A stretch of DNA of 64,000 bases from Paragemmobacter ruber (lineage in GTDB: Bacteria; Pseudomonadota; Alphaproteobacteria; Rhodobacterales; Rhodobacteraceae). Where the stretch lies: positions 620,001 to 684,000 of the forward strand of contig NZ_JAAATW010000001.1 in assembly GCF_009908315.1 (NCBI RefSeq), read 5' to 3'. The notes under the pieces were generated by a model. It saw nothing but the letters and a program-made list of their open reading frames with translations. It was not told where the DNA came from and did no database searches. Positions 1-64,000 of the stretch are shown here, piece by piece; within the stretch, counting starts at the first letter, position 1; every line of letters begins with the position of its first letter. The translations under genes were made by a program, and so were the position numbers.

Positions 1-479
1 ATGACCGTATCGAACTGGCGCTGCGGCTGTTTGACCTGGGCGGGATCGAGCGGATGCTGATCAGCGGCGTGAACCCCAAGGCGGGCCTGTTCCCCGATAC
101 CATCGCCGATCAGTTCCGCTTCTCCGATGCGGCGCGTGCGGCCTTGGCGGCGGGCCGCATCCGCCTGTCGCCGGATGCGGCCGACACCTTCCAGAACGCG
201 GCCGAGACGGCCTGCTGGCTGCGGGGTCAGGGCGATGTGACGGATGTGCTGCTGGTGACATCCCCCTCGCACATGCCGCGCGCCTCCATCACCCTGCAGC
301 GCGCGCTGCCCCCGGGGGTGCGCCTGCACCGCGCAACGCCGCCCGAAACGCCGGACGATCGCCTAAAGCAGCAGGAGGAATTCGTGAAATTCGCCGCCGC
401 ATGGGTGGCCACGCTGTTCCCCGCAGGCCGCCGGGCGGCCCCGCATCTGCAGCTTTGCAACGGGGGGGCCGGGCCCTAA
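1..479 (+). CDS. YdcF/SanA-family (DUF218) protein, 5' partial
   Basis: The reading frame is open from base 3, so the start lies before the window; about 158 C-terminal residues are visible. The order of motifs fits the DUF218 (YdcF/SanA) family: an ISGVNP turn after the first helix, a TFQNAAETA helix, and the VTSPSHMPRA strand-helix that in this family carries the conserved S-x-H-M-x-R-A signature. The family is membrane-associated and linked to envelope or polysaccharide metabolism, but its reaction is not established. It converges on the EpsG-like gene and the two overlap by 4 bp. A second family member is encoded at 8480-9262, so the exopolysaccharide locus contains two YdcF proteins. Family assignment is fairly secure; function is not. 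Confidence 0.75.
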   Translation, partial: DRIELALRLFDLGGIERMLISGVNPKAGLFPDTIADQFRFSDAARAALAAGRIRLSPDAADTFQNAAETACWLRGQGDVTDVLLVTSPSHMPRASITLQRALPPGVRLHRATPPETPDDRLKQQEEFVKFAAAWVATLFPAGRRAAPHLQLCNGGAGP

Positions 480-1516
480 TACACCTCGGGCAGGCCGAAG
501 ATCCAGCTGCGATAGGGCAGATAGCATTGCTGGAAATGGCTGGACAACAGCGCCCATGTCGCCAGCACCAGCAAGAGCCCCAGATAGGGCGCGGCCACCG
601 CCAGCGCCCTCCCCGACCGCAGCGGCAAGAAGGGCAGCCTCGCCAGTATGACGGCCTGCAAGGGAATGAGGTAATATCCCAACCGGTCCGCGATCACGCT
701 GGACACCGGCAGAAGCACGGCCAGGAACAGCATCATCAGCGCCCCGATGGTGACCAGCTTGTAATCGCCCGGAAAACTTGCCGCCCATCCCCGCCGCAGG
801 AACAGCAGGAACCACAGCGCCGTCAGCACCAACAGCGCCACGCGATAGGCCGCGCCTGCCGCGTCGATCCCGGTATCGACATAGCGCGTCGTCGCCATCA
901 CCCCCGCATCCGAGGACAAAAGCGCAAGCCCGCCCGGAATGGCCAGCATCGCCGACAGGGCCATGCGCCCGCGCGTCAGCCCGCCCGACACCATCGGCGC
1001 CAGCAGCAGAAACGCTGCCGCGCTGGAATGGATGCCCGCCGCCAGCACGACCAGCAGGACAAAGCGGATCAGGCGGCGGTCAACAAAGGCAAGAAAGGCC
1101 AGACACATCAACCCGATGGCCGCCCCCTGCCGGATGCCCGACATCGGCATGTTGATGATCAGCACCGGGAAAAGCAGCACCAGAAAGCCCAGACGGTCCG
1201 GCTGCCGCTGCGCCATGCGATGCACCCCGTAGAAGAACAGGGCCGAGGTGATCACATTCAGCCAGGGGTAGGGCAGGCCCAGGCCAGCCTGTAGTGCGAT
1301 GATTGTCGTCCAGATAGGTTCTCGGGTGGTCATGACCTCGGACAAAGGCACGGCGCCGTAGAGATCGAACTGGTTAAGGTAGCCAAACCAGTCACACCCC
1401 ACTGCAAAGCGGAAAGCCGAGAACAGGAACAGCCCCCAGAGAAGCAGGCTGTATCCCGGGCGCAGTCGGGTCATCCGCAGGAGCATCATTCCCACATATC
1501 CGGCGACGTAGATCAC
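476..1516 (-). CDS. EpsG-family polysaccharide polymerase-like membrane protein
   Basis: This is a polytopic inner-membrane protein of 346 aa with about ten hydrophobic segments. The early block with FAVGCDWFGYLNQFD and the later GIRQGAAIGL motif (arginine in a membrane loop) are typical of the EpsG family, whose members are proposed polymerases of exopolysaccharide repeat units. I chose the GTG start at 1516 because it overlaps the stop of the preceding glycosyltransferase (GTGA). A longer frame to 1678 only reads the end of that gene in another frame. It is the last gene of a leftward polysaccharide operon, which supports a Wzy-like polymerase role. A ligase or flippase cannot be excluded from sequence alone. 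Confidence 0.75.
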   Translation of the reverse strand: MIYVAGYVGMMLLRMTRLRPGYSLLLWGLFLFSAFRFAVGCDWFGYLNQFDLYGAVPLSEVMTTREPIWTTIIALQAGLGLPYPWLNVITSALFFYGVHRMAQRQPDRLGFLVLLFPVLIINMPMSGIRQGAAIGLMCLAFLAFVDRRLIRFVLLVVLAAGIHSSAAAFLLLAPMVSGGLTRGRMALSAMLAIPGGLALLSSDAGVMATTRYVDTGIDAAGAAYRVALLVLTALWFLLFLRRGWAASFPGDYKLVTIGALMMLFLAVLLPVSSVIADRLGYYLIPLQAVILARLPFLPLRSGRALAVAAPYLGLLLVLATWALLSSHFQQCYLPYRSWIFGLPEVY

Positions 1517-2622
1517 GGCGCCCCGTCCCCGCCGCGCGCAAGCCGCCGCAGAAGTGCCGCCACGCTCGGACCCCAGACCTGAAGACTGTAGCGCTCTTCC
1601 ACCCGCTGCCGCCCGGCTTGCCCCATCCGTGCGCGCAAGGCGGGGTCGCGCAGCAAACGGACCAGCGCCTCCTGCCACTCGGCATCCGTGCCCGCGAGAA
1701 AGCCGTTCACGCCATGCTCCACGATGTCAGTGTTCACGCCCACGGGCGAGGCGATGACCGGCACACCGCTGGCCATGTACTGGATCAACTTGTAGCCGCA
1801 TTTGCCGCGCGACCAGGGTGTATCGGTAAGCGGCATCAGGCCCACATCCATGGCGCGGATGCGGGCGGCCTCGGTCGCCTCGGACCAGGCTTCGGCGTCG
1901 AGAAGCGGGTGGTCCGGCGCGCACCGCCCGGCCCCGATCACCAGAAGCCGCGCGCCTTCGGCAGCGGCCACCCCGGTGAGCAGCGGCAGCTTGGGCTGCA
2001 TGTATTCTGCCCATGTGCTTGGCGATCCGATCCAGCCGATCCGGGCAGGGCCAATCCGCGCAGGACCATGCTCTGTCGGCCAGTCGCGCGGGGCATAGGC
2101 CGTGACATCCACCACGGTCGGCACGATCTCCACCCAGCGCGCGCCCGCCGCACGGGCGCGGTCGGCCAGATAGGCATTGCCCGCCGTCACCAACGCCGCA
2201 CTAGCCATAAGGCGATCCAATTTGCGCCCCAGCACCCCGCGCACGAGGGCCGAGCGGTGCCGGTCATAGCGATGAAAGACCGCATCATCGTAATCGACGG
2301 CAAAAGGAATCTGATGCGGCAGGACCGCCCGCTCCACAATCCACGGCAGCCATGGCAGCGCTTCTTTCTCGATCCAGAGAAGATCGGCACCGGCACCCGC
2401 GCGTATCTGGCCCAGACGGCGCAGCAGGGCTGTCACGCCAGAAAGCCCACGCCCGCGGCCCGCATAGGCTCGGGCCAGATCCTCATCGCTGAAGAAAGAG
2501 GCAAAGTCCGCCTGCAGGCCTGCCGCCGCCAGCCATGGGCGATACTGCATGGTGCGCAGGCGGCTGGACGCGCCAAGTCGACCGTAGCGCGACAGAACCA
2601 TCAGTCGCAGCGGATCAGCCAT
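1513..2622 (-). CDS. GT4-type glycosyltransferase
   Basis: This 369-aa protein has the two-domain GT-B layout. The N-terminal strand LMVLSRYGRLGASSRLR is followed by a C-terminal donor-binding domain with the block KCGYKLIQYMASGVPVIASP, the usual GT4 region before the nucleotide-sugar site. It should transfer a sugar from an NDP donor onto a lipid-linked repeat unit on the cytoplasmic side; donor and acceptor cannot be read from sequence. The ATG at 2622 is preferred over that at 2640 because GGAAGG lies 6 nt before it. It overlaps the upstream glycosyltransferase by 8 bp and the downstream EpsG gene by 4 bp, so the operon is tightly coupled. Confidence 0.8.
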   Translation of the reverse strand: MADPLRLMVLSRYGRLGASSRLRTMQYRPWLAAAGLQADFASFFSDEDLARAYAGRGRGLSGVTALLRRLGQIRAGAGADLLWIEKEALPWLPWIVERAVLPHQIPFAVDYDDAVFHRYDRHRSALVRGVLGRKLDRLMASAALVTAGNAYLADRARAAGARWVEIVPTVVDVTAYAPRDWPTEHGPARIGPARIGWIGSPSTWAEYMQPKLPLLTGVAAAEGARLLVIGAGRCAPDHPLLDAEAWSEATEAARIRAMDVGLMPLTDTPWSRGKCGYKLIQYMASGVPVIASPVGVNTDIVEHGVNGFLAGTDAEWQEALVRLLRDPALRARMGQAGRQRVEERYSLQVWGPSVAALLRRLARGGDGAP

Positions 2623-3862
2623 CGCCCGCCTTCCCGACATTGGCGGATGGCAGGCCCATCAGCGCCGTCTGATAGCGTGCCACTGCCGCCTCCAGACCAA
2701 AATGGCGCAGGCCTGCTGCATGGGCCGCGCAGCGCATCTCTTCGCGGCGGTCGTGCACCGCACGGCTAATCCAGCGCAGGATGCCACTCAGATCCCCTTC
2801 GGCCGAGCGGAAAACACCCTCTGCCTCCAGTGCCGCAGTCAGGCCGATACCAGGCGTCCCCAGCACTGGCACACCCGCCATCAGATACTCCCCGATCTTG
2901 ATCGGCGCGACCGCCCGCATCGAAAAGGACGGTGCCCGAAGGGCCAACCCCAGATCGCAGCGCACTAACTCGCCTGGCACATCAGGCGGGGCAACGGTGC
3001 GCGTCTCTATCCAGCCCGCACCCGACAGTCCCCGCCCGTCCAGCGCCTGTCGGATCGCCTCTTGCGCCGGGGACAGCAGACGGAAGCGCAGATCGGACAT
3101 CTCGGACTTCAGGCGCAGGGCGAGGTCGATCATCTCGGGCAGACGGTACTGCGCCCCGATCGACCCGCTATAACCAAGGACGAAACCATCCTCGCCCCGC
3201 CCTGCCCGCTCTCGCTGCGCGGCGGCAAAGGGGGCGGGGTCCACGCCGTTCGGAACCACATGACAGCGGTCAGCGGTCAGCGCCGCCCCGGCGCGAGCCA
3301 GCGCCACATCGCGCGCCTCGGCGGTGCGGACCAGCACCGCGTCGGCGCGGCGCAACATCTGCGCCTCGATATCGCGGAGGATGCGATAGGTCGCGCTATA
3401 GGGGGCCAGACCGCCAAACTCCACCCGTTCATCGGCGGGCAGACCATCGGCATCGAAGACGATCCGCAGCCCCGCCCGTTCCGCCGGGCGCAGGCGCAGC
3501 ACGGCCAGCGCAGGCATCAGGCTGCGCGGCATCAGCGTGTCGATGCCCCAATCGGCCACCGCGCGGCGGATCGCCCGCGCCCCCAGCGCGGCCGAGAGGA
3601 ACGGTCCCAGCCCGCTTGGGCGGCGCCAGATCGCCTGCTGGCGGTAGGGAATGCCAGCCGCCGCGCAGAGCGCCACGCGCTCGGCCCCCACCGCCGCCTC
3701 TGCCGCCGTCGCGGCCCAGCTGAATTGCAGGACATGCACCCTATGGCCGTGCAGGGCCAGCCCAGCCAGGATCGGCAGGAACAGCCGCTCCAGATACCGG
3801 GTTTGCGGGCCATCCCAGGTGATAAACAGGATCCGGCGCGGGTTGAGATCGGGGTAAGTCAC
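2615..3862 (-). CDS. GT4-type glycosyltransferase
   Basis: This 415-aa GT-B fold glycosyltransferase has the N-terminal strand RRILFITWDGPQTRYLERL, a FDADGLPADERVEF acceptor-domain segment, the interdomain strand HVVPNGVD, and a C-terminal KIGEYLMAGVPVLGTPGIG block where the family binds the donor nucleotide. Start is GTG at 3862, overlapping the stop of the next upstream gene (GTGA, 4 bp). It is one of three consecutive GT4 genes in the operon, so it probably adds one sugar of a multi-sugar repeat unit. The specific sugar is unknown. The family call is firm. Confidence 0.82.
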   Translation of the reverse strand: MTYPDLNPRRILFITWDGPQTRYLERLFLPILAGLALHGHRVHVLQFSWAATAAEAAVGAERVALCAAAGIPYRQQAIWRRPSGLGPFLSAALGARAIRRAVADWGIDTLMPRSLMPALAVLRLRPAERAGLRIVFDADGLPADERVEFGGLAPYSATYRILRDIEAQMLRRADAVLVRTAEARDVALARAGAALTADRCHVVPNGVDPAPFAAAQRERAGRGEDGFVLGYSGSIGAQYRLPEMIDLALRLKSEMSDLRFRLLSPAQEAIRQALDGRGLSGAGWIETRTVAPPDVPGELVRCDLGLALRAPSFSMRAVAPIKIGEYLMAGVPVLGTPGIGLTAALEAEGVFRSAEGDLSGILRWISRAVHDRREEMRCAAHAAGLRHFGLEAAVARYQTALMGLPSANVGKAGDG

Positions 3863-4971
3863 CGCCCCACCCCCGCCGCCAGCGCCAGCCGGTCATACAG
3901 CGCATCGCACCGCGCGAGGTAGGCAGGGATGGAAAAGCGCCCCACAACATGATCCGCCGCCCGTTTGGCGATGGCCTGCACATCCGCCGCATCCATCGCT
4001 TGCACCGCAGTGATCGCGTCGGCCAGAGCGGCGGCGTCGGGCTTGAGCAGAAGCCAGCCGGTCTGGCCATGGTTGATGATTTCGGGCACACCGCCCACGG
4101 CCGAGGCGATCACAGGAAGACCTGCCGACATCGCCTCGCAGACGGCAAGGCCGAAGCCTTCCGTCAGCGAAGGCTGAAGGTAGACATGGCATCCCACCAG
4201 ACGGGCGAAGGGATCCGGATCGAAGCCGCAGAGCGTGACTGCGTCCTCCAGCCCCAGTTCAGCAATCCGCTGTACGAGCGCCGGGCGCAGGCTGCCGTCA
4301 CCCACAAGGCGCAGCCGCGCCGCCATTCCTTGGGCGCGCAGGATCGCCACTGCCTCAATCGCAGCCATGGGGTTCTTCACCGGCTCCAGCCGCCCGACAA
4401 AGCCCAGTTCCAGCGCGGCCCCGCGCGGCGGCAGCCAATAGAAGGGCTGTGGTTGAAAGGGATTGTGGATCACCTCCACCTGCGCCTCGGTCGCCTCGCC
4501 CAGCAAAATCAGGCTGTCCTTCACCGCCTGCGAGATGGCGACCACACGGTCACAGCGGCGGTAGAGCTGCGCGAAGGTGCGGCGCGCACGCGCAGAGTGA
4601 CGTGGGATGCCGATCTCTTCTGCAATCACGACGGGTACCCCTGCCAGCCGGGCGGCGAGAGTTCCGTGGAAATTTGCCTCGGCCCCGTGCAGGTGCACGA
4701 TGGCGGGCCGCGTCCGGCGCAAGTGCCGCCAGAGCGCCCATGCAGCAGCAGGCGAAGGGATACGCGCCGCACAGCCCAGCGCGCCCGCCTCGGCCCCCAG
4801 ACGATGCAGAGCATCAAGCACCGCGCCGCCCCCACCTATGGCAAGAAAAGCGCGGGGCCAGCGCGAGGCAGCCCCACGGTCGGCGATCAGGCGCATCTGC
4901 GATTCCACCCCGCCGAAATCCAGCGCGGTCAACACATGCAGAACCTGCCGCCTGTGGCCCTGCCCGCTCAC
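3859..4971 (-). CDS. GT4-type glycosyltransferase
   Basis: This 370-aa glycosyltransferase of the GT4 class begins with VLHVLTALDFGGVESQ, the glycine-rich N-terminal loop typical of the class. It carries VVAISQAVKDSL and IHNPFQPQPF in the middle, and the E-x7-E donor-site motif as EGFGLAVCEAMSAGLPVIAS near residue 280. Start is GTG at 4971, overlapping the stop of the GT2 gene by 4 bp. It is likely cytoplasmic and membrane-associated, building a lipid-linked oligosaccharide. The closest well-known relatives would be WcaL/EpsF-like enzymes, but sugar specificity is not readable. Confidence 0.85.
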   Translation of the reverse strand: MSGQGHRRQVLHVLTALDFGGVESQMRLIADRGAASRWPRAFLAIGGGGAVLDALHRLGAEAGALGCAARIPSPAAAWALWRHLRRTRPAIVHLHGAEANFHGTLAARLAGVPVVIAEEIGIPRHSARARRTFAQLYRRCDRVVAISQAVKDSLILLGEATEAQVEVIHNPFQPQPFYWLPPRGAALELGFVGRLEPVKNPMAAIEAVAILRAQGMAARLRLVGDGSLRPALVQRIAELGLEDAVTLCGFDPDPFARLVGCHVYLQPSLTEGFGLAVCEAMSAGLPVIASAVGGVPEIINHGQTGWLLLKPDAAALADAITAVQAMDAADVQAIAKRAADHVVGRFSIPAYLARCDALYDRLALAAGVGR

Positions 4972-5933
4972 GGCCGGATCATGTCCTTGACGGCGCTTTT
5001 CCAGCCGGAAAAGCGGCGGTAGCCGCCGCGCATCCAGAACCCGATAACAGACATCCAGCGTCGGTAGCGGGGAAGCGAAAGGAGGTGGATGCGGCCACCA
5101 TAGCGCCCCGCTTCAGCAGCTATCCATGAAAGGGCAGGCTCGACCTCGTCGAAAAGACCGATACGTTCAAACGAAGCTCGATTGTCCAGAATGCGGCACC
5201 GCATGATCTCAAGGCGCTGCATATACGGTTGCCAGCCCTTCAAAGGTGACGCAAGCCCAGCGCTCACGACTGCTTCGAACTTCGACACCTCGCGCGGTTC
5301 GCTCAGCAGCCATTGGGATTCATTTGACCCGTGACGCCGATAGAGTTGCATGGGCGAGTCGATGAGACGGCGCACCCCGAATGCCACACACATGTCACCG
5401 ATCCAACTGTCATGGGCGAAGTGATCCGCCGGGAAAGGCAAAAGCGCCTGCAGCATGTCACGACGAATTGCCGTACAGCACCCTGCAATGAAGCGGTTCT
5501 CACCAAACCCGGTCCTGCGGATGTTTCCAAGCAGCGTGACGTTCTGATGCCGGAGGTCCTGGTCCGTTATGATCATATCATTGATCGTGGACATGGCGCG
5601 CGGATCGGCAAGGAAAGTGCGTTCCACCGTCGCCAGCTTCTCTGGCAGCCAAACATCATCCTGATCGCTCAAAAGGATGATATCACCCGTGCAGAGCGAA
5701 AGTGCTTTCTCGAAGTTCCGCACGAAGCCGAGGTTCGTCTCGTTCTGGATGACCCGAACCTCGAACGGTGCCGAACCGGCAAAATCGCGAAGGATGTCCA
5801 CGGTCGCATCGCGCGATCCATCATCGCAAATAACCACTTCATCCGGCAGACGACTTTGCGCGGCAAAGCTATCCAACTGCGCGCGTAGATACTTTGCCCC
5901 GTTGTATGTGGCCATGGCGATGGAAAGCTTCAT
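4968..5933 (-). CDS. family 2 glycosyltransferase
   Basis: GT-A fold, family GT2: the frame starts MKLSIAMATYNGAKYL, followed by DEVVICDDGSRDAT and the acidic SDQDDVWLPEK segment that replaces a simple DxD and binds metal and nucleotide sugar. I chose ATG 5933 (321 aa) because the family motif begins there and GGAG and GGGAA lie upstream. A GTG at 5984 would overlap the preceding stop by 4 bp, as elsewhere in this operon, and would add 17 residues without family homology. Its base composition is visibly lower in G+C than that of the neighbouring genes, which may indicate separate acquisition. Such DQDD-type GT2 enzymes often transfer rhamnose or related sugars, but that is only an inference. 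Confidence 0.82.
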   Translation of the reverse strand: MKLSIAMATYNGAKYLRAQLDSFAAQSRLPDEVVICDDGSRDATVDILRDFAGSAPFEVRVIQNETNLGFVRNFEKALSLCTGDIILLSDQDDVWLPEKLATVERTFLADPRAMSTINDMIITDQDLRHQNVTLLGNIRRTGFGENRFIAGCCTAIRRDMLQALLPFPADHFAHDSWIGDMCVAFGVRRLIDSPMQLYRRHGSNESQWLLSEPREVSKFEAVVSAGLASPLKGWQPYMQRLEIMRCRILDNRASFERIGLFDEVEPALSWIAAEAGRYGGRIHLLSLPRYRRWMSVIGFWMRGGYRRFSGWKSAVKDMIRP

Positions 5934-5980
5934 TTCCCGTTCCACTCCATCATTGTCTGTAGAGGGCTGCCGATCACCCA

Positions 5981-7246
5981 TCACAACCTCAGATCACTCT
6001 CACCGCGCGCGAAGATGCTCTTCAGGTCACAGAACACGTGCACGCCCCGCCCATAGGCGCGCAGGCGGGCGGCGCCTTCGTGGCGGAAAGCGTCATGCGC
6101 GACGGCGAGGATGATGCCGTCATAGGCGCCGTTTTCGGGCGTGGTCACCGGGTTCAGCCCGTATTCCGCCCGCGCCTCGGCCGGGTCCACCCACGGGTCG
6201 TATACATCAACGCGGACGCCGAAATCCTGCAACTCGCGGATCACATCCACCACCCGCGTGTTGCGCAGGTCGGGGCAGTTTTCCTTGAACGTCAGGCCCA
6301 GCACCAGAACCCGCGCGCCATCCACCTGGATGCGCTTCTTCAGCATGGCCTTCACCATCTGGCCCGCCACATAGCTGCCCATCCCGTCATTGATCCGCCG
6401 TCCGGCAAGGATGACCTGCGGGTGATAGCCCAGCGCCTCGGCCTTGTGCGTCAGATAGTAGGGGTCCACCCCGATGCAGTGGCCGCCCACCAGACCGGGG
6501 CGGAAGGGCAGGAAATTCCACTTCGTCCCCGCCGCGCGCAGGACGGCATCGGTATCCAGCCCCATGCGGTAGAAGATGATGGCCAGTTCGTTGACCAGCG
6601 CGATGTTCAGATCGCGCTGCGTGTTCTCGATCACCTTGGCGGCTTCGGCCACGCGGATCGAGTCTGCCTTGTAGGTGCCTGCCGTGATGATGCTGGCATA
6701 AAGCGCATCCACCCGTTCTGCCGCTTCGGGCGTCGAACCGGCCGTGACCTTGAGGATGGTGGTCAGCCGATGCGCCTTGTCGCCGGGGTTGATGCGTTCG
6801 GGGCTATAGCCGCAATGGAAATCCACGTTGAAGCGCAGGCCCGACATGCGCTCCAGCACGGGGACGCAATCCTCTTCCGTCGCGCCGGGATAGACGGTGG
6901 ATTCGTAGATCACCAGATCGCCGGGTTTCAGGGCACGCCCCACGGTTTCCGACGCGCGCAGAAGCGGTGTCAGATCGGGGCGCTTGTGGCTGTCGATCGG
7001 GGTGGGAACGGTGACGATGAAGGTGGTGGCCGCCCGCAGCGCCTCTGGATCCGCGCTGAAGGTCAGGTGCAGGGCGGCGGCGAGCTCCTCTGCCTCCACC
7101 TCGCGCGTGTGATCCTGCCCGGCCCGCAGCGCCGCGATCCGGGCCGCGTTGATGTCAAACCCGATGACGGGGCGGTGCTTGCCGAACTCCACCGCAAGCG
7201 GCAGGCCCACATAACCCAGCCCGATGATGGCGATAGGGGCGGTCAT
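5981..7246 (-). CDS. UDP-N-acetyl-hexosaminuronate-forming nucleotide-sugar dehydrogenase (TviB/WbpO-like)
   Basis: This 421-aa NAD-dependent nucleotide-sugar 6-dehydrogenase oxidises a UDP-hexose(amine) twice to its uronic acid. The Rossmann motif [14 protein letters not shown] is at the N terminus, the central helix reads [16 protein letters not shown], and the catalytic cysteine is in [13 protein letters not shown]. The [14 protein letters not shown] and [16 protein letters not shown] signatures match the TviB/WbpO branch (UDP-GlcNAc/GalNAc dehydrogenase) rather than Ugd; a separate Ugd is at 30182-31486. ATG 7246 overlaps the epimerase stop (ATGA). Pairing with a UDP-GlcA/GalNAcA-type epimerase next door suggests the polymer contains an acidic amino sugar such as GalNAcA. 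Confidence 0.85.
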
Positions 7247-8286
7247 TTCCCGTAATACTCCCGGAACCAGCCGACGAAGCGGGCGATGCCGTCGCGGAAA
7301 TCGGTCTGCGGGCGGTATCCCGTCAGACGCTGCAGAAGCGTGGCGTCGGCCCATGTGGCGGGAACATCGCCCATCTGCATGGGCATGTAATTGCGGATCG
7401 CCTTCTGCCCGAGGCACTCCTCGATCGCATCGACGAAATCCAGCAGGCGGACCTTGTCGGAATTGCCGATATTGACCACCCGATAGGGCGCGACCGGCGA
7501 CAGGCTGTCGCCCGCAGCCACCGCATCGGGCGTCTCGGGCCGCACCGGCACTGCGTCGATCAGCAGGCGGATCGCGCGCACCAGATCATCGACATAGGTG
7601 AAATCGCGATACATGTCGCCGTGGTTGTAGATGTCGATCGGCCGCCCCTCGAGGATCGCATCCACGAACTTGAACAGCGCCAGATCAGGCCGCCCCCACG
7701 GGCCATAGACGGTGAAGAAGCGGAACATCGTCGTGGGCAGGTGCCACAGATGGGCATAGGCATGGCCCATGCTTTCCGTCGCCTTCTTCGTCGCGGCATA
7801 GATCGTCAGCTGGGTGTCGGCCTTGTCCGTCTCGGCAAAGGGCATGTCCTCGTTCGCGCCATAGACCGACGAGGTGGAAGCCATCAGCAGATGCGTGACC
7901 TGCAGCCGCCGCGCCGCCTCCATCACGTTGAAGGTGCCGATGACATTGGCATCCAGATAGGCACGCGGGTTTTCAAGGCTGTAGCGCACGCCCGCCTGCG
8001 CGGCGAGGTGGACGATCACATCCGGCCGAAATGCATCGGCCACCGCGTCAAAGCGCGCCTGATCCTCCAGCAAGGCCTCATCGGCGGAAAAACCAGGATG
8101 TTGCAGCAGCATGGCATGACGGCGCTGCTTCAGGCGCACGTCATAGTAATCGGTCATCCCGTCATAGCCATGCACGCGGAACCCTTCGTCCAGCAGCAGG
8201 CGCGCCAGATGGAACCCGATGAAACCGGCCGTCCCGGTGATCAACACCCGCCGTCCGTCTGCCTTCACCTGTTCTGCCACCCGCAT
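7243..8286 (-). CDS. NAD-dependent UDP-glucuronate 4-epimerase-like enzyme
   Basis: This 347-aa extended short-chain dehydrogenase/reductase begins with the NAD motif [15 protein letters not shown]. It has the catalytic serine in STSSVYG, the YAATKKA (YxxxK) pair, and the substrate loop [16 protein letters not shown] that is characteristic of UDP-glucuronate/UDP-GalNAcA 4-epimerases (capsule protein I, LpsL). It interconverts gluco and galacto forms of a UDP-uronic acid. It is the first gene of the leftward operon and is coupled to the dehydrogenase by a 4-bp overlap. The 193-bp region upstream (8287-8479) holds the likely promoter; it includes the short A/T-rich stretch TTCATTAACGACAGTTAAAA near 8342. 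Confidence 0.87.
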
Positions 8287-8479
8287 ACCTCTGTCGTCAC
8301 CCGTGCCGGCCCGGTCCGGGCCGTTTTCCGGCAGACCTTAGTGTTCATTAACGACAGTTAAAAGACCTTTCCGGGACATCCCGACGGCGTGGCCCGAACG
8401 CGCCCTCACAGGGGCAACATCCTGATTGGTGTCGCATTTCCGGGCAGCCATGGCTGGCGCAGGGGCCCCGCGCCGCGGG

Positions 8480-9262
8480 TCAGCGGCCTGTCAGGCGATA
8501 GGCGGCGCCGCCCACCCATTCCCGCAGGGCGATGTTCAGCGCGTCCATGTTTTCGGGCAGGTTCCAACCAAGGCCCGCGCCGAAGGGCAGGCTGCGGAAA
8601 TCCACCGGATAGGCCACCACGTCGGGCCACCCGGCCGCGGCGAAGCTACGCATCGCCCGTGGCATGTGATAGGCGCTGGTAACCAGCACCCAGACCTCGC
8701 CCTCGCGGGCTGCGACCTCTGCCAGACCGCGCGCCGCGTTCTCGGCGGTGTTGCGCGACCGTTCCTCCAGCGTCAGGCGCGCCTCGGCCACGCCCTGCCT
8801 GCGCAGGAATTCGGCCCCCACCGAGGCCTCGCTGACCATTGGCCCCCCCAGATCGCGCAGCGCGCCCCCGCCACCCAGCAAAAGCACACGCGCCCGGGGA
8901 AAGCGCCGCGCCAGTTCCGCCCCCGCCGCCAGACGTTCGCCCGACGCCCGCAGTTGCACCCCGCCCCACGCGCGGCTGGCCTGCACATCCTCCGACCCGC
9001 CCAGAACGATGATCCCCGCCACATCGGTCAGCGGCGGTTCGGCGGGATAAGCGGCCTCCAGCGGGCGCAGCAACAGCGCGCCGACGGGCAGCACCGTCAG
9101 GCCGACGAGCAAAGCCAGAAGGGCGCAACCCGCCCAAAGGCCAAGGCGCGCCCGCCCCCGCGCCTGCGCCACAACCACCAGCAGCGCCAGCAGGACAAGC
9201 CATGTCTCGGCCCGCAAGATCAGCCCGACCAGCTTTCCCAACAGGAACAGCGCCGTATCCAT
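8480..9262 (-). CDS. YdcF-family (DUF218) membrane-anchored protein
   Basis: This 260-aa protein has two N-terminal membrane helices (about residues 5-65) followed by a DUF218 domain. Visible family motifs are GIIVLGGSEDVQ, RVLLLGGGGALRD, EERSRNTAENAARG and VTSAYHMPRAMRSF. The LEERSRNTAENA and SAYHMPRA blocks are diagnostic of the YdcF/ElyC group, which acts at the envelope (ElyC in E. coli affects undecaprenyl-phosphate use). It sits 18 nt downstream of a glycosyltransferase and follows it in the same orientation, so a lipid-carrier role in polysaccharide assembly is plausible but inferred. It is paralogous to the truncated protein at the left window edge. Confidence 0.82.
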   Translation of the reverse strand: MDTALFLLGKLVGLILRAETWLVLLALLVVVAQARGRARLGLWAGCALLALLVGLTVLPVGALLLRPLEAAYPAEPPLTDVAGIIVLGGSEDVQASRAWGGVQLRASGERLAAGAELARRFPRARVLLLGGGGALRDLGGPMVSEASVGAEFLRRQGVAEARLTLEERSRNTAENAARGLAEVAAREGEVWVLVTSAYHMPRAMRSFAAAGWPDVVAYPVDFRSLPFGAGLGWNLPENMDALNIALREWVGGAAYRLTGR

Positions 9263-9280
9263 GACTGGCCTATCCCTGCC

Positions 9281-10399
9281 CTATCCCTGCCCGGTCACGA
9301 GCCGGATCGCCGCCATATAGGCGCGCAGGACATGCGCCTCGTCATAGTCCCGTTCCATCTTGCGCCGCGCCGCTGCCCCCATCCCGGCGCGCGCGGCATC
9401 GGACAGGTCGAGGTAGCGCCGCATCGCATCCGTCAGGCTTTCGGCGCTGCGCACCGCGCAGAGAAAGCCCGTCACGCCCTCCTCCACCACGGCCCGGCAC
9501 CCCGGCACATCCGTGGCAATCACCGGGCGCCCGAGGGCCGACGCTTCAATCAGGGTGCGCGGCGCACCCTCGCGGTACGAGGGCAGGACCACGCAATCGG
9601 CGGCGCGCAGGTAAGGGCGGACATCCTCCTTGGTGCCCAGATATTCGACACAGCCTTCGGCAACCCAAGCCTGCACATCATCCACGGGAATGGCGCTGCG
9701 GTTCTCGGCGCCCGCCGGACCCAGAAGCTGAAACCGCACCATTGGCCGCTCGGCCCGGATGCGACGGGCGGCCTCGACGAATTCCAGAACACCCTTGTCC
9801 CGCAAGAGCCGCGCCACCATCAGAAAGACGGGCGACCCGATCCCGTTCTGCGGCATCGGCGCGAACTGGAACCGGTCAAGGTCGATCCCTGATCCCGGCA
9901 ACACCTGCGCCTGCCCCGACCGCACCAGACCGCGCCCGACGAACAGGTCACGATCCTCGTCATTCTGGAAGAACACCACCGGCACCCCGCCGAACGCCCG
10001 GCGGTACAGCGCCTCGGCCACCCGCTGCAACAGGCCGCCGGACAGGAAGGCGGTGCCAAGCCCGGTCACGTTGGGGATGAAAGGCACGCCCACGGAGCGC
10101 GCCGCCATGGCGCCGAAGATGTTGTTCTTAATTGTGAAGCCCAACACGACATCCGGCTTTTCCTGCCGAAAGATCGCGCGGAACCGCCGCATCAGCGCAA
10201 GATCGGACAGGGGGTTCAACCCGCGCACGTCCATCTCAAGGGGAAGGAACCGGCATCCGGAGCGTTCCAGTTCGGCCACCGTCCCATCCGGTGGGGCTAG
10301 AACGGTGACGCGATGCCCTGCCGCGATCAGCGTGGCCACCAGCGAACGGCGAAAGTTCCAGATGTTCCAAGCCGCATTCACGGTGATCAGGACATGCAT
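9281..10399 (-). CDS. GT4 glycosyltransferase (PglA/CapM-like)
   Basis: This 372-aa GT4 enzyme starts MHVLITVNAAWNIWNFRRSL and continues with VVLGFTIKNNIFGAMAAR and IPNVTGLGTAF, the pattern of the PglA/WbpX-like clade that adds the second sugar to an undecaprenyl-pyrophosphate-linked sugar. The donor site is in SYREGAPRTLIEASALGRP. I chose ATG 10399 because GGGGGCAGG stands directly upstream and homology begins there. The frame stays open to 10477 through a 12-bp tandem repeat (10399-10458) that would add low-complexity T/I-x-E-G units. It lies between the YdcF gene and the exosortase-associated ATPase. Confidence 0.83.
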   Translation of the reverse strand: MHVLITVNAAWNIWNFRRSLVATLIAAGHRVTVLAPPDGTVAELERSGCRFLPLEMDVRGLNPLSDLALMRRFRAIFRQEKPDVVLGFTIKNNIFGAMAARSVGVPFIPNVTGLGTAFLSGGLLQRVAEALYRRAFGGVPVVFFQNDEDRDLFVGRGLVRSGQAQVLPGSGIDLDRFQFAPMPQNGIGSPVFLMVARLLRDKGVLEFVEAARRIRAERPMVRFQLLGPAGAENRSAIPVDDVQAWVAEGCVEYLGTKEDVRPYLRAADCVVLPSYREGAPRTLIEASALGRPVIATDVPGCRAVVEEGVTGFLCAVRSAESLTDAMRRYLDLSDAARAGMGAAARRKMERDYDEAHVLRAYMAAIRLVTGQG

Positions 10400-10458
10400 C
10401 CTGCCCCCAGTCCTGCCCTCAGATATGCCCTCAGCTATCCCCTCAGTCATGCTGACAG
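10399..10458. repeat. 12-bp tandem repeat, five imperfect units
   Basis: Five consecutive 12-bp units end in CAG: TCCTGCCCCCAG, TCCTGCCCTCAG, ATATGCCCTCAG, CTATCCCCTCAG and TCATGCTGACAG. On the coding (minus) strand each unit offers a GAGGG or GGGGG purine run, so the unit nearest the glycosyltransferase start supplies its ribosome binding site. The unit length is a multiple of three, so a change in copy number would not shift frame but would alter the translation-initiation region. Confidence 0.8.
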
Positions 10459-10509
10459 CCATGCCAAAGGCCCGCACGGCGGCCCTGCCCGAACCGCGCG
10501 CCGCATCGG

Positions 10510-11418
10510 TCAGTCCTGCGGTGTCGCGCGCGAACGGAACACGGGGATATGCATCACCTCTTCCCGCGCCGCCGGGGGCAGCAGGGCCTGACCGGCGAAG
10601 AACACGCCATCATTGATGACCTGCATCACGGTCAGGTCGTCCACCTGCGGGTTGCCCTTGCTGAAGGCATAGACCATCGAAAAATCGCACAACTGGTTCA
10701 CCAGCCGTGCCAGCCCGCCGGAATGTTCATGCACCAGATCCACGGCATCATCGGTAAAGATGTCGTCGTTTCCGCCCACCGAGCGCAGCCTGTGGCGCAC
10801 ATACTCGCCCGTCGTTTCGGCATCCATCGCAGGCAGGTGGCAGGCCGCCCCGATCCTCTGCGCCAGAGGTTGCAGGATGGTGCCGACGATTCGTTCCTTC
10901 AGGCTGGAATGGCCGACAAGGAACACCTGCAGCAGTTCGTCCGTGCCGGTGTTCATATTGGTCAGGGTGCGAATCTGTTCCAGCGCCGTATCCGACAGGT
11001 TCTGCGCCTCGTCAAAGACCAGCACCACCCTGCGGCCTGCGGCATATTCCCGGATCAACCGCTCTTCGAAGCGCGAGAAGAGATCCACCATCGTATCTTC
11101 CGGCTCGGCCGGCTCGCCCAGCGCCAAAAGCACCCACGGCAGCACATCCTCGGCCTTGCCGCGCACCTGGCTGACCAGCCCGAAGACCACGTCATCGCCC
11201 ACATTGCGCAACAAATGCTGCACCAGCAGCGTCTTGCCGGATCCCACCTCGCCCGTCACCAGCGTGATCGGCGCACGCGTGACGATGGCATATTCCATAA
11301 GCGAATAGGCCCGACGATGCGCATTCGACCAGTACAGCATGTCAGGATCGGGCGCGATGGCAAAGGGCCGGGCGCTGAGACCGAAGTATCCCGTGTAGAT
11401 ATCAAGGATGCTACCCAT
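10510..11418 (-). CDS. ExeA-like AAA ATPase of the exosortase/EPS locus
   Basis: This 302-aa P-loop ATPase starts MGSILDIYTGYFGLSARPF, the N-terminal FGL..RPF signature of the GspA/ExeA-like ATPase family found in PEP-CTERM/exosortase exopolysaccharide loci. Walker A is VTGEVGSGKT and Walker B is VVLVFDEAQN, followed by an AAA_22 core. There is no obvious C-terminal membrane helix or peptidoglycan-binding domain, unlike ExeA itself. Start ATG 11418 is chosen on family alignment; a longer frame to 11469 adds 17 residues without similarity. It is divergent from xrtD across 124 bp, a usual arrangement that supports shared function in export or assembly of polysaccharide and sorted proteins. Confidence 0.85.
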   Translation of the reverse strand: MGSILDIYTGYFGLSARPFAIAPDPDMLYWSNAHRRAYSLMEYAIVTRAPITLVTGEVGSGKTLLVQHLLRNVGDDVVFGLVSQVRGKAEDVLPWVLLALGEPAEPEDTMVDLFSRFEERLIREYAAGRRVVLVFDEAQNLSDTALEQIRTLTNMNTGTDELLQVFLVGHSSLKERIVGTILQPLAQRIGAACHLPAMDAETTGEYVRHRLRSVGGNDDIFTDDAVDLVHEHSGGLARLVNQLCDFSMVYAFSKGNPQVDDLTVMQVINDGVFFAGQALLPPAAREEVMHIPVFRSRATPQD

Positions 11419-11506
11419 CCGCCCACTCGCCCCTTTCAAAGGTCTTCCATGGCCGGGGCATGACCCCAACCTGTTTGCTTCCCCCCCCTTGTGGCCTGTA
11501 GTATCG

Positions 11507-11529
11507 TCAAATTAAATCAAATTAATCAA
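11507..11529. promoter_or_regulatory. A/T-rich 10-bp-phased direct repeat between divergent ATPase gene and xrtD
   Basis: TCAAATTAA occurs at 11507-11515 and 11517-11525, followed by the start of a third copy (TCAAG). The 10-bp period places the copies on one face of the helix. It lies 14 nt before the xrtD start and in the only intergenic space between two divergent genes, so a binding site or UP-like promoter element is plausible. Confidence 0.45.
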
Positions 11530-11542
11530 GCGCGACAGAATA

Positions 11543-13138
11543 ATGCACAGCTCGGACGGCACCCCTCCGCTTTTCGCACGTCTCCGGGTTCCAGCTATGG
11601 GGCTGGTCTGGCTGGCAGTGGCCTTGCTCGGTGCGGTGATGTTGTTCTGGCCAGGCATACTGCTTCTGATCACGGTCTGGCAGACGCCAGAGTATAGCCA
11701 TGGGCCGCTGATCCCGGTCTTGTCGGGCCTTTTGTTCTTGCGCCAGTTGAAGACCGAACCGGTCATGAGCGGCCCATTGAACCGCCAGCCGGGCGTGGCG
11801 CTGATGGGGTTGTCGATCGCGCTTGGGCTGGCGGGGCAGATGGTTGAAACGCCGATGGTGACGGCGGCGGCGATGATCCTATGGTTTGGCGCGATCCTGC
11901 TCATCTGTTTCGGCTGGCAGCAGGGGCGGCGCTTCTGGCCGCCGATCCTTCACCTGTTCTTCATGATGCCGCTACCAACGACGATCTACTATCAGGTGTC
12001 GATCACGTTGCAGCTGATCTCGGCGGAACTGGGGGTCTGGCTGCTACGACTGATGAACGTGCCGGTCTTCTTGGACGGCTACATCATCGACCTGGGCGTC
12101 ATCAAACTGCATGTGGCCGAGGCCTGCTCCGGCCTTCGCTATCTGTTCCCGATCCTGAGCTTCTCCTACATCTTCGCGATTCTTTTCCATGGGTCGCTGG
12201 TGACGAAAGGTATCTTGCTGCTCTCTGCCGCCCCGATTGCGGTGGTGATGAATTCGGCGCGGATCGCGATTGCCGGAATGATCGTGCAGTATCAGGGACC
12301 CGCGCATCTGGAGGGCTTTTCGCATTTCTTCGAAGGCTGGGTGATCTTTGTTCTGTCCGTGCTGATGTTGTTCGGACTGGCCCGACTACTTTTGATGTTC
12401 CGCCCAGACAAGATGGGGTTGGTCGATGCGCTGGATCTGGATTTCTCGGGCCTGGCTGCGCAGGCCCGGCGCATCCAGTTGATCGAGCCGTCGCGCGCGC
12501 TGGCAGGGATGGCCATCCTGACGATGGGCGCAGCGATCCTGTGGCAAACCTTCCCAACGATCCGCACGGTGGAGCCGCCACGGGCGGAACTGGCGTCTTT
12601 CCCGACCCATATCGGCAACTGGTCAGGCGAGGCGCCGATCTACCTGGATCCGGCGGTGGCTAGGGCGCTCAACGCGCAGGATTACAGCCTTCGCAACTAT
12701 CGCAACGCGGCCGGAGAAGAGGTGGAGGTGTTTGCCGCGTGGTTCCGCGACCAGACGGTCAGCGGCGCCCATTCGCCAGAGATTTGCCTACCGAACTCCG
12801 GCTGGGAATTCGCCTCCTTCATCCGGCGCGACATCGGGCCGGACCTCGGTATTCAGAAACCCTTCCCCATCAACCGCGCCGTCATTCAGCGGGGTGAGGA
12901 TCGCCTGCTTGTCTACTACTATTTCGTGCAGAACGGGCGGCAGGTGGCGTGGGATTTCGGATCGAAGCTCTGGCTGTTCTGGGACAGTTTCGTTCACGGC
13001 CGCAAGGATGGCGGGTTGGTGCGCCTTGTCACCCCCATCGCGCGGGGCGAGACAGAGGCCGCCGCCGACCTGCGCCTGCAGGACATGGCGCGCGCGCTTG
13101 ACAGCCGCCTGCCCCGCTTCTTCCCCGGCCCGGTCTGA
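11543..13138 (+). CDS. xrtD: exosortase fused to EpsI domain (XrtD type)
   Basis: This 531-aa inner-membrane protein-sorting transpeptidase has about eight hydrophobic segments over residues 15-290, followed by a periplasmic EpsI/DUF3485 domain (about 320-531, with HSPEICLPNSGW). The exosortase catalytic triad is intact: Cys195 in EACSGLR, Arg240 in MNSARI and His261 in GFSHFFEGW. The length and the EpsI fusion match the Rhodobacterales XrtD family, described as recognising VPLPA-CTERM substrates. No substrate with that tail is encoded in this window. It stands beside the ExeA-like ATPase and glycosyltransferases, the classic exosortase/EPS pairing. Base composition is slightly less GC-rich than that of neighbouring metabolic genes. 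Confidence 0.88.
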   Translation: MHSSDGTPPLFARLRVPAMGLVWLAVALLGAVMLFWPGILLLITVWQTPEYSHGPLIPVLSGLLFLRQLKTEPVMSGPLNRQPGVALMGLSIALGLAGQMVETPMVTAAAMILWFGAILLICFGWQQGRRFWPPILHLFFMMPLPTTIYYQVSITLQLISAELGVWLLRLMNVPVFLDGYIIDLGVIKLHVAEACSGLRYLFPILSFSYIFAILFHGSLVTKGILLLSAAPIAVVMNSARIAIAGMIVQYQGPAHLEGFSHFFEGWVIFVLSVLMLFGLARLLLMFRPDKMGLVDALDLDFSGLAAQARRIQLIEPSRALAGMAILTMGAAILWQTFPTIRTVEPPRAELASFPTHIGNWSGEAPIYLDPAVARALNAQDYSLRNYRNAAGEEVEVFAAWFRDQTVSGAHSPEICLPNSGWEFASFIRRDIGPDLGIQKPFPINRAVIQRGEDRLLVYYYFVQNGRQVAWDFGSKLWLFWDSFVHGRKDGGLVRLVTPIARGETEAAADLRLQDMARALDSRLPRFFPGPV

Positions 13139-13152
13139 TCCCCCACCCCTGC

Positions 13153-13173
13153 CCTGCCTGCACCGCAGGCGGG
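13153..13173 (+). terminator. hairpin after xrtD
   Basis: CCTGCCTGC pairs with GCAGGCGGG around a 3-nt ACC loop (one G-U pair). It lies 15 nt after the xrtD stop. It has no T-run, so termination is plausible but not certain. Confidence 0.4.
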
Positions 13174-13288
13174 CCATCCCCCGGAACAAGCCCCACCAGC
13201 ACAGACCCTGTGCGGCGGCGCGCTTTGTATTGCAGGCCGGTCGCGGCCATACTCCCCGCTATCCGCCGCGATCATCAGGAGACCCGCG

Positions 13289-14101
13289 ATGAGCACCGCC
13301 ACCGCCCCCATGGAAATCGGGCGCGTCAGCCTGACCGTGCATGATCTGCCCGGGCTGACCGATTTCTACACCCGTGCGCTGGGCCTGTCGGTGCTGGCCT
13401 CCGACGGCACCGAGGTGACGCTCGGCACGGATCACGCGGCGCTGGTCACGCTGATCGCCGATCCGGCGGCGCGTCCCCGCGGGCCGCGCGAAGCGGGGCT
13501 GTTCCACACCGCCTTCCTGCTGCCCGACCGGGCGGCGCTCGGCCGCTGGCTGCACCATGCGGCGGCGACGCGCCTGCCCGTGCAGGGCATGTCGGATCAC
13601 AAGGTGTCCGAGGCGATCTATCTCGCCGATCCCGAAGGCAACGGGATCGAGGTCTATGCCGACCGCCCGCGCGCGTCCTGGACCGGGGCAGATGGGGCGA
13701 TCCGCATGACGACCGATCCGCTGGACCTGAACGATCTGGCCGCCGCCGCAGATGCGCCTTGGACCGGGGCCCCCGCCGGCACGGTCGTAGGGCATGTCCA
13801 CCTGCAGGTGGGCGATGTCCCGCAGGCCGAATCCTTCTATGCCGGAACGCTGGGCTTTGCGATCACCGCGCATTACCCCGGCGCGGCCTTCTTCGGCGCG
13901 GGTGGGTATCACCACCATTTCGCCGCCAATGTCTGGAACAGCCGGGGCGCGGGGCGCCGCGACCACCCCTCGACCGGGCTGGCGGCGGTGGAATTGCGCG
14001 CCGATCCTGCCGCCCGCGCCGCCATCACCGCCCGGACTGGCGGCGCCACCGCGCTTTCTGATCCATGGGGCACCCGGATCGACGTGACGGAGAAACGCTG
14101 A
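13289..14101 (+). CDS. two-domain VOC (glyoxalase/ring-cleavage dioxygenase fold) protein
   Basis: This 270-aa protein has two vicinal-oxygen-chelate modules: residues about 8-125 (IGRVSLTVHDLPGLTDFYTRALGLSVL, then NGIEVYADRP) and about 160-268 (VGHVHLQVGDVPQAESFYAGTLGF, then FGAGGYHHHFAANVW). The HVHLQV and HHHFAANVW segments match the CatE/YwbC-like catechol-2,3-dioxygenase group, with His and Glu metal ligands plausibly present. The substrate is unknown, probably an aromatic or a quinone-related thiol adduct. Its TGA overlaps the ATG of the glutathione transferase by one base, so the two are translated together and may act on the same electrophile. The name dioxygenase is tentative. Confidence 0.75.
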   Translation: MSTATAPMEIGRVSLTVHDLPGLTDFYTRALGLSVLASDGTEVTLGTDHAALVTLIADPAARPRGPREAGLFHTAFLLPDRAALGRWLHHAAATRLPVQGMSDHKVSEAIYLADPEGNGIEVYADRPRASWTGADGAIRMTTDPLDLNDLAAAADAPWTGAPAGTVVGHVHLQVGDVPQAESFYAGTLGFAITAHYPGAAFFGAGGYHHHFAANVWNSRGAGRRDHPSTGLAAVELRADPAARAAITARTGGATALSDPWGTRIDVTEKR

Positions 14102-15054
14102 TGCTTGTGAACGGCACATGGGTTGCCAAATGGGACCCGGTTCAGGCCAAGGATGAAAAGGGCGGCTTCGTGCGGCAGGTGTCCAGCTTCCGCAACTGGG
14201 TGACGCCCGATGGCGCGCCGGGGCCGACGGGCCGGGGCGGCTTTGCCGCCGAGGCGGGGCGCTATCACCTCTATGTCGCGCTGATCTGCCCTTGGGCAAG
14301 CCGCACCCTGATGGCGCGCAAGCTGAAGGGGTTGGAGGACGCGATCAGCCTGTCGATCGTGGAGCCGGAGCTGACAGATCAAGGCTGGCGCTTTGCCGCC
14401 GGGGCCGATCCCGTTAACGGCGCCACCTACATGCACGAAATCTATACGCGCGCCGATCCAGGCGTGAACGGGCGCGCGACCGTGCCGGTCCTGTGGGACA
14501 AGGCGACAGGCACCATCGTGAACAACGAAAGCGCTGATATTCTGCGCATGTTCAACACAGGCTTCGGCGCGCTGGCCCGGGGGCCGGACCTTTATCCCGC
14601 CGATCTCGCGCCCCAGATCGACGCCCTGAACGACGCGATCTATCCCGCGCTGAACAACGGCGTCTACCGCGCGGGCTTTGCCACCACCCAGATCGCCTAT
14701 GACGAGGCCTTCCACGACGTCTTTGCCACGCTTGACGCGCTGGAGGCCCGCATGTCGGACGGGCGGCCGTGGCTTCACGGGGATCGGTTCACCGAAACCG
14801 ACATCCGCGCCTTCGTCACGCTGGTGCGCTTCGATGCCGCCTATCACGGGCTCTTCAAGTGCAACCTGCGCCGTCTGGCCGATTATCCCCATCTGTCGGC
14901 CTATGCGCAGCGTATCTACCAACTGCCCGGCATGGCCAGCACGGTGGATATCGGCCACATCAAGCGGGGGTACTATTCGATCAAGGCGCTCAACCCGTCC
15001 GGGATCGTCCCGCTCGGCCCCGAACTGGGCTGGTTGGACGGGGCGCAGGGCTAA
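14101..15054 (+). CDS. glutathionyl-hydroquinone reductase-like glutathione S-transferase (Xi class)
   Basis: This 317-aa protein of the ECM4/YqjG/PcpF class uses a cysteine in CPWASRTL (Cys63) to reduce glutathionyl-hydroquinones with GSH. Other class features are the N-terminal GGFVRQVSSFRNWV segment, TVPVLWDKATGTIVNNESADI in the thioredoxin-like domain, and GVYRAGFATTQIAYDEA in the helical domain. Length is normal for the class. The start is fixed by the TGATG overlap with the preceding VOC gene. The pairing suggests detoxification of quinones or aromatic electrophiles. It converges on glpR with only 15 nt between stops. Confidence 0.87.
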   Translation: MLVNGTWVAKWDPVQAKDEKGGFVRQVSSFRNWVTPDGAPGPTGRGGFAAEAGRYHLYVALICPWASRTLMARKLKGLEDAISLSIVEPELTDQGWRFAAGADPVNGATYMHEIYTRADPGVNGRATVPVLWDKATGTIVNNESADILRMFNTGFGALARGPDLYPADLAPQIDALNDAIYPALNNGVYRAGFATTQIAYDEAFHDVFATLDALEARMSDGRPWLHGDRFTETDIRAFVTLVRFDAAYHGLFKCNLRRLADYPHLSAYAQRIYQLPGMASTVDIGHIKRGYYSIKALNPSGIVPLGPELGWLDGAQG

Positions 15055-15069
15055 TCCCGCGCCCCCGGA

Positions 15070-15849
15070 TCAGGGCCGGGGCGGTGCCGTCTCTGCCACC
15101 ACCACCCGCGTCCCCCATTCGGCGCATTTGCGGGCGAGTTCCGGCGGCAGGGGCCGGTCAGTGAACAGCATGGTGATCTCGGACAGCGAGGCAAGACGCG
15201 CCGGCGCCGACCGGTCCAGCTTGGAATGGTCGCAGACCAGAAACACCTTGCGCGCCTGCCGGATGATCGCTTTGGACACCCGCACCTCGGCAAGATCGAA
15301 ATCCAGCATGTCGCCATCCTGATCCAGCGCCGAGGCGCCGATCACGGCATAATCCACCTTAAACTGTTCGAAGAACTGCGTCGTCAACTCGCCCACCAGC
15401 CCGCCATCAGACCGCCGCAGCGCGCCGCCCGCCACCATGATCTCACACCCGGGATTGGCGGCCAGCGTATTGGCCACATTCATGTTGTTGGTCACCACCG
15501 TGATGTTGCGATGGTGCAAAAGTTCGCGCGCCACCGCCTCGGTCGTGGTGCCAAGGTTCATGATCAGCGAACAGTTCTCGGGGATCGCCGCCGCGCAGGC
15601 CCGCGCGATGGCGGCCTTAGCGCCTTCGTTCATCTGGCGGCGCTGCTCATAGCCAAGGTTCGTCACCCCCGTGCGCGGCACCGCCCCGCCATGCACCCGG
15701 TCCAGATGCCCCATATCGGCAAGCTCGGTCAGGTCGCGCCGGATCGTCTGCAGCGTGACGTCGAAACGCTGGGCCAGATCCTCGACCACCACCCGGCCTT
15801 CGGCGCGGGCAATCTCCAGAATCTCGCTCTGCCGAAAGCTCAGCGCCAT
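15070..15849 (-). CDS. glpR: DeoR-family glycerol-3-phosphate regulon repressor
   Basis: This 259-aa protein has an N-terminal DeoR winged helix (SFRQSEILEIARAEGRVVVE with VTLQTIRRDLTEL as recognition helix) and a DeoR C-terminal sugar-phosphate sensor domain (NLGTTTEAVARELL, TNNMNVA, VGELTTQFFEQF, DYAVIGASALD). It should repress the divergent glycerol genes and be released by glycerol-3-phosphate. ATG 15849 is chosen as the family start; a longer frame to 16014 is not homologous. Two inverted repeats lie in the glpR-glpD intergenic region and are candidate operators for it and for autoregulation. Its position next to glpD makes the assignment strong. Confidence 0.9.
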   Translation of the reverse strand: MALSFRQSEILEIARAEGRVVVEDLAQRFDVTLQTIRRDLTELADMGHLDRVHGGAVPRTGVTNLGYEQRRQMNEGAKAAIARACAAAIPENCSLIMNLGTTTEAVARELLHHRNITVVTNNMNVANTLAANPGCEIMVAGGALRRSDGGLVGELTTQFFEQFKVDYAVIGASALDQDGDMLDFDLAEVRVSKAIIRQARKVFLVCDHSKLDRSAPARLASLSEITMLFTDRPLPPELARKCAEWGTRVVVAETAPPRP

Positions 15850-15885
15850 CGCGCGTTCCTTTTCCTTCGCCGGATGACCGTGCAG

Positions 15886-15904
15886 TTTCGAGAAGGTCGC
15901 GAAA
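15886..15904. promoter_or_regulatory. TTTCG-N9-CGAAA inverted repeat upstream of glpR
   Basis: TTTCG (15886-15890) and CGAAA (15900-15904) form a short dyad 37 nt before the glpR start. It resembles the arms of the larger dyad at 16033-16063, so it may be a second, autoregulatory GlpR site. The arms are short, so confidence is low. Confidence 0.35.
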
Positions 15905-16032
15905 GCGATCAAGCCGGAAAAGTTTCTGCGCGCGCACGCGGAAACCGTGCCGCAGCGCAGCGCGAAATTGCGCGATTCAATCACAAACCCTTGAGAAATC
16001 AGGACATACAGCAATCATGCCGTGCGCCAATG

Positions 16033-16063
16033 TTCGCTTTTTATTAAATCGCGCAAAAGCGAA
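16033..16063. promoter_or_regulatory. candidate GlpR operator (9-bp-arm inverted repeat)
   Basis: TTCGCTTTT (16033-16041) is perfectly complementary to AAAAGCGAA (16055-16063), separated by 13 bp of A/T-rich sequence. It lies in the glpR-glpD intergenic region, 64 nt before the glpD start and followed by a TTGACC hexamer at 16073. DeoR-family GlpR proteins bind TTCG-containing dyads, so this is the best operator candidate for the regulon. Confidence 0.6.
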
Positions 16064-16127
16064 AAAAGTGGATTGACCAATGCGTAGGATTCGTACCAAC
16101 CTCTCAACCGCTAGGGAGGAGACTGGC

Positions 16128-17723
16128 GTGAACACGAAGACAGGGCCCGCTGCGGCCGACCTCTTCATTATTGGCGGCGGCATCAACGGCTGCGGGATCG
16201 CGCGCGATGCCACAGGCCGCGGGCTTTCTGTGGTGCTGGCCGAACAGGGCGACCTGGCGCAGGCCACCTCGTCGGCCTCGACCAAACTGTTTCACGGCGG
16301 CCTGCGCTATCTGGAATACTTCGAGTTCCGGCTGGTGCGCGAAGCGCTGGAGGAACGCGAAACGCTGCTGGTCGCCATGCCGCACATCTCTTGGCCGATG
16401 CGTTTCGTGCTGCCCTATCACCCCGACATGCGGTTCGAAGGCGACACCCCCACCGGCAGGCTGCTTGCCCGCCTGATGCCGTGGATGAAGGGCCGCCGCC
16501 CGGCCTGGCTGATCCGGCTGGGGCTGTTCCTGTATGACACGCTGGGGGGGCGCAAGATCCTGCCTGCCACCCGCACGCTGGACCTGACCCGCGATGCGGC
16601 GGGCAAGCCGCTGCAACCCCGCTTCCGCCACGCCTACGAATATTCCGACTGCTGGGTGGAGGATTCCAAGCTCGTCTCGCTGAACGCCCGCGACGCGGCG
16701 CAGCGCGGGGCCACGGTGATGACCCGAACCCGCGTAGTTTCGGCCAGCCGGGTGGATGGCCTGTGGCAGATCGTGACCGATGGCCCCGACGGCAGCCAGA
16801 CCTTCCAGGCCCGCGCGCTTGTGAATGCGGGCGGGCCATGGGTCGAGGATGTGATCCGCAACGTGGCGCGCATCAATTCGTCCGAAGGCGTCCGTCTCGT
16901 GCGCGGCAGCCATATCGTGACGAAAAAGCTCTACGATCACGACCGCTGCTATTTCTTCCAGGGCACGGATGGACGCATCATATTTGCCATCCCCTACGAA
17001 CAGGATTTCACCCTGATCGGCACGACCGACAAGGATCACAAGGGCGCCCCCAAGGATGCCGCCTGCACCGATGAGGAACGCGATTACCTGCTGAACTTCG
17101 CCAGCCAGTACTTCGCCAAGCCGGTGACGGTGGCAGATGTCGTCTGGGCCTATTCCGGCGTGCGGCCCCTTTACAATGACGGGGCCAAGTCGGCCACGGC
17201 GGCCACGCGGGATTATGTGCTGTCGCTGGACGAAAACGGTGCGCCGCTCTTGAACGTGTTCGGGGGCAAGATCACCACCTACCGCCGCCTTGCCGAATCC
17301 GCGCTTGAAAAGCTGACCCCCTTCTTCCCGCAGGCCACCGGGCCATGGACGGCCCGCGTCGCCCTGCCCGGCGGGGATTTCCCGCATGACGGGGTGGCCG
17401 CGCTGACCGCCGCGCTGCGGGCGCGTTTCCCGTTCCTCACCGATTACTGGGCCGCGCGCCTGATCCGCGCCTATGGCTCCGAAGCCGAGACCATGCTGGG
17501 TGCGGCCCGCAGCGCCGCCGATCTGGGCCGCGATTTCGGCGCCACCCTGACCGAGGCCGAGGTGCGCTGGCTCATGACCCATGAATTTGCCCGCGCCGCC
17601 GCCGATATCGTCTGGCGGCGCACCAAGCTTGGCCTGCGGATGACCGCGGAACAGATCGCTGCGTTGGATGCCTTCATGGCAAGCGTGGCCAACCACGGGG
17701 CGATCAGCCCCGCGGCGGAATGA
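16128..17723 (+). CDS. glpD: aerobic glycerol-3-phosphate dehydrogenase
   Basis: This 531-aa FAD-dependent, membrane-associated enzyme oxidises sn-glycerol-3-phosphate to dihydroxyacetone phosphate and passes electrons to ubiquinone. The FAD-binding motif is DLFIIGGGINGCGIARDATGR near the N terminus, followed by TSSASTKLFHGGLRYLE, a conserved GlpD block, and by RPLYNDGAKSA and NVFGGKITTYRRLAE in the substrate domain. The C-terminal helical domain is complete. GTG 16128 is chosen because GGGAGGAGA lies 6-7 nt upstream; an upstream ATG at 16080 has no such site. It is the first gene of the rightward glycerol operon and lies directly behind the candidate GlpR operator. Confidence 0.95.
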   Translation: MNTKTGPAAADLFIIGGGINGCGIARDATGRGLSVVLAEQGDLAQATSSASTKLFHGGLRYLEYFEFRLVREALEERETLLVAMPHISWPMRFVLPYHPDMRFEGDTPTGRLLARLMPWMKGRRPAWLIRLGLFLYDTLGGRKILPATRTLDLTRDAAGKPLQPRFRHAYEYSDCWVEDSKLVSLNARDAAQRGATVMTRTRVVSASRVDGLWQIVTDGPDGSQTFQARALVNAGGPWVEDVIRNVARINSSEGVRLVRGSHIVTKKLYDHDRCYFFQGTDGRIIFAIPYEQDFTLIGTTDKDHKGAPKDAACTDEERDYLLNFASQYFAKPVTVADVVWAYSGVRPLYNDGAKSATAATRDYVLSLDENGAPLLNVFGGKITTYRRLAESALEKLTPFFPQATGPWTARVALPGGDFPHDGVAALTAALRARFPFLTDYWAARLIRAYGSEAETMLGAARSAADLGRDFGATLTEAEVRWLMTHEFARAAADIVWRRTKLGLRMTAEQIAALDAFMASVANHGAISPAAE

Positions 17724-17732
17724 GGGGGATAG

Positions 17733-18821
17733 ATGGCTCTGGAACTGCAAGCCGTCAGCCGTGTCGTGAAGGGGCAGATGCACATCCACCCCACGACGCT
17801 GACGCTGGAAAAGGGGACGATGAACGTCCTTCTGGGCCCCACGCTTTCGGGCAAGACCTCGCTCATGCGTCTGATGGCGGGGCTCGACGCGCCCAGCACC
17901 GGCCGCCTGATGTGGCACGGGCAGGATGTGACGGGCGTCCGCGTGCAGGATCGCAAGGTCGCCATGGTCTATCAGCAGTTCATCAACTACCCCGGCCTGA
18001 CGGTCTATGAAAACATCGCCTCGCCCCTGCGCCTGATGGGCAAGGACCGCGCCGCGATCGACCGCGCCGTGCGCGAAACGGCGGAGATGCTGAAACTCAC
18101 CCCCATGCTCGACCGCAAACCGCTGGAGCTTTCGGGTGGCCAGCAGCAGCGCTGCGCGCTGGCCCGCGCACTGGTGAAAGGGGCGGGCCTCGTCCTGCTC
18201 GATGAACCGCTGGCCAACCTCGACTACAAACTGCGCGAGGAACTGCGCGCCGAAATCCCCCGCATCTTCGAAGAATCCGGCGCGATCTTCGTCTATGCCA
18301 CCACCGAACCCGAAGAGGCGCTGCTTCTGGGCGGCAACACCGCCACGCTGTGGGAGGGCCGCGTCACCCAATTCGGCCCCACACCGCAGGTCTATCGCCA
18401 GCCGGCCGACGCCACCACGGCGCGGGTCTTCAGCGATCCGCCGATGAACTTCGTCGCCTGCACCAAACAGGGCCAGCGCATCAATTTCGGGGGCGAGGCG
18501 ACCGTCCCGGCGGATGGCGCCCTTGCCGCCCTGCCGGATGGTGTCTACACCGCCGGGTTCCGCGCAAACCACCTGCACCTGCACAGCCATGCCGGGGGCG
18601 CCGTTGCCTTCCGCTGCACGCTCGGCGTGTCCGAGATCACGGGATCGGAAACCTTCCTGCACCTCGCCCATGGCGGCGACCGCTGGGTGGGCCTTGTCCA
18701 TGGCGTGCATGACCTGCAGCCGGGGACCGAGGTCAGCGTCTGGCTCGACCCCGCCCATGTCTACATCTTTGATGCCGACGGGCGCCTTGCTGCGCCCGCG
18801 GCCTATGCGGCGGCGGCCTGA
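17733..18821 (+). CDS. glpS: glycerol ABC importer ATPase GlpS
   Basis: This 362-aa CUT1-type ATPase has Walker A GPTLSGKT (35-42), signature LSGGQ (133-137), Walker B LVLLDE (153-158) and a C-terminal TOBE-like regulatory domain. Where the switch histidine is expected (VTHD in relatives) it has YATTEP, i.e. Thr191. It pairs with GlpT; together they energise the GlpP/GlpQ permease for uptake of glycerol delivered by GlpV, as described for the GlpSTPQUV system of rhizobia. It begins 9 nt after glpD and 3 nt separate it from glpT. The missing histidine suggests that the ATP site built on GlpS is weak or non-hydrolytic. Confidence 0.9.
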   Translation: MALELQAVSRVVKGQMHIHPTTLTLEKGTMNVLLGPTLSGKTSLMRLMAGLDAPSTGRLMWHGQDVTGVRVQDRKVAMVYQQFINYPGLTVYENIASPLRLMGKDRAAIDRAVRETAEMLKLTPMLDRKPLELSGGQQQRCALARALVKGAGLVLLDEPLANLDYKLREELRAEIPRIFEESGAIFVYATTEPEEALLLGGNTATLWEGRVTQFGPTPQVYRQPADATTARVFSDPPMNFVACTKQGQRINFGGEATVPADGALAALPDGVYTAGFRANHLHLHSHAGGAVAFRCTLGVSEITGSETFLHLAHGGDRWVGLVHGVHDLQPGTEVSVWLDPAHVYIFDADGRLAAPAAYAAAA

Positions 18822-18824
18822 ACC

Positions 18825-19906
18825 ATGTCCCAGATCACGCTCAAGAACCTTGCCCACAGCTACCACGCCAACCCGCGCGGCGACCATGACTTCGCCCTGA
18901 AACAGATGGATCATGTCTGGCAGGACGGGGGCGCCTATGCGCTTCTGGGATCGTCCGGCTGCGGCAAGACCACGCTTCTCAACATCATCTCCGGTCTGCT
19001 CAAGCCCAGCCAGGGCCGCGTGCTGTTCGGGGATCGTGATGTGACCGATGCCGAAACCGCCGAACGCAACATCGCGCAGGTTTTCCAGTTCCCGGTCGTC
19101 TACGACACGATGACGGTGCGCGACAACCTCGCCTTCCCCTTGCGCAACCGGGGCATGGACGCGGCCTATATCAAGGCGCGCGTGTCCCAGATCGCCACCA
19201 TGATCGGGATGGACCACATCCTTGACCGCAAGGCGCGCGGCCTGACGGCCGATGCCAAGCAGAAGATCTCCCTTGGCCGCGGCATGGTGCGCGAGGATGT
19301 GAATGCCATCCTCTTCGACGAACCGCTCACCGTGATCGACCCGCATATGAAGTGGGAATTGCGGACCCAGCTGAAACAGCTGCACCGCGAGTTTGGCCAT
19401 ACGATGATCTACGTCACCCATGACCAGACCGAGGCGCTGACCTTCGCCGACAAGGTCGTGGTCATGTATGACGGCCGTGTGGTCCAGATGGGCACGCCCG
19501 AAGACCTGTTCGAAACCCCCGCCCATACCTTCGTGGGCTATTTCATCGGATCCCCGGGGATGAACATCCTTCCGGCAGAAATCCGGGGCAGCACCGCGCA
19601 TCTGCAAGGCGCCGCCGTCCCGCTGGGTGCGGCCTACGGGCCAATCACGGGCCGCACCCAGATCGGCATCCGCCCGGAATATGCCGTCCTGACCGAAGGC
19701 GACGGCCTGCCCATCACCATCCGCCGGGTGGAAGACGTGGGCCGCCACCGCATCATCCGGGGCGAGGTCGCGGGCACGCCCGTCAATGTCATCGCGCCCG
19801 AAGGCATGGCTGTAGGCGCCAGCCTGACCCATGTCCGCTTCACGCCCGAACGCATCAATGTCTATGCCGACGACTGGCGCGTCGCGCCCGCCGGGGGGGC
19901 CGTCTG

Positions 19907-19907
<1 letters not shown>
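18825..19907 (+). CDS. glpT: glycerol ABC importer ATPase GlpT
   Basis: This 360-aa partner ATPase has Walker A GSSGCGKT (42-49), Walker B AILFDE (161-166) and switch His199 in YVTHDQTEAL, all intact. The ABC signature is degenerate: LTADAKQ (140-146) in place of LSGGQ. In a GlpS/GlpT heterodimer this leaves one consensus site (GlpT Walker motifs and histidine with the GlpS signature) and one degenerate site. A TOBE-like domain ends the protein. It overlaps glpP by one base (TGATG). The name follows the rhizobial glycerol transporter and is not the E. coli glycerol-3-phosphate antiporter GlpT. Confidence 0.9.
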
Positions 19908-20779
<872 letters not shown>

Positions 20780-20780
20780 C

Positions 20781-21584
20781 ATGCGCCTGCGCGGCTCCGC
20801 CCTTGTGATGACGCTTTACCTCTTGTTCCTGCTGATCCCGATCTATTGGCTCGTGAACATGAGCTTCAAGACCAATACCGAGATCACATCGACCTTCACC
20901 CTTTTCCCGCACGAATTCACCCTGCGGAACTATGCGGTGATCCTGACCGATCCGTCGTGGTATATGGGCTATGTGAATTCGATCATCTATGTGGTGATGA
21001 ACACGGTCATCTCCATCACCGTGGCCCTGCCCGCCGCCTATGCCTTCTCGCGCTACAGCTTCATGGGCGACAAACACCTGTTCTTCTGGCTGCTCACGAA
21101 CCGCATGGCCCCGCCTGCCGTCTTCGCGCTGCCCTTCTTCCAACTCTATTCGTCAGTCGGGCTTTTCGACACCCACATCGCCGTGGCCTTGGCGCATTGC
21201 CTCTTCAACGTCCCCCTCGCGGTCTGGATTCTTGAGGGCTTCATGCGCGGCGTGCCCAAGGAAATTGACGAGACCGCCTATATCGACGGCTACAGCTTTG
21301 GGCATTTCTTCATCAAGATCTTCATGCCCCTGATCGCCAGCGGAATCGGCGTCGCGGCCTTCTTCTGCTTCATGTTCTCATGGGTGGAACTGCTGCTCTC
21401 GCGCACGCTCACATCGGTGAACGCCAAGCCCATCGCTGCCACAATGACCCGAACCGTCTCTGCCTCGGGCATGGATTGGGGCGTGCTCGCCGCCGCGGGC
21501 GTCCTCACCATCATCCCCGGCGCGCTGGTGATCTATTTCGTCCGCAACTACATCGCCAAGGGCTTCGCCCTGGGAAGGGTGTGA
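20781..21584 (+). CDS. glpQ: glycerol ABC importer permease GlpQ
   Basis: This 267-aa MalG-type permease has six membrane spans. The EAA loop reads IDETAYIDGYSFGHFFIKIFMP, and the C-terminal ALVIYFVRNYIAKGFALGRV is typical of MalG-like subunits. It pairs with GlpP. Start ATG at 20781 lies one nucleotide after the glpP stop; the stop overlaps the next gene (TGATG). This protein is unrelated to the phosphodiesterase also called GlpQ in E. coli. Confidence 0.88.
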   Translation: MRLRGSALVMTLYLLFLLIPIYWLVNMSFKTNTEITSTFTLFPHEFTLRNYAVILTDPSWYMGYVNSIIYVVMNTVISITVALPAAYAFSRYSFMGDKHLFFWLLTNRMAPPAVFALPFFQLYSSVGLFDTHIAVALAHCLFNVPLAVWILEGFMRGVPKEIDETAYIDGYSFGHFFIKIFMPLIASGIGVAAFFCFMFSWVELLLSRTLTSVNAKPIAATMTRTVSASGMDWGVLAAAGVLTIIPGALVIYFVRNYIAKGFALGRV

Positions 21585-21985
21585 TGACCGCCTCCCGCTG
21601 GAACACCATCTACCTCATCACCGCAGGCATCCTCGCCGCCATCCTCGCGGCGCTGATCGCCGCCACACCGCGCACGGAAGAGGGGATCGACTGGTTCGCC
21701 CCCATGGTCCCCGGCGGCTGGATGGCATGGACCTTCCCGGTGGCGCTGTTCTTCTTCGTGATCGGCAGCCTGCTCATCCTCTTCACGCTGCTGGCGATCC
21801 GCTATCCCGAAACGCCCCGTCGCGGCATCCTGCGCATCGAAACGACGCGCGGCGACCGGCTTTTCATATCGCTCTTGGGTTCGGCCTTCATTTGCCTGGG
21901 CTGGCTCTTCTTCTTCGGTGCTCCCCTCTGGGGCGCGCTGATCCTTTGCCTGATCTATGCGGCAGCGGTGTTCCGCTGGGTGTGA
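21584..21985 (+). CDS. glpU: small integral membrane protein of the glycerol importer (DUF2160, GlpU-like)
   Basis: This 133-aa protein has three to four hydrophobic segments (about residues 6-25, 48-72, 90-125) and the polar stretch IETTRGDRLFISLLGSAFIC between them. It occupies the glpU position between permease and binding protein, as in the rhizobial glpSTPQUV operon, and corresponds to the DUF2160 family. The start is fixed by the TGATG overlap with glpQ. Its role in glycerol transport is not established; it may assist assembly or the binding-protein interaction. Confidence 0.78.
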   Translation: MTASRWNTIYLITAGILAAILAALIAATPRTEEGIDWFAPMVPGGWMAWTFPVALFFFVIGSLLILFTLLAIRYPETPRRGILRIETTRGDRLFISLLGSAFICLGWLFFFGAPLWGALILCLIYAAAVFRWV

Positions 21986-22077
21986 TCCAAGGCATGACAG
22001 CGCCGGGGGGGCCGGATGCGACCCTTCCCCCCCGGCAGAACGAAAGACGGCACGTCTCACATTCTGGGAGGAAAGTA

Positions 22078-23808
22078 ATGAGACTCAGACACACGGCAAC
22101 CGCGATGGCGCTTGCGCTGATCGCCATGGGCTCGGCCCCCGCCTGGGCCGACATGGAGGCCGCAAAGGCCTTCCTCGACGCTGAAATCGGCGATCTCTCC
22201 ACCCTGTCCCGCGCGGATCAGGAAGCCGAGATGCAGTGGTTCATCGACGCCGCCGCCCCCTTCGCCGGGATGGAAATCAAGGTGGTGTCGGAAACCATCA
22301 CCACCCATGAATACGAATCCAAAGTCCTCGCCCCGGCCTTCACCGCCATCACCGGCATCAAGGTGACGCACGACCTGATCGGCGAAGGCGACGTGGTGGA
22401 AAAGCTGCAAACGCAGATGCAGTCGGGCGAGAACATCTATGACGCCTACATCAACGACTCGGACCTGATCGGCACCCACTGGCGCTATCAGCAGGCCCGC
22501 AACCTGACCGACTGGATGGCCGGCGAAGGCGCGGCCGTCACCAACCCGAACCTCGACATGGCCGATTTCATCGGCCTGAAGTTCACCACCGGCCCGGATG
22601 GCAAGGTCTACCAGCTGCCCGACCAGCAGTTCGCGAACCTCTACTGGTTCCGCTACGACTGGTTCAACGACCAAAAGACCAAGGACGACTTCAAGGCCAA
22701 GTATGGCTACGATCTCGGCGTTCCGCTGAACTGGTCGGCGTACGAAGACATCGCCGAATTCTTCACCGGCCGCGACATGTCCTATGCGGGTGGCCCGGCG
22801 ACCGGCGTCTATGGCAACATGGATTACGGCAAGAAGGACCCCTCGCTCGGCTGGCGCTACACCGACGCCTGGATGTCCATGGCCGGCATGGGCGACGTGG
22901 GCGAACCCAACGGCCTGCCGGTCGATGAATGGGGCATCCGCGTGAACGAAAACTCGCAGCCCGTCGGCTCCTGCGTTGCCCGTGGCGGTGCCACGAACGA
23001 CGCCGCCGCCGTCTACGCTGTGACCAAGGCCATCGAATGGCTGCAAAAGTTCACGCCCCCGGAAGCACAGGGCATGACCTTTGGCGAAGCGGGCCCCGTT
23101 CCTGCCCAAGGCAACATCGCCCAGCAGATGTTCTGGTACACCGCCTTCACCGCCGACATGGTCAAGGAAGGCCTGCCCGTGATGAACGAGGACGGCACGC
23201 CCAAGTGGCGCATGGCCCCCTCGCCGCACGGCGCCTACTGGCAAGAGGGCATGAAGGTCGGCTATCAGGACGCCGGGTCCTGGACGCTGATGGAATCCAC
23301 CCCGGTGGACCGCGCACAGGCCGCATGGCTCTATGCGCAGTTCGTCACCTCCAAGACCGTGGATGTTAAGAAGTCGCATGTCGGCCTGACCTTCATCCGC
23401 GAATCGACGATCCAGCACGAAAGCTTCACCGAACGTGCGCCCAAGTTGGGCGGTCTGGTCGAGTTCTACCGCTCGCCCGCCCGCGTCCAGTGGTCGCCCA
23501 CCGGCACCAACGTGCCGGACTATCCGAAGCTGGCGCAGCTGTGGTGGCAGAACATCGGCGACGCCATGTCGGGGGCCAAAACCCCGCAAGAGGCGCTCGA
23601 TGCCCTGTGTGAAGAGCAGGAAAAGGTGCTGGAACGTCTGGAGCGCGCAGGCGTTCAGGGCGATATCGGCCCGAAACTGAACGAGCCGCAGGATCCGCAG
23701 GTCTGGATCGACGAACCCGGTGCGCCCGTCGGCAAGCTGGAGAACGAAAAGCCCGCGGGCGAGACGATCTCCTATGACGAGCTGATCAAGTCCTGGCAGC
23801 AAGGCTAA
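22078..23808 (+). CDS. glpV: glycerol ABC importer periplasmic binding protein GlpV
   Basis: This 576-aa solute-binding protein has a signal peptide ([20 protein letters not shown], cleavage near AWA-DME). It is longer than typical sugar-binding proteins, in line with the GlpV family. Features include [10 protein letters not shown]-like hinge strands, [20 protein letters not shown] and a C-terminal [17 protein letters not shown] helix. It delivers glycerol to the GlpP/GlpQ permease. ATG 22078 has GGAGGAAAG upstream and begins the signal peptide; the frame extends upstream, but only through the preceding gene. A strong hairpin follows its stop, so glpK may be partly separate in transcription. 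Confidence 0.9.
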
Positions 23809-23816
23809 GGCCAAAA

Positions 23817-23843
23817 GGGCGGGCGTCCCAAGGGCGCCCGCCC
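23817..23843 (+). terminator. hairpin between glpV and glpK
   Basis: GGGCGGGCG (23817-23825) pairs with CGCCCGCCC (23835-23843); the loop itself can extend the stem (TCCC/GGG). It is followed by the pyrimidine tract GCTTCTTCCTTG and lies 8 nt after the glpV stop. It may be a partial terminator lowering glpK relative to the transporter, or a 3' stabiliser. Confidence 0.6.
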
Positions 23844-23950
23844 GCTTCTTCCTTGTCGAGACACCCCCGCGGGACAGCCTTCCCGCCCGCGCCATGGCTT
23901 GCGCTTGGATGAGTGTCTTCACCAGCAAGAAGAAACGAACAGGGGCAGAC

Positions 23951-25435
23951 ATGACCCATATCCTCGCCATCGACCAGGGCACCACGTCCTCTCGCGCCAT
24001 CATCTTCGACGCCGCCCTCAAGGTGCGGGCCGTCGCGCAAGAGGAATTTCCCCAGCACTACCCCGCCTCCGGCTGGGTAGAGCATGATCCCTCCGATCTC
24101 TGGTCCACCGTCGCCGGCACCGCCCGCGCCGCCATCGAAAGGGCCGGGATCGGTGCCGACAGCATCGCGGCCATCGGCATCACCAACCAGCGCGAAACCA
24201 CCCTGATCTGGGACCGCGCCACGGGCGAACCCATCCACCGCGCCATCGTCTGGCAGGACCGCCGCACCGCCGACATCTGCGCCGGGCTCAAGGGCGAAGG
24301 CCACGAGCCGATGATCACCTCCCGGACGGGCCTGCTGCTTGATCCCTATTTCTCGGGCACCAAGATCAAATGGCTGCTCGACCATGTCCCCGGCGCCCGC
24401 GCCCGCGCCGCGCGCGGCGAACTGGCCTTCGGCACGGTTGACACCTTCCTCATCTGGAAACTCACGGGCGGCCGCGTCCACGCCACCGACGCCACCAACG
24501 CCGCCCGCACCCTCATCTACAACATCGCCAAGGGCGAATGGGACGCCGACATCTGCGCCCTTCTCGATATCCCGATGTCGCTCCTGCCCGAGGTCAGGGA
24601 CTGCGCCGCCGATTACGGCACCACCCGCCCCGATCTTTTCGGCCGCCCCATCCCCATCCTCGGCGTGGCGGGCGACCAGCAGGCCGCAACCGTAGGTCAG
24701 GCCTGCTTTGCGCCCGGCATGATGAAATCCACCTATGGCACGGGCTGCTTTGCGCTGCTCAACACAGGGGCGGACATGGTGCCCTCGAAGAACCGCCTGC
24801 TGACCACCATCGCCTACCGCCTCGACGGGCGCACGACCTATGCCCTCGAAGGTTCCATCTTCATCGCGGGCGCCGTGGTCCAATGGTTGCGCGACGGGCT
24901 CAAGATCATCCGCGAGGCAAAGGAAACCCAGCCGCTGGCCGATGCCGCCGATCCCTCGCAGGACGTGGTCCTCGTTCCCGCCTTCACCGGCCTTGGTGCG
25001 CCCTATTGGCGGCCCGATTGCCGCGGCGCGGTCTATGGCCTCACCCGCAATTCCGGCCCCGCCGAACTGGCCAAGGCCGCGCTGGAAAGCGTTGGCTACC
25101 AGACCCGCGACCTCTTGGAGGCGATGCGCTCCGACTGGGGCGCCGCCGCCGATGGCATCCTGCGCGTGGATGGCGGGATGACGGCCAGCAACTGGGCCAT
25201 GCAATTCCTCGCCGATATCCTCGGCGCCCCCGTGGATCGCCCTGTGGTGACCGAAACCACCGCCCTCGGCGCGGCCTATCTTGCGGGCCTGAAGGCGGGG
25301 CTCTTCCCCGATCCGGAGAGCTTCCAGAAATCCTGGGCACTGGACCGCCGCTTCACCCCCATGATGGACGACCGCACCCGCAGCGCGAAATACGCCCGCT
25401 GGGGTCGCGCCGTCGCCGCCACCATGACCGTGTGA
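23951..25435 (+). CDS. glpK: glycerol kinase
   Basis: This 494-aa FGGY-family kinase phosphorylates glycerol to glycerol-3-phosphate with ATP. The N-terminal phosphate-binding motif is [16 protein letters not shown], followed by [15 protein letters not shown] and [13 protein letters not shown], the glycerol-kinase signature. The second domain has [14 protein letters not shown] and [20 protein letters not shown]. Length is standard. ATG 23951 is selected by homology; an earlier start at 23894 would add 19 unrelated residues. It completes the pathway glycerol uptake - GlpK - GlpD. Confidence 0.95.
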
Positions 25436-25447
25436 CCCCCTCCCCAA

Positions 25448-25471
25448 CCCTCCCCCGCCCACGGGGGAGGG
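25448..25471 (+). terminator. G/C-rich palindrome after glpK
   Basis: CCCTCCCCC (25448-25456) and GGGGGAGGG (25463-25471) form a perfect 9-bp stem with loop GCCCAC, 12 nt after the glpK stop. An identical stem recurs at 26828-26852, so this is probably a mobile or repeated intergenic hairpin that also terminates transcription. Confidence 0.55.
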
Positions 25472-25588
25472 AGAAGCCCCGCTCGCGCGACCAAAGTCAC
25501 TATCCCCGCCGCCCCCATCCCCTTCCTCCAATATCTGGGGCAGGATCAGGGATGGGGTGGATATCCCAAAAGAAACCGGAGGAACCGC

Positions 25589-26728
25589 ATGCCCCCCTTC
25601 GCCATCGCCATGCCCCAGCGCATCCTCTTCGGTCGGGGCGAGGCGCAGAAGGCCCCCGCCCTCCTCACCCCCTTCGGCCCCCGCGGTCTGGTCATCCACG
25701 GCGCCTCCGCCGCGCGGGCGGCATGGCTCCTCGACGCCCTTCGCGCGGCCGGTGCCGAAACCCTCGCCCTCCCCTGCCCGGCCGAGCCTACCCTGCCGAT
25801 GCTGGAAGCGGCCCTCGCCCGATCCCGCCCCTTTGCACCCTCATGGGTCGCGGCCCTCGGCGGCGGCGCGGCGCTCGACCTCGGCAAGGCGCTCGCCGCC
25901 CTCATCCCCGCCCCCACCCACCCGCTCGACCATCTGGAAGTCGTTGGCAAAGGCCTCCCCCTCGCCGCCCCGCCGCTGCCCTTCATCGCTCTGCCCACCA
26001 CCGCAGGCACCGGGGCCGAGGCGACAAAGAACGCCGTCATCGGCCTTCCAGACCACGGCAGGAAGGTCAGCCTGCGCGATGACCGCATGCTCGCCCGCAT
26101 CGCCATCGTCGATCCCGCACTCACCGACAACACCCCCCGCGCCACCACGCTGGCCTCCGGCCTCGACGCGATCACGCAGGTGATCGAACCCTTCGTCTCC
26201 TGCAAGGCCACCCCCTTCACCGATGCAATCACCGCCCCCGCCATCCCGCACGGACTGACCGCCCTCAAGCGCCTGATGGAGGCCGAAGATGCGCAGGCCC
26301 GTGACGCGCTGGCCTATGTCTCGCTCACCGGCGGCCTCGCGCTTGCCAATGCAGGTCTCGGCGCGGTGCATGGCCTGGCCGGCGTCATCGGCGGCCTCAC
26401 CCCCGCCCCGCATGGCGCGATCTGCGGCGCGCTTCTGGCCCCCATCCTGCGCCTGAACCGGGCAAAGGCTACCGGCGATGCCGCCCGACGCCTCGATCAG
26501 GTCTTCGGCCACATCGCGTCCGCCCTCGGCGGCGCCCCGGCGGATGCCCCCGCGACCCTCGCGCTTTGGGCGAAACGCGCAGGCCTGCCGGGCCTGACCA
26601 CCCAAGGGCTGCCCGCCGAACTGCACGCCGCTGTTGCCGAGGCGGCCCTCAGCTCCTCGTCGATGAAGGGAAATCCGATGCCCCTCACCACCGATGACCT
26701 GACCGAGGCGCTGCAAGCCGCCGCCTGA
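25589..26728 (+). CDS. iron-type (group III) alcohol dehydrogenase
   Basis: This 379-aa protein of the Fe-ADH fold has the NAD site GGGAALDLGKALA (91-103), the PTTAGTGAEATKNAVI loop (136-151) and the metal-site helices. Metal ligands appear as Asp193 (LDAITQVIE), His261 (VHGLAGVIGG) and His275 (PAPHGAICG); the position usually occupied by a second helix histidine (DALTHAIE) is Gln197. The substrate may be glycerol, 1,3-propanediol or another diol given its place behind glpK, but this is inferred. It lies 153 nt after glpK beyond a hairpin, so it may have its own promoter. Confidence 0.83.
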   Translation: MPPFAIAMPQRILFGRGEAQKAPALLTPFGPRGLVIHGASAARAAWLLDALRAAGAETLALPCPAEPTLPMLEAALARSRPFAPSWVAALGGGAALDLGKALAALIPAPTHPLDHLEVVGKGLPLAAPPLPFIALPTTAGTGAEATKNAVIGLPDHGRKVSLRDDRMLARIAIVDPALTDNTPRATTLASGLDAITQVIEPFVSCKATPFTDAITAPAIPHGLTALKRLMEAEDAQARDALAYVSLTGGLALANAGLGAVHGLAGVIGGLTPAPHGAICGALLAPILRLNRAKATGDAARRLDQVFGHIASALGGAPADAPATLALWAKRAGLPGLTTQGLPAELHAAVAEAALSSSSMKGNPMPLTTDDLTEALQAAA

Positions 26729-26735
26729 AGCCTGC

Positions 26736-26758
26736 CCTTCATCTTGGCCAAAATACCC
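26736..26758 (+). repeat. conserved 23-bp 3'-UTR motif, copy 1
   Basis: A motif reading CTTCATCTTGGCCAAAATAC (flanked by further matching C residues) starts 8 nt after the alcohol dehydrogenase stop. It recurs at 56175-56197 after lpd with 22 of 23 bases identical. In both places it directly precedes a terminator-like hairpin. Confidence 0.7.
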
Positions 26759-26767
26759 GCCGGGGGT

Positions 26768-26788
26768 CCGGGGGTGGCAAACCCCCGG
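26768..26788 (+). terminator. hairpin after the alcohol dehydrogenase gene
   Basis: CCGGGGGT (26768-26775) pairs with ACCCCCGG (26781-26788) around a 5-nt loop, just after the conserved 23-bp motif. It has no T-run. It lies between the convergent alcohol dehydrogenase and galE genes. Confidence 0.5.
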
Positions 26789-26827
26789 GGTCCGCCACCC
26801 CGTGCCGCACCCGCAGGAGACACGCTT

Positions 26828-26852
26828 CCCTCCCCCTTCTTCAGGGGGAGGG
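26828..26852. repeat. CCCTCCCCC/GGGGGAGGG palindrome, second copy
   Basis: The same 9-bp arms as at 25448-25471, here with loop TTCTTCA, lie between the convergent alcohol dehydrogenase and galE stops. In this convergent gap it could stop transcription from either side. Confidence 0.55.
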
Positions 26853-26884
26853 TCGGGGAGGGGGTCACCCCCCCGGCACCAGCC

Positions 26885-27871
26885 TCAGAACCCGGCCCCT
26901 TGCGACCAGCGCCAGGCATCGCGGATCATCGCATCAAGGCCCCGCTCCGGCGCCCAGCCCAGCTCGTCCCGCGCGCGATCCGACCCACAGACCAGCGCCG
27001 CCGCGTCGCCCGCGCGCCGCGCGCCCTCTACGATGGGCACCGCGCGGTTCGTCACCACCCGGGCATGGTCGATCACCGCCCGCACCGAATAGCCCGTCCC
27101 GGTCCCCAGACAGAAGACCCGGCTCCCCTTGCCGCCCTCCAGCCAGCGCAGGCCCCGCACATGGGCATCGGCCAGATCGGTGACATGGACATAATCGCGC
27201 ACGCAGGTGCCATCCGCCGTCGGATAATCCGATCCGAACACCGTCAGCGCCCCACGCCTGCCCTCCACCGCATCCAGCATCAAGGGGATAAGATGCGTCT
27301 CCGGCTCATGACGCTCGCCCACCTCCCCCTCGGGATCGGCCCCCGCCACGTTGAAATAGCGGAAGATCACCGATTGCAGCCCATGGCTCGCCCCGAAATT
27401 CCCCAGCATCTGCTCGATGGCCAGTTTCGACGCGCCATAGGCATTGATCGGGCGCTGCGGCGTATCCTCGTCCAGCACGACCCCGTCCTGATCGCCATAA
27501 GTCGCGCATGTGGAGGAAAAGACGAACTTCTCAACCCCCGCCGCCACACAGGCCTCGATCAGGTTCAGCGCGCCCCCCACATTCACCCGCCAATAGCGCC
27601 CCGGATCGGCCATCGATTCACCCACCAGCGACAGCGCCGCGAAATGCATCACCGCCACCGGCCGCCACTCCCGCAGCGCGGCGTCGATGCTGGCGCGGTC
27701 CATCAGATCGCCCTTCACCAAGGGGCCGAACTTCACCGCCGCCTCCCAACCCGTGGACAGATTGTCGAAACAGACCGGCACATAGCCCGCGCGCGCCAGC
27801 GCCTTGCAGGCATGGGCCCCGATATACCCTGCCCCACCTGTCACCAGAACATGCCGCACCACTGAAACCAT
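26885..27871 (-). CDS. galE: UDP-glucose 4-epimerase
   Basis: This extended SDR enzyme of about 328 aa interconverts UDP-glucose and UDP-galactose. Motifs are VLVTGGAGYIGAHACKAL (NAD), FSSTCATYGD (catalytic serine region) and YGASKLAIEQML (YxxxK), with the GalE-specific RYFNVAGADPEGEVGE and DGTCVRDYVHVTDLADAH blocks. ATG 27871 has GAAGGGG directly upstream with very short spacing. The GTG codons at residues 4 and 5 have better spacing and may be the real start. It converges on the glycerol cluster and diverges from the DUF2793 gene. It supplies UDP-galactose for surface polysaccharide. Confidence 0.92.
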   Translation of the reverse strand: MVSVVRHVLVTGGAGYIGAHACKALARAGYVPVCFDNLSTGWEAAVKFGPLVKGDLMDRASIDAALREWRPVAVMHFAALSLVGESMADPGRYWRVNVGGALNLIEACVAAGVEKFVFSSTCATYGDQDGVVLDEDTPQRPINAYGASKLAIEQMLGNFGASHGLQSVIFRYFNVAGADPEGEVGERHEPETHLIPLMLDAVEGRRGALTVFGSDYPTADGTCVRDYVHVTDLADAHVRGLRWLEGGKGSRVFCLGTGTGYSVRAVIDHARVVTNRAVPIVEGARRAGDAAALVCGSDRARDELGWAPERGLDAMIRDAWRWSQGAGF

Positions 27872-28034
27872 CCCCTTCTGCTGTATCGCGTGCGGCCATG
27901 CTAACCCTCCGCTCCGGCAATGACAAACCGCCATCCCAAAGCGCCACATCCCGGCCCGCCGCACGCCGCCTTACCGATCCGTTCACCATCGCGCCCAATC
28001 CTCCGCGGCCAGTCCTCTGGCCAGAAGGTTCCCG

Positions 28035-30065
28035 ATGTCCGACGATACCCCACTCCTGTCCCTGCCCCTGATCCTGCCGGCACAGGCGCAAAAACACGTC
28101 ACCCATAACGAGGCGCTGCGCCTGCTCGACCTGCTGGTTCAGCTCGCCGTGATCGACCGCACGCGCACCACCCCCCCCGCCCTGCCCGCCGAAGGCGACC
28201 GCCACATCGTGGCTGCGCCCGCCAGCGGCCTCTGGGCCGGGCAAGAGGGCAAGGTCGCCGCCTTCTGGGGCGGCGCCTGGGCCTTTCTCGCGCCGCGCGC
28301 GGGCTGGCTCGCCCGCGTCCTGGCCGAAGACCTGACACTGGCGCATGACGGCGCGGGCTGGGGCCCTGCGCAGACCCCGCCCGAAACCCTGCCGCGCCTC
28401 GGCATCGCGGCCACGGCGGATGCGACCAACCGCCTTGCCGTCTCCGCCCCAGCGGCGCTCTTCGACCATGCCGGTCAGGGCCACCAGATCAAGGTGAACA
28501 AGGCCAGCCCGGCAGATACCGCCAGCCTCCTGTTCCAGACCGCATATTCCGGCCGCGCCGAAATGGGCCTTGCCGGGACCGACGGCTTCGCCCTGCGTGT
28601 CAGCGGCACAGGCGCGGCCTTCACCACGGCGCTGGCCACCGATGCGGCCACCGCCACGGTGGCCCTGCCCGAAGGCCTGATCGCAGCCCCCCTCGTGCTG
28701 CGCGATCCGGCCGATCCGGCCAAACGGGCGACGCTGGACATCACCCCCCTCACAGCCGGTTCCCAGCGCGCCTATACCCTGCCCAATGCCAGCACCGAAC
28801 TCGCAGGCCTCGCCGGAACCCAGACTTTCACCGGCGCCAAATCCTTTTCGGGCACCTTCAACGTATCCGCCGGAACCGCCACCTTCGGCTCCGGCACCGG
28901 CAACGCGACCTATGGTCTGGGCTCCGGGGCCACCGGATCGGGCGGCAGCAAATCCATCAACATCGGCACCAGCGGTGCCGCAGGGTCCACCACCACCCTC
29001 ACCCTCGGCCCCGCCAATGCCGCGGCGAGCGGCAGCACCACGATCCACGGCACCACCCTCACACTCGGCCCGACGCTCGCGCAGTTCGACATGGGCGCCG
29101 CCTCGGCACGCGCGGCGCAACTGGGCATCGGCGGGGCCACGGGCGATGCGACGAACCGCCTATCCGTCTCTGGCCCCGGCGTCCTGTTCACCCACGCCGG
29201 CGCGGGCGTCGAGGCGACGGTGAACAAATCCGGCTCCGCCGATACCGCCCAGATCAGCTTCAAGACCGGCTTTTCCACCCGCGCCCAATTCGGCCTTCTG
29301 GGCAGCGATGACCTCGGCCTCAGCGTCAGCGCGAATGGCGCGGCCTTCCAAACCGTCTTCACCGCCGACGCGGCCACCGGGCGCCTGACGCTGGCGCAGC
29401 CCCTGTTCCTGCAGGGGGCCGCCGATCCGGCCAGCCCGCCCGACGGCCTGATCTGGCATCACGCAGCGGCAGGCCAGATCCGCGCCCGTTTGGGCGGCCA
29501 GACCCTGCGGCTGGACGGCCAGCAAGAGATCGCATGGCTCACCCCGCCCGCGGGCGAACTCGTCCTCACCACCACAGGCGTGGGCGGCGGGGCCACCACC
29601 ACGCTGGCAGGGGCCGCCGGACGGATCGACCTGTTCCCCTTTCTGCCGCGCGCCGATCTGGGGATCGACCGGCTGGTGCTCAACGCCACCACCGCCGTTG
29701 CAGGCGCGCTGGCGCGCGTCCTCGTCTATGCCAGCGATGCCAACGGGCGGCCCGATGGCCTGATCCTCGAAACCGGCGACCTCGACCTCGGGACGACGGG
29801 GACGAAATCCGCCACCGTCGGGCTGACTCTGCGACAGGGGCGCTGCTACTGGCTCGGCACCCGCCATTCCTCTACGGCCACCACATCGGCCTGGGCGCTG
29901 ACGGCGACGCCTGATCTGAACGGCGGCACAGCCCCCGCCACCACCGCGCGCAAGGTGCTGCGCCGCACGGTGGCCTGGGCCAATCCGGCCCCCGCGACCT
30001 GGGGCTATGCCGCGGCCGAGATCAGCGCCACCACCGCCCCCGCAATCTGGCTGCGCATGGCATGA
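28035..30065 (+). CDS. DUF2793 tail-fibre-like protein with internal duplication
   Basis: This 676-aa protein has the DUF2793 N terminus (LSLPLILPAQAQKHVTHNEA and HIVAAPASGLWAGQEGKVAAF, residues 8-110), a family tied to phage or gene-transfer-agent tail proteins. A duplicated module of about 92 residues follows: 122-213 and 363-454 share the frame LGI..-DATNRL-VS-P--LF-HAG and the ending AAF-T---DAAT. Between them lies a Gly/Ser/Thr-rich fibre-like stretch (260-345) with TQTFTGAKSF. The C terminus is a predicted beta-sandwich. No other phage genes are nearby, so it is an orphan surface or fibre protein. Start ATG 28035 follows AGAAGG. Confidence 0.7.
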   Translation: MSDDTPLLSLPLILPAQAQKHVTHNEALRLLDLLVQLAVIDRTRTTPPALPAEGDRHIVAAPASGLWAGQEGKVAAFWGGAWAFLAPRAGWLARVLAEDLTLAHDGAGWGPAQTPPETLPRLGIAATADATNRLAVSAPAALFDHAGQGHQIKVNKASPADTASLLFQTAYSGRAEMGLAGTDGFALRVSGTGAAFTTALATDAATATVALPEGLIAAPLVLRDPADPAKRATLDITPLTAGSQRAYTLPNASTELAGLAGTQTFTGAKSFSGTFNVSAGTATFGSGTGNATYGLGSGATGSGGSKSINIGTSGAAGSTTTLTLGPANAAASGSTTIHGTTLTLGPTLAQFDMGAASARAAQLGIGGATGDATNRLSVSGPGVLFTHAGAGVEATVNKSGSADTAQISFKTGFSTRAQFGLLGSDDLGLSVSANGAAFQTVFTADAATGRLTLAQPLFLQGAADPASPPDGLIWHHAAAGQIRARLGGQTLRLDGQQEIAWLTPPAGELVLTTTGVGGGATTTLAGAAGRIDLFPFLPRADLGIDRLVLNATTAVAGALARVLVYASDANGRPDGLILETGDLDLGTTGTKSATVGLTLRQGRCYWLGTRHSSTATTSAWALTATPDLNGGTAPATTARKVLRRTVAWANPAPATWGYAAAEISATTAPAIWLRMA

Positions 30066-30113
30066 CGCGGCCCCCTTCCCGCAACACTGCACAAGGGAAA
30101 TCGACCGGGGCGT

Positions 30114-30143
30114 TTGACAGCGCGAATCCCCCTACCCTACACA
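30114..30143 (+). promoter_or_regulatory. sigma-70-like promoter of ugd
   Basis: A perfect TTGACA (30114-30119) is followed after 18 bp by TACACA (30138-30143), 39 nt before the ugd ATG. It is one of the few consensus-like promoters readable by eye in this window. Confidence 0.5.
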
Positions 30144-30181
30144 GGCAGGCGTGAAGGTCTGTCTCAAACGGGTGATGAGTC

Positions 30182-31486
30182 ATGAAGATTGCGATGATCG
30201 GGACGGGCTATGTCGGCTTGGTCTCGGGTGTGTGTTTTTCGGATTTCGGGCATGATGTCGTCTGCATCGACAAGGACCCGGCCAAGATCGACCGGCTCCG
30301 CGCGGGCGAGATTCCGATCTTCGAACCGGGCCTGCAGGACCTGATGGCCAAGAACGTGGCCGCAGGCCGGCTGTCCTTCTCGCTCGATCTGGCTTCGGCG
30401 GTGGATGGGGCCGATGCCGTCTTCATCGCCGTCGGCACCCCCACCCGCCGCGGCGACGGCCATGCCGACCTGCGCTACGTCATGGCCGCGGCCGAAGAGA
30501 TCGGCCGCGCGCTGACCGGCTATGCCGTCGTCGTCACCAAATCCACCGTCCCCGTCGGCACCAACCGCAAGGTGGCCGAGGTGATCCGCGCCACCTCGCC
30601 CGCCGCCGATTTCGACATTGCCTCCAACCCCGAATTCCTGCGCGAAGGCGCCGCGATCGACGATTTCATGCGCCCCGACCGCGTGGTGGTGGGCGTCGAA
30701 GGCGACCGGGCGCAAAAGGTGATGTCCGACATCTACCGCCCGCTCTTCTTGCGCGATTTCCCCATCGTCTTCACCGATCTGGAATCGGCCGAGATGATCA
30801 AATACGCCGCCAACGCCTTCCTCGCGACCAAGATCACCTTCATCAACGAAATCGCCGCCCTTTGCGAACGGGTGGGGGCCGACATCAAGTCGGTGTCAAA
30901 GGGCATCGGGCTCGACGGCCGCATCGGCAACAAATTCCTCCACGCCGGCCCCGGCTATGGCGGATCGTGCTTCCCCAAGGACACCAAGGCCTTGGCCCGC
31001 ATCGGGCAGGAACATGCGGTGCCGATGCAGATCGTGGAAACCGTCATCAAGGTGAACGATCAGGTCAAGCAACGCATGCTCGACAAGATCGTCGATCTAC
31101 TCGACGGCACGATCAACGGCAAGACGGTGGGCATCCTCGGCGTCACCTTCAAGCCCAACACCGATGACATGCGCGACGCGCCCTCGCTCACCATCGTGCC
31201 CGCCTTGGTCGGCGGCGGCGCCAAGGTCCGCGTGATGGACCCGCAGGGCCAGCACGAGGGCGAGGCGCTGCTGCCCCATGTCCGCTGGGTGGAAAACGCC
31301 TATCACGCGGCCCAAGGCGCGGATGTGCTGGTGATCCTCACGGAATGGAACGAGTTCCGCGCGCTCGACCTGCAAAAGCTCGCCCGCAAGATGAACACCC
31401 CCCGCATGGCCGATCTGCGCAACATCTACAACCGCGACGACGTGCTGGCGGCAGGGTTCGAAACCTATGTCGGCGTCGGCAGGTAA
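30182..31486 (+). CDS. ugd: UDP-glucose 6-dehydrogenase
   Basis: This 434-aa NAD-dependent four-electron dehydrogenase makes UDP-glucuronate from UDP-glucose. The N-terminal MKIAMIGTGYVGLVSGVCFS, the TKSTVPVGTNRKV loop, the SNPEFLREGAAIDDFM block and the catalytic Cys in GPGYGGSCFPKDTKAL are all typical of Ugd. The central helix and C-terminal NAD-like domain (GILGVTFKPNTDDMRDAPS) are complete. It is transcribed alone, with its own promoter and a strong terminator. Its product feeds the UDP-GlcA epimerase-like enzyme of the polysaccharide locus. Confidence 0.95.
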   Translation: MKIAMIGTGYVGLVSGVCFSDFGHDVVCIDKDPAKIDRLRAGEIPIFEPGLQDLMAKNVAAGRLSFSLDLASAVDGADAVFIAVGTPTRRGDGHADLRYVMAAAEEIGRALTGYAVVVTKSTVPVGTNRKVAEVIRATSPAADFDIASNPEFLREGAAIDDFMRPDRVVVGVEGDRAQKVMSDIYRPLFLRDFPIVFTDLESAEMIKYAANAFLATKITFINEIAALCERVGADIKSVSKGIGLDGRIGNKFLHAGPGYGGSCFPKDTKALARIGQEHAVPMQIVETVIKVNDQVKQRMLDKIVDLLDGTINGKTVGILGVTFKPNTDDMRDAPSLTIVPALVGGGAKVRVMDPQGQHEGEALLPHVRWVENAYHAAQGADVLVILTEWNEFRALDLQKLARKMNTPRMADLRNIYNRDDVLAAGFETYVGVGR

Positions 31487-31489
31487 GCA

Positions 31490-31516
31490 AAAGGCCGGGG
31501 AATATCCCCGGCCTTT
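31490..31516. terminator. bidirectional terminator between ugd and sdhB
   Basis: AAAGGCCGGGG (31490-31500) pairs perfectly with CCCCGGCCTTT (31506-31516) around AATAT. A/T flanks on both sides suit both the rightward ugd transcript and the leftward sdh transcript, whose stop is at 31539. Confidence 0.85.
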
Positions 31517-31538
31517 CCGCTTCTTTTGATGGCGGGCC

Positions 31539-32315
31539 TCAGACGACCCGCTCCACCATCATCTTCTTGATCTCGGCAATCGCCTTGGCCGGGTTCAGCC
31601 CCTTGGGGCAGGTCTTGGCGCAGTTCATGATCGTGTGGCAACGATACAGCTTGAACGGATCTTCCAACTGATCCAGCCGCTCCGGCGTCGCCTCATCGCG
31701 GCTGTCGATGATCCAGCGATAGGCATGCAGCAGCGCCGCAGGCCCCAGATACTTGTCGCCATTCCACCAGTAAGACGGGCAGGACGTGCTGCACGACGCG
31801 CACATCACGCATTCATACAGCCCGTCCAGCTTTTTCCGATCCTCGATCGACTGCCGCCATTCCTTCGCGGGGCGGTTCGTCTTGGTCTCAAGCCAGGGCA
31901 TGATGCTGGCATGCTGGGCATAGAAATGCGTCAGGTCCGGGATCAGGTCCTTGATCACCGGCATATGCGGCAGCGGATAGATCTTCACATCCCCCCGCAC
32001 CTCGTCCAGCCCATAGATGCAGGCCAGCGTGTTGATCCCGTCGATGTTCATAGCGCAAGACCCGCAGATGCCTTCCCGGCAGGACCGGCGGAAGGTCAGC
32101 GTCGGGTCGATCTCGTTCTTGATCTTGATCAGCGCGTCCAGAACCATGGGCCCGCAGGTATCCATATCCACGAAATAGGTATCGACCCGCGGGTTCTCGC
32201 CATCATCGGGGTTCCAGCGATAGATCTGGAACTTGCGCACATTCTTGCCCTCGGGCTTCGGCCATGTCTTGCCGGTGCGCACCTTGCTGTTCTTGGGAAG
32301 CGTGAACTGGACCAT
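31539..32315 (-). CDS. sdhB: succinate dehydrogenase iron-sulfur subunit
   Basis: This 258-aa subunit carries electrons from FAD in SdhA to ubiquinone. All cluster ligands are visible: 2Fe-2S by C79, C84, C87 and C99 ([17 protein letters not shown]); 4Fe-4S by C169, C172, C175 and C179 ([13 protein letters not shown]); 3Fe-4S around C226, C232 and C236 ([17 protein letters not shown]). It is the last gene of the leftward sdh operon, separated from sdhA by two small lipoprotein genes. It ends just before a bidirectional terminator shared with ugd. Confidence 0.96.
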
Positions 32316-32318
32316 TTC

Positions 32319-32615
32319 CTATCCCCTCCATTCCGGGAATGAATAGAGCGGCCGCGTCGGCGGCTGCCCGGATTTCTGATAGACGCAAGAATCGAACACC
32401 GCCGAAGGATCACGCCCCAACAGGAAGTCCGAGGTGATCGTCACCTCACCCCCGATCGAGCTGCGCCCCCCGCTGCCGACCCCCACATTCACCTCGCCCC
32501 GCGGTTGCTGCGCCAGACGCGCGCGTTCGAAGCACTGCCGTTCGGCCCGGTCCACGGGGATCGGCCCGCAGGCCACCAGCACGACAGGAAGGAACCACAG
32601 CGCCCGCATCTTCAT
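32319..32615 (-). CDS. small lipoprotein in the sdh operon
   Basis: This 98-aa predicted lipoprotein begins with a signal peptide and lipobox: MKMRALWFLPVVLVACGPIP, with Cys18 as likely acylation site. The mature part contains RAERQCFERARLAQQPRGEV and a beta-rich SSIGGEVTITSDF segment with a second Cys pair. Start ATG 32615 overlaps the stop of the preceding lipoprotein gene (ATGA). It ends 3 nt before sdhB. I do not recognise a named family. Co-translation with sdhB points to an envelope function tied to respiration, but this is inference only. Confidence 0.75.
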   Translation of the reverse strand: MKMRALWFLPVVLVACGPIPVDRAERQCFERARLAQQPRGEVNVGVGSGGRSSIGGEVTITSDFLLGRDPSAVFDSCVYQKSGQPPTRPLYSFPEWRG

Positions 32616-32929
32616 GCCCCCAACGCCACGCCCGACGCGGCAAGACAGGCCTGCGTCTCGCTCCGCGCCACGATCGCCCAGACGGTGGCCTCGGTCGAGG
32701 TGCCGGCATAGACGCCCACATCGCGCACCAGCGCCTGCACCTCTGCCGCCGTGGCACTCTGCACCACGCAATTCGTCGCCGCATCGGCCTGCGCGCCCGA
32801 CAGCCGGTCATCCACGATGGGGCGCACCACGCTTTCGGCCGTGCGGCGACCGATCTTGTCGGCCACATCCTTCGGCGAACAGGCGGCAAGGACCACGGGC
32901 ACCAACACAACAAGAAGGGGACGGATCAC
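32612..32929 (-). CDS. small lipoprotein in the sdh operon
   Basis: This 105-aa predicted lipoprotein starts at GTG 32929, preceded by GGAGG at 7 nt. The N terminus VIRPLLVVLVPVVLAACSP has a clear lipobox (LAAC). The mature domain KDVADKIGRRTAESVVRPIVDDRLSG and two cysteines (NCVVQSA, TQACLAAS) suggest a small helical fold with one disulfide. It lies between sdhA and the second lipoprotein gene and overlaps the latter by 4 bp. The family is not recognised. Its length, signal and coupling make it a real gene. Confidence 0.75.
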   Translation of the reverse strand: MIRPLLVVLVPVVLAACSPKDVADKIGRRTAESVVRPIVDDRLSGAQADAATNCVVQSATAAEVQALVRDVGVYAGTSTEATVWAIVARSETQACLAASGVALGA

Positions 32930-33051
32930 GGCTGCACCTCCGATCTGGGAACGTGCCGCCAGACTGCCACGCCCGCGCCGCGCATCGCAGCCCGGCCGCG
33001 CCACAGGCGCGACGGACAGGCGCATCACCGCCGATGTGGCCCCTGCCCGCA

Positions 33052-34854
33052 TCAGAACTTCCGCTCCGCCGGGGCGATCTTCTTCAGGCTGATCCCGCCC
33101 TCGGCTTCCGTCGTCAGCGGATCGACATGCACCCCGCGATAGCCAAGCGTCACCTTGGCCCCGTCGATCCAGGCCAGCGAATGCTTGCGCCAGTTCACAT
33201 CATCGCGGTGCGGATGATCCTCATGCGCATGCGCGCCCCGGCTTTCGGTCCGCGCATGCGCCCCGTAGATCGTGGCCAGCGCATTGGGCATCAGGTTCGT
33301 CAGTTCCAGCGTCTCCATCAGGTCGCTGTTCCAGACAAGGCTGCGATCCGTGACCTTCAGATCATCCATCTTGCCCGCAATCGCGGTCATCTTCCGCTCG
33401 CCCTCGGCCAGCGTCGCCTCGGCCCGGAATACGGCGGCATCCGACTGCATGGTCTTCTGCATCTCCAGCCGCAATTCCGCTGTGCCGGTCGTACCCTTGG
33501 CATGGCGCAGGTCGTCGAACCGGCCCAGCGCGCGCTCGACCTCGGCCTTGTTCACCGATGGCACGGGCGTCTTCGGATCCACGATCTGCCCGGCCCGGAT
33601 CGCCGCCGCGCGGCCGAACACCACAAGGTCGATCAGGCTGTTCGACCCCAGCCGGTTCGCGCCGTGCACGCTCGCACAGCCCGCCTCGCCCACGGCCATC
33701 AGGCCGGGGAAGATGCGGTCGGGATCATCCGCCGTGGGGGCCAGCACCTCGCCCCAGTAATTCGTGGGGATGCCGCCCATGTTGTAATGCACGGTGGGCA
33801 GAACCGGGATCGGCTCTTTCGTCAGGTCCACGCCTGCAAAGATGCGCGCCGACTCGGATATCCCCGGCAGGCGCAGTTCCAGCGTTTCCTTGGGCAGGTG
33901 GTTCAGGTGCAGGTGGATATGGTCGCCATTCGCGCCCACGCCCCGCCCTTCGCGGATCTCCAGCGTCATGCAGCGGGACACATAGTCGCGCGGCGCCAGA
34001 TCCTTGTAATGCGGCGCGTACCGCTCCATGAACCGCTCGCCATTGGCGTTGGTCAGATAACCCCCCTCGCCCCGCGCGCCCTCGGTGATCAGACAGCCCG
34101 ATCCGTAGATCCCCGTCGGGTGGAACTGCACGAATTCCATATCCTGCAAGGGCAGGCCTGCCCGCGCCACCATCCCGCCGCCATCCCCGGTGCAGGTATG
34201 CGCGCTCGTTGCGCTGAAATAGGCCCGGCCATAGCCGCCCGTCGCCAGCACCACCATCTTGGCGTTGAAGACATGGATCGTCCCGTCATCCAGCTTCCAC
34301 GCCACGACACCCGTGCAGGCCCCATCCGTGATGATCAGGTCCAGCGCGAAATATTCGATGAAGAATTCCGCATTGTTCTTCAGGCTCTGCCCATACAGCG
34401 TGTGCAGGATCGCATGTCCCGTCCGGTCGGCGGCGGCACAGGTGCGCTGCACCGGCGGGCCTTCCCCGAACTCGGTCGTATGGCCGCCAAAGGGGCGCTG
34501 GTAGATCTTGCCCTCTTCCGTGCGGGAAAACGGCACCCCGTAATGCTCCAGCTCATACACCGCCTTGGGCGCCTCGCGGGCCAGATACTCCATGGCGTCC
34601 GTATCACCCAGCCAGTCCGACCCCTTCACGGTGTCATACATGTGCCACTGCCACGAATCCGGCCCCATGTTGCCAAGGCTGGCCGCAATCCCCCCCTGCG
34701 CCGCAACGGTATGCGACCGCGTCGGAAAGACCTTCGTCACGCAGGCCGTGCGTAGCCCCTGCTCCGCCATGCCCAGCGTCGCGCGCAGGCCGGCCCCACC
34801 GGCCCCCACCACGACCACGTCATAGTCATGCACTTCATACGGATAAGCCGTCAT
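33052..34854 (-). CDS. sdhA: succinate dehydrogenase flavoprotein subunit
   Basis: This 600-aa catalytic subunit oxidises succinate to fumarate. The FAD motif is [17 protein letters not shown]; the covalently flavinylated histidine is His48 in [12 protein letters not shown]. Substrate-site blocks include [23 protein letters not shown] (given in parts: [11 protein letters not shown], then [12 protein letters not shown]) and the [19 protein letters not shown] motif. The C-terminal domain has [22 protein letters not shown] 34854 begins the family N terminus [12 protein letters not shown]; a start at 34872 would add six residues. It lies 14 nt after sdhD. Confidence 0.97.
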
Positions 34855-34868
34855 CTCAGCCCCAAATC

Positions 34869-35240
34869 TCAAAGCGCGATGCGGACAAGGGCATAGAACC
34901 CCGTCGCCATCACCACGTAGGAAAGCGAAATCGCCGCGATCACGAGGGCCTTCTTGGTATGCCCCCGCGCATAATCCTCGATCATCATCTGCGCGCCCTT
35001 GGCGAAGTGGCGCATCGATACGAACAGCACCAGCCCCGTGACGATGGCCGGGAAGGGCCGCGCAAAGGTGGCCAGCACCGCCTCATGCCCCTGCCCCAGG
35101 GCGCTGCCGAAGATGTAGACCCAGACCGGCAGCAGGAAGGCCAGCGCCACCGCGCTCACCTGCATGTACCAGTGATGTTCGGTCCCCGTATGCCCCGCGC
35201 CCTTGCCCATGGCGCGCTTGCGGTCCGTCAGATAGCGCAT
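34869..35240 (-). CDS. sdhD: succinate dehydrogenase membrane anchor subunit
   Basis: This 123-aa small membrane anchor has three helices (about residues 27-48, 60-80, 95-120). It begins [24 protein letters not shown], with the conserved R-x-x-x-G..G.G..HW motif of alphaproteobacterial SdhD (shown in parts: [18 protein letters not shown]). It holds heme b and the quinone site with SdhC. It starts 13 nt after sdhC and is 14 nt before sdhA. Confidence 0.92.
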
Positions 35241-35253
35241 CCTCCGTCCCTCC

Positions 35254-35637
35254 TTACACGATCACGATGGTCAGCACGGTCAGCACGACCGACCCGATCA
35301 CACAGGCCCAGCCCAGCTTCTCCGCCGTGGGAATGTCGAGGCCCTTGCCTGCGTCATAGATCAGGTGGCGGATCCCGGCGAGGTAGTGGTACCACAGCGC
35401 CCAGGCCGACAGGGTAAAGACCAGATCGCCGAACCAGCTTGTCGCCACCGCATCCGCGATCGCGAAATACTCGGGCGACACCGCCGCCGCCAGCAGCCAC
35501 CACACCGCCAGCAGGGTGCCGACGATCAGCCCGTTCCCCGTGATCCGCGTCAGGATGGATGTGATCGAGGTAAGCTGCGGACGATAAATCTGCAGGTGCG
35601 GGGAAAGGGGTCGCTCGACCCGCTTCGCTTCAGCCAT
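35254..35637 (-). CDS. sdhC: succinate dehydrogenase cytochrome b556 subunit
   Basis: This 127-aa membrane subunit starts MAEAKRVERPLSPHLQIYRP, with the RPLSPHLQIY signature of the SdhC family and the SILTRITGNGL helix contacting the quinone. The heme-ligand histidine is in AGIRHLIYD (third-helix entry). ATG 35637 matches the family start; a frame extending to 35739 adds unrelated residues. It is the first gene of the sdh operon; the twin-palindrome element at 35795-35827 lies 158 nt upstream. Confidence 0.93.
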   Translation of the reverse strand: MAEAKRVERPLSPHLQIYRPQLTSITSILTRITGNGLIVGTLLAVWWLLAAAVSPEYFAIADAVATSWFGDLVFTLSAWALWYHYLAGIRHLIYDAGKGLDIPTAEKLGWACVIGSVVLTVLTIVIV

Positions 35638-35794
35638 CTCGGTTCCCTTCGTCGCTGGCTTGCCCGTCCAGTCGGACCGGCGGGCGCGCATTCTTGGCCT
35701 TATGACGGATGTGAATAGCGTTTTTTGCGGGCGAGTCACGCATCACAACGCCGCAGATGCAGGCTGTTGGCGCTAAACCGCAGAAAATTTTCGA

Positions 35795-35827
35795 TTTGTG
35801 ATCACACCCGGAAAAAGCGTGATCACA
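35795..35827 (-). promoter_or_regulatory. twin TGTGATCACA operator upstream of sdhC
   Basis: Read in the sdh direction, this is TGTGATCACG, then CTTTTTC, CGGG and TGTGATCACA, with palindrome centres exactly 21 bp apart (35797-35806 and 35818-35827). The same element, 31 of 33 positions identical and in the same orientation, lies upstream of sucC. It is a strong candidate for a shared TCA-cycle operator. Confidence 0.72.
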
Positions 35828-35834
35828 GTTTTCC

Positions 35835-36650
35835 TCACTCCTGCGGCGCGGTGGACAGGATGTATTCCGCCATCTCGCTGCACATCGTGATCATCTTTTC
35901 CGACGGGTCATAGAAGGCGTTGGCCTCTTCGCAAGGCGCCACCTGCACCCCCACGGGCTCGGGCAGAGTCCAGACGGAATTGAGGTAATCCACCTCCTCC
36001 AGAATCGCCGCCTCGATGTAATCCGCAGGCTCACCCTCGCCCTGCCAGACAAGGCTATCGCCCGGCCCCGCGGCCTCCAGCTCATCCAGATAGACACCCC
36101 ATGACCCGGCGGCGAGGTCGAACTCGTCGGGGCATGTCGCCGCGCGATCCTCGGGCAGGCCATAGTCCACAGCCAGCGCCTCGCGCTCCTCCGGCGCGCC
36201 CCCGTAGTAAAGGCAAAGATAGGTGAAATACCGCCGCTCATCTGGCGAATGAACGCCCCAGAAGGCCGGCTCATACCCCGCTTCCGCCGTTTCGACCGCG
36301 CTCGCCCACCAGAAATTCGCCGCCGCCGCAACCTTGGCCTCGGACGATTCGGCATCCCACAGCCGGTCGATCATCACGACCGACAGCACATCCGCCGCAT
36401 CCTCCTCCAGCCCCAGCACGGGCAACTGCATCACGTCGATCAGCGCGTGGCCGAGTTCGTGATAGAAGATCGTCAGCATCACGTCGCGGGCATACCACTC
36501 CGCATCGGTCAGGTTCAGCTCTTCGCCGGCGAGACTGTCGTCTTCCCCACCCTGTCCGTCCCCGGACGGCCCCTTGTAGCCAAGGCTCTGCGCCGCCGCC
36601 CCGCAGGACAGCGACAGACAGATAACAAGGGAACCGATCAAACGCAGCAT
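35835..36650 (-). CDS. DUF4344 secreted zinc metallopeptidase-like protein
   Basis: This 271-aa exported protein has a signal peptide MLRLIGSLVICLSLSCGAAA (AQS cleavage). The metallopeptidase motif HELGHALIDVMQLPVLGLEE (HExxH followed by a downstream Glu and EEDAADVL) is the hallmark of the DUF4344 family. The mature chain is acidic and carries several conserved cysteines. ATG 36650 is chosen for the signal peptide; a longer frame runs into the intergenic region. A TGTGATCACA palindrome lies 45 nt upstream. It is transcribed leftwards and ends just before the twin palindrome of sdhC. The substrate is unknown. Confidence 0.82.
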   Translation of the reverse strand: MLRLIGSLVICLSLSCGAAAQSLGYKGPSGDGQGGEDDSLAGEELNLTDAEWYARDVMLTIFYHELGHALIDVMQLPVLGLEEDAADVLSVVMIDRLWDAESSEAKVAAAANFWWASAVETAEAGYEPAFWGVHSPDERRYFTYLCLYYGGAPEEREALAVDYGLPEDRAATCPDEFDLAAGSWGVYLDELEAAGPGDSLVWQGEGEPADYIEAAILEEVDYLNSVWTLPEPVGVQVAPCEEANAFYDPSEKMITMCSEMAEYILSTAPQE

Positions 36651-36693
36651 GATTGAACTCTTGCCGAACGCGCCGCACCGATCAAGCGCGATT

Positions 36694-36705
36694 TTGTGAT
36701 CACAA
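36694..36705. promoter_or_regulatory. single TTGTGATCACAA palindrome upstream of the metallopeptidase gene
   Basis: A perfect 12-bp palindrome sits in the 61-bp gap between the mesaconyl-CoA hydratase stop and the DUF4344 start. It is the same core as the paired sites of sdhC and sucC, here in one copy. Confidence 0.5.
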
Positions 36706-36711
36706 GCCCCC

Positions 36712-37743
36712 TCACACGGGCACCAGCGCCCAGTAATCCAGATCCAGCAGAACCTCGGGCAGGTATTTCCCATCCGCCCCCTTCAGGCCAAAGGGCGCCG
36801 CGCCGTCCTTCACCGCCACCAGCCGCAGGCGCAGCGCACCCACGCCCGGCGTCGCGGTTTCCGCGCGGTCCAGCACCTCGGACCAGGCCCGCACCGTATC
36901 CCCCGCAAAACAGGGGTTGGCATGGGCGCCCCCGTTCAGCGCCACGATCATCTGCGCATTGGCCAACCCGTTGAACGACAGGGCGCGGGCCAGCGAAATC
37001 ACGTGGCCCCCATAGATCAGCCGCCGCCCATCCTCGCGCTGGGTCACGTCGAAATGCACCTTCGACGTGTTCTGCCACAGCCGCGTCGCCATCAGGTGAT
37101 CGGCCTCTTCCACCGTCACCCCATCCACGTGGTCGATCCGCTCACCCACCGCGTAATCCGCAAAGCGGTGCCGCTCCCCCGCCAGCGCGAAATCGTAGCG
37201 CGAAAAGTCCAGCTCTTCAGGCAACACCAGCGCCTCGGGCTGCACCACAGGCGCAAGCGACGGCACCACCGCCGCTGGGGCAGGCGCTTCGAGACGCGCT
37301 TTCTTCACCATCACCCAACGCACATATTCCAGCACCGCCTCGTCGCGCTGGTTGATCCCGCGGGTGCGGACATAGACCACGCCCGACTTGCCGTTCGAGT
37401 TCTCCTTCAACCCGATCACGGTCGATTCCGACCGCAGCGTATCGCCCGCATAGACCGGGGCCAGCCAGCGCCCCTCGGCATAGCCGAGGTTCGCCACCGC
37501 ATTCAGGCTGATATCCGGCACGGTCTTGCCGAAGACCACATGAAAGGCGATCAGGTCATCCATGGGCGCCGCAGGCAGCCCGCAGCCCCGCGCGAACGCG
37601 TCGGACGAATACAACGCCCCCCGCGCAGGATAGAGCGCATGGTAAAGCGCGCGCTCCCCGCCCGACACCGTGCGCGGCACGGCATGGACGATCGTCTCGC
37701 CCAGAGTGTAATCCTCGAAAAACCGCCCCGGATTGGTCTTCAT
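36712..37743 (-). CDS. mch: mesaconyl-CoA hydratase (beta-methylmalyl-CoA dehydratase)
   Basis: This 343-aa double-hotdog enzyme of the MaoC/R-hydratase superfamily interconverts mesaconyl-CoA and beta-methylmalyl-CoA in the ethylmalonyl-CoA pathway. It begins MKTNPGRFFEDYTLGETIVH; the first hotdog contains SSDAFARGCGLPAAPMDDL and YAGDTLRSESTVIGLKENS, the second VTVEEADHLMATRLWQNTSK and IYGGHVISLARALSFNGL. In Rhodobacter sphaeroides the corresponding gene also lies near sdh. With mcl2 close by, the window carries two of the glyoxylate-shunt-replacing functions. A general MaoC dehydratase is the alternative call. Confidence 0.86.
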   Translation of the reverse strand: MKTNPGRFFEDYTLGETIVHAVPRTVSGGERALYHALYPARGALYSSDAFARGCGLPAAPMDDLIAFHVVFGKTVPDISLNAVANLGYAEGRWLAPVYAGDTLRSESTVIGLKENSNGKSGVVYVRTRGINQRDEAVLEYVRWVMVKKARLEAPAPAAVVPSLAPVVQPEALVLPEELDFSRYDFALAGERHRFADYAVGERIDHVDGVTVEEADHLMATRLWQNTSKVHFDVTQREDGRRLIYGGHVISLARALSFNGLANAQMIVALNGGAHANPCFAGDTVRAWSEVLDRAETATPGVGALRLRLVAVKDGAAPFGLKGADGKYLPEVLLDLDYWALVPV

Positions 37744-37758
37744 CGCCTGCCTTCTCCC

Positions 37759-37786
37759 GTAGGATGGGCAAGACTGCCCATCCTAC
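37759..37786. repeat. REP-like palindrome GTAGGATGGGCA, unit 1
   Basis: GTAGGATGGGCA and TGCCCATCCTAC form a perfect 12-bp stem around AGAC. It lies between mch and the DUF1737 gene and is followed 18 nt later by a second unit. Arms start with GTAG, the head tetranucleotide usual in REP elements. Confidence 0.8.
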
Positions 37787-37804
37787 CCACCCGTCTCTGT
37801 CCCC

Positions 37805-37832
37805 GTAGGATGGGCCAGTCGGCCCATCCTAC
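37805..37832. repeat. REP-like palindrome, unit 2
   Basis: GTAGGATGGGCC and GGCCCATCCTAC form a 12-bp stem around AGTC. The end of the DUF1737 gene lies within it: the TAG stop (minus strand, 37829-37831) is the GTAG head of the repeat. Confidence 0.8.
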
Positions 37833-38032
37833 ATCTCACCCAGTTTCACATCCGGCGCATAGGTCCCCGGCACATCCTTCACCACCGCCTGCCCACAGCG
37901 CATGACGCCGCGCGCGGCGTCGAAGGCATAGGTCGGCCCGCCATGCAGTTCCCACCCCTTGTTCAGGGCTGCCGTCACCTTGTGGCAAAAGGCGGATGTG
38001 TCATCCTCCGACAGGAAGCGGTACAGTTTCAT
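37829..38032 (-). CDS. DUF1737 small protein
   Basis: This 67-aa protein begins MKLYRFLSEDDTSAFCHKVT and continues ALNKGWELHGGPTYAFD, the DUF1737 pattern of a short alpha/beta fold with GW.L.G.P. Function is unknown. The last codon and stop lie in a REP-like palindrome, so the C terminus may have been set by insertion of the repeat. It is 15 nt downstream of the NnrU gene and probably co-transcribed with it. Confidence 0.82.
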   Translation of the reverse strand: MKLYRFLSEDDTSAFCHKVTAALNKGWELHGGPTYAFDAARGVMRCGQAVVKDVPGTYAPDVKLGEM

Positions 38033-38047
38033 CCTCTCACCCCCCGA

Positions 38048-38596
38048 TCAGCCCCACGGCTGATAGCCCAGCCAGTTGTGGATCAACATGATCCCCACCG
38101 TGACGACCACCGTCCCCACGATCGCCTTCCACTCCGCCCCGGGCTTGGCCACCGGCGGGGTCCAGTCCCGCTGCGCCCGGTTGATCAGGATGACCGACAC
38201 CACCGCCCAAGCCAGCAGCCCACCGAACAGGATCAGCGACGGCAGATCACCATTCACCAGAAGATGCGCCACCGCCCAGGTCTTCACCGCCGTCAGTTGC
38301 GGATGCCGGATGCGCCGCGCCAGCGCGGCCTTGGTGCCCGACGCCGCATAAAGATAGACGGCAAACACCATCAGCAGGTTGTTGATCCCCACCAGCGCCG
38401 CATTGCGGCCCCACCAGACCGCCGCCTCCGCCTTCGCCGCGCCATAGCCGAAATACATCATCACGACCGAGGCGAGGATGGCCACGGCCACGATCCCCCG
38501 GCCCGCATTGCCCAGACGCGCCCGCGCCTCAGGCACCACGCGCTTGAACAGATGCGCCCCCCACCACAGGGCCATGCCAAGGATCAACAGGGTCAT
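38048..38596 (-). CDS. NnrU-family membrane protein
   Basis: This 182-aa protein has five to six membrane helices. It begins MTLLILGMALWWGAHLFKRV, and the block IRHPQLTAVKTWAVAHLLVN (a HPxL..K.WA.AHLL.NGD motif) is characteristic of NnrU, a family related to MnmE-like steroid 5-alpha reductase/isoprenylcysteine methyltransferase folds and first noted in nitrite/nitric-oxide reductase loci. No denitrification genes occur here. Its role is uncertain. It follows mcl2 on the same strand by 41 nt. Confidence 0.87.
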   Translation of the reverse strand: MTLLILGMALWWGAHLFKRVVPEARARLGNAGRGIVAVAILASVVMMYFGYGAAKAEAAVWWGRNAALVGINNLLMVFAVYLYAASGTKAALARRIRHPQLTAVKTWAVAHLLVNGDLPSLILFGGLLAWAVVSVILINRAQRDWTPPVAKPGAEWKAIVGTVVVTVGIMLIHNWLGYQPWG

Positions 38597-38637
38597 CGCT
38601 CACACCTCCTGGCTACCGACGCCGCCGCACCCTGCCC

Positions 38638-39531
38638 CTATTCCGCGCCCACCGCAATTCTCTGCACCCCGAACGCCTGCACCCCGGCTTCCAGCAGCCG
38701 GATCGCCTCGGCCCGCGCCAGCACCGCCTGCGCGCTCACCACATGCAGGTTCTCCACGATCCGCCCGTCCAGCACCGCCACGCCCTGCCCCTGCGCCTGC
38801 GCCGCGTTGAAGGCGGCGATCTGCCGCCGCGCCAGATCGACCTCTGCCTCGCTGGGGGCAAAGGCGGCATTGGCGATCTCCACCTGCGCGGGATGGATCA
38901 GCGTCTTGCCGTCAAACCCCATGTCACGCCCCTGCGCACATTCCGCCGCCAGCCCCGCCTCATCCCTGAACGCGTTGAAGACCCCGTCCACGATCACCCG
39001 GCCATGCGCCCGCGCCGCCAGCAGGCACATCCCCAGCCCCGCCATCAGGGGCATCCGGTCCGCCCGGCTCCGGCAGCCCAGTTCCTTGGCCAGATCGTTC
39101 GTCCCCATCACCATCCCTGCCAGCCGGGTATGCGCTGCGATGGCGGCGGCGTTCAGCATCCCCGCCGCCGTCTCCATCATCGCCCAGAGGGGCTTTTCCC
39201 CCGCCACCGCCGCCACGGCATCAAGATCCGCCGGACCATTCACCTTTGGCACAAGGATCGCCTCCACACCCGGATGGGCGGCAAAGGCCGCCGCATCCGC
39301 GCGCCCCCAATCCGTGTCAAAGCCATTGATCCGCACGATCCGCGCCCGTGGGGCATAATCAACTTCGGCAAGAAACCGCGCCAGCGTCGCCCGGGCGGCA
39401 ACCTTCTCTTCCGGGGCGACCGCATCCTCCAGATCGAAGATGATCGCATCCGCAGCCAGACCGCGCGCCTTCTCCAGCGCGCGCTCCTTCGAGCCGGGAA
39501 TATACAGCACAGACCGGTAAGGGCGTGTCAT
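38638..39531 (-). CDS. mcl2: (3S)-malyl-CoA thioesterase, CitE/HpcH family
   Basis: This 297-aa TIM-barrel protein of the HpcH/HpaI-CitE family starts RSVLYIPGSKERALEKARGL, with DAIIFDLEDAVAPEEK (metal-binding Glu/Asp), RINGFDTDWGRAD and MMETAAGMLNAAAIA. The C-terminal lid is KTLIHPAQVEIANAAFAPS. In R. sphaeroides the paralogue Mcl2 hydrolyses (3S)-malyl-CoA, giving apparent malate synthase activity, and lies near mdh as here. A citrate-lyase-beta or lyase function is the alternative; the genomic context favours Mcl2. Confidence 0.82.
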   Translation of the reverse strand: MTRPYRSVLYIPGSKERALEKARGLAADAIIFDLEDAVAPEEKVAARATLARFLAEVDYAPRARIVRINGFDTDWGRADAAAFAAHPGVEAILVPKVNGPADLDAVAAVAGEKPLWAMMETAAGMLNAAAIAAHTRLAGMVMGTNDLAKELGCRSRADRMPLMAGLGMCLLAARAHGRVIVDGVFNAFRDEAGLAAECAQGRDMGFDGKTLIHPAQVEIANAAFAPSEAEVDLARRQIAAFNAAQAQGQGVAVLDGRIVENLHVVSAQAVLARAEAIRLLEAGVQAFGVQRIAVGAE

Positions 39532-39600
39532 CCGAGTCGCCTCCGCGCAAGATTCTTTCGCCTAAAGGCACGATTTCGGAAGTATCGGCAAGCCCCATAA

Positions 39601-41220
<1,620 letters not shown>

Positions 41221-41245
41221 TCGCCCGACCCGTGCTAATCCAGAC

Positions 41246-41270
41246 GGGGCGCCCTGCCACGGGGCGCCCC
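41246..41270 (+). terminator. terminator after mdh
   Basis: GGGGCGCCC (41246-41254) pairs with GGGCGCCCC (41262-41270) around a 7-nt loop and is followed by TCTTCGTTTC, 25 nt after the mdh stop. Confidence 0.72.
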
Positions 41271-41297
41271 TCTTCGTTTCCCTGAAAGGCCCACCCG

Positions 41298-41465
41298 ATG
41301 GACTATGGCAAGAACGGCAATCCGAAGGCCGCCAAGGACAGCCACCACCCACTCGACCAGCCCCGCCGTGGCGCGCCCAAGGGCGATGCGGCGGCGGCGC
41401 AGAAAAAGGCCGAACTGCTCGCCCGCATGAAGGCGGCCGCCGCGGCGCGCAAGACCAAGGACTGA
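41298..41465 (+). CDS. 55-aa basic alanine/lysine-rich small protein
   Basis: A short frame starts at ATG 41298 and ends TGA 41463-41465. It begins MDYGKNGNPKAAKDSHHPLD and ends with a charged helix AAAAQKKAELLARMKAAAAA. Codon use follows the high-GC third-position pattern of real genes here, and GAAAGG lies upstream. Similar MDYGK-starting short proteins are, as far as I recall, common in Rhodobacterales, but the family has no function. Its lysine/alanine-rich helix could bind nucleic acid. It lies between mdh and a periplasmic protein gene. Confidence 0.6.
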   Translation: MDYGKNGNPKAAKDSHHPLDQPRRGAPKGDAAAAQKKAELLARMKAAAAARKTKD

Positions 41466-41487
41466 CCCCAGACCGGAGGCCACGATC

Positions 41488-42690
41488 ATGCCCAGACGTC
41501 CCGCCTCCCACGCTCTCCTCCTGTCGGCGCTGCTGTTCGCGCCGCTGCCCGTCGCGGCACAGGACCTCTCGGCCAGCATCGCCGCAGACGGCCTTGCCGC
41601 GACCGAAGCAGAACTCGCCGCCCTCCCCACCCCGACAGAGGCCGACCGCTTCGCCCTGGGGGGCCTCCGCTTCCTGCGGGCCGTCGAGACCACCTATCAG
41701 ACCCGCTGGCGCACGGGCCTTGACGATCCCTCCGGTATGGTCCCTCTCCTGCGCCTCGAACAGGGCGTCTCGCCCGCGGCCAGCTCCTCCCCCGGCGACG
41801 TTTCCGCCCTCTTCGCGCAGGTCGCCACCGACATGGCCTCCGCCCGCGCCCCCCTCGCAGGTCTGTCCGAAGGCCCCGAATTCAGCGTGGAAATCCGCCT
41901 CGCCGACCTCTGGTTCGACGTGAATGCCGACGGGACGCGCACGCCTGACGAAGACCTGATGCAACTCCTCGGCCCCACCCTCATGGGCTGGCGCTGGTTC
42001 GACCGCGACCCCGCCGCCCCCGCGCCCGTGATCCGCTTCGACCGCGCCGATGCCGCCTGGCTTTCGGCCTATACTCACCTTCTCGAAGGCACGGCAAAGA
42101 TCATCCTCGCCTATGATCCGACCGATGCCATTACCCGCGCCGCCTCTGCCCGCACGGCGATGCAGGCCATCTCCCCGCCCTATGCCGAAGAGATTTTCGT
42201 CATCCGCCCCTGGGTCGATGCGCTCTGGGTCATGCTCGACGCGCTGGATCAGCAGCCCGACGCCGCCCGCCTTGCGCAGGCCCGCGACCATTTCCTCGCC
42301 ATGATCGCCGACAACCGCGCCTTCTGGACGGCCGTCGAAAAGGAGACGGACAATGACGCCGAATGGCTTCCCAACGCGCGCCAGACCTCTGCGCTCGGCC
42401 TGACGCTCCCACCGGAAACCGGCCTCACATGGCTTGCCGTTCTGGCCGATGGCGAGGCGCTCCTGAAGGGCGAGAAGCTCATCCCCTACTGGCGCTTGGG
42501 TGATGGCGGCGGCGTGAACCTCGCCCGCATGTTCACCGATCCCGCGCCCATCGACGTGAAGGACTGGATACAGGGCACGGGCGCCCTGCCCTATCTCGAA
42601 CAGGGCGCCACAGTCAGCGCCGACAGCTGGCAGCGGTTCGAGGCGATGATGGGCGGGGACGCGATGCTCATGTCGGTCTGGCTGAACTGA
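41488..42690 (+). CDS. periplasmic protein of unknown function with a DxDxDG-like loop
   Basis: This 400-aa exported protein has a signal peptide (MPRRPASHALLLSALLFAPL, AQD cleavage). A WFDVNADGTRTPDEDL segment near residue 145-160 looks like a single calcium-binding EF-hand-type loop. The rest is helix-rich with conserved Trp residues (GWRWFDRD, PWVDALWVML). It starts 22 nt after the 55-aa gene, so the two probably form an operon. I do not recognise a characterised homologue; similar proteins occur as conserved hypotheticals. A compound palindrome follows it. Confidence 0.72.
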   Translation: MPRRPASHALLLSALLFAPLPVAAQDLSASIAADGLAATEAELAALPTPTEADRFALGGLRFLRAVETTYQTRWRTGLDDPSGMVPLLRLEQGVSPAASSSPGDVSALFAQVATDMASARAPLAGLSEGPEFSVEIRLADLWFDVNADGTRTPDEDLMQLLGPTLMGWRWFDRDPAAPAPVIRFDRADAAWLSAYTHLLEGTAKIILAYDPTDAITRAASARTAMQAISPPYAEEIFVIRPWVDALWVMLDALDQQPDAARLAQARDHFLAMIADNRAFWTAVEKETDNDAEWLPNARQTSALGLTLPPETGLTWLAVLADGEALLKGEKLIPYWRLGDGGGVNLARMFTDPAPIDVKDWIQGTGALPYLEQGATVSADSWQRFEAMMGGDAMLMSVWLN

Positions 42691-42767
42691 GGGCGGCGCA
42701 TGGGCCGAATGGCCCATCCTACCCCGCGCCGCCGCCTGTAGGATGGGCCATCCGGCCCATGCCGCCC
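42691..42767. repeat. inverted pair of REP-like palindromes
   Basis: Two units of the GTAGGATGGGC repeat face each other: 42700-42722 and 42738-42760, with outer flanks GGGCGGC and GCCGCCC, giving an imperfect palindrome of about 77 bp. Each unit keeps one intact GTAG-headed arm (the inner one) and one shortened outer arm. This BIME-like arrangement starts at the stop of the preceding gene. Confidence 0.72.
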
Positions 42768-42853
42768 TTTGTGCATGATCGCACGCCGTGGAAATTCCAG
42801 CTCACCCCCTCTCTCCAAATTTGTATGCACACTCTGCTGCACAAAGGGCGGCA
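42760..42853. repeat. 16-bp perfect inverted repeat upstream of pepT
   Basis: TGCCGCCCTTTGTGCA (42760-42775) is exactly complementary to TGCACAAAGGGCGGCA (42838-42853), enclosing 62 nt. The inner part contains GTATGCAC (42823-42830), the same octamer repeated before lpd. It may be a large hairpin in the pepT leader or the ends of a tiny mobile element; it encodes nothing. Confidence 0.7.
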
Positions 42854-42933
42854 CAGCCGATTTCACCCAACGTCCCGCCACCATTGACTTCCCCCCGCCC
42901 CCACGGCCACATCCCCCTGACAGGGGACCCACC

Positions 42934-44172
42934 ATGACAACACGCACCGAAGACCTCGCCGCCCGCCTGATGCGCTACTGCGCCATCGACACCCAATCTG
43001 ACGCCGACAGCCCCAGCCAGCCCTCCACCGCGATCCAGCTCACCCTCGCCCGTCTTCTGGTCGAGGAACTCACACAGATCGGCGCCTCCGATGTCACCCT
43101 CACCGATTACGGCACCGTGCTTGCCACCATCCCCGCCACGGCAGAGGGCCCCACAATCGGCTTCCTCGCCCATATGGACACCGCGCCCCAGTTCAACGCC
43201 ACCGGCGTGAAACCCCGCCTGATCCGCGGCTACAATGGCGGCGCGATTACCTTTCCTGACAACCCGACCCTGACCCTCACCCCCGACGCCTCACCCAACC
43301 TGTTGAAAAAGCTGGGCCATGACATCGTCACCGCCTCCGGCACCACCCTTCTCGGCGCCGATGACAAGGCCGGGATCGCCATCATCCTCCATACCGCGCA
43401 AACCCTTCTGAACGACCCGGCAATCCCCCACGGCCCCATCCGCCTCGCCTTCACGCCAGACGAGGAAATCGGCCGCGGTGTGGACAAGCGCCTGCCGAAG
43501 GACCTCGCCGTGGACTGGGCCTATACCTTCGATGGCGGCGAGGCGGGCGAAATCGAATATGAAACCTTCTCCGCCGACGGGGCCGAGGTGCGCATCGAAG
43601 GCGTCTCCATCCATCCCGGCTGGGCCAAGGGCAAGATGGTCAACGCCATCCACCTCGCCGCAAAGATCATCGCCGCCCTGCCGCAGCACACCATGCTGCC
43701 CGAACTCACCGATGGCCGCGACGGTTTCATCCACGCAACCGAAATGACGGGCGGCTCCTCTGCCATGACACTCCGCTTCATCCTGCGCGATTTCGAACGC
43801 GAAGGGCTTGAAGAGAAGGGCAAAATCCTCCGTGCCGTCTGCGATGCCGTGCAGGCGTCTGAGCCCCGCGCCAGCATCACCTGCACGATCACGCCGCAGT
43901 ACCGCAACATGCGCTACTGGCTGGAAAAGGACATGCGCCCTGTCACGCTGGCACAGGATGCCTGCCGCGACATCGGCCTCGATCCCGTCTCTGTCCCGAT
44001 CCGCGGCGGCACCGACGGCTCGCGCCTGACGGAAATGGGCGTTCCCTGCCCCAACCTCTTCACAGGGATGCAGGAAATTCACGGGCCTCTGGAATGGGTC
44101 TCGGTGCAGGACATGGAACGCGCCTCGGACCTGATGCTCGCCCTCCTGCGCCGCGCGGCGGCGCAGACGTAG
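42934..44172 (+). CDS. pepT: peptidase T (tripeptide aminopeptidase)
   Basis: This 412-aa M20B zinc exopeptidase removes N-terminal residues from tripeptides. Zinc-site motifs are FLAHMDTAPQFN (His80, Asp82), GADDKAGIA (Asp143), TPDEEIGRG (Glu177/178) and a C-terminal FTGMQEIHGPLEW histidine. Length matches the family. ATG 42934 begins the M20 N terminus MTTRTEDLAARLMRYCAID; an upstream frame runs through the inverted-repeat leader and is not homologous. The TAG stop is the head of a REP-like palindrome (44169-44196). Confidence 0.93.
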   Translation: MTTRTEDLAARLMRYCAIDTQSDADSPSQPSTAIQLTLARLLVEELTQIGASDVTLTDYGTVLATIPATAEGPTIGFLAHMDTAPQFNATGVKPRLIRGYNGGAITFPDNPTLTLTPDASPNLLKKLGHDIVTASGTTLLGADDKAGIAIILHTAQTLLNDPAIPHGPIRLAFTPDEEIGRGVDKRLPKDLAVDWAYTFDGGEAGEIEYETFSADGAEVRIEGVSIHPGWAKGKMVNAIHLAAKIIAALPQHTMLPELTDGRDGFIHATEMTGGSSAMTLRFILRDFEREGLEEKGKILRAVCDAVQASEPRASITCTITPQYRNMRYWLEKDMRPVTLAQDACRDIGLDPVSVPIRGGTDGSRLTEMGVPCPNLFTGMQEIHGPLEWVSVQDMERASDLMLALLRRAAAQT

Positions 44173-44196
44173 GATGGGCAATCCTGCCCATCCTAC
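44169..44196. repeat. REP-like palindrome at the pepT stop
   Basis: GTAGGATGGGCA and TGCCCATCCTAC form a perfect 12-bp stem around ATCC. It provides the pepT stop codon (TAG, 44170-44172) and the ATG (44174) from which the next frame opens. Confidence 0.8.
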
Positions 44197-44860
44197 CCGG
44201 CAGCTCCCCTCGCCCTACGCTGCCCCCGGCTTCTACGAAGACGCCCTCGCAAAGGGGCGCCACCGCGACATCGTCGGTGGCCGTTGGGACGAAACGCCCC
44301 GCATCGTCCTCCCCCTCCTCCGCGAACACGGCCTCACCGCCACCGACCACCTGCTCGACATCGGCGCGGGCGCGCTCCGCCTCGGCCGCCATCTCGCGCC
44401 CATGGTCGCCGCCTATTGGGCGACCGACGCCTCCCGCGCCCTGATGCTCAAGGGTTGGGAAACCGAACTGGAGGACGCCGCCCAGCAGGCCCTCCCGCAA
44501 GACCGGCTGATCGAAGACGCCGCCTTCGCCTATCCCGAAATTCCCGAAACCATCACCTTCGCCCTCGCCTTCGCCGTCTTCACCCATCTCCCGGCCTCCG
44601 ATCTTCACAAGGCGTTGACCAATCTCCGCCCGCGCTTCCCGCACCTGCGCCATGTGATCTTCACGGTTTTCCTCGCCCCCGAAGGCCATCACGGCCCCCG
44701 CCGCCAGAATGACGGCGTCGTGACACATCCCGACCGCTTCCCCTGGCATATGACCGAAGCAGAGGTCCGCCAGATCGCTGAAACCGCAGGCTTCACCGCC
44801 ACCGCCCAGCCGCACCGCCTGCCCCGGGGGCAGGTTATGTTCACGGCGCATCCCCGCTGA
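44174..44860 (+). CDS. class I SAM-dependent methyltransferase
   Basis: This frame of 228 aa has the Rossmann SAM-binding motif HLLDIGAGALRLGRHLA followed by YWATDAS (acidic loop) and TFALAFAVFTHL, typical of class I methyltransferases. Homology begins around GFYEDALAKGRHRDIVGGRW, suggesting sugar, small-molecule or lipid methylation; the acceptor is unknown. The only suitable ATG (44174) lies inside a REP-like palindrome, so the first dozen residues are repeat-encoded and the native start may have been lost or lie elsewhere. It follows pepT by 1 nt. Confidence 0.75.
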   Translation: MGNPAHPTRQLPSPYAAPGFYEDALAKGRHRDIVGGRWDETPRIVLPLLREHGLTATDHLLDIGAGALRLGRHLAPMVAAYWATDASRALMLKGWETELEDAAQQALPQDRLIEDAAFAYPEIPETITFALAFAVFTHLPASDLHKALTNLRPRFPHLRHVIFTVFLAPEGHHGPRRQNDGVVTHPDRFPWHMTEAEVRQIAETAGFTATAQPHRLPRGQVMFTAHPR

Positions 44861-44863
44861 AAC

Positions 44864-44890
44864 CCCGCCCCGTGTCAGGCCCGGGGCGGG
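44864..44890 (+). terminator. hairpin after the methyltransferase gene
   Basis: CCCGCCCC (44864-44871) pairs with GGGGCGGG (44883-44890), 3 nt after the stop and before the sucC regulatory region. It has a short pyrimidine tail (CTTCC). Confidence 0.6.
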
Positions 44891-44932
44891 CTTCCGGCTC
44901 GAATCACTCTTTATCGCTAACGGAATCCTGCT

Positions 44933-44965
44933 TGTGATCACACTTTTTCAGGGTGTGATCACAAA
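44933..44965 (+). promoter_or_regulatory. twin TGTGATCACA operator upstream of sucC
   Basis: TGTGATCACA (44933-44942), CTTTTTC, AGGG, TGTGATCACA (44954-44963), with centres 21 bp apart. It is 31/33 identical to the element upstream of sdhC and in the same orientation relative to transcription. It lies 105 nt before the sucC ATG and just upstream of a likely -10 hexamer. Confidence 0.75.
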
Positions 44966-44999
44966 ATGTCGATTTTTCCCGGCAAACCCCGGTATCCCG

Positions 45000-45005
45000 T
45001 AGAAT
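45000..45005 (+). promoter_or_regulatory. candidate -10 hexamer of the suc operon
   Basis: TAGAAT stands 37 nt downstream of the twin palindromes and 65 nt before sucC. No good -35 hexamer is visible at the usual distance, which would fit an activator-dependent promoter with the palindromes near -55 and -75. Confidence 0.4.
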
Positions 45006-45070
45006 ACCGTTTCAACCCTGCCCATTTCCGTGGCAAGACCCCGCAAAACCACTAGGACGGGACGGTTGCG

Positions 45071-46264
45071 ATGAACATCCACGAATATCAGGCCAAGGCG
45101 CTGCTGCGCTCCTACGGCATTCCGGTGTCCGATGGCCGCGTGGTGCTGAAGGCCGAAGAGGCCAAGACGGCGGCGGGTGAACTTGACGGCCCGCTCTGGG
45201 TGGTCAAGGCCCAGATCCACGCCGGCGGCCGCGGCAAGGGCCACTTCAAGGAACCCGAAGCCGGTGAAAAGGGCGGTGTCCGCCTCGCCCGCTCGGTGGA
45301 AGAGGCCAGCCAGTTCGCCCGCCAGATGCTGGGCCGCACGCTCGTCACTGTCCAGACCGGCGAGGCAGGCAAGCAGGTCAACCGCATCTACATCGAAGAC
45401 GGCTCCGACATCGACCGCGAATTCTACCTCGCCCTGCTGATCGACCGGCAGACCAGCCGCATCTCCATCGTCGCCTCCACCGAAGGCGGGATGAGCATCG
45501 AGGATGTCGCCCACGACACGCCCGAAAAGATCCACACCTTCACCATCGACCCGGCCACCGGCCTGCAGGATTTCCACGGCCGCCGCGTGGCCTTCGCGCT
45601 CGGCCTCTCTGGCAACCAGGTCAAGCAATGCGTCAAGATCGTCCGCGATCTCTACCGCCTGTTCACCGACAAGGACATGGACATGCTGGAGATCAACCCC
45701 TTCTGCGTGCTGAAAGACGGCAGCCTGAAACTCCTTGACGCCAAGATGGGCTTTGACGGCAACGCGCTCTATCGCCACCCCGACATCGCCGCCTTGCGCG
45801 ACGAGACGGAGGAAGACCCGAAAGAACTCGCCGCCTCCAAGTTCGACCTGAACTACATCGCATTGGATGGCGAGATCGGCTGCATGGTCAACGGCGCGGG
45901 CCTTGCCATGGCGACCATGGACATCATCAAACTCTACGGCGCCGAACCCGCCAACTTCCTCGACGTGGGCGGCGGCGCGACCAAGGAGAAGGTGACCGAG
46001 GCCTTCAAGATCATCACCTCCGATCCCAACGTCAAAGGCATCCTCGTCAACATCTTCGGCGGCATCATGCGCTGCGACATCATCGCCGAAGGCGTGATCG
46101 CGGCGGTGAAAGAGGTGGGGCTCAAGGTGCCGCTGGTCGTCCGTCTGGAAGGGACGAATGTGGAACTTGGCAAAGACATCATCCGCAAATCCGGCCTGAA
46201 CGTCATCGCCGCCGATGACCTGAAGGATGGCGCGCAGAAGATCGTGAAGGCGGTGCGGGGGTGA
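45071..46264 (+). CDS. sucC: succinyl-CoA synthetase beta subunit
   Basis: This 397-aa ATP-grasp subunit forms succinyl-CoA and nucleotide triphosphate interconversion with SucD. The N terminus [20 protein letters not shown] is typical; [20 protein letters not shown] is the nucleotide-binding loop, and [20 protein letters not shown] with [18 protein letters not shown] is the SucD interface and phosphohistidine-accepting domain. It is first in the suc/odh cluster, under the twin-palindrome element. Its stop overlaps the GTG of an unrelated secreted protein gene (GTGA). Confidence 0.96.
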
Positions 46265-46815
46265 GCAAAGCTTTGCTCAATACGTTTGCTGAGAAGACGC
46301 TACGCGCTCAGAGCCTTGTCGCTTTGGGGCTTCTGGCAGTTATGGGGATCAGCACTGCAACTCTAGCAGAAGATAGTGTCGACGTCGTTCCCGGCACCAA
46401 CGAGGCGACATCGGAAGTCGCGGCAAAGATTTTCTATCAGGTCTGCGTTCAGACAGCCCCGACGTTCGAGAACGCCGAAGCCGTCCTGCGTGGCTTGGAG
46501 TTCAACCTCAAGACTGATTCAGGAACGTTCTTCCACCCCGACTACGATCTCTCCGCTCAAATCAAAACCGGCGTGGCCGAGCCACAATGCTCGTTGGTCA
46601 CTATTGGCAACGGAACACCATCCGAAATGGCAATGGACTATGCCGGCGTGACCTTTGCACGGGTCCCAGAAGACGAAAGGGCCAATACGATGATTGACGG
46701 GATGGGGACAGGCCAATTGCGGGTCTACCACCCAGGGCTCGGCTATCTCTACGTTGACGTCAAAAACGTTAGCGGACGTTTGGTCACCCACGCGGTCCTA
46801 CAACCAGAGAAATGA
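46261..46815 (+). CDS. secreted protein of unknown function inserted between sucC and sucD
   Basis: This 184-aa protein starts at GTG 46261, overlapping the sucC stop by 4 bp. An N-terminal hydrophobic stretch ([20 protein letters not shown]) looks like a signal peptide cleaved near LAE. The mature part has two Cys ([20 protein letters not shown]) that could form a disulfide. Base composition is clearly less GC-rich than in sucC and sucD, and codon use is mixed, pointing to recent acquisition. No family is recognised. It separates genes that are usually adjacent. Confidence 0.65.
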
Positions 46816-46882
46816 TCGAGGGGCGGGTTTGGCTGCCCTTTACGGTAACGGCGCAGGAAGAGGCGCCACGGAGAAAGAAAAG

Positions 46883-47767
46883 ATGTCCGTTCTCGTCAAC
46901 AAGAACACCCGCCTCATCTGCCAAGGCTTCACCGGCAGCCAGGGCACCTTCCATTCCGAACAGGCCATCGCCTACGGCACCAAGATGGTGGGCGGCGTGA
47001 CCCCCGGCAAAGGCGGCACCGAACATCTGGGCCTGCCCGTCTTCGACTCTGTCCATGACGCGGTGGAAAAGACCGATGCCAATGCCACCGTCATCTACGT
47101 CCCCCCGCCCTTCGCCGCCGACTCGATCCTCGAGGCGATTGATGCCGAAATCCCGCTGATCGTGGCCATCACCGAAGGCATCCCCGTGCTTGACATGATG
47201 CGGGTGAAGCGCGCGCTGCTGAATTCGAAATCCCGCCTGATCGGGCCGAACTGCCCCGGCGTGATGACCCCCGGCGAATGCAAGATCGGCATCATGCCGG
47301 GCAGCATCTTCTCCAAGGGTTCCGTCGGCGTCGTCTCCCGCTCCGGCACGCTGACCTATGAGGCGGTCAAGCAGACCACCGATGTGGGCCTCGGCCAGAC
47401 CTCGGCCGTGGGCATCGGCGGCGACCCGATCAAGGGATCCGAACATATCGACATCCTCGAGATGTTCCTCGCCGACCCCGACACCCAGTCGATCATCATG
47501 ATCGGCGAAATCGGCGGCTCGGCGGAAGAAGAGGCCGCCCAATTCCTGGCTGACGAAAAGAAACGCGGCCGCTGGAAACCCACCGCGGGCTTCATCGCAG
47601 GCCGCACCGCACCGTCCGGCCGCCGCATGGGCCATGCTGGCGCGATCGTTGCAGGGGGCAAGGGCGACGCGGAAAGCAAGATCGAGGCGATGAAGTCCGC
47701 AGGCATCATCGTCGCCGAAAGCCCCGCCCATCTGGGCGAGGCCGTGCTCAAGGCGATCGGCAAGTAG
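46883..47767 (+). CDS. sucD: succinyl-CoA synthetase alpha subunit
   Basis: This 294-aa CoA-binding subunit has CoA-binding N-terminal residues [20 protein letters not shown] and GGVTPGKGG, the block [20 protein letters not shown], and the phosphorylated histidine His251 in [20 protein letters not shown]. It acts with SucC in the TCA cycle. ATG 46883 has a GAGAAAGAAA stretch upstream. The 67 nt after the preceding passenger gene carry no clear terminator, so transcription from sucC probably continues. Confidence 0.96.
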
Positions 47768-47794
47768 GGACCGGGCAAAGGGAGGAAGGCACTG

Positions 47795-47932
47795 ATGGAT
47801 GTTCGCGCGAAAACGGTCGTTGCCTCTTTCCTTGCCCTGATGGGCTTTCTTGCCCTCGCCGCCTGGGCGTCCATGAACCACGCACAACCGAACCGCGCGC
47901 TGCAAGGCGCGCTGTTCGACCGATCCGAATAA
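47795..47932 (+). CDS. 45-aa single-span membrane peptide
   Basis: A short frame starts at ATG 47795 with an excellent site GGGAGGAAGG 5-6 nt upstream. It encodes MDVRAKTVVASFLALMGFLA then LAAWASMNHAQPN and a short polar tail: one hydrophobic helix (about residues 8-27). It lies 27 nt after sucD and 13 nt before the DUF805 gene, on the same strand. Strong ribosome site, position and composition support a real small protein. Function unknown. Confidence 0.6.
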   Translation: MDVRAKTVVASFLALMGFLALAAWASMNHAQPNRALQGALFDRSE

Positions 47933-47945
47933 AGGCCATCCCCTC

Positions 47946-48467
47946 ATGGGACCGTCGCAAGCCTTGCGAACATCACTGCGGAACGCATTCCGCTATTCGG
48001 GCCGCGCCACACGGTCTGAATTCTGGTGGCTTGTGCTTGCTGCCGTTTTGGTGACCGGCGCTGCGTCGGCCCTTGACCGCATCCTGTGGCCTGATCTTTC
48101 TGCCCACTTCTGGCTGAACTTCGGAGATGAGGCCGCGCGGGTTACCGCAGGGTTCGTGGCGTCACCTTTGAACACCATCGCAGCTATCTGCTGCCTCGTC
48201 CTCATTGCGGCGGCTATGGTGCGCCGCCTGCATGATGCTGGGCTTTCCGGCAAGCTGGCATTGGTCCCGCTGCTTGCGGTCTGTCTGGTCGTCGCCATCA
48301 TTGCACTGTCGATCTTCGTGTTTCCCGACGCCGGGGCATCCCAGCCAGTCATGATTTGTCTGCTGATCCTCATCACAAGCCTGTTGCTTATGGTCGCGTG
48401 GCTTTGCCGCCGATCTGACCCCCATCAAAATCGCTACGGCCCCCCTCCCTTCGAGGTTACCAAATGA
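47946..48467 (+). CDS. DUF805 membrane protein
   Basis: This 173-aa protein of the DUF805 (YhaH-like) family has the N-terminal FRYSGRATRSEFWWLVLAAV motif (F.Y.GRA.R.E.W), four transmembrane helices and the conserved AAMVRRLHDAGLSGKLAL block. Family function is unknown; members are often near stress or phage genes. Here it is a passenger between sucD and sucA, overlapping the sucA ATG by 4 bp. Composition is less GC-rich than in the TCA genes. Confidence 0.85.
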   Translation: MGPSQALRTSLRNAFRYSGRATRSEFWWLVLAAVLVTGAASALDRILWPDLSAHFWLNFGDEAARVTAGFVASPLNTIAAICCLVLIAAAMVRRLHDAGLSGKLALVPLLAVCLVVAIIALSIFVFPDAGASQPVMICLLILITSLLLMVAWLCRRSDPHQNRYGPPPFEVTK

Positions 48468-51430
48468 CCGATCAATCCCCCACCGCCGCCTTCACCGCCT
48501 CGTCCTTCCTTGACGGAGGGAACGCCGATTACATCGACCAGCTTCAGGCCCGCTATGCTGCCGATCCCAACGCGGTCGATGCGCAATGGGCCGAATTCTT
48601 CCGTGCGCTGGGCGACAGCGAGGTGGACGCCAAACGTCAGGCCACCGGTCCCTCCTGGGCGCGCGCCGACTGGCCGCCCAGCCCGACCGATGACCTGACC
48701 GCCGCGCTCACCGGCGAATGGCCCGCCGCCCCGGCCAAGGAAGCGAAGGCCGCCGCCACCAAGATCGTGGAAAAAGCCACTGAGAAGGGCGTCTCGTTGA
48801 CCGACGCACAGGTCCAACGCGCCGTGCTCGATTCCATCCGCGCGCTGATGATCATCCGCGCCTACCGCATCCGGGGCCATCTGGTGGCCGATCTCGATCC
48901 GCTGGGGATGCGCGAGACCACCCCCCACCCGGAACTGGACCCCGCCTCCTACGGCTTCACCGACGCCGACATGGACCGCCCGATCTTCATCGACAATGTC
49001 CTCGGCCTTGAAATGGCGTCGATGCGCCAGATCATCGACATCGTCAAACGCACCTACTGCGGCACCTTCGCGCTGCAATACATGCACATCTCCGATCCCG
49101 AACAGGCAAGCTGGCTCAAGGAACGGATCGAAGGCTACGGCAAGGAAATCGCCTTCACGCGCGAAGGCCGCCGCGCCATTCTGAACAAGCTGGTCGAGGC
49201 GGAGGGGTTCGAGAAATTCCTCCATGTCAAATACATGGGCACCAAACGCTTCGGCCTTGACGGGGGCGAGGCGCTGATCCCCGCCATGGAACAGATCATC
49301 AAGCGCGGCGGCGCGCTGGGGGTGAAGGAAATAGTCATCGGTATGCCCCACCGGGGCCGCCTGTCGGTGCTGGCCAACGTCATGGCCAAACCCTATCGCG
49401 CCATCTTCCACGAATTCCAGGGCGGCTCCTACAAGCCCGAAGATGTGGATGGTTCCGGCGACGTGAAATACCACCTCGGCGCGTCTTCGGACCGCACCTT
49501 CGATGGCAACACCGTCCACCTGTCCCTGACCGCGAACCCCAGCCACCTAGAGGCGGTGAATCCCGTGGTCCTCGGCAAGGTCCGCGCGAAACAGGATCAG
49601 CTGGGCGATCAGACCGACCGTCACTCCGTCCTGCCGATCCTTCTGCACGGCGATGCGGCCTTCGCAGGGCAAGGCATTGTGGCGGAATGTTTCGGCCTGT
49701 CGGGCCTGCGCGGCCACCGCACGGGCGGCACCATCCATATCGTGGTGAACAACCAGATCGGCTTCACCACCGCGCCGCACTTCTCGCGCTCCTCGCCCTA
49801 TCCCACCGACATCGCCCTGATGGTCGAGGCGCCCATCTTCCACGTCAACGGCGACGATCCCGAGGCCGTGGTCCACGCCGCCCGCGTCGCCACCGAATTC
49901 CGCCAGAAGTTCCACAAGGACGTGGTGCTCGACATCTTCTGCTATCGCCGCTTCGGCCATAACGAAGGCGACGAGCCGATGTTCACCAACCCGGCGATGT
50001 ATACCCGCATCAAAAAGCAGAAGACCACGCTTCAGCTTTACACCGAACGTCTGGTGAAAGACGGCCTGATCCCGGAAGGCGAGATCGAGGATATGAAGGC
50101 CGCCTTCCAGGCCCGCCTGAACGAAGAATTCGAGATCGGCAAGAACTTCAAGCCGAACAAGGCCGACTGGCTCGATGGCCGCTGGTCGGGGCTCGATCGC
50201 GAAAAGGATGAATACCAGCCCGGCCAGACCGCGATCAAACCCGAAACCATGGCCGAGGTCGGCGCCGCGCTGACCCGCATCCCCGAAGGCTTTGACATCC
50301 ACAAGACCGTCGCCCGCCAGCTCGAGGCGAAAAAGCAGATGTTCGAAACCGGGCGCGGCTTCGATTGGGCCACGGCCGAGGCGCTCGCCTTCGGCTCCCT
50401 CGTCACCGAAGGCTATCCCGTGCGCCTGTCCGGGCAGGACTGCACCCGCGGCACCTTCTCACAGCGCCATTCCGCCTTCATCGACCAGACGACCGAGGAA
50501 AGGCACTACCCCCTCAACCACATCCGCGCGGGCCAGGCGCGGTATGAGGTGATCGATTCCATGCTGTCGGAATACGCGGTCCTCGGGTTTGAATACGGCT
50601 ACAGCCTCGCCGAACCCAACGCGCTGACCATGTGGGAGGCGCAGTTCGGCGATTTCGCCAACGGCGCGCAGATCATGTTCGACCAGTTCATCAACTCGGG
50701 CGAACGCAAATGGCTGCGCATGTCGGGCCTTGTCTGCCTGCTGCCGCATGGCTTCGAAGGGCAGGGTCCTGAACATTCCTCCGCCCGACTGGAACGCTTC
50801 CTCCAGAACTCGGCCGAGGATAACTGGATCGTCGCCAACTGCTCGACGCCGGCGAACTACTTCCACATCCTGCGCCGCCAGATCCACCGCAGCTTCCGCA
50901 AGCCGCTCATCCTGATGACGCCGAAATCCCTGCTGCGCCACCCGATGTGCATCAGCGATGCGGAAGATTTCACCACCGGCTCCACCTTCCACCGCGTGCT
51001 CTGGGACGATGCGCAAAAGGGCCATTCCGACCTGAAGCTGAAGCCGGATGCCAAGATCAAGCGCGTCGTCATCTGCTCGGGCAAGGTCTATTATGACCTC
51101 CTCGCCGAACGCGACAAGCGCGGTCAGGACGACACCTATCTCCTGCGGCTGGAACAGTTCTATCCCTTCCCGGCCATGTCCATGGTCAAGGAACTGGAAC
51201 GCTTCAAGAATGCCGAAGTGATCTGGTGCCAGGAAGAGCCGAAAAATCAGGGCGGCTGGTCCTTCGTCGAACCCAACCTCGAATGGGTGCTGTCCCGCAT
51301 CGGGGCAAAGTCGAAGCGCGCCACCTATGCCGGACGCACGGCCTCTGCCTCGCCCGCCACGGGCCTCGCCTCGCGCCACAAGGCGGAACAAGAGGCGCTG
51401 GTGAACGAAGCGCTGGGCACCACCGCCTGA
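48464..51430 (+). CDS. sucA: 2-oxoglutarate dehydrogenase E1 component
   Basis: This 988-aa thiamine-diphosphate enzyme decarboxylates 2-oxoglutarate and succinylates the lipoyl domain of E2. It begins with [20 protein letters not shown], the E1 N-terminal arm. The ThDP site includes [31 protein letters not shown] and [11 protein letters not shown]. The C-terminal transketolase-like part has [13 protein letters not shown] and [20 protein letters not shown]. Its start overlaps the DUF805 stop (ATGA). A hairpin separates it from odhB. Confidence 0.97.
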
Positions 51431-51439
51431 TCCCATCCC

Positions 51440-51462
51440 GCCCGCGCCCCCCGGGCGCGGGC
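51440..51462 (+). terminator. intra-operon hairpin between sucA and odhB
   Basis: GCCCGCGCCC (51440-51449) pairs with GGGCGCGGGC (51453-51462) around CCC. It is 10 nt after the sucA stop and is followed by ACATAAAAAAAG rather than a T-run. It more likely stabilises or attenuates the transcript than ends it. Confidence 0.45.
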
Positions 51463-51509
51463 CCCACGACATAAAAAAAGCGCCCCGAAGCGGCGCGGAG
51501 GAACCGAAG

Positions 51510-52724
51510 ATGACCGATGTTATGGTGCCCGCCCTTGGCGAAAGCGTGTCCGAGGCGACCGTCTCGACCTGGTTCAAGAAGCCGGGCGATTTCGTCAAGC
51601 AGGACGAAATGCTGTGCGAATTGGAAACCGACAAGGTGTCGGTCGAAGTGCCCGCCCCCGTCTCCGGCACGCTGACCGAAATCCTCGCCCCCGAAGGCGC
51701 GACCGTGGCCGCCAATGCGCGCCTTGCGATCATGACCGAAGGCGGCGCCGCCGCCGCACCCGCCGCGCCGAAGGCCGAAGCCGCACCCGCACCCGCCCCC
51801 GCCCCGGCGGCTAAGGATGTTGAAGACGCCCCCGCCGCCAAAAAGGCGATGGCCGAGGCCGGGCTGTCCCGGGATCAGGTGCAGGCCACCGGCCGCGACG
51901 GCCGCGTGATGAAGGAAGACGTGGCCCGCGCCGTGGCCGGTGCCGCAGGTGCCGCCGCCGCCGCCGTAGCCCCCGCGCCCGCCCCCGCCGCCCTGCCCCG
52001 AGCGCCCGTTCCCGCCGACGATGCCGCGCGGGAAGAACGGGTCAAGATGACCCGCCTTCGCCAGACCATCGCCCGCCGCCTGAAGGACGCGCAAAACACC
52101 GCCGCCATGCTGACCACCTATAACGAGGTGGACATGTCCGGCATCATGGAGTTGCGCAACACCTACAAGGACGCGTTTGAAAAGAAGCACGGCGTCAAGA
52201 TGGGCTTCATGTCCTTCTTCGTTAAGGCCTGCTGCCACGCCCTGAAAGAGGTGCCGGAAGTCAACGCCGAAATCGATGGCACCGATATCGTCTACAAGAA
52301 CTACGTCCATATGGGCGTGGCCGTGGGCACCCCCTCGGGCCTCGTCGTCCCAGTGGTGCGTGACGCCGACCAGATGGGTTTCGCCCAGATCGAAAAGAAG
52401 ATCGCCGAACTCGGCCTCCGCGCCCGCGACGGGAAACTGTCCATGGCCGAAATGCAGGGCGGTTCCTTCACCATCTCGAACGGCGGCGTCTACGGCTCGC
52501 TCATGTCCTCGCCCATCCTGAACCCGCCGCAATCGGGCATCCTCGGCATGCACAAGATCCAGGATCGTCCCGTTGTGGTGAACGGCCAGATCGTCATCCG
52601 CCCGATGATGTATCTCGCGCTCTCCTACGATCACCGCATCGTGGACGGCAAGGGCGCCGTGACCTTCCTGGTCCGCGTGAAAGAGGCACTGGAAGACCCG
52701 CGCCGGCTGTTGATGGATTTGTGA
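51510..52724 (+). CDS. odhB: 2-oxoglutarate dehydrogenase E2, dihydrolipoyl succinyltransferase
   Basis: This 404-aa E2 core has one lipoyl domain (residues 1-77, lipoylated Lys42 in [12 protein letters not shown]), an Ala/Pro linker, a peripheral subunit-binding domain (about 103-143), a second Ala/Pro linker, and the acyltransferase domain with catalytic His375 and Asp379 in [19 protein letters not shown] site precedes the ATG. It carries the succinyl group to CoA. The next gene starts 1 nt later, so co-translation with the passenger genes is likely. Confidence 0.96.
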
Positions 52725-52725
52725 T

Positions 52726-53289
52726 ATGGATCGGGCGGCCGCCCATCACCAAGCCGTCGCAAACCGGCGTGCCTTCCGATTGCCCGGCTACGTCACCTAT
52801 GCCGAAGCTGGGTTCGAAGGCGATTGGACTTGCCCAATCCAGATCACATCGGGCAATCGCAGCGGGCCAGTCATCGTGACAAAGGACTGGCTCGATGCGC
52901 CCTCTGCCATCGCCCACCGCGAGACACTGCTCAGACTGGGCTACCTTCCCGAAATGCCCTTCAACGCAGTGCTCGACCGGGCGCTTGCCCGCGCAGGGCT
53001 CGCCCGTTCAGACATCTACATCACGCCCGTATTCAAGTTGATGCCGTCCACACGCTCTTACCCGATCCCCATGCGCGACATCCGCGCCAGTTTTGAGGCG
53101 ATCACCCGCTTCGAACTGATCGGTTCCCGCCCTATCGCAGCCGGCAAAGATGCGATCCGGGCGCTAACGGCCGCCGGGATCGACCATATCCCAGTCGCCC
53201 ATCCCTCTGCCCGTGGCTTCGACTTCGAAACCCGCGCCGAAGCCTTGGCCTCTGCCTTCAGTCGTGCCTGCTCAGAGATGACGGCATGA
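52726..53289 (+). CDS. uracil-DNA-glycosylase-superfamily-like protein
   Basis: This 187-aa protein has a central block FNAVLDRALARAGLARSDIY then ITPVFKLMP that resembles UDG family 4/5 (LLD.ML..IGL.R.DVYIT.V.KC.P), followed by FELIGSRPIAAGKDAIRALT and the terminal HPSARG (159-164), the UDG leucine-loop motif. The first catalytic motif (GEAPG..E) is not recognisable; the region reads VIVTKDWLDAPS. The usual Asn in ITN is Pro. It may be an inactive or altered-specificity relative. The start lies 1 nt after odhB, and the stop overlaps the next small frame by 4 bp. Confidence 0.55.
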   Translation: MDRAAAHHQAVANRRAFRLPGYVTYAEAGFEGDWTCPIQITSGNRSGPVIVTKDWLDAPSAIAHRETLLRLGYLPEMPFNAVLDRALARAGLARSDIYITPVFKLMPSTRSYPIPMRDIRASFEAITRFELIGSRPIAAGKDAIRALTAAGIDHIPVAHPSARGFDFETRAEALASAFSRACSEMTA

Positions 53290-53411
53290 CCCCCGAACGC
53301 ACCGCCCCACCCATCGCAGGCTTCTTGCAAGCGGCGCGGTTCAACCTCTTTGCCGTCCCCGCCGACATGAAGCTGCGCACCAGCCGCATCAAAGGGAACC
53401 CGCCCGCATGA
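53286..53411 (+). pseudogene. 41-codon fragment resembling the MAPEG N terminus
   Basis: This short frame from ATG 53286 reads MTPERTAPPIAGFLQAARFN then LFAVPADMKLR; the full MAPEG gene at 54274 reads MTPELTALTLAGLLQMVQFV then LFAVPANRELG. The first 13 nucleotides are identical and similarity continues for about 30 codons before the frames diverge. It has overlapping ATGA junctions on both sides, so it may still be translated. It is best explained as a truncated duplicate of the MAPEG gene flanking the sulfotransferase. Confidence 0.6.
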
Positions 53412-54277
53412 TGCGACCCGGCGCATCCCTTTTCCTCGGCCCCGAAACCCCGCCTCACTATCGAAAGGCGGTGCTCGACCGGCTGTCCAAGGAAAACCCC
53501 GCGCTCTTTCCCCGGCCTGACGATGCCCAATCCTTCCTGCGCGCCATCCATCTGCCGGCCAGCCTGCGGTGGAGCTTTCTGAACAACGGCAAGGCCGCCA
53601 CCTCTGCCGCCCGGCGCTTTCTGTTCCAGATAGAATTCGGCACCCCCCTTACCACCGCATGGGACGTGCCGCAGGACATCAACCCCGACAGCGTGGTCCA
53701 TAACCTGCAAGGGCCGTCGGGCGTCCTGCGCGCCCTGATCGCCCTGCCCGATCCGATCGAGACGCTGGGCCGCAGCCTGCGGCTCGTCACCGTCCGCCAC
53801 CCCGTCGCGCGGGCGGTATCGGCCTTCGAATACCTCTGCCGCTCGCATGACCTCGCCCATAGCTGGTTCGCGCAAGACAGGCTGCGCCTGAATGCGGTCA
53901 CGGGTTTTGACTGGACCACAGACCCGCGCACCGCCACCGGCTTTCTGAAATTCCTTGACTACATCCAGTGGATGCAGGCCGAAGGCGGCCGTACAAGCGT
54001 CAATTCCCACTGGCGGCCCCAGATCGACACCATCCTTCCCGCCCTCTACCGCCCCGATATCGTGGGCCGCGTCGAAGATATGGCCACCTTCTGCCGTCAG
54101 GTCGCCCGCCACCTCGACCAACCGCTCCCCGACGGCTTCGCCCTGCCCCGCACCAACAGCCAGACCTATGCCGACAGGCAGGACTGGCTTTCCACCGCCG
54201 CCCGTGCAAGGCTCCGCACGATTTACGCGGCCGATTTCGACTGGCTCAACTACGCGCCCGAGGACAGCCCCGCATGA
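53408..54277 (+). CDS. sulfotransferase family 2-like protein
   Basis: This 289-aa protein of the PAPS-dependent sulfotransferase fold has the 5'-phosphosulfate loop FLNNGKAATSAARRFLFQ (near 59-70) and the 3'-phosphate-binding motif LVTVRHPVARAVSAFEYL (Arg130, Ser138), followed by NSHWRPQID, a Sulfotransfer_2 hallmark seen in carbohydrate sulfotransferases. It may sulfate a surface glycan; the acceptor is unknown. Start ATGATG at 53408 overlaps the preceding fragment, and its stop overlaps the MAPEG start. It is out of place between odhB and lpd. Confidence 0.8.
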   Translation: MMRPGASLFLGPETPPHYRKAVLDRLSKENPALFPRPDDAQSFLRAIHLPASLRWSFLNNGKAATSAARRFLFQIEFGTPLTTAWDVPQDINPDSVVHNLQGPSGVLRALIALPDPIETLGRSLRLVTVRHPVARAVSAFEYLCRSHDLAHSWFAQDRLRLNAVTGFDWTTDPRTATGFLKFLDYIQWMQAEGGRTSVNSHWRPQIDTILPALYRPDIVGRVEDMATFCRQVARHLDQPLPDGFALPRTNSQTYADRQDWLSTAARARLRTIYAADFDWLNYAPEDSPA

Positions 54278-54669
54278 CCCCCGAACTCACCGCCCTCACC
54301 CTCGCCGGTCTCCTCCAGATGGTGCAATTCGTCCTCTTCGCCGTGCCCGCCAATCGCGAGCTGGGCGTGGGCTACACCTCCTCCGCCCGCGACCGCCCGC
54401 CGTCCAAACCGATGTCCACCCTGACGGGCCGGCTGCAACGCGCGATGAACAACCATTTCGAAGGGCTCATTCTCTTCACCCTCGCGGTGGTGGTGGTGAC
54501 GCTGGGCAACCAGTCCACCCCCCTCACCCAAGCCTGCGCCTGGGCCTATCTGGCCGCGCGCATCCTCTACGTTCCCGCCTATGCCTTTGGCTGGCGTCCG
54601 TGGCGGTCGGCCATCTGGTTCGTGGGCTTCACGGCCACGCTTGTCATGATGCTGGCAGCCCTGATCTGA
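54274..54669 (+). CDS. MAPEG-family membrane protein
   Basis: This 131-aa protein has four transmembrane helices. It begins MTPELTALTLAGLLQMVQFV and contains GRLQRAMNNHFEGLILF, the MAPEG signature (R..A..N..E), followed by AYLAARILYVPAYAFGW. Family members use glutathione or act on lipophilic substrates; the bacterial branch is mostly uncharacterised. The start is set by the ATGA overlap with the sulfotransferase gene. A 96-nt gap with repeated GTATGCAC octamers separates it from lpd. Confidence 0.87.
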   Translation: MTPELTALTLAGLLQMVQFVLFAVPANRELGVGYTSSARDRPPSKPMSTLTGRLQRAMNNHFEGLILFTLAVVVVTLGNQSTPLTQACAWAYLAARILYVPAYAFGWRPWRSAIWFVGFTATLVMMLAALI

Positions 54670-54675
54670 GACATT

Positions 54676-54719
54676 GTATGCACCCGGTATGCACGCCCGT
54701 CTGCACTGGCCGTATGCAC
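54676..54719 (+). promoter_or_regulatory. four phased GTNTGCAC repeats before lpd
   Basis: GTATGCAC occurs at 54676-54683, 54687-54694 and 54712-54719, with GTCTGCAC at 54699-54706. The start-to-start distances are 11, 12 and 13 bp. The array fills the gap between the MAPEG stop and lpd, 46 nt before its ATG. A further GTATGCAC lies in the pepT leader. Confidence 0.6.
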
Positions 54720-54765
54720 GCGTTACGGCATGGCCAAGACGGCCACGAATGGAAGGAAACGACCC

Positions 54766-56154
54766 ATGGTAGAATTTGACGTCATCATCATCGGCGGTGG
54801 CCCCGGCGGCTATGTCTGCGCCATCCGCTGCGCGCAGCTGGGCCTAAAGACCGCTGTCGTCGAAGGGCGCGACACGCTCGGCGGCACCTGCCTGAACGTG
54901 GGCTGCATCCCGTCCAAGGCGCTCCTGAACGCCACCCACAACCTGCACGAAGCCCATGAAAACTTTGAAAAAATGGGCATCATGGGCGCGGCACCCACGG
55001 TCGATTGGGCGCGTATGCTGGGCTACAAGGATGACGTGATCGGCCAGAACACCAAGGGCATCGAATTCCTGTTCAAGAAGAACAAGGTGACATGGCTCAA
55101 AGGCTGGGGCAGCATCCCCGCCGCCGGTCAGGTGAAGGTGGGCGAAGAAACACACACCGCGAAAAACATCGTGATCGCAACGGGTTCCGAGTCGTCTTCC
55201 CTCCCCGGCGTCACCATCGACGAAGAGGTGATCGTCACCTCCACCGGCGCGCTCACCCTCAAGTCCATCCCGAAAAAGCTCGTCGTCATCGGCGCCGGTG
55301 TGATCGGGCTTGAGATGGGCTCCGTCTATGCCCGCCTCGGGGCCGAGGTGACGGTGATCGAATATCTCGACGCCATCACCCCCGGCATGGATGCCGAAGT
55401 GGCCAAGACCTTCCAGCGCATCCTCACCAAGCAGGGCCTGAAATTCATCCTCGGCGCCGCCGTTCAGGGCGTGGACAAGGGCAAGACCGGCGCCACCGTC
55501 CGCTACAAGCTGCGCAAGGATGACAGCGCAGCCACACTTGACGCCGACACCGTCCTCGTCGCCACGGGCCGCCGCCCCTATACCACCGGTCTCGGGCTCG
55601 AGGCGCTGGGGGTCGAGATGCTGCCGCGCGGCCAGGTCAAGACCGACAGCCACTTCGCCACCAATATCGCGGGCCTCTACGCCATCGGCGACGCCATCAC
55701 GGGCCCCATGCTCGCCCACAAGGCCGAGGATGAGGGGATGGCCCTGGCCGAAATACTTGCCGGCAAGGCGGGCCATGTGAATTACGACGTCATCCCCGGC
55801 GTGATCTACACCACGCCCGAAGTGGCAAACGTGGGCAAGACCGAAGAACAGCTCAAGGAAGAGGGCCGCGCCTACAAGGTGGGCAAGTTCTCCTTCATGG
55901 GCAACGGCCGCGCCAAGGCCGTGTTCCAGGGCGAAGGCTTCGTCAAGATCCTCGCCGACAAGGCGACTGACCGCATCCTCGGCGCGCATATCATCGGCCC
56001 GATGGCGGGCGACCTGATCCACGAGATCTGCGTCGCGATGGAATTCGGCGCCTCGGCGCAGGACCTCGCGCTCACCTGCCACGCGCATCCGACCTACTCC
56101 GAAGCGGTGCGCGAGGCGGCGCTGGCCTGCGGTGACGGCGCGATCCACGCCTAA
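54766..56154 (+). CDS. lpdA: dihydrolipoyl dehydrogenase (E3)
   Basis: This 462-aa flavoprotein reoxidises dihydrolipoamide of 2-oxoacid dehydrogenases with NAD. The FAD motif is [20 protein letters not shown]; redox-active cysteines are Cys42 and Cys47 in [13 protein letters not shown]. The NAD motif is [20 protein letters not shown], and the C-terminal catalytic dyad is in [17 protein letters not shown] 54766 has GGAAGGAAACG upstream; an in-frame ATG at 54730 adds 12 unrelated residues. It ends with a strong terminator. Confidence 0.96.
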
Positions 56155-56174
56155 CCTGAAGCACAGGCCAAGCC

Positions 56175-56197
56175 CCTTCATCTTGGCCCAAATACCC
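56175..56197 (+). repeat. conserved 23-bp 3'-UTR motif, copy 2
   Basis: CTTCATCTTGGCCCAAATAC with flanking Cs matches the motif at 26736-26758 in 22 of 23 bases. It lies 20 nt after the lpd stop and abuts the terminator stem. Confidence 0.7.
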
Positions 56198-56236
56198 AAA
56201 AGCCCCGGCAGCCACCCGCGCGCGGCCGGGGCTTTT
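56198..56236 (+). terminator. rho-independent terminator after lpd
   Basis: AAAAGCCCCGGC (56198-56209) pairs perfectly with GCCGGGGCTTTT (56225-56236), loop 15 nt, ending in a T5 run. It can also serve the convergent MFS gene. Confidence 0.88.
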
Positions 56237-56311
56237 TGCGGCATGGGGTGTGCGGGGGGTGTGCGGGGCGGGGGGGGACGACTGTCCCCCCGCAACGTCA
56301 CGCCCGCCACC

Positions 56312-57439
56312 TTACCGCCGCCGCAGCGCATCCCCCAGCGCGGGCAGCACGCAAACCGCCGACAGCATCGCGCAGGCCACGAAGCCCAGCGCCACCTCGA
56401 CCCAGCCGAAACCCGCCGTGGCCACGAACATCGCCAGATAGGTCACCCCGGAATTCAGCCCCAGCACCGCCCCGCGCCGCGCCGGGTCCAGCGCCGCCAG
56501 CCGCCCCACGATCAGGTTCAGCCCCAGATGGTTGATGATGCCCCAGGAAAAGCACAGCGCCACCAGCGCCCACGCCCACCCGGCCGCCGCAGCCAGCGCC
56601 AAATACTGCACCACCAGCCCGCCAAAGACCCACGGCGCCACGGCCCGCGCCCCGAAGCGGTCGATCCACGGATCGCCCAGCGAGGCCAGCCCGAAGCCGA
56701 TCCCATAGACCAAAGGCACTGCCCCCACCATCCAGACCGGCCAGCCCAACTGCACCTGCAGATGCGGCGCGAAATAGGCGTAAAGCCCGTAGAACGCCGC
56801 CATATAGCCCCCCGCCACGGCCAGCGCCGCCCCGATCCCCGGCACCCGCAGCGCGGCCCAGGGGCTTGCCCCTTGCGCGGCCCGCACCTCGCCCATCCGC
56901 GGCGACAGCGCCATCGCCAGCAGGACCAGCAACCCAAGCGCGGCCAAAACCCCATGCACCGCGCGCCACCCGGCCAGGTCCGCGATCAACGCGGCGGCCG
57001 AGGCGCCAAAGACCAGGGACAGCGTCCACCCCATCAGCACCCGGCCAAAGAAGGTGCTCTCGCGCCCTTTCGGGGCGATCTCGGCCGCCAGTCCATAGGT
57101 CGCGGGCAAGGCCACGCCGGACCCCAGCCCCGCCACCGCCTGTGCCAGCCAGACCACCCACAGCGCAGGCGCCAGCGCCGTCCCCGCCATACCAAGGACC
57201 AGGACGCAGATCGCCAGAAACAGCGCCCGCGACAGCCCGATCCGATCCGCGAAAGGCGCGATGCCCACCGCCGCCAGCGCTGTCCCCGCACCAAAAAGCG
57301 ATGCCGCCACAAGCACCTCTTGCGCCGAAGCCCCGCCGAAGGCCCGTCCGATCTCCAGCGCGACAGGCGATAGGGCCAGCGAATTGGACCCGACAATCGT
57401 CACTGCCGCCATCAGCAGCATCAAGGGGGGCAGTCGCAT
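56312..57439 (-). CDS. MFS transporter
   Basis: This 375-aa major facilitator protein has about 12 membrane helices. The A-like motif is FADRIGLSRALFLAICVLVL between helices 2 and 3, and GLGSGVALPATYGLAAEIAP is in helices 4-5. It resembles drug/sugar-efflux type (DHA1) carriers. The substrate is unknown. It is 7 nt downstream of a GntR-family regulator gene on the same strand, so the regulator probably controls it. It converges with lpd. Confidence 0.87.
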   Translation of the reverse strand: MRLPPLMLLMAAVTIVGSNSLALSPVALEIGRAFGGASAQEVLVAASLFGAGTALAAVGIAPFADRIGLSRALFLAICVLVLGMAGTALAPALWVVWLAQAVAGLGSGVALPATYGLAAEIAPKGRESTFFGRVLMGWTLSLVFGASAAALIADLAGWRAVHGVLAALGLLVLLAMALSPRMGEVRAAQGASPWAALRVPGIGAALAVAGGYMAAFYGLYAYFAPHLQVQLGWPVWMVGAVPLVYGIGFGLASLGDPWIDRFGARAVAPWVFGGLVVQYLALAAAAGWAWALVALCFSWGIINHLGLNLIVGRLAALDPARRGAVLGLNSGVTYLAMFVATAGFGWVEVALGFVACAMLSAVCVLPALGDALRRR

Positions 57440-57446
57440 CCTCCGC

Positions 57447-58097
57447 TCACCCTGCCAGATGCCGCAGCCCCTGCGTCACATCCGTCCGCACCGCCAGCCG
57501 CAGCCCCGGCTCATCGCCTGCCTTCAGCGCGGCAAGGATCATGCGGTGATGCTGCGGCGGCTCCTTCCGGCGCAGCTTGGAGTAAAGCGCCCGCATGGTG
57601 GGCCCCAGTTGCAGCCAGACCGTCTCGCAGATCAGCAGCATCGCGGGCGCCTGCGCCCGCAGATAGAGGGTGCGGTGAAACTCCAGATTGGTGCGCACAT
57701 AGGCCACCGCATCCTGCTTCACCACGGCTTCCGCGTTCAGCGCATTAATCGCGGCCAGCCGTTCGATCAGCGCGAAATGCGCCCGCGGCAGGGCGCGCGC
57801 CGCCATCTCGGGCTCGATCAGCGCCCGGATCGCCGCCAGTTCCTCGATCCGCTCCGGCGTCAGTTCCGGCGTCGAGATGCGGCCCGAGGATGACAGCGTC
57901 AGCGCCCCCTCCGCCACCAGCCGCCGCACCGCCTCGCGCGCGGGCGTCATGGACACGCCGAACTGCTTGCCCAAACCGCGCAGCGTCATCGCCTGACCGG
58001 GCGGCAATTCGCCATGCATCACCTGCTGGCGCAGCGTGCGGTACAGGCGCTCATGCGCGGCGGCGTTCGGGTCGGTCTGGCGCGGGGTGATCGGCAT
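57447..58097 (-). CDS. GntR-family (FadR/FCD subgroup) regulator
   Basis: This 216-aa protein has an N-terminal winged helix (ERLYRTLRQQVMHGELPPGQ, VSMTPAREAVRRLVAEGAL) and a C-terminal FCD ligand-binding domain with metal-binding positions in NLEFHRTLYL and EPPQHHRMILAAL. FCD regulators sense organic acids or amino-acid-derived ligands. It precedes the MFS gene by 7 nt, forming a regulator-transporter pair. Ligand and operator are unknown. Confidence 0.9.
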   Translation of the reverse strand: MPITPRQTDPNAAAHERLYRTLRQQVMHGELPPGQAMTLRGLGKQFGVSMTPAREAVRRLVAEGALTLSSSGRISTPELTPERIEELAAIRALIEPEMAARALPRAHFALIERLAAINALNAEAVVKQDAVAYVRTNLEFHRTLYLRAQAPAMLLICETVWLQLGPTMRALYSKLRRKEPPQHHRMILAALKAGDEPGLRLAVRTDVTQGLRHLAG

Positions 58098-58130
58098 GAT
58101 GCGCAGCCAAGCATCCGGAACCGGGGAAAA

Positions 58131-58817
58131 TCAATCCCCGAAACGGTATTGGTGCAGCGCCTGCCCCTCGACATGCAGCCATTTCCGCTGCACCTGCCAG
58201 CCGGGATAGAGCCGCTCCACCACCGCCCAGAACCGGTCGGAATGGTTCATCTCCACCATATGCGCCACCTCATGCGCGGCGACGTAATCCAGCACCGCCG
58301 GCGGCGCCATCACCAGCCGCCAGGAATACATCAGCGCCCCATCCTGCGCGCAGGACCCCCAGCGCGACCGCGTGTCCCGCAGGCTGACCCGCGCCACCCG
58401 ACGCCCGATCTGCGCGGCGTAGCGGTCGGATGCGGCCACCAGCCGCTCGCGCGCCAGCGCCTTGAGGAAGGCCCCCGCCCGCACGCCCGGCTGCGCCGGA
58501 TCGCCCGGGATCAGCAGCGAATCGCCCTCCACCCGCACCGCGCGCCCCGCGCCCGGAACAAGCCGCAACAGCCTTCCCTCCACCGGCACCAGCGACCCGA
58601 TGCCCACGCCCCTGCGCTGCGGCATCTCGGCCAGCGTCTCGCGAATCCACGCCTCCTGCGCGCGGGCGAAGGCCATCGCCTCGGTCTCGCGCGCGCGGGC
58701 AGGAAGCGACAGCGTCACCCGCCCGTCAAGCCGCGACACACGCAGCGAAAAACGCCGCGCCCGCGCCGACCGTTTCAGCACGATCTCGACCGGGGGCGAA
58801 CCGGGAAGCAGGGGCAT
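58131..58817 (-). CDS. YgjP-like (M48/DUF45) metallopeptidase
   Basis: This 228-aa protein of the DUF45/YgjP family begins MPLLPGSPPVEIVLKRSARA and has a beta-rich N-terminal half (RFSLRVSRLDGRVTLSLP). The block LRDTRSRWGSCAQDGALMYS is followed by the zinc motif HEVAHMVEMNHSDRFWAVVE, with HExxH and a downstream Glu. Such SprT-like enzymes are cytoplasmic and poorly characterised. ATG 58817 is chosen by family alignment; the frame extends to 59045 without homology. Confidence 0.88.
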   Translation of the reverse strand: MPLLPGSPPVEIVLKRSARARRFSLRVSRLDGRVTLSLPARARETEAMAFARAQEAWIRETLAEMPQRRGVGIGSLVPVEGRLLRLVPGAGRAVRVEGDSLLIPGDPAQPGVRAGAFLKALARERLVAASDRYAAQIGRRVARVSLRDTRSRWGSCAQDGALMYSWRLVMAPPAVLDYVAAHEVAHMVEMNHSDRFWAVVERLYPGWQVQRKWLHVEGQALHQYRFGD

Positions 58818-58995
58818 CGACCGTCCTCTTGATTTCCAGCGGCAGGATAGCCACTTGCGCAGTAGGGGCAACCGGGCCGACCCGTCCTCGGCAGCCCTCC
58901 GCGAAAGGCTTTGACACCCGCCCTGCCTTATGGCAAGCGACCACGACTCGGGATCATCCCGTCCACGGACATCCAGCCTGCATAAGGGGACCGCC

Positions 58996-59331
58996 ATGCC
59001 CAAACCTGAATGGGGCACCAAACGCATTTGCCCGACCACCGGCAAACGCTTCTACGATCTGAACCGCACGCCCATCGTTTCGCCCTACACGGGCGAGGTG
59101 GTCGATATCGAATCCGCCCGCCGTAAGATGGCCGCCGCCGTGATCAGCCGCGCCGTCCCGGAAAAGGATGACGACGTTCTCGTCGATGATCTGGAAGCGG
59201 ATGACGAACTGCTGGAAACCGGCGTCGCCGACGATACCGAACTGGACGATGATCTGCTCGAAGACGATGCGGATGACAACGTCTCGCTCGACGATCTGGC
59301 CGATGTGGCCGGCGACGAAGAGGAAGTCTGA
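58996..59331 (+). CDS. FYDLN-acid family (TIGR02300) protein
   Basis: This 111-aa protein has an N-terminal zinc-ribbon-like MPKPEWGTKRICPTTGKRFYDLN motif (parts: PEWGTKRICPTTG, KRFYDLNRTPIVSPYTGE) that names the family, followed by a highly acidic Asp/Glu tail (DDDVLVDDLEADDELLE onwards). Function is unknown; it is conserved in alphaproteobacteria and often adjacent to tRNA-Ala, as here. It lies 115 nt upstream of tRNA-Ala. The start is set by AAGGGGA before ATG 58996. Confidence 0.92.
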   Translation: MPKPEWGTKRICPTTGKRFYDLNRTPIVSPYTGEVVDIESARRKMAAAVISRAVPEKDDDVLVDDLEADDELLETGVADDTELDDDLLEDDADDNVSLDDLADVAGDEEEV

Positions 59332-59446
59332 CACCCCTGCGTCAGGCATCTGACAGGCGCGGAGGCGGTTGCGTTTTTCCCCTTGCACCCCCCCGCGCCC
59401 TCCACTAGACACCACGCATCGAAGCGGAAACGCTTCGTTCTCCGGT

Positions 59447-59522
<76 letters not shown>

Positions 59523-59544
59523 AATCTCCAGACAGACTGAAAAC

Positions 59545-59565
59545 CGCCCCGCCAAACGCGGGGCG
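59545..59565 (+). terminator. terminator after tRNA-Ala
   Basis: CGCCCCGC (59545-59552) pairs with GCGGGGCG (59558-59565) around CAAAC, followed by TTTTC, 22 nt after the tRNA. Confidence 0.82.
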
Positions 59566-59822
59566 TTTTCATTATGCGCTACGGATCGCAGCGCCTCGAT
59601 CTAGGTGCCAGCGTTACGTGACAGGGCGGGGCGCCCTTCCCGCAACCACTTCCCCGCTTCTGGGCATGCGCTGCGCCGGGCGGCGGCGCCCCACCCGGAT
59701 GCGCCTGCCCCACGTCCAGCCCCCCTTTGCAGCGATGCGCCACGGGTCATCCCGCAGCCGCCCTGACGCAGGACAGGCGGTGTCCGGGTCCCAACGGCCC
59801 CACGCCCCGCAGCACAAAGAGA
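59566..59822. other. non-coding gap without recognisable features
   Basis: Between the tRNA terminator and the terminator of the outer-membrane protein gene I see no convincing gene, repeat or RNA. The 3' end of the tRNA is not repeated elsewhere in the window, so there is no sign of an integrated element here. Confidence 0.5.
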
Positions 59823-59855
59823 AACGCCCCGCAGCCTGCAGGGCGGCGGGGCGTT
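59823..59855 (-). terminator. terminator of the Wza-like/beta-barrel operon
   Basis: AACGCCCCGC (59823-59832) pairs with GCGGGGCGTT (59846-59855). On the minus strand the stem is followed by TCTCTTTG. It lies 42 nt beyond the stop of the leftward outer-membrane protein gene. Confidence 0.75.
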
Positions 59856-59897
59856 ATGGCCATTTCCGGGGTGATAGGCATCACCGCGCAGCGCGGA

Positions 59898-61025
59898 TCA
59901 GAAGCTGCGCCCCAGCGCAAAAAAGACCTGCGGCGATGTCGCGCGTCCACCGCCATCCTCGCGCAGGCGATAGCTCGCGCCCACGTCCAGCGTCGTCCGC
60001 TCTGTCAGCGTATAGCTGTAGGTTGCCGCCAGTTCCGTCTCTTCGATCAGCTCCGTCGGCGCATCGCTTTGCGCCCAGGACAGTTCCACCCCGACCGATG
60101 ACTGCGCATTCACCGTCTGCGCCCAGCCGATATCAATGTTGGTATCCACCGTGCTGCCCGCCACACCGGCCGTGTCGGTTTCGGTATAAGCAAAGCCAAG
60201 GTTCAGCGCCCCATCCGCCACCTCGCGGGTCCAATCGGCCTCAAGACCGATCGAATCCTCGATGTCGCCATCCTCGCGGATCAGGAACACGGCGGCAAAG
60301 CCGTCGATCATGTCGTATTCCAGACCGGCCCGGAACACCAAGGTGTTTTCCACCGTCCCATCCGCATCGTCCTCGCGCGTGGCGCCAAGGCTGATCACAC
60401 CGTCCAGAACCTCGTTCAGGCGCAACCGCGTGCCGGCTGCCACCCCGATCGTATCGCTTTCGACCAGCGTGGGATCGGTCGTGTCCTCATATTCCGTCAC
60501 ATCGAAGCGACCTTCGACGAAAACGCTGACGGGCGCGGTGCGCATCCCTTCGTACCGCACCACCACGCCGTAATCGATCTGCGTCCCGTCCGCGTCGGCA
60601 TCGGCCAGGTCATCGGCCAAGGCGCTCACATCATCCTGCACATAGCGCAGCGCGACCGAAAACAGCGCGTCCGGGATTTCGCGCACATACAGGAAACCAA
60701 CCTCGGGGCGGGCGAAATCCACCTCCGTGCCTGCGGTATCGGGCGAATTCTCGATCACCAGCGCGCCAGAGGCCGTAAAGGCCAGCCGATCCAGCGCCGT
60801 CTCACTGAACAGCCCATAGCTCAGCACTGTCGCCGCCACGCTCGTCGATCCCTCGGCCGGGGTGGCAAGGTCCAGATTGCGCCCGTATTCAAAGCGCTGC
60901 TGGATATCGAAGGTCTGGCGAATACCGTTCGACTCCTGCGCAGAGGCAGCGGTCGCCGCGGCGGTTGCCACCGCGGCCAGACATGCACCCCGCCTCAACC
61001 CCATCCCGCGCATCCCAGCGATCAC
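59898..61025 (-). CDS. outer-membrane beta-barrel protein linked to polysaccharide export
   Basis: This 375-aa protein has a signal peptide (AACLAAVATAAATAASA-like, cleavage before QES) and many alternating strands ending in a C-terminal phenylalanine (FFALGRSF), the Omp recognition signature. Acidic Asp/Glu-rich loops (TREDDADGTVE, REDGDIED) are typical of surface-exposed loops. GTG 61025 overlaps the stop of the Wza-like gene (4 bp); ATG codons at residues 5 and 8 are alternatives. Coupling to a polysaccharide export gene suggests an outer-membrane exit channel for the polymer, similar in role to barrel partners of short Wza-like proteins. The family is uncertain. Confidence 0.75.
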   Translation of the reverse strand: MIAGMRGMGLRRGACLAAVATAAATAASAQESNGIRQTFDIQQRFEYGRNLDLATPAEGSTSVAATVLSYGLFSETALDRLAFTASGALVIENSPDTAGTEVDFARPEVGFLYVREIPDALFSVALRYVQDDVSALADDLADADADGTQIDYGVVVRYEGMRTAPVSVFVEGRFDVTEYEDTTDPTLVESDTIGVAAGTRLRLNEVLDGVISLGATREDDADGTVENTLVFRAGLEYDMIDGFAAVFLIREDGDIEDSIGLEADWTREVADGALNLGFAYTETDTAGVAGSTVDTNIDIGWAQTVNAQSSVGVELSWAQSDAPTELIEETELAATYSYTLTERTTLDVGASYRLREDGGGRATSPQVFFALGRSF

Positions 61026-61624
61026 TCGAACAGTTTGCGCTGCGGAATAACGATCACGTCGCCGTCATAAACGCGGGTCGTCCCCACATTCGACAGCCCC
61101 CGCTCGATCGCGTCATAATCGACACGGTAGATGTTCTCGGTGCCCGACTTGTCCACGCGGCGCAGTTGAACCCGCTTTTCGGCGGCAAAGGGCGACAGCC
61201 CGCCAGCCGCGCTCAGGGCCTGCAGCAGCGTCGATCCCGGGGGGATCTGCACCCGGCCCGGCGCGTTGGCCGCACCGATCACGAAGACGTCGATGGTGGG
61301 TTCGGGCAGATCAAGGATCGGCGCCAGCGATGCCAGCGACACGAAAACCGTGGGCGGGCTGGCAAAGCCGGGGGCCAGACGCGCCGCCACATCCGTCTGC
61401 AACTGCGAAAGCGTGCGCCCTGCCGCCGGGATCGAACCCACCTGCGGGATCGAGATCTGGCCATCCGGCAGCACCAGCGTCGTGCGGTTCAGGGTGCCGT
61501 CCTCAAGCACTTCGATCTGCACGCTGTCACCGCGCTTCAACCGATAATCCTGCGCTGCGACATCCGCCGCAAGGAAAGGCAGCGCCATAAGGGCGGCCAG
61601 CAGCATTTGAACAAGTTTCATCAT
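61022..61624 (-). CDS. short Wza-like polysaccharide export protein
   Basis: This 200-aa periplasmic/outer-membrane protein has a signal peptide (MMKLVQMLLAALMALPFLAA) without lipobox. The Poly_export domain is YRLKRGDSVQIEVLEDGTLN to QVGSIPAAGRTLSQLQTDVA, followed by one SLBB-like domain (FVIGAANAPGRVQIPPGSTL, LQALSAAGGLSPFAAE). It is about half the length of Wza and lacks the C-terminal outer-membrane helix, so it probably needs a separate barrel, which the coupled downstream gene could supply. ATG 61624 follows GGAAGGAAGGGAAG. It is divergent from the polyketide synthase gene. Confidence 0.88.
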   Translation of the reverse strand: MMKLVQMLLAALMALPFLAADVAAQDYRLKRGDSVQIEVLEDGTLNRTTLVLPDGQISIPQVGSIPAAGRTLSQLQTDVAARLAPGFASPPTVFVSLASLAPILDLPEPTIDVFVIGAANAPGRVQIPPGSTLLQALSAAGGLSPFAAEKRVQLRRVDKSGTENIYRVDYDAIERGLSNVGTTRVYDGDVIVIPQRKLFE

Positions 61625-62114
61625 TCTTCCCTTCCTTCCGCCGGGCACGATCGAACCGTCGCTTGGCCCAGAGGATACGGATTCTGCCGTGATCATAAAG
61701 ACGCAATAGCGGCTGGACCGGCACCGCAACAGCATTTTTTTAACTTAATCTAACAGTGCGGCAGTCCTGCAAAGGTCCATCCATCCCGTATGACCATGGC
61801 CCGCACCGGCACCGACCTTGGTCGTGCGCCTGCACATCTGTGGCAATGCGCCCGGGGAGCGCGCCCCCGCAAAGGCTTGCCGCCGGGGGGACAGACCGCC
61901 TAAACTGTGCCACGGAGGGAAAGATGTGGCGGTGCAACAGTGTGGCTGCGTCTCTTTTTCCTGTCGGAAGGCGGTCATTTTTCCGCCATAGAAGCCCTGC
62001 ATCCCCCAACCCGGCGTAACGCCTGTCTTGTACCAGTAATCCTTCAGTAACCAGTTCCATCAGGCGATGCCCCGGCAACGGACGGCATTTGTTTTGAGCG
62101 ATCAGAAGGTTAAC
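61625..62114. other. 490-bp divergent intergenic region (Wza-like / PKS)
   Basis: This region must hold the promoters of the leftward export operon and the rightward polyketide synthase. It contains an A/T-rich stretch around 61732-61752 (ATTTTTTTAACTTAATCTAA), short G/C dyads (e.g. GGCGG/CCGCC at 61970-61987), and one short frame with a strong ribosome site (61924-62019). No known riboswitch or RNA was recognised. Confidence 0.5.
61924..62019 (+). CDS. possible 31-aa leader or small peptide upstream of the PKS gene
   Basis: ATG 61924 is preceded by CACGGAGGGAAAG, an excellent Shine-Dalgarno at ideal spacing. The frame encodes MWRCNSVAASLFPVGRRSFF and a short Arg/Pro tail, ending 95 nt before the PKS start. 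No homology is recognised and the composition is not diagnostic. It is listed because the ribosome site is stronger than those of many genes here. Confidence 0.25.
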   Translation: MWRCNSVAASLFPVGRRSFFRHRSPASPNPA

Positions 62115-64000
62115 ATGGATACGGGTGACACCCACATCGCCATCGTCGGAATGGCGGCACATCTGCCCGGGGCGCCCGACCTTGGCAGCTATTGGGAAAA
62201 CCTGCGTGACGGCCGGTCCGCCGTGCGCCGCCTGACCGAGGAAGAGCTGATCGCCGCAGGGGAAAGCCCGGCGCAGCTCAAGAACCCCGCCTATGTTCCC
62301 TTTGCCGCGCCGCTGGACGGGTTCGATCGCTTTGATGCCGAATTCTTCGGCTTCTCGCCCAAAGAGGCGGCGATCCTTGATCCGCAACACCGCCACTTCC
62401 TCGAAGTGGCTTGGGAAGCGCTCGAAGATGCCGGCCACCCGCCTGAATCGTTCAGGGGCCGCATCGGCGTGTTTGCAGGCTGCGGGATGGGCAGCTATTT
62501 CTACTTCAACCTCTGCTCCAACCGGTCGCTGGTGGACAGCACGGGGATGTTCCTGCTGCGCCATACCGGCAATGACAAGGATTTCCTTTCCACCCGCGTC
62601 AGCCACATCTTCGATCTGAAGGGGCCGTCCCTTTCGATCCAGACCGCCTGCTCCACCTCGCTTGTCGCCGTGCACTATGCCGTGCAGGCGCTGCTCAATG
62701 GCGAATGTGACATGGCGCTGGCGGGCGGGGTGACGATCGAACTGCCGCAGAATCGCGGGTACATCTACAAAGAGGGTGAGGTGCTCTCGCCCGATGGGGT
62801 TTGCCATGCCTTCGATCATCGCGGCCAAGGCACCGTTTTCGGCTCTGGCGCGGGCACGGTCGTGCTGCGGCGTCTGGAAGATGCCATCGCCGACGGCGAT
62901 CACATCTGGGCGGTGATCCGTGGCAGCGCGGTCAACAATGACGGTGCGGCGAAGGCGGGCTATCTCGCGCCGTCCGTCGAGGGCCAAGCCGCCTGCATCG
63001 CCGAGGCGCTTCAGGTGGCAGGCACCCCCGCCGACACGGTCGATTACATCGAATGTCACGGCACCGGCACCTATCTGGGCGATCCCATCGAAGTGGCCGC
63101 CCTGACAGAGGCCTTCCGCCGCACCACCGCCGAAACAGGCTTCGCCCGCATCGGCAGCGTGAAAACCAATATCGGCCATCTGGATACCGCCGCAGGCGTG
63201 GCCAGCCTCATCAAGGCCACGCTGTCGCTGCACAACCGCCAGATGCCGCCCAGCCTGAACTTCGAAAAGCCGAACCCCGCCATCGACTTTGAGGGCAGCC
63301 CCTTCCGCGTCAACGACCGCCTCACCGATTGGCCCCGCCGCAAGGGGCCGCGCCGCGCGGGCATCAACTCGCTTGGCGTGGGCGGCACCAACGCCCATGT
63401 GATCCTTGAAGAAGCACCCGAGGTTGCAGCGGCCGAGGCCAGCGATTGGCCCTTCCAACTGCTCTCGCTGTCCGCCCGCAGCCCAGCGGCGCTGAACGAG
63501 GCGTCACAGCGCCTTGCCGCCCATCTGCGCGCCCATCCCGAACAGCCGCTGGCCGATGTGGCCTTCACGCTGAAGGAAGGCCGCCGCGCCTTTGAACACC
63601 GCCGCGTGCTGGTCGCCGCAAGCCACGAAGAGGCGGCAAAGATGCTCGAGGCCGCCGATCCCCGCCGCGTCTTCACCCAGCGGCGCGTGGGCGATACCCC
63701 CGATGTCGTCTTCATGTTCCCCGGCGGCGGCGCGCAATACCCCAACATGGCGCGCGACCTCTATGAAACGGAACCCGTCTTTGCCGAATGGATGGACAAG
63801 GGCCTTGCCATCCTCGACCGGCTGACGACCGAGGATATCCGCGCCCTCTGGCTCCCCGAACCGGGGGCCGAGGCGCAGGCGGCGGAAACCCTGCGCCGCC
63901 CCTCGCTGCAACTGCCGCTGATCCTGATCGTGGAAATCGCGCTGGCCCGGTTGTGGGAAAGCTGGGGCGTGCGCCCCGCCGCGCTGATTGGCCATTCCAT
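62115..64000 (+). CDS. modular type I polyketide synthase, 3' partial
   Basis: The frame is open from ATG 62115 (AGAAGG upstream) to the window end, 628 complete codons, and clearly continues. A ketosynthase fills residues 8-430: active-site Cys179 in QTACSTSL, His315 in ECHGTGT and His355 in NIGH, all present, so it is an extending KS. A KS-AT linker follows (430-535), then an acyltransferase starting FMFPGGGAQYPNMARDLYE, with nucleophile Ser628 in IGHS at the very edge. The acyl specificity is not visible. It is divergent from a polysaccharide/lipid export operon. The product could be a complex lipid or secondary metabolite. Confidence 0.9.
   Translation, partial: MDTGDTHIAIVGMAAHLPGAPDLGSYWENLRDGRSAVRRLTEEELIAAGESPAQLKNPAYVPFAAPLDGFDRFDAEFFGFSPKEAAILDPQHRHFLEVAWEALEDAGHPPESFRGRIGVFAGCGMGSYFYFNLCSNRSLVDSTGMFLLRHTGNDKDFLSTRVSHIFDLKGPSLSIQTACSTSLVAVHYAVQALLNGECDMALAGGVTIELPQNRGYIYKEGEVLSPDGVCHAFDHRGQGTVFGSGAGTVVLRRLEDAIADGDHIWAVIRGSAVNNDGAAKAGYLAPSVEGQAACIAEALQVAGTPADTVDYIECHGTGTYLGDPIEVAALTEAFRRTTAETGFARIGSVKTNIGHLDTAAGVASLIKATLSLHNRQMPPSLNFEKPNPAIDFEGSPFRVNDRLTDWPRRKGPRRAGINSLGVGGTNAHVILEEAPEVAAAEASDWPFQLLSLSARSPAALNEASQRLAAHLRAHPEQPLADVAFTLKEGRRAFEHRRVLVAASHEEAAKMLEAADPRRVFTQRRVGDTPDVVFMFPGGGAQYPNMARDLYETEPVFAEWMDKGLAILDRLTTEDIRALWLPEPGAEAQAAETLRRPSLQLPLILIVEIALARLWESWGVRPAALIGHS

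Follow-up and report, generated by a model that had tools for sequence, protein, structure and literature searches.

Paired palindromes before sdhC and sucC are most likely docking sites of an AkgR-type activator in Rhodobacteraceae

Introduction

In a 64,000-nucleotide stretch of the Paragemmobacter ruber genome (the window, which was analysed as a whole), two almost identical elements stand before sdhC and sucC, and an earlier note on this DNA had read them as sites of a regulator linking sdh with suc/odh expression. Which protein reads these elements, and how might it reach two promoters that lie far downstream of its sites?

Results

Near-identical double palindromes precede sdhC and sucC

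The elements and the features next to them are the following.

35795-35827, minus strand: predicted AkgR operator pair of sdhCDAB (distal palindrome 35818-35827, proximal 35797-35806)
44933-44965, plus strand: predicted AkgR operator pair before sucC (distal palindrome 44933-44942, proximal 44954-44963)
36695-36704, no strand assigned: single TGTGATCACA, some 45 bp upstream of the DUF4344 metallopeptidase gene (likely start 36650)
35835-36650, minus strand: DUF4344 metallopeptidase gene, likely start 36650

The genes presumed to be served by the two elements are listed below. The region from sucD to lpd (46694-56154, plus strand) is assumed to be one transcription unit; other small frames are interspersed among its genes, whose homologues were located with tblastn.

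35254-35637, minus strand: sdhC, starting at MAEAKRV within a longer ORF (35254-35739); start picked by comparison with a relative's locus (L184)
34869-35240, minus strand: sdhD
33052-34872, minus strand: sdhA
31539-32315, after sdhA: sdhB, named from its sequence
45071-46264, plus strand: sucC
46694-47767, plus strand: ORF of sucD, with the true start inside it; named from sequence
48464-51430, plus strand: sucA, named from sequence
51510-52724, plus strand: sucB, named from sequence
54730-56154, plus strand: lpd, named from sequence

Both 33-bp elements read as the earlier note had described them. Turned to the direction of transcription, they are identical at 31/33 positions, the same value as claimed when recomputed. 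Three of their four decamers are TGTGATCACA, and the one at 35818-35827 is CGTGATCACA (read on the plus strand). The octamer GTGATCAC starts at 35798 and 35819 in the sdhC element and at 44934 and 44955 in the sucC element, which gives the proposed 21 bp between palindrome centres at both loci; 13 nt separate the octamers of the sdhC pair. The window holds six copies of GTGATCAC: four in the elements, one at 36696 before the metallopeptidase gene and, as had been noted, a single further copy, at 1248. Shuffled windows contained 1.0 copies on average and 4 at most, and six were reached in 0/100. Scanning the whole 3.96-Mb genome, we found the exact arrangement GTGATCAC-N13-GTGATCAC in the sdhC and sucC elements only; the remaining eight matches all carried two mismatches.

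The pair and its spacing are conserved in the family

The pair is present in 176/198 genomes of the family, the Rhodobacteraceae to judge by named relatives (175/197 genera sampled), compared with 14/198 for a control palindrome of the same composition, CTGATCAG. The shuffles, the whole-genome uniqueness and this control rule out a chance origin of the pairs. Outside the family, the pair is rare, occurring in 18/285 genomes with scattered spacers. By a hand tally of the 75 family places listed, the spacer is N13 in 62 and N12 in 6, so that 68/75 have 12-13 nt. Conservation in relatives, of the pair and of its 21-bp spacing alike, was what the earlier reading had called for, and it was borne out.

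In the fetched regions, which were picked mainly from N12/N13 places, 72/73 family pairs precede sdhC (33) or sucC (39, one of those before sucA). The one exception is a third N13 pair in a single genome (L224 in G042), without a TCA gene alongside. In the first 30 loci, all N12/N13 pairs (27/27) adjoin sdhC, sucC or sucA. Seven of the 75 listed places are odd-spaced, and no query gene lay alongside in the 3/3 of these family pairs that were looked at. Extra palindromes stand mostly in 21-bp steps (L129, L136, L151, L316, L318). In another family, one N13 pair (L226) stands 143 bp upstream of a frame that shares 29% identity with AkgR.

The spacer sequence fared differently. It had been counted, as CTTTTTC-NGGG, as part of the element, and the shared spacer turned out to be peculiar to this genome: among 24 genomes with two 13-nt spacers, the two are identical at 1-8/13 positions in 23, and at 11/13 only here. 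Spacers are no more alike within genomes than between genomes (mean identity 4.4 vs 4.3), which rules out a conserved spacer sequence.

The window encodes AkgR, and akgR accompanies the pair across genomes

The earlier note had placed the regulator's gene outside the window. We found a candidate gene within it.

57447-58097, minus strand: akgR, GntR-FCD regulator (216 aa) orthologous to the sdh-adjacent gene of C. sphaeroides

Its product belongs to the GntR family, FCD subfamily, with a winged helix in the N-terminal part and the FCD domain in the C-terminal part (PF00392, E 1.4e-13; PF07729, E 2.8e-17; both over cut-off). The link to sdh and suc/odh expression, the two-turn spacing and the conservation before the operons stand from the earlier reading, while the absence of the regulator from the window and the spacer as part of the element do not.

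The window protein matches that of the genome G051 at 179/216 aligned residues (84% in another comparison). We take G051 to be a C. sphaeroides genome from 6 kb of one contig that are identical to plasmid records of that species, including those of strain 2.4.1. Its genes run sucA-sucD-sucC-mdh-sdhC-D-A-B-GntR, with both pairs present and with the N13 spacing seen here. AkgR is presumably RSP_0981, and Imam et al. 2015 are said to have described it as activating its targets directly. The G051 gene order fits the RSP_0962-0981 numbering in the passages of PMC4344238, and because of this order we equate the GntR gene beside sdh with RSP_0981. The same passages predict that RSP_0981 controls sdh, sucCD and odh in R. 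sphaeroides. Parts of PMC6365646 place GTGATCAC among AkgR sites and call AkgR a transcriptional activator, and the reference list of PMC4419725 names it. The regulator and its predicted targets are hence already in print for R. sphaeroides. As far as these excerpts go, the regulon there and the system here are alike in the regulator (orthologous to the C. sphaeroides GntR gene beside sdh), in the octamer GTGATCAC of PMC6365646 standing before the target operons, and in the targets sdh, sucCD and odh, the last only as genes downstream of sucC.

Across the family, an sdh, suc or mdh gene lies within 10 kb of akgR in 22/46 named loci with full flanks. The pair was found in 69/70 akgR-positive vs 1/10 akgR-negative genomes among the first 80, and in 66/69 vs 2/11 in a second set; combined, these are 135/139 vs 3/21 (Fisher 3.3e-17). 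Four akgR-positive genomes lack the exact pair: G040 has two one-mismatch pairs, before sucC and sdhC, G155 has one-mismatch pairs without any query gene alongside, and G122 and G147 are 76% and 73% complete. The pair was seen in three genomes in which no akgR was found (G019, G096, G114). One genome scored as akgR-negative (G109) holds a 58%-identical fragment. Among the 23 genomes scanned with mismatches, two-mismatch pairs are many, as chance predicts; a one-mismatch pair is present in G102 as well.

A phased A/T ladder runs from the pair to the -35 box

Aligning the upstream regions on the palindromes, we find A/T tracts between the pair and the promoter.

35755-35796, minus strand: phased A/T tracts, sdhC pair to -35 box (from the family-wide profile; approximate limits)
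44964-45006, plus strand: phased A/T tracts, sucC pair to -35 box (from the family-wide profile; approximate limits)
35712-35739, minus strand: predicted sdhC promoter (-35 GTGACT, 35734-35739; -10 TATTCA, 35712-35717)

GTGAC lies 58-61 bp after the sdhC pair in 24/33 sequences (11/15 of those held out), with T and A at its +22 and +23 in 21/24 each. Downstream of the pair, A/T content has a period of 9.5-10.5 bp, a signal that 0/1000 shifted controls reach, and the A/T profile correlates at 0.76 and 0.91 in held-out genomes. The -35 box starts at about 59-60 in the sdhC region vs about 48 in the sucC region, a difference of about one helical turn. The sucC -35 and -10 boxes are poor, and its -35 is less regular in the held-out set. 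In layout this matches a class I activated promoter: the operator keeps its distance from the -35 box, and helically phased A/T tracts lie between them; the sucC -35 is less sharply placed.

The ladder suggests docking of RNA-polymerase alpha-CTDs, or curvature. In a shared design that we put forward tentatively, four to five A/T steps at intervals of ~10 bp would lead from two AkgR dimers, two turns apart, to the -35 box, and alpha-CTDs or a planar DNA bend would carry activation over ~50 bp; selection would preserve the ladder rather than the individual bases, and the sdhC and sucC versions would differ by about one helical turn at -35. That the tracts are minor-groove alpha-CTD docking steps joining AkgR to the polymerase has somewhat under even chances.

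Alternatively, the ladder could reflect nothing more than intrinsic curvature, or a trait that promoters share in general, unlinked to AkgR, a reading to which we also give a little less than half our belief. A and T runs both occupy the same steps, as in narrow-groove A-tracts; weak A/T periodicity also exists upstream of the sucC pair (reached by 1/1000 controls), and single-sequence periodicity is high in part of the sucC upstream regions of akgR-negative genomes. Yet the ladder downstream of the pair has the palindromes as its anchor and is ~4x as strong as the upstream signal (0.126 vs 0.025 for sdhC, 0.128 vs 0.034 for sucC), and before sucC it is weaker in akgR-negative genomes (p = 0.008 and 0.013, in a small and incompletely matched control). 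The ladder may be a general trait of the family's promoters.

Other binders and other origins of the pair

Another GntR paralog, or several, might bind the pairs, with AkgR a bystander sharing their genome history. We consider this improbable. The genome does hold 20 GntR-domain matches over the Pfam cut-off, and in parts of PMC6365646 a GntR protein 32% identical to AkgR is proposed to use GTGATCAC too. Against it, RSP_0981 is the very protein predicted for the sdh/suc targets in the passages of PMC4344238, and akgR tracks the pair across genomes as counted above. The nearest paralog here is 37% identical to AkgR, and matches of that level (34-36%), possibly the same paralog, are also the best ones in the pair-less genomes G101 and G195.

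A CRP/FNR-type operator (TGTGA...TCACA) is far less probable still. Its half-site letters, those of the CRP consensus, agree with those here. CRP half sites have six bases between them, whereas here there are none, the gapless octamer recurring in the 176 genomes that carry the pair; this wrong spacing rules out a CRP-like operator. According to the passages of PMC4344238, moreover, no CRP analogue is predicted for R. sphaeroides.

A repeated or mobile (REP-like) element or a terminator is barely credible, the near-identity of the two copies in this genome notwithstanding: octamers are kept while spacers diverge, which rules out a mobile repeat, further exact copies are predicted by it and the whole-genome scan gave none, pairs stand at the two promoters in ~57 mapped genomes with L224 as sole exception, and GTGAC keeps its distance from the sdhC pair.

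Other possible sites

The single TGTGATCACA at 36695-36704 marks the metallopeptidase gene as a possible third AkgR target, judged from the motif and its position; a congeneric genome (L315 in G104) has the same arrangement. Beyond the pairs and this site, exact TGTGATCACA occurs in the genome at C1:1538540, within a reading frame resembling flhA (named by eye), and at C6:25488. One-mismatch sites number 61. A match to the CceR motif, as given in passages of PMC4344238, lies at 35765-35779, in the stretch from the sdhC pair to the -35 box. This motif occurs in 3/33 sdhC and 5/39 sucC regions (shuffle means 2.3 and 3.5) and so is not enriched, which speaks against CceR co-regulation.

Discussion

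The paired palindromes before sdhC and sucC are most likely docking sites of an AkgR-type activator. The 33-bp elements are very probably double AkgR operators, on each of which two dimers would act to activate the sdhCDAB and sucC promoters; we infer both the binding of AkgR at the two elements and activation in this organism. AkgR is dimeric, judging by its family. Each of two dimers would occupy one TGTGATCACA palindrome of a pair, on one face of the DNA and separated by two helical turns, and cooperative binding would be the natural reading of the 12-13 nt spacer and the tandem 21-bp arrays. AkgR would then activate the sdhCDAB promoter and that of sucC, behind which sucD, sucA and sucB follow, so that the succinate-forming and succinate-oxidising TCA steps would be adjusted in concert. 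If start sites are assigned by rule from the predicted promoters, the dyads would lie near -97/-118 (sdhC) and -88/-109 (sucC). Such positions suit an activator acting through the alpha-CTDs of RNA polymerase; alternatively, intrinsic curvature of the A/T stretch would join AkgR to the polymerase.

E. coli class I activators with UP-element-like alpha-CTD sites likewise combine an activator far upstream with phased A/T tracts before -35. Here, in comparison, two palindromes 21 bp apart are combined with a conserved A/T ladder at both of two sister operons, and the alpha-CTD contact is hypothetical. The McbR structure (4p9f) is of the same GntR family by sequence (E = 1.3e-20), and the window AkgR has HTH and FCD domains; the targets of McbR are other ones, and we claim no orthology. 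PS417_07240 of Pseudomonas simiae, a GntR-like regulator of deoxyribonate genes, has the same palindrome GTGATCAC and is 32% identical to AkgR according to the relevant parts of PMC6365646. These place a palindrome between -47 and -40, upstream of the start codon of the regulator's own gene, and mention no pair; pathway and bacterial class are different. The main text of PMC4344238 does not use the terms tandem, direct repeat or cooperativity, and its passages leave the 21-bp rule and the A/T ladder unmentioned.

The regulon is known in kind, and what emerges is a switch for the citric acid cycle, conserved and for the most part explained. The motif can be given a name and a gene, along with a rule that holds family-wide: in most of the Rhodobacteraceae genera sampled, two neighbouring TCA steps are probably coupled by a single GntR protein. 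The A/T ladder becomes visible only when dozens of genera are aligned on the palindromes, and it offers a testable statement of how a GntR-family activator bound to a remote double site could reach RNA polymerase.

Paired palindromes precede sdhC and sucC in the Rhodobacteraceae

Reading the window sequence, we confirmed the positions of the two 33-bp elements that an earlier note had placed before sdhC and sucC, as well as their 31/33 identity when oriented by transcription.

35795-35827, minus strand: paired palindrome before sdhC
44933-44965, plus strand: paired palindrome before sucC

Each pair consists of two GTGATCAC octamers with centres 21 bp apart; three of the four decamers read TGTGATCACA and one reads CGTGATCACA. 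The window holds six copies of GTGATCAC against a shuffle mean of 1.0, and the exact GTGATCAC-N13-GTGATCAC arrangement occurs in the whole genome (3,955,066 bases) only in these two elements.

Searching 198 family genomes (197 genera), we found GTGATCAC-N{1,31}-GTGATCAC in 176, mostly as two copies; a control palindrome of the same composition, CTGATCAG, was found in 14/198. Among the 75 matches listed, the spacer was 13 in 62, 12 in 6 and of another length in 7. Class-wide, a match was present in 22/289 genomes, namely four of the family and 18/285 others, and the spacers in these 18 were scattered (N13 in two). Among the first 30 loci, all 27 pairs with N12 or N13 adjoined sdhC, sucC or sucA, and none of the query genes stood beside the three odd-spaced pairs. 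Conservation of the motif before sdh and suc in relatives, on which the earlier note had made its reading depend, holds: in the fetched regions, picked mainly from N12/N13 places and overlapping with those first 30 loci, 72 of 73 family pairs precede sdhC (33) or sucC (39, one of these before sucA), with a spacer of 13 in 65 and of 12 in 7. The exception in location, L224 (genome G042), has an N13 pair at position 1494, away from sdh/suc. The paired geometry is a firm rule in the family. Since the spacer sequence itself is free to vary there, the near-identity of the two window spacers would reflect either local chance or conversion in the recent past.

Where three or four palindromes occur together, the steps are mostly 21 bp (loci L129, L136 and L151; genomes G135 and G191), with one 26-bp step each in L136 and L151. 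Such tandem arrays, mostly with 21-bp steps, stand before sucC in L129, L136, L151, L316 and L318.

The pair co-occurs with akgR

The regulator had been said to be absent from the window. Contrary to that claim, we find a GntR-FCD gene, akgR, whose product is the proposed binder of the pairs.

57447-58097, minus strand: akgR
56312-57439, minus strand: MFS transporter gene, in the orientation of akgR and starting only a few bases past its end

The two genes possibly form one operon, and the MFS product may perhaps transport the metabolite that AkgR senses.

In the first 80 family genomes, 70 carried an akgR ortholog (E < 1e-50), and the pair was present in 69/70 with the ortholog vs 1/10 without. 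A second set of 80, picked so as to include the 12 remaining pairless genomes, gave 66/69 vs 2/11. Both sets together show the pair in 135/139 genomes with akgR and 3/21 without (Fisher p = 3.3e-17, nominal only because the genomes are related). Among the genomes with akgR and no exact pair, G040 has two 1-mismatch pairs, before sucC and before sdhC; completeness is 76% for G122 and 73% for G147; the 1-mismatch pairs of the fourth, G155, adjoin none of the query genes. No akgR ortholog was found in three genomes with the pair, G019 (pair before sucC), G096 and G114. G109, scored akgR-negative, holds a 58%-identical fragment. In G157, which has no pair, the closest match to akgR (contig 5, 11726-12295) is 44% identical with four internal stops; it may be a distantly related gene, or one that decayed while its operator was lost too. 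Locus L226, from a different family of the class, has an N13 pair at position 992, away from sdh/suc, with a frame of 29% identity to AkgR beginning 143 bp further on.

Imam et al. are said to have reported in 2015 that AkgR directly activates TCA genes, and we take RSP_0981 to be AkgR. Genome G051 is C. sphaeroides: 6 kb of one small contig is 100% identical to plasmid records of the species, including strain 2.4.1, and a second contig compared gave no match. Its gene order is sucA-sucD-sucC-mdh-...-sdhC-D-A-B-...-GntR, and a pair accompanies each of sucC and sdhC. PMC4344238 gives RSP_0981 as a GntR regulator with predicted control of RSP_0967-6 (sucCD), RSP_0974-6 (sdh) and RSP_0965-62 (odh). 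PMC6365646 places the palindrome motif among the AkgR sites identified.

Further candidate AkgR sites

36695-36704: single TGTGATCACA; a DUF4344 metallopeptidase gene probably starts ~45 bp further on (gene and site, 35835-36704)

This gene is flanked by mch and sdhC. In the congeneric genome G104 both the gene (81% identical) and the site recur; the gene was not seen in the other 19 of 20 held-out loci, including the sister genera G135 and G022. It was possibly recruited into the AkgR regulon. We found mch in 16/20 held-out loci. The stretch 36712-39531, between sdh and mdh, carries genes for a mesaconyl-CoA hydratase and for a CoA-lyase-like protein, both named by eye.

With akgR starts extrapolated from that of the window, GTGATCAC lies 13-33 bp before akgR in 16/79 named akgR loci (L114, L117, L146, L155, L160, L161, L163, L170, L171, L173, L174, L177, L178, L180, L181 and L183), in 12 of these 16 at -16/-17. 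It is absent at this place in the window and in akgR loci at least 84% identical to the window's. Autoregulation is likely in part of the family, with the site placed as for autorepression.

An A/T ladder runs from the pair to the predicted promoter

Aligning on the promoter-side palindrome, we find that downstream A/T content swings from ~0.2 to ~0.9 across some 45 bp at both sdhC (n = 33) and sucC (n = 39), in sets with mostly one genome per genus, though the genomes are related. Power peaks at a period of 10.5 (sdhC) and 9.5-10 (sucC), reached by 0/1000 random-shift controls; neighbouring periods likewise exceed controls. At 10.2 bp, downstream power is 0.126 and 0.128 (0/1000 controls each). 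Upstream of the distal palindrome it is 0.025 at sdhC, a value reached by 160/1000 controls, and weak at sucC (0.034), where only 1/1000 reaches it. Sequences from the 20 held-out loci, fetched later, repeat the profile (15 sdhC, correlation 0.76; 17 sucC, 0.91), and sliding by 5 bases turns the correlation to -0.6 to -0.8. Dinucleotide steps at positions 10-15 of sdhC and sucC are AA/TT 44 and 72, AT 18 and 27, and TA 9 and 11; runs of A or of T serve alike at the same ladder step.

Single-sequence periodicity is lower in 16 akgR-less sucC upstream regions than in 56 akgR-bearing ones (p = 0.008, fixed windows), and lower than in 39 akgR-bearing ones in best windows (p = 0.013); the ranges overlap widely, and the akgR-less regions are less A/T-rich (0.45 vs 0.53). 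As a control for the ladder, this comparison is weak.

The ladder ends at a predicted promoter. At sdhC, GTGAC lies 58-61 bp past the pair in 24/33 sequences (held-out 11/15), with T and A at its +22 and +23 in 21/24 each. At sucC, T occupies positions 48, 49 and 50 in 31, 30 and 25 of 39; the held-out set is less regular, and the -10 is poorer than that of sdhC. Transcription starts were set by rule at ~93 bp (sdhC) and ~84 bp (sucC). In E. coli, alpha-CTD sites form a ladder near -82, -72, -62, -52 and -42; counted from the rule-placed starts, the tracts at sucC lie close to these same five positions. The tracts could, with about equal probability, be alpha-CTD steps or a source of curvature.

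A stretch near TGCGCCAAAAAACC recurs ~20-40 bp past the pair in the sdhC promoters of L195, L200, L203, L206, L209, L210 and L215; it may be the site of another factor or a favoured A-tract. A CceR-like motif, TGTTGGCGCTAAACC, lies at 35765-35779, past the pair of sdhC and ahead of its -35 box; enrichment of such motifs was sought in the family sdhC/sucC set, and none was found.

The prediction that the window elements are the operator of a known regulator, AkgR, is well supported; what may come as a surprise to a specialist is the A/T ladder.
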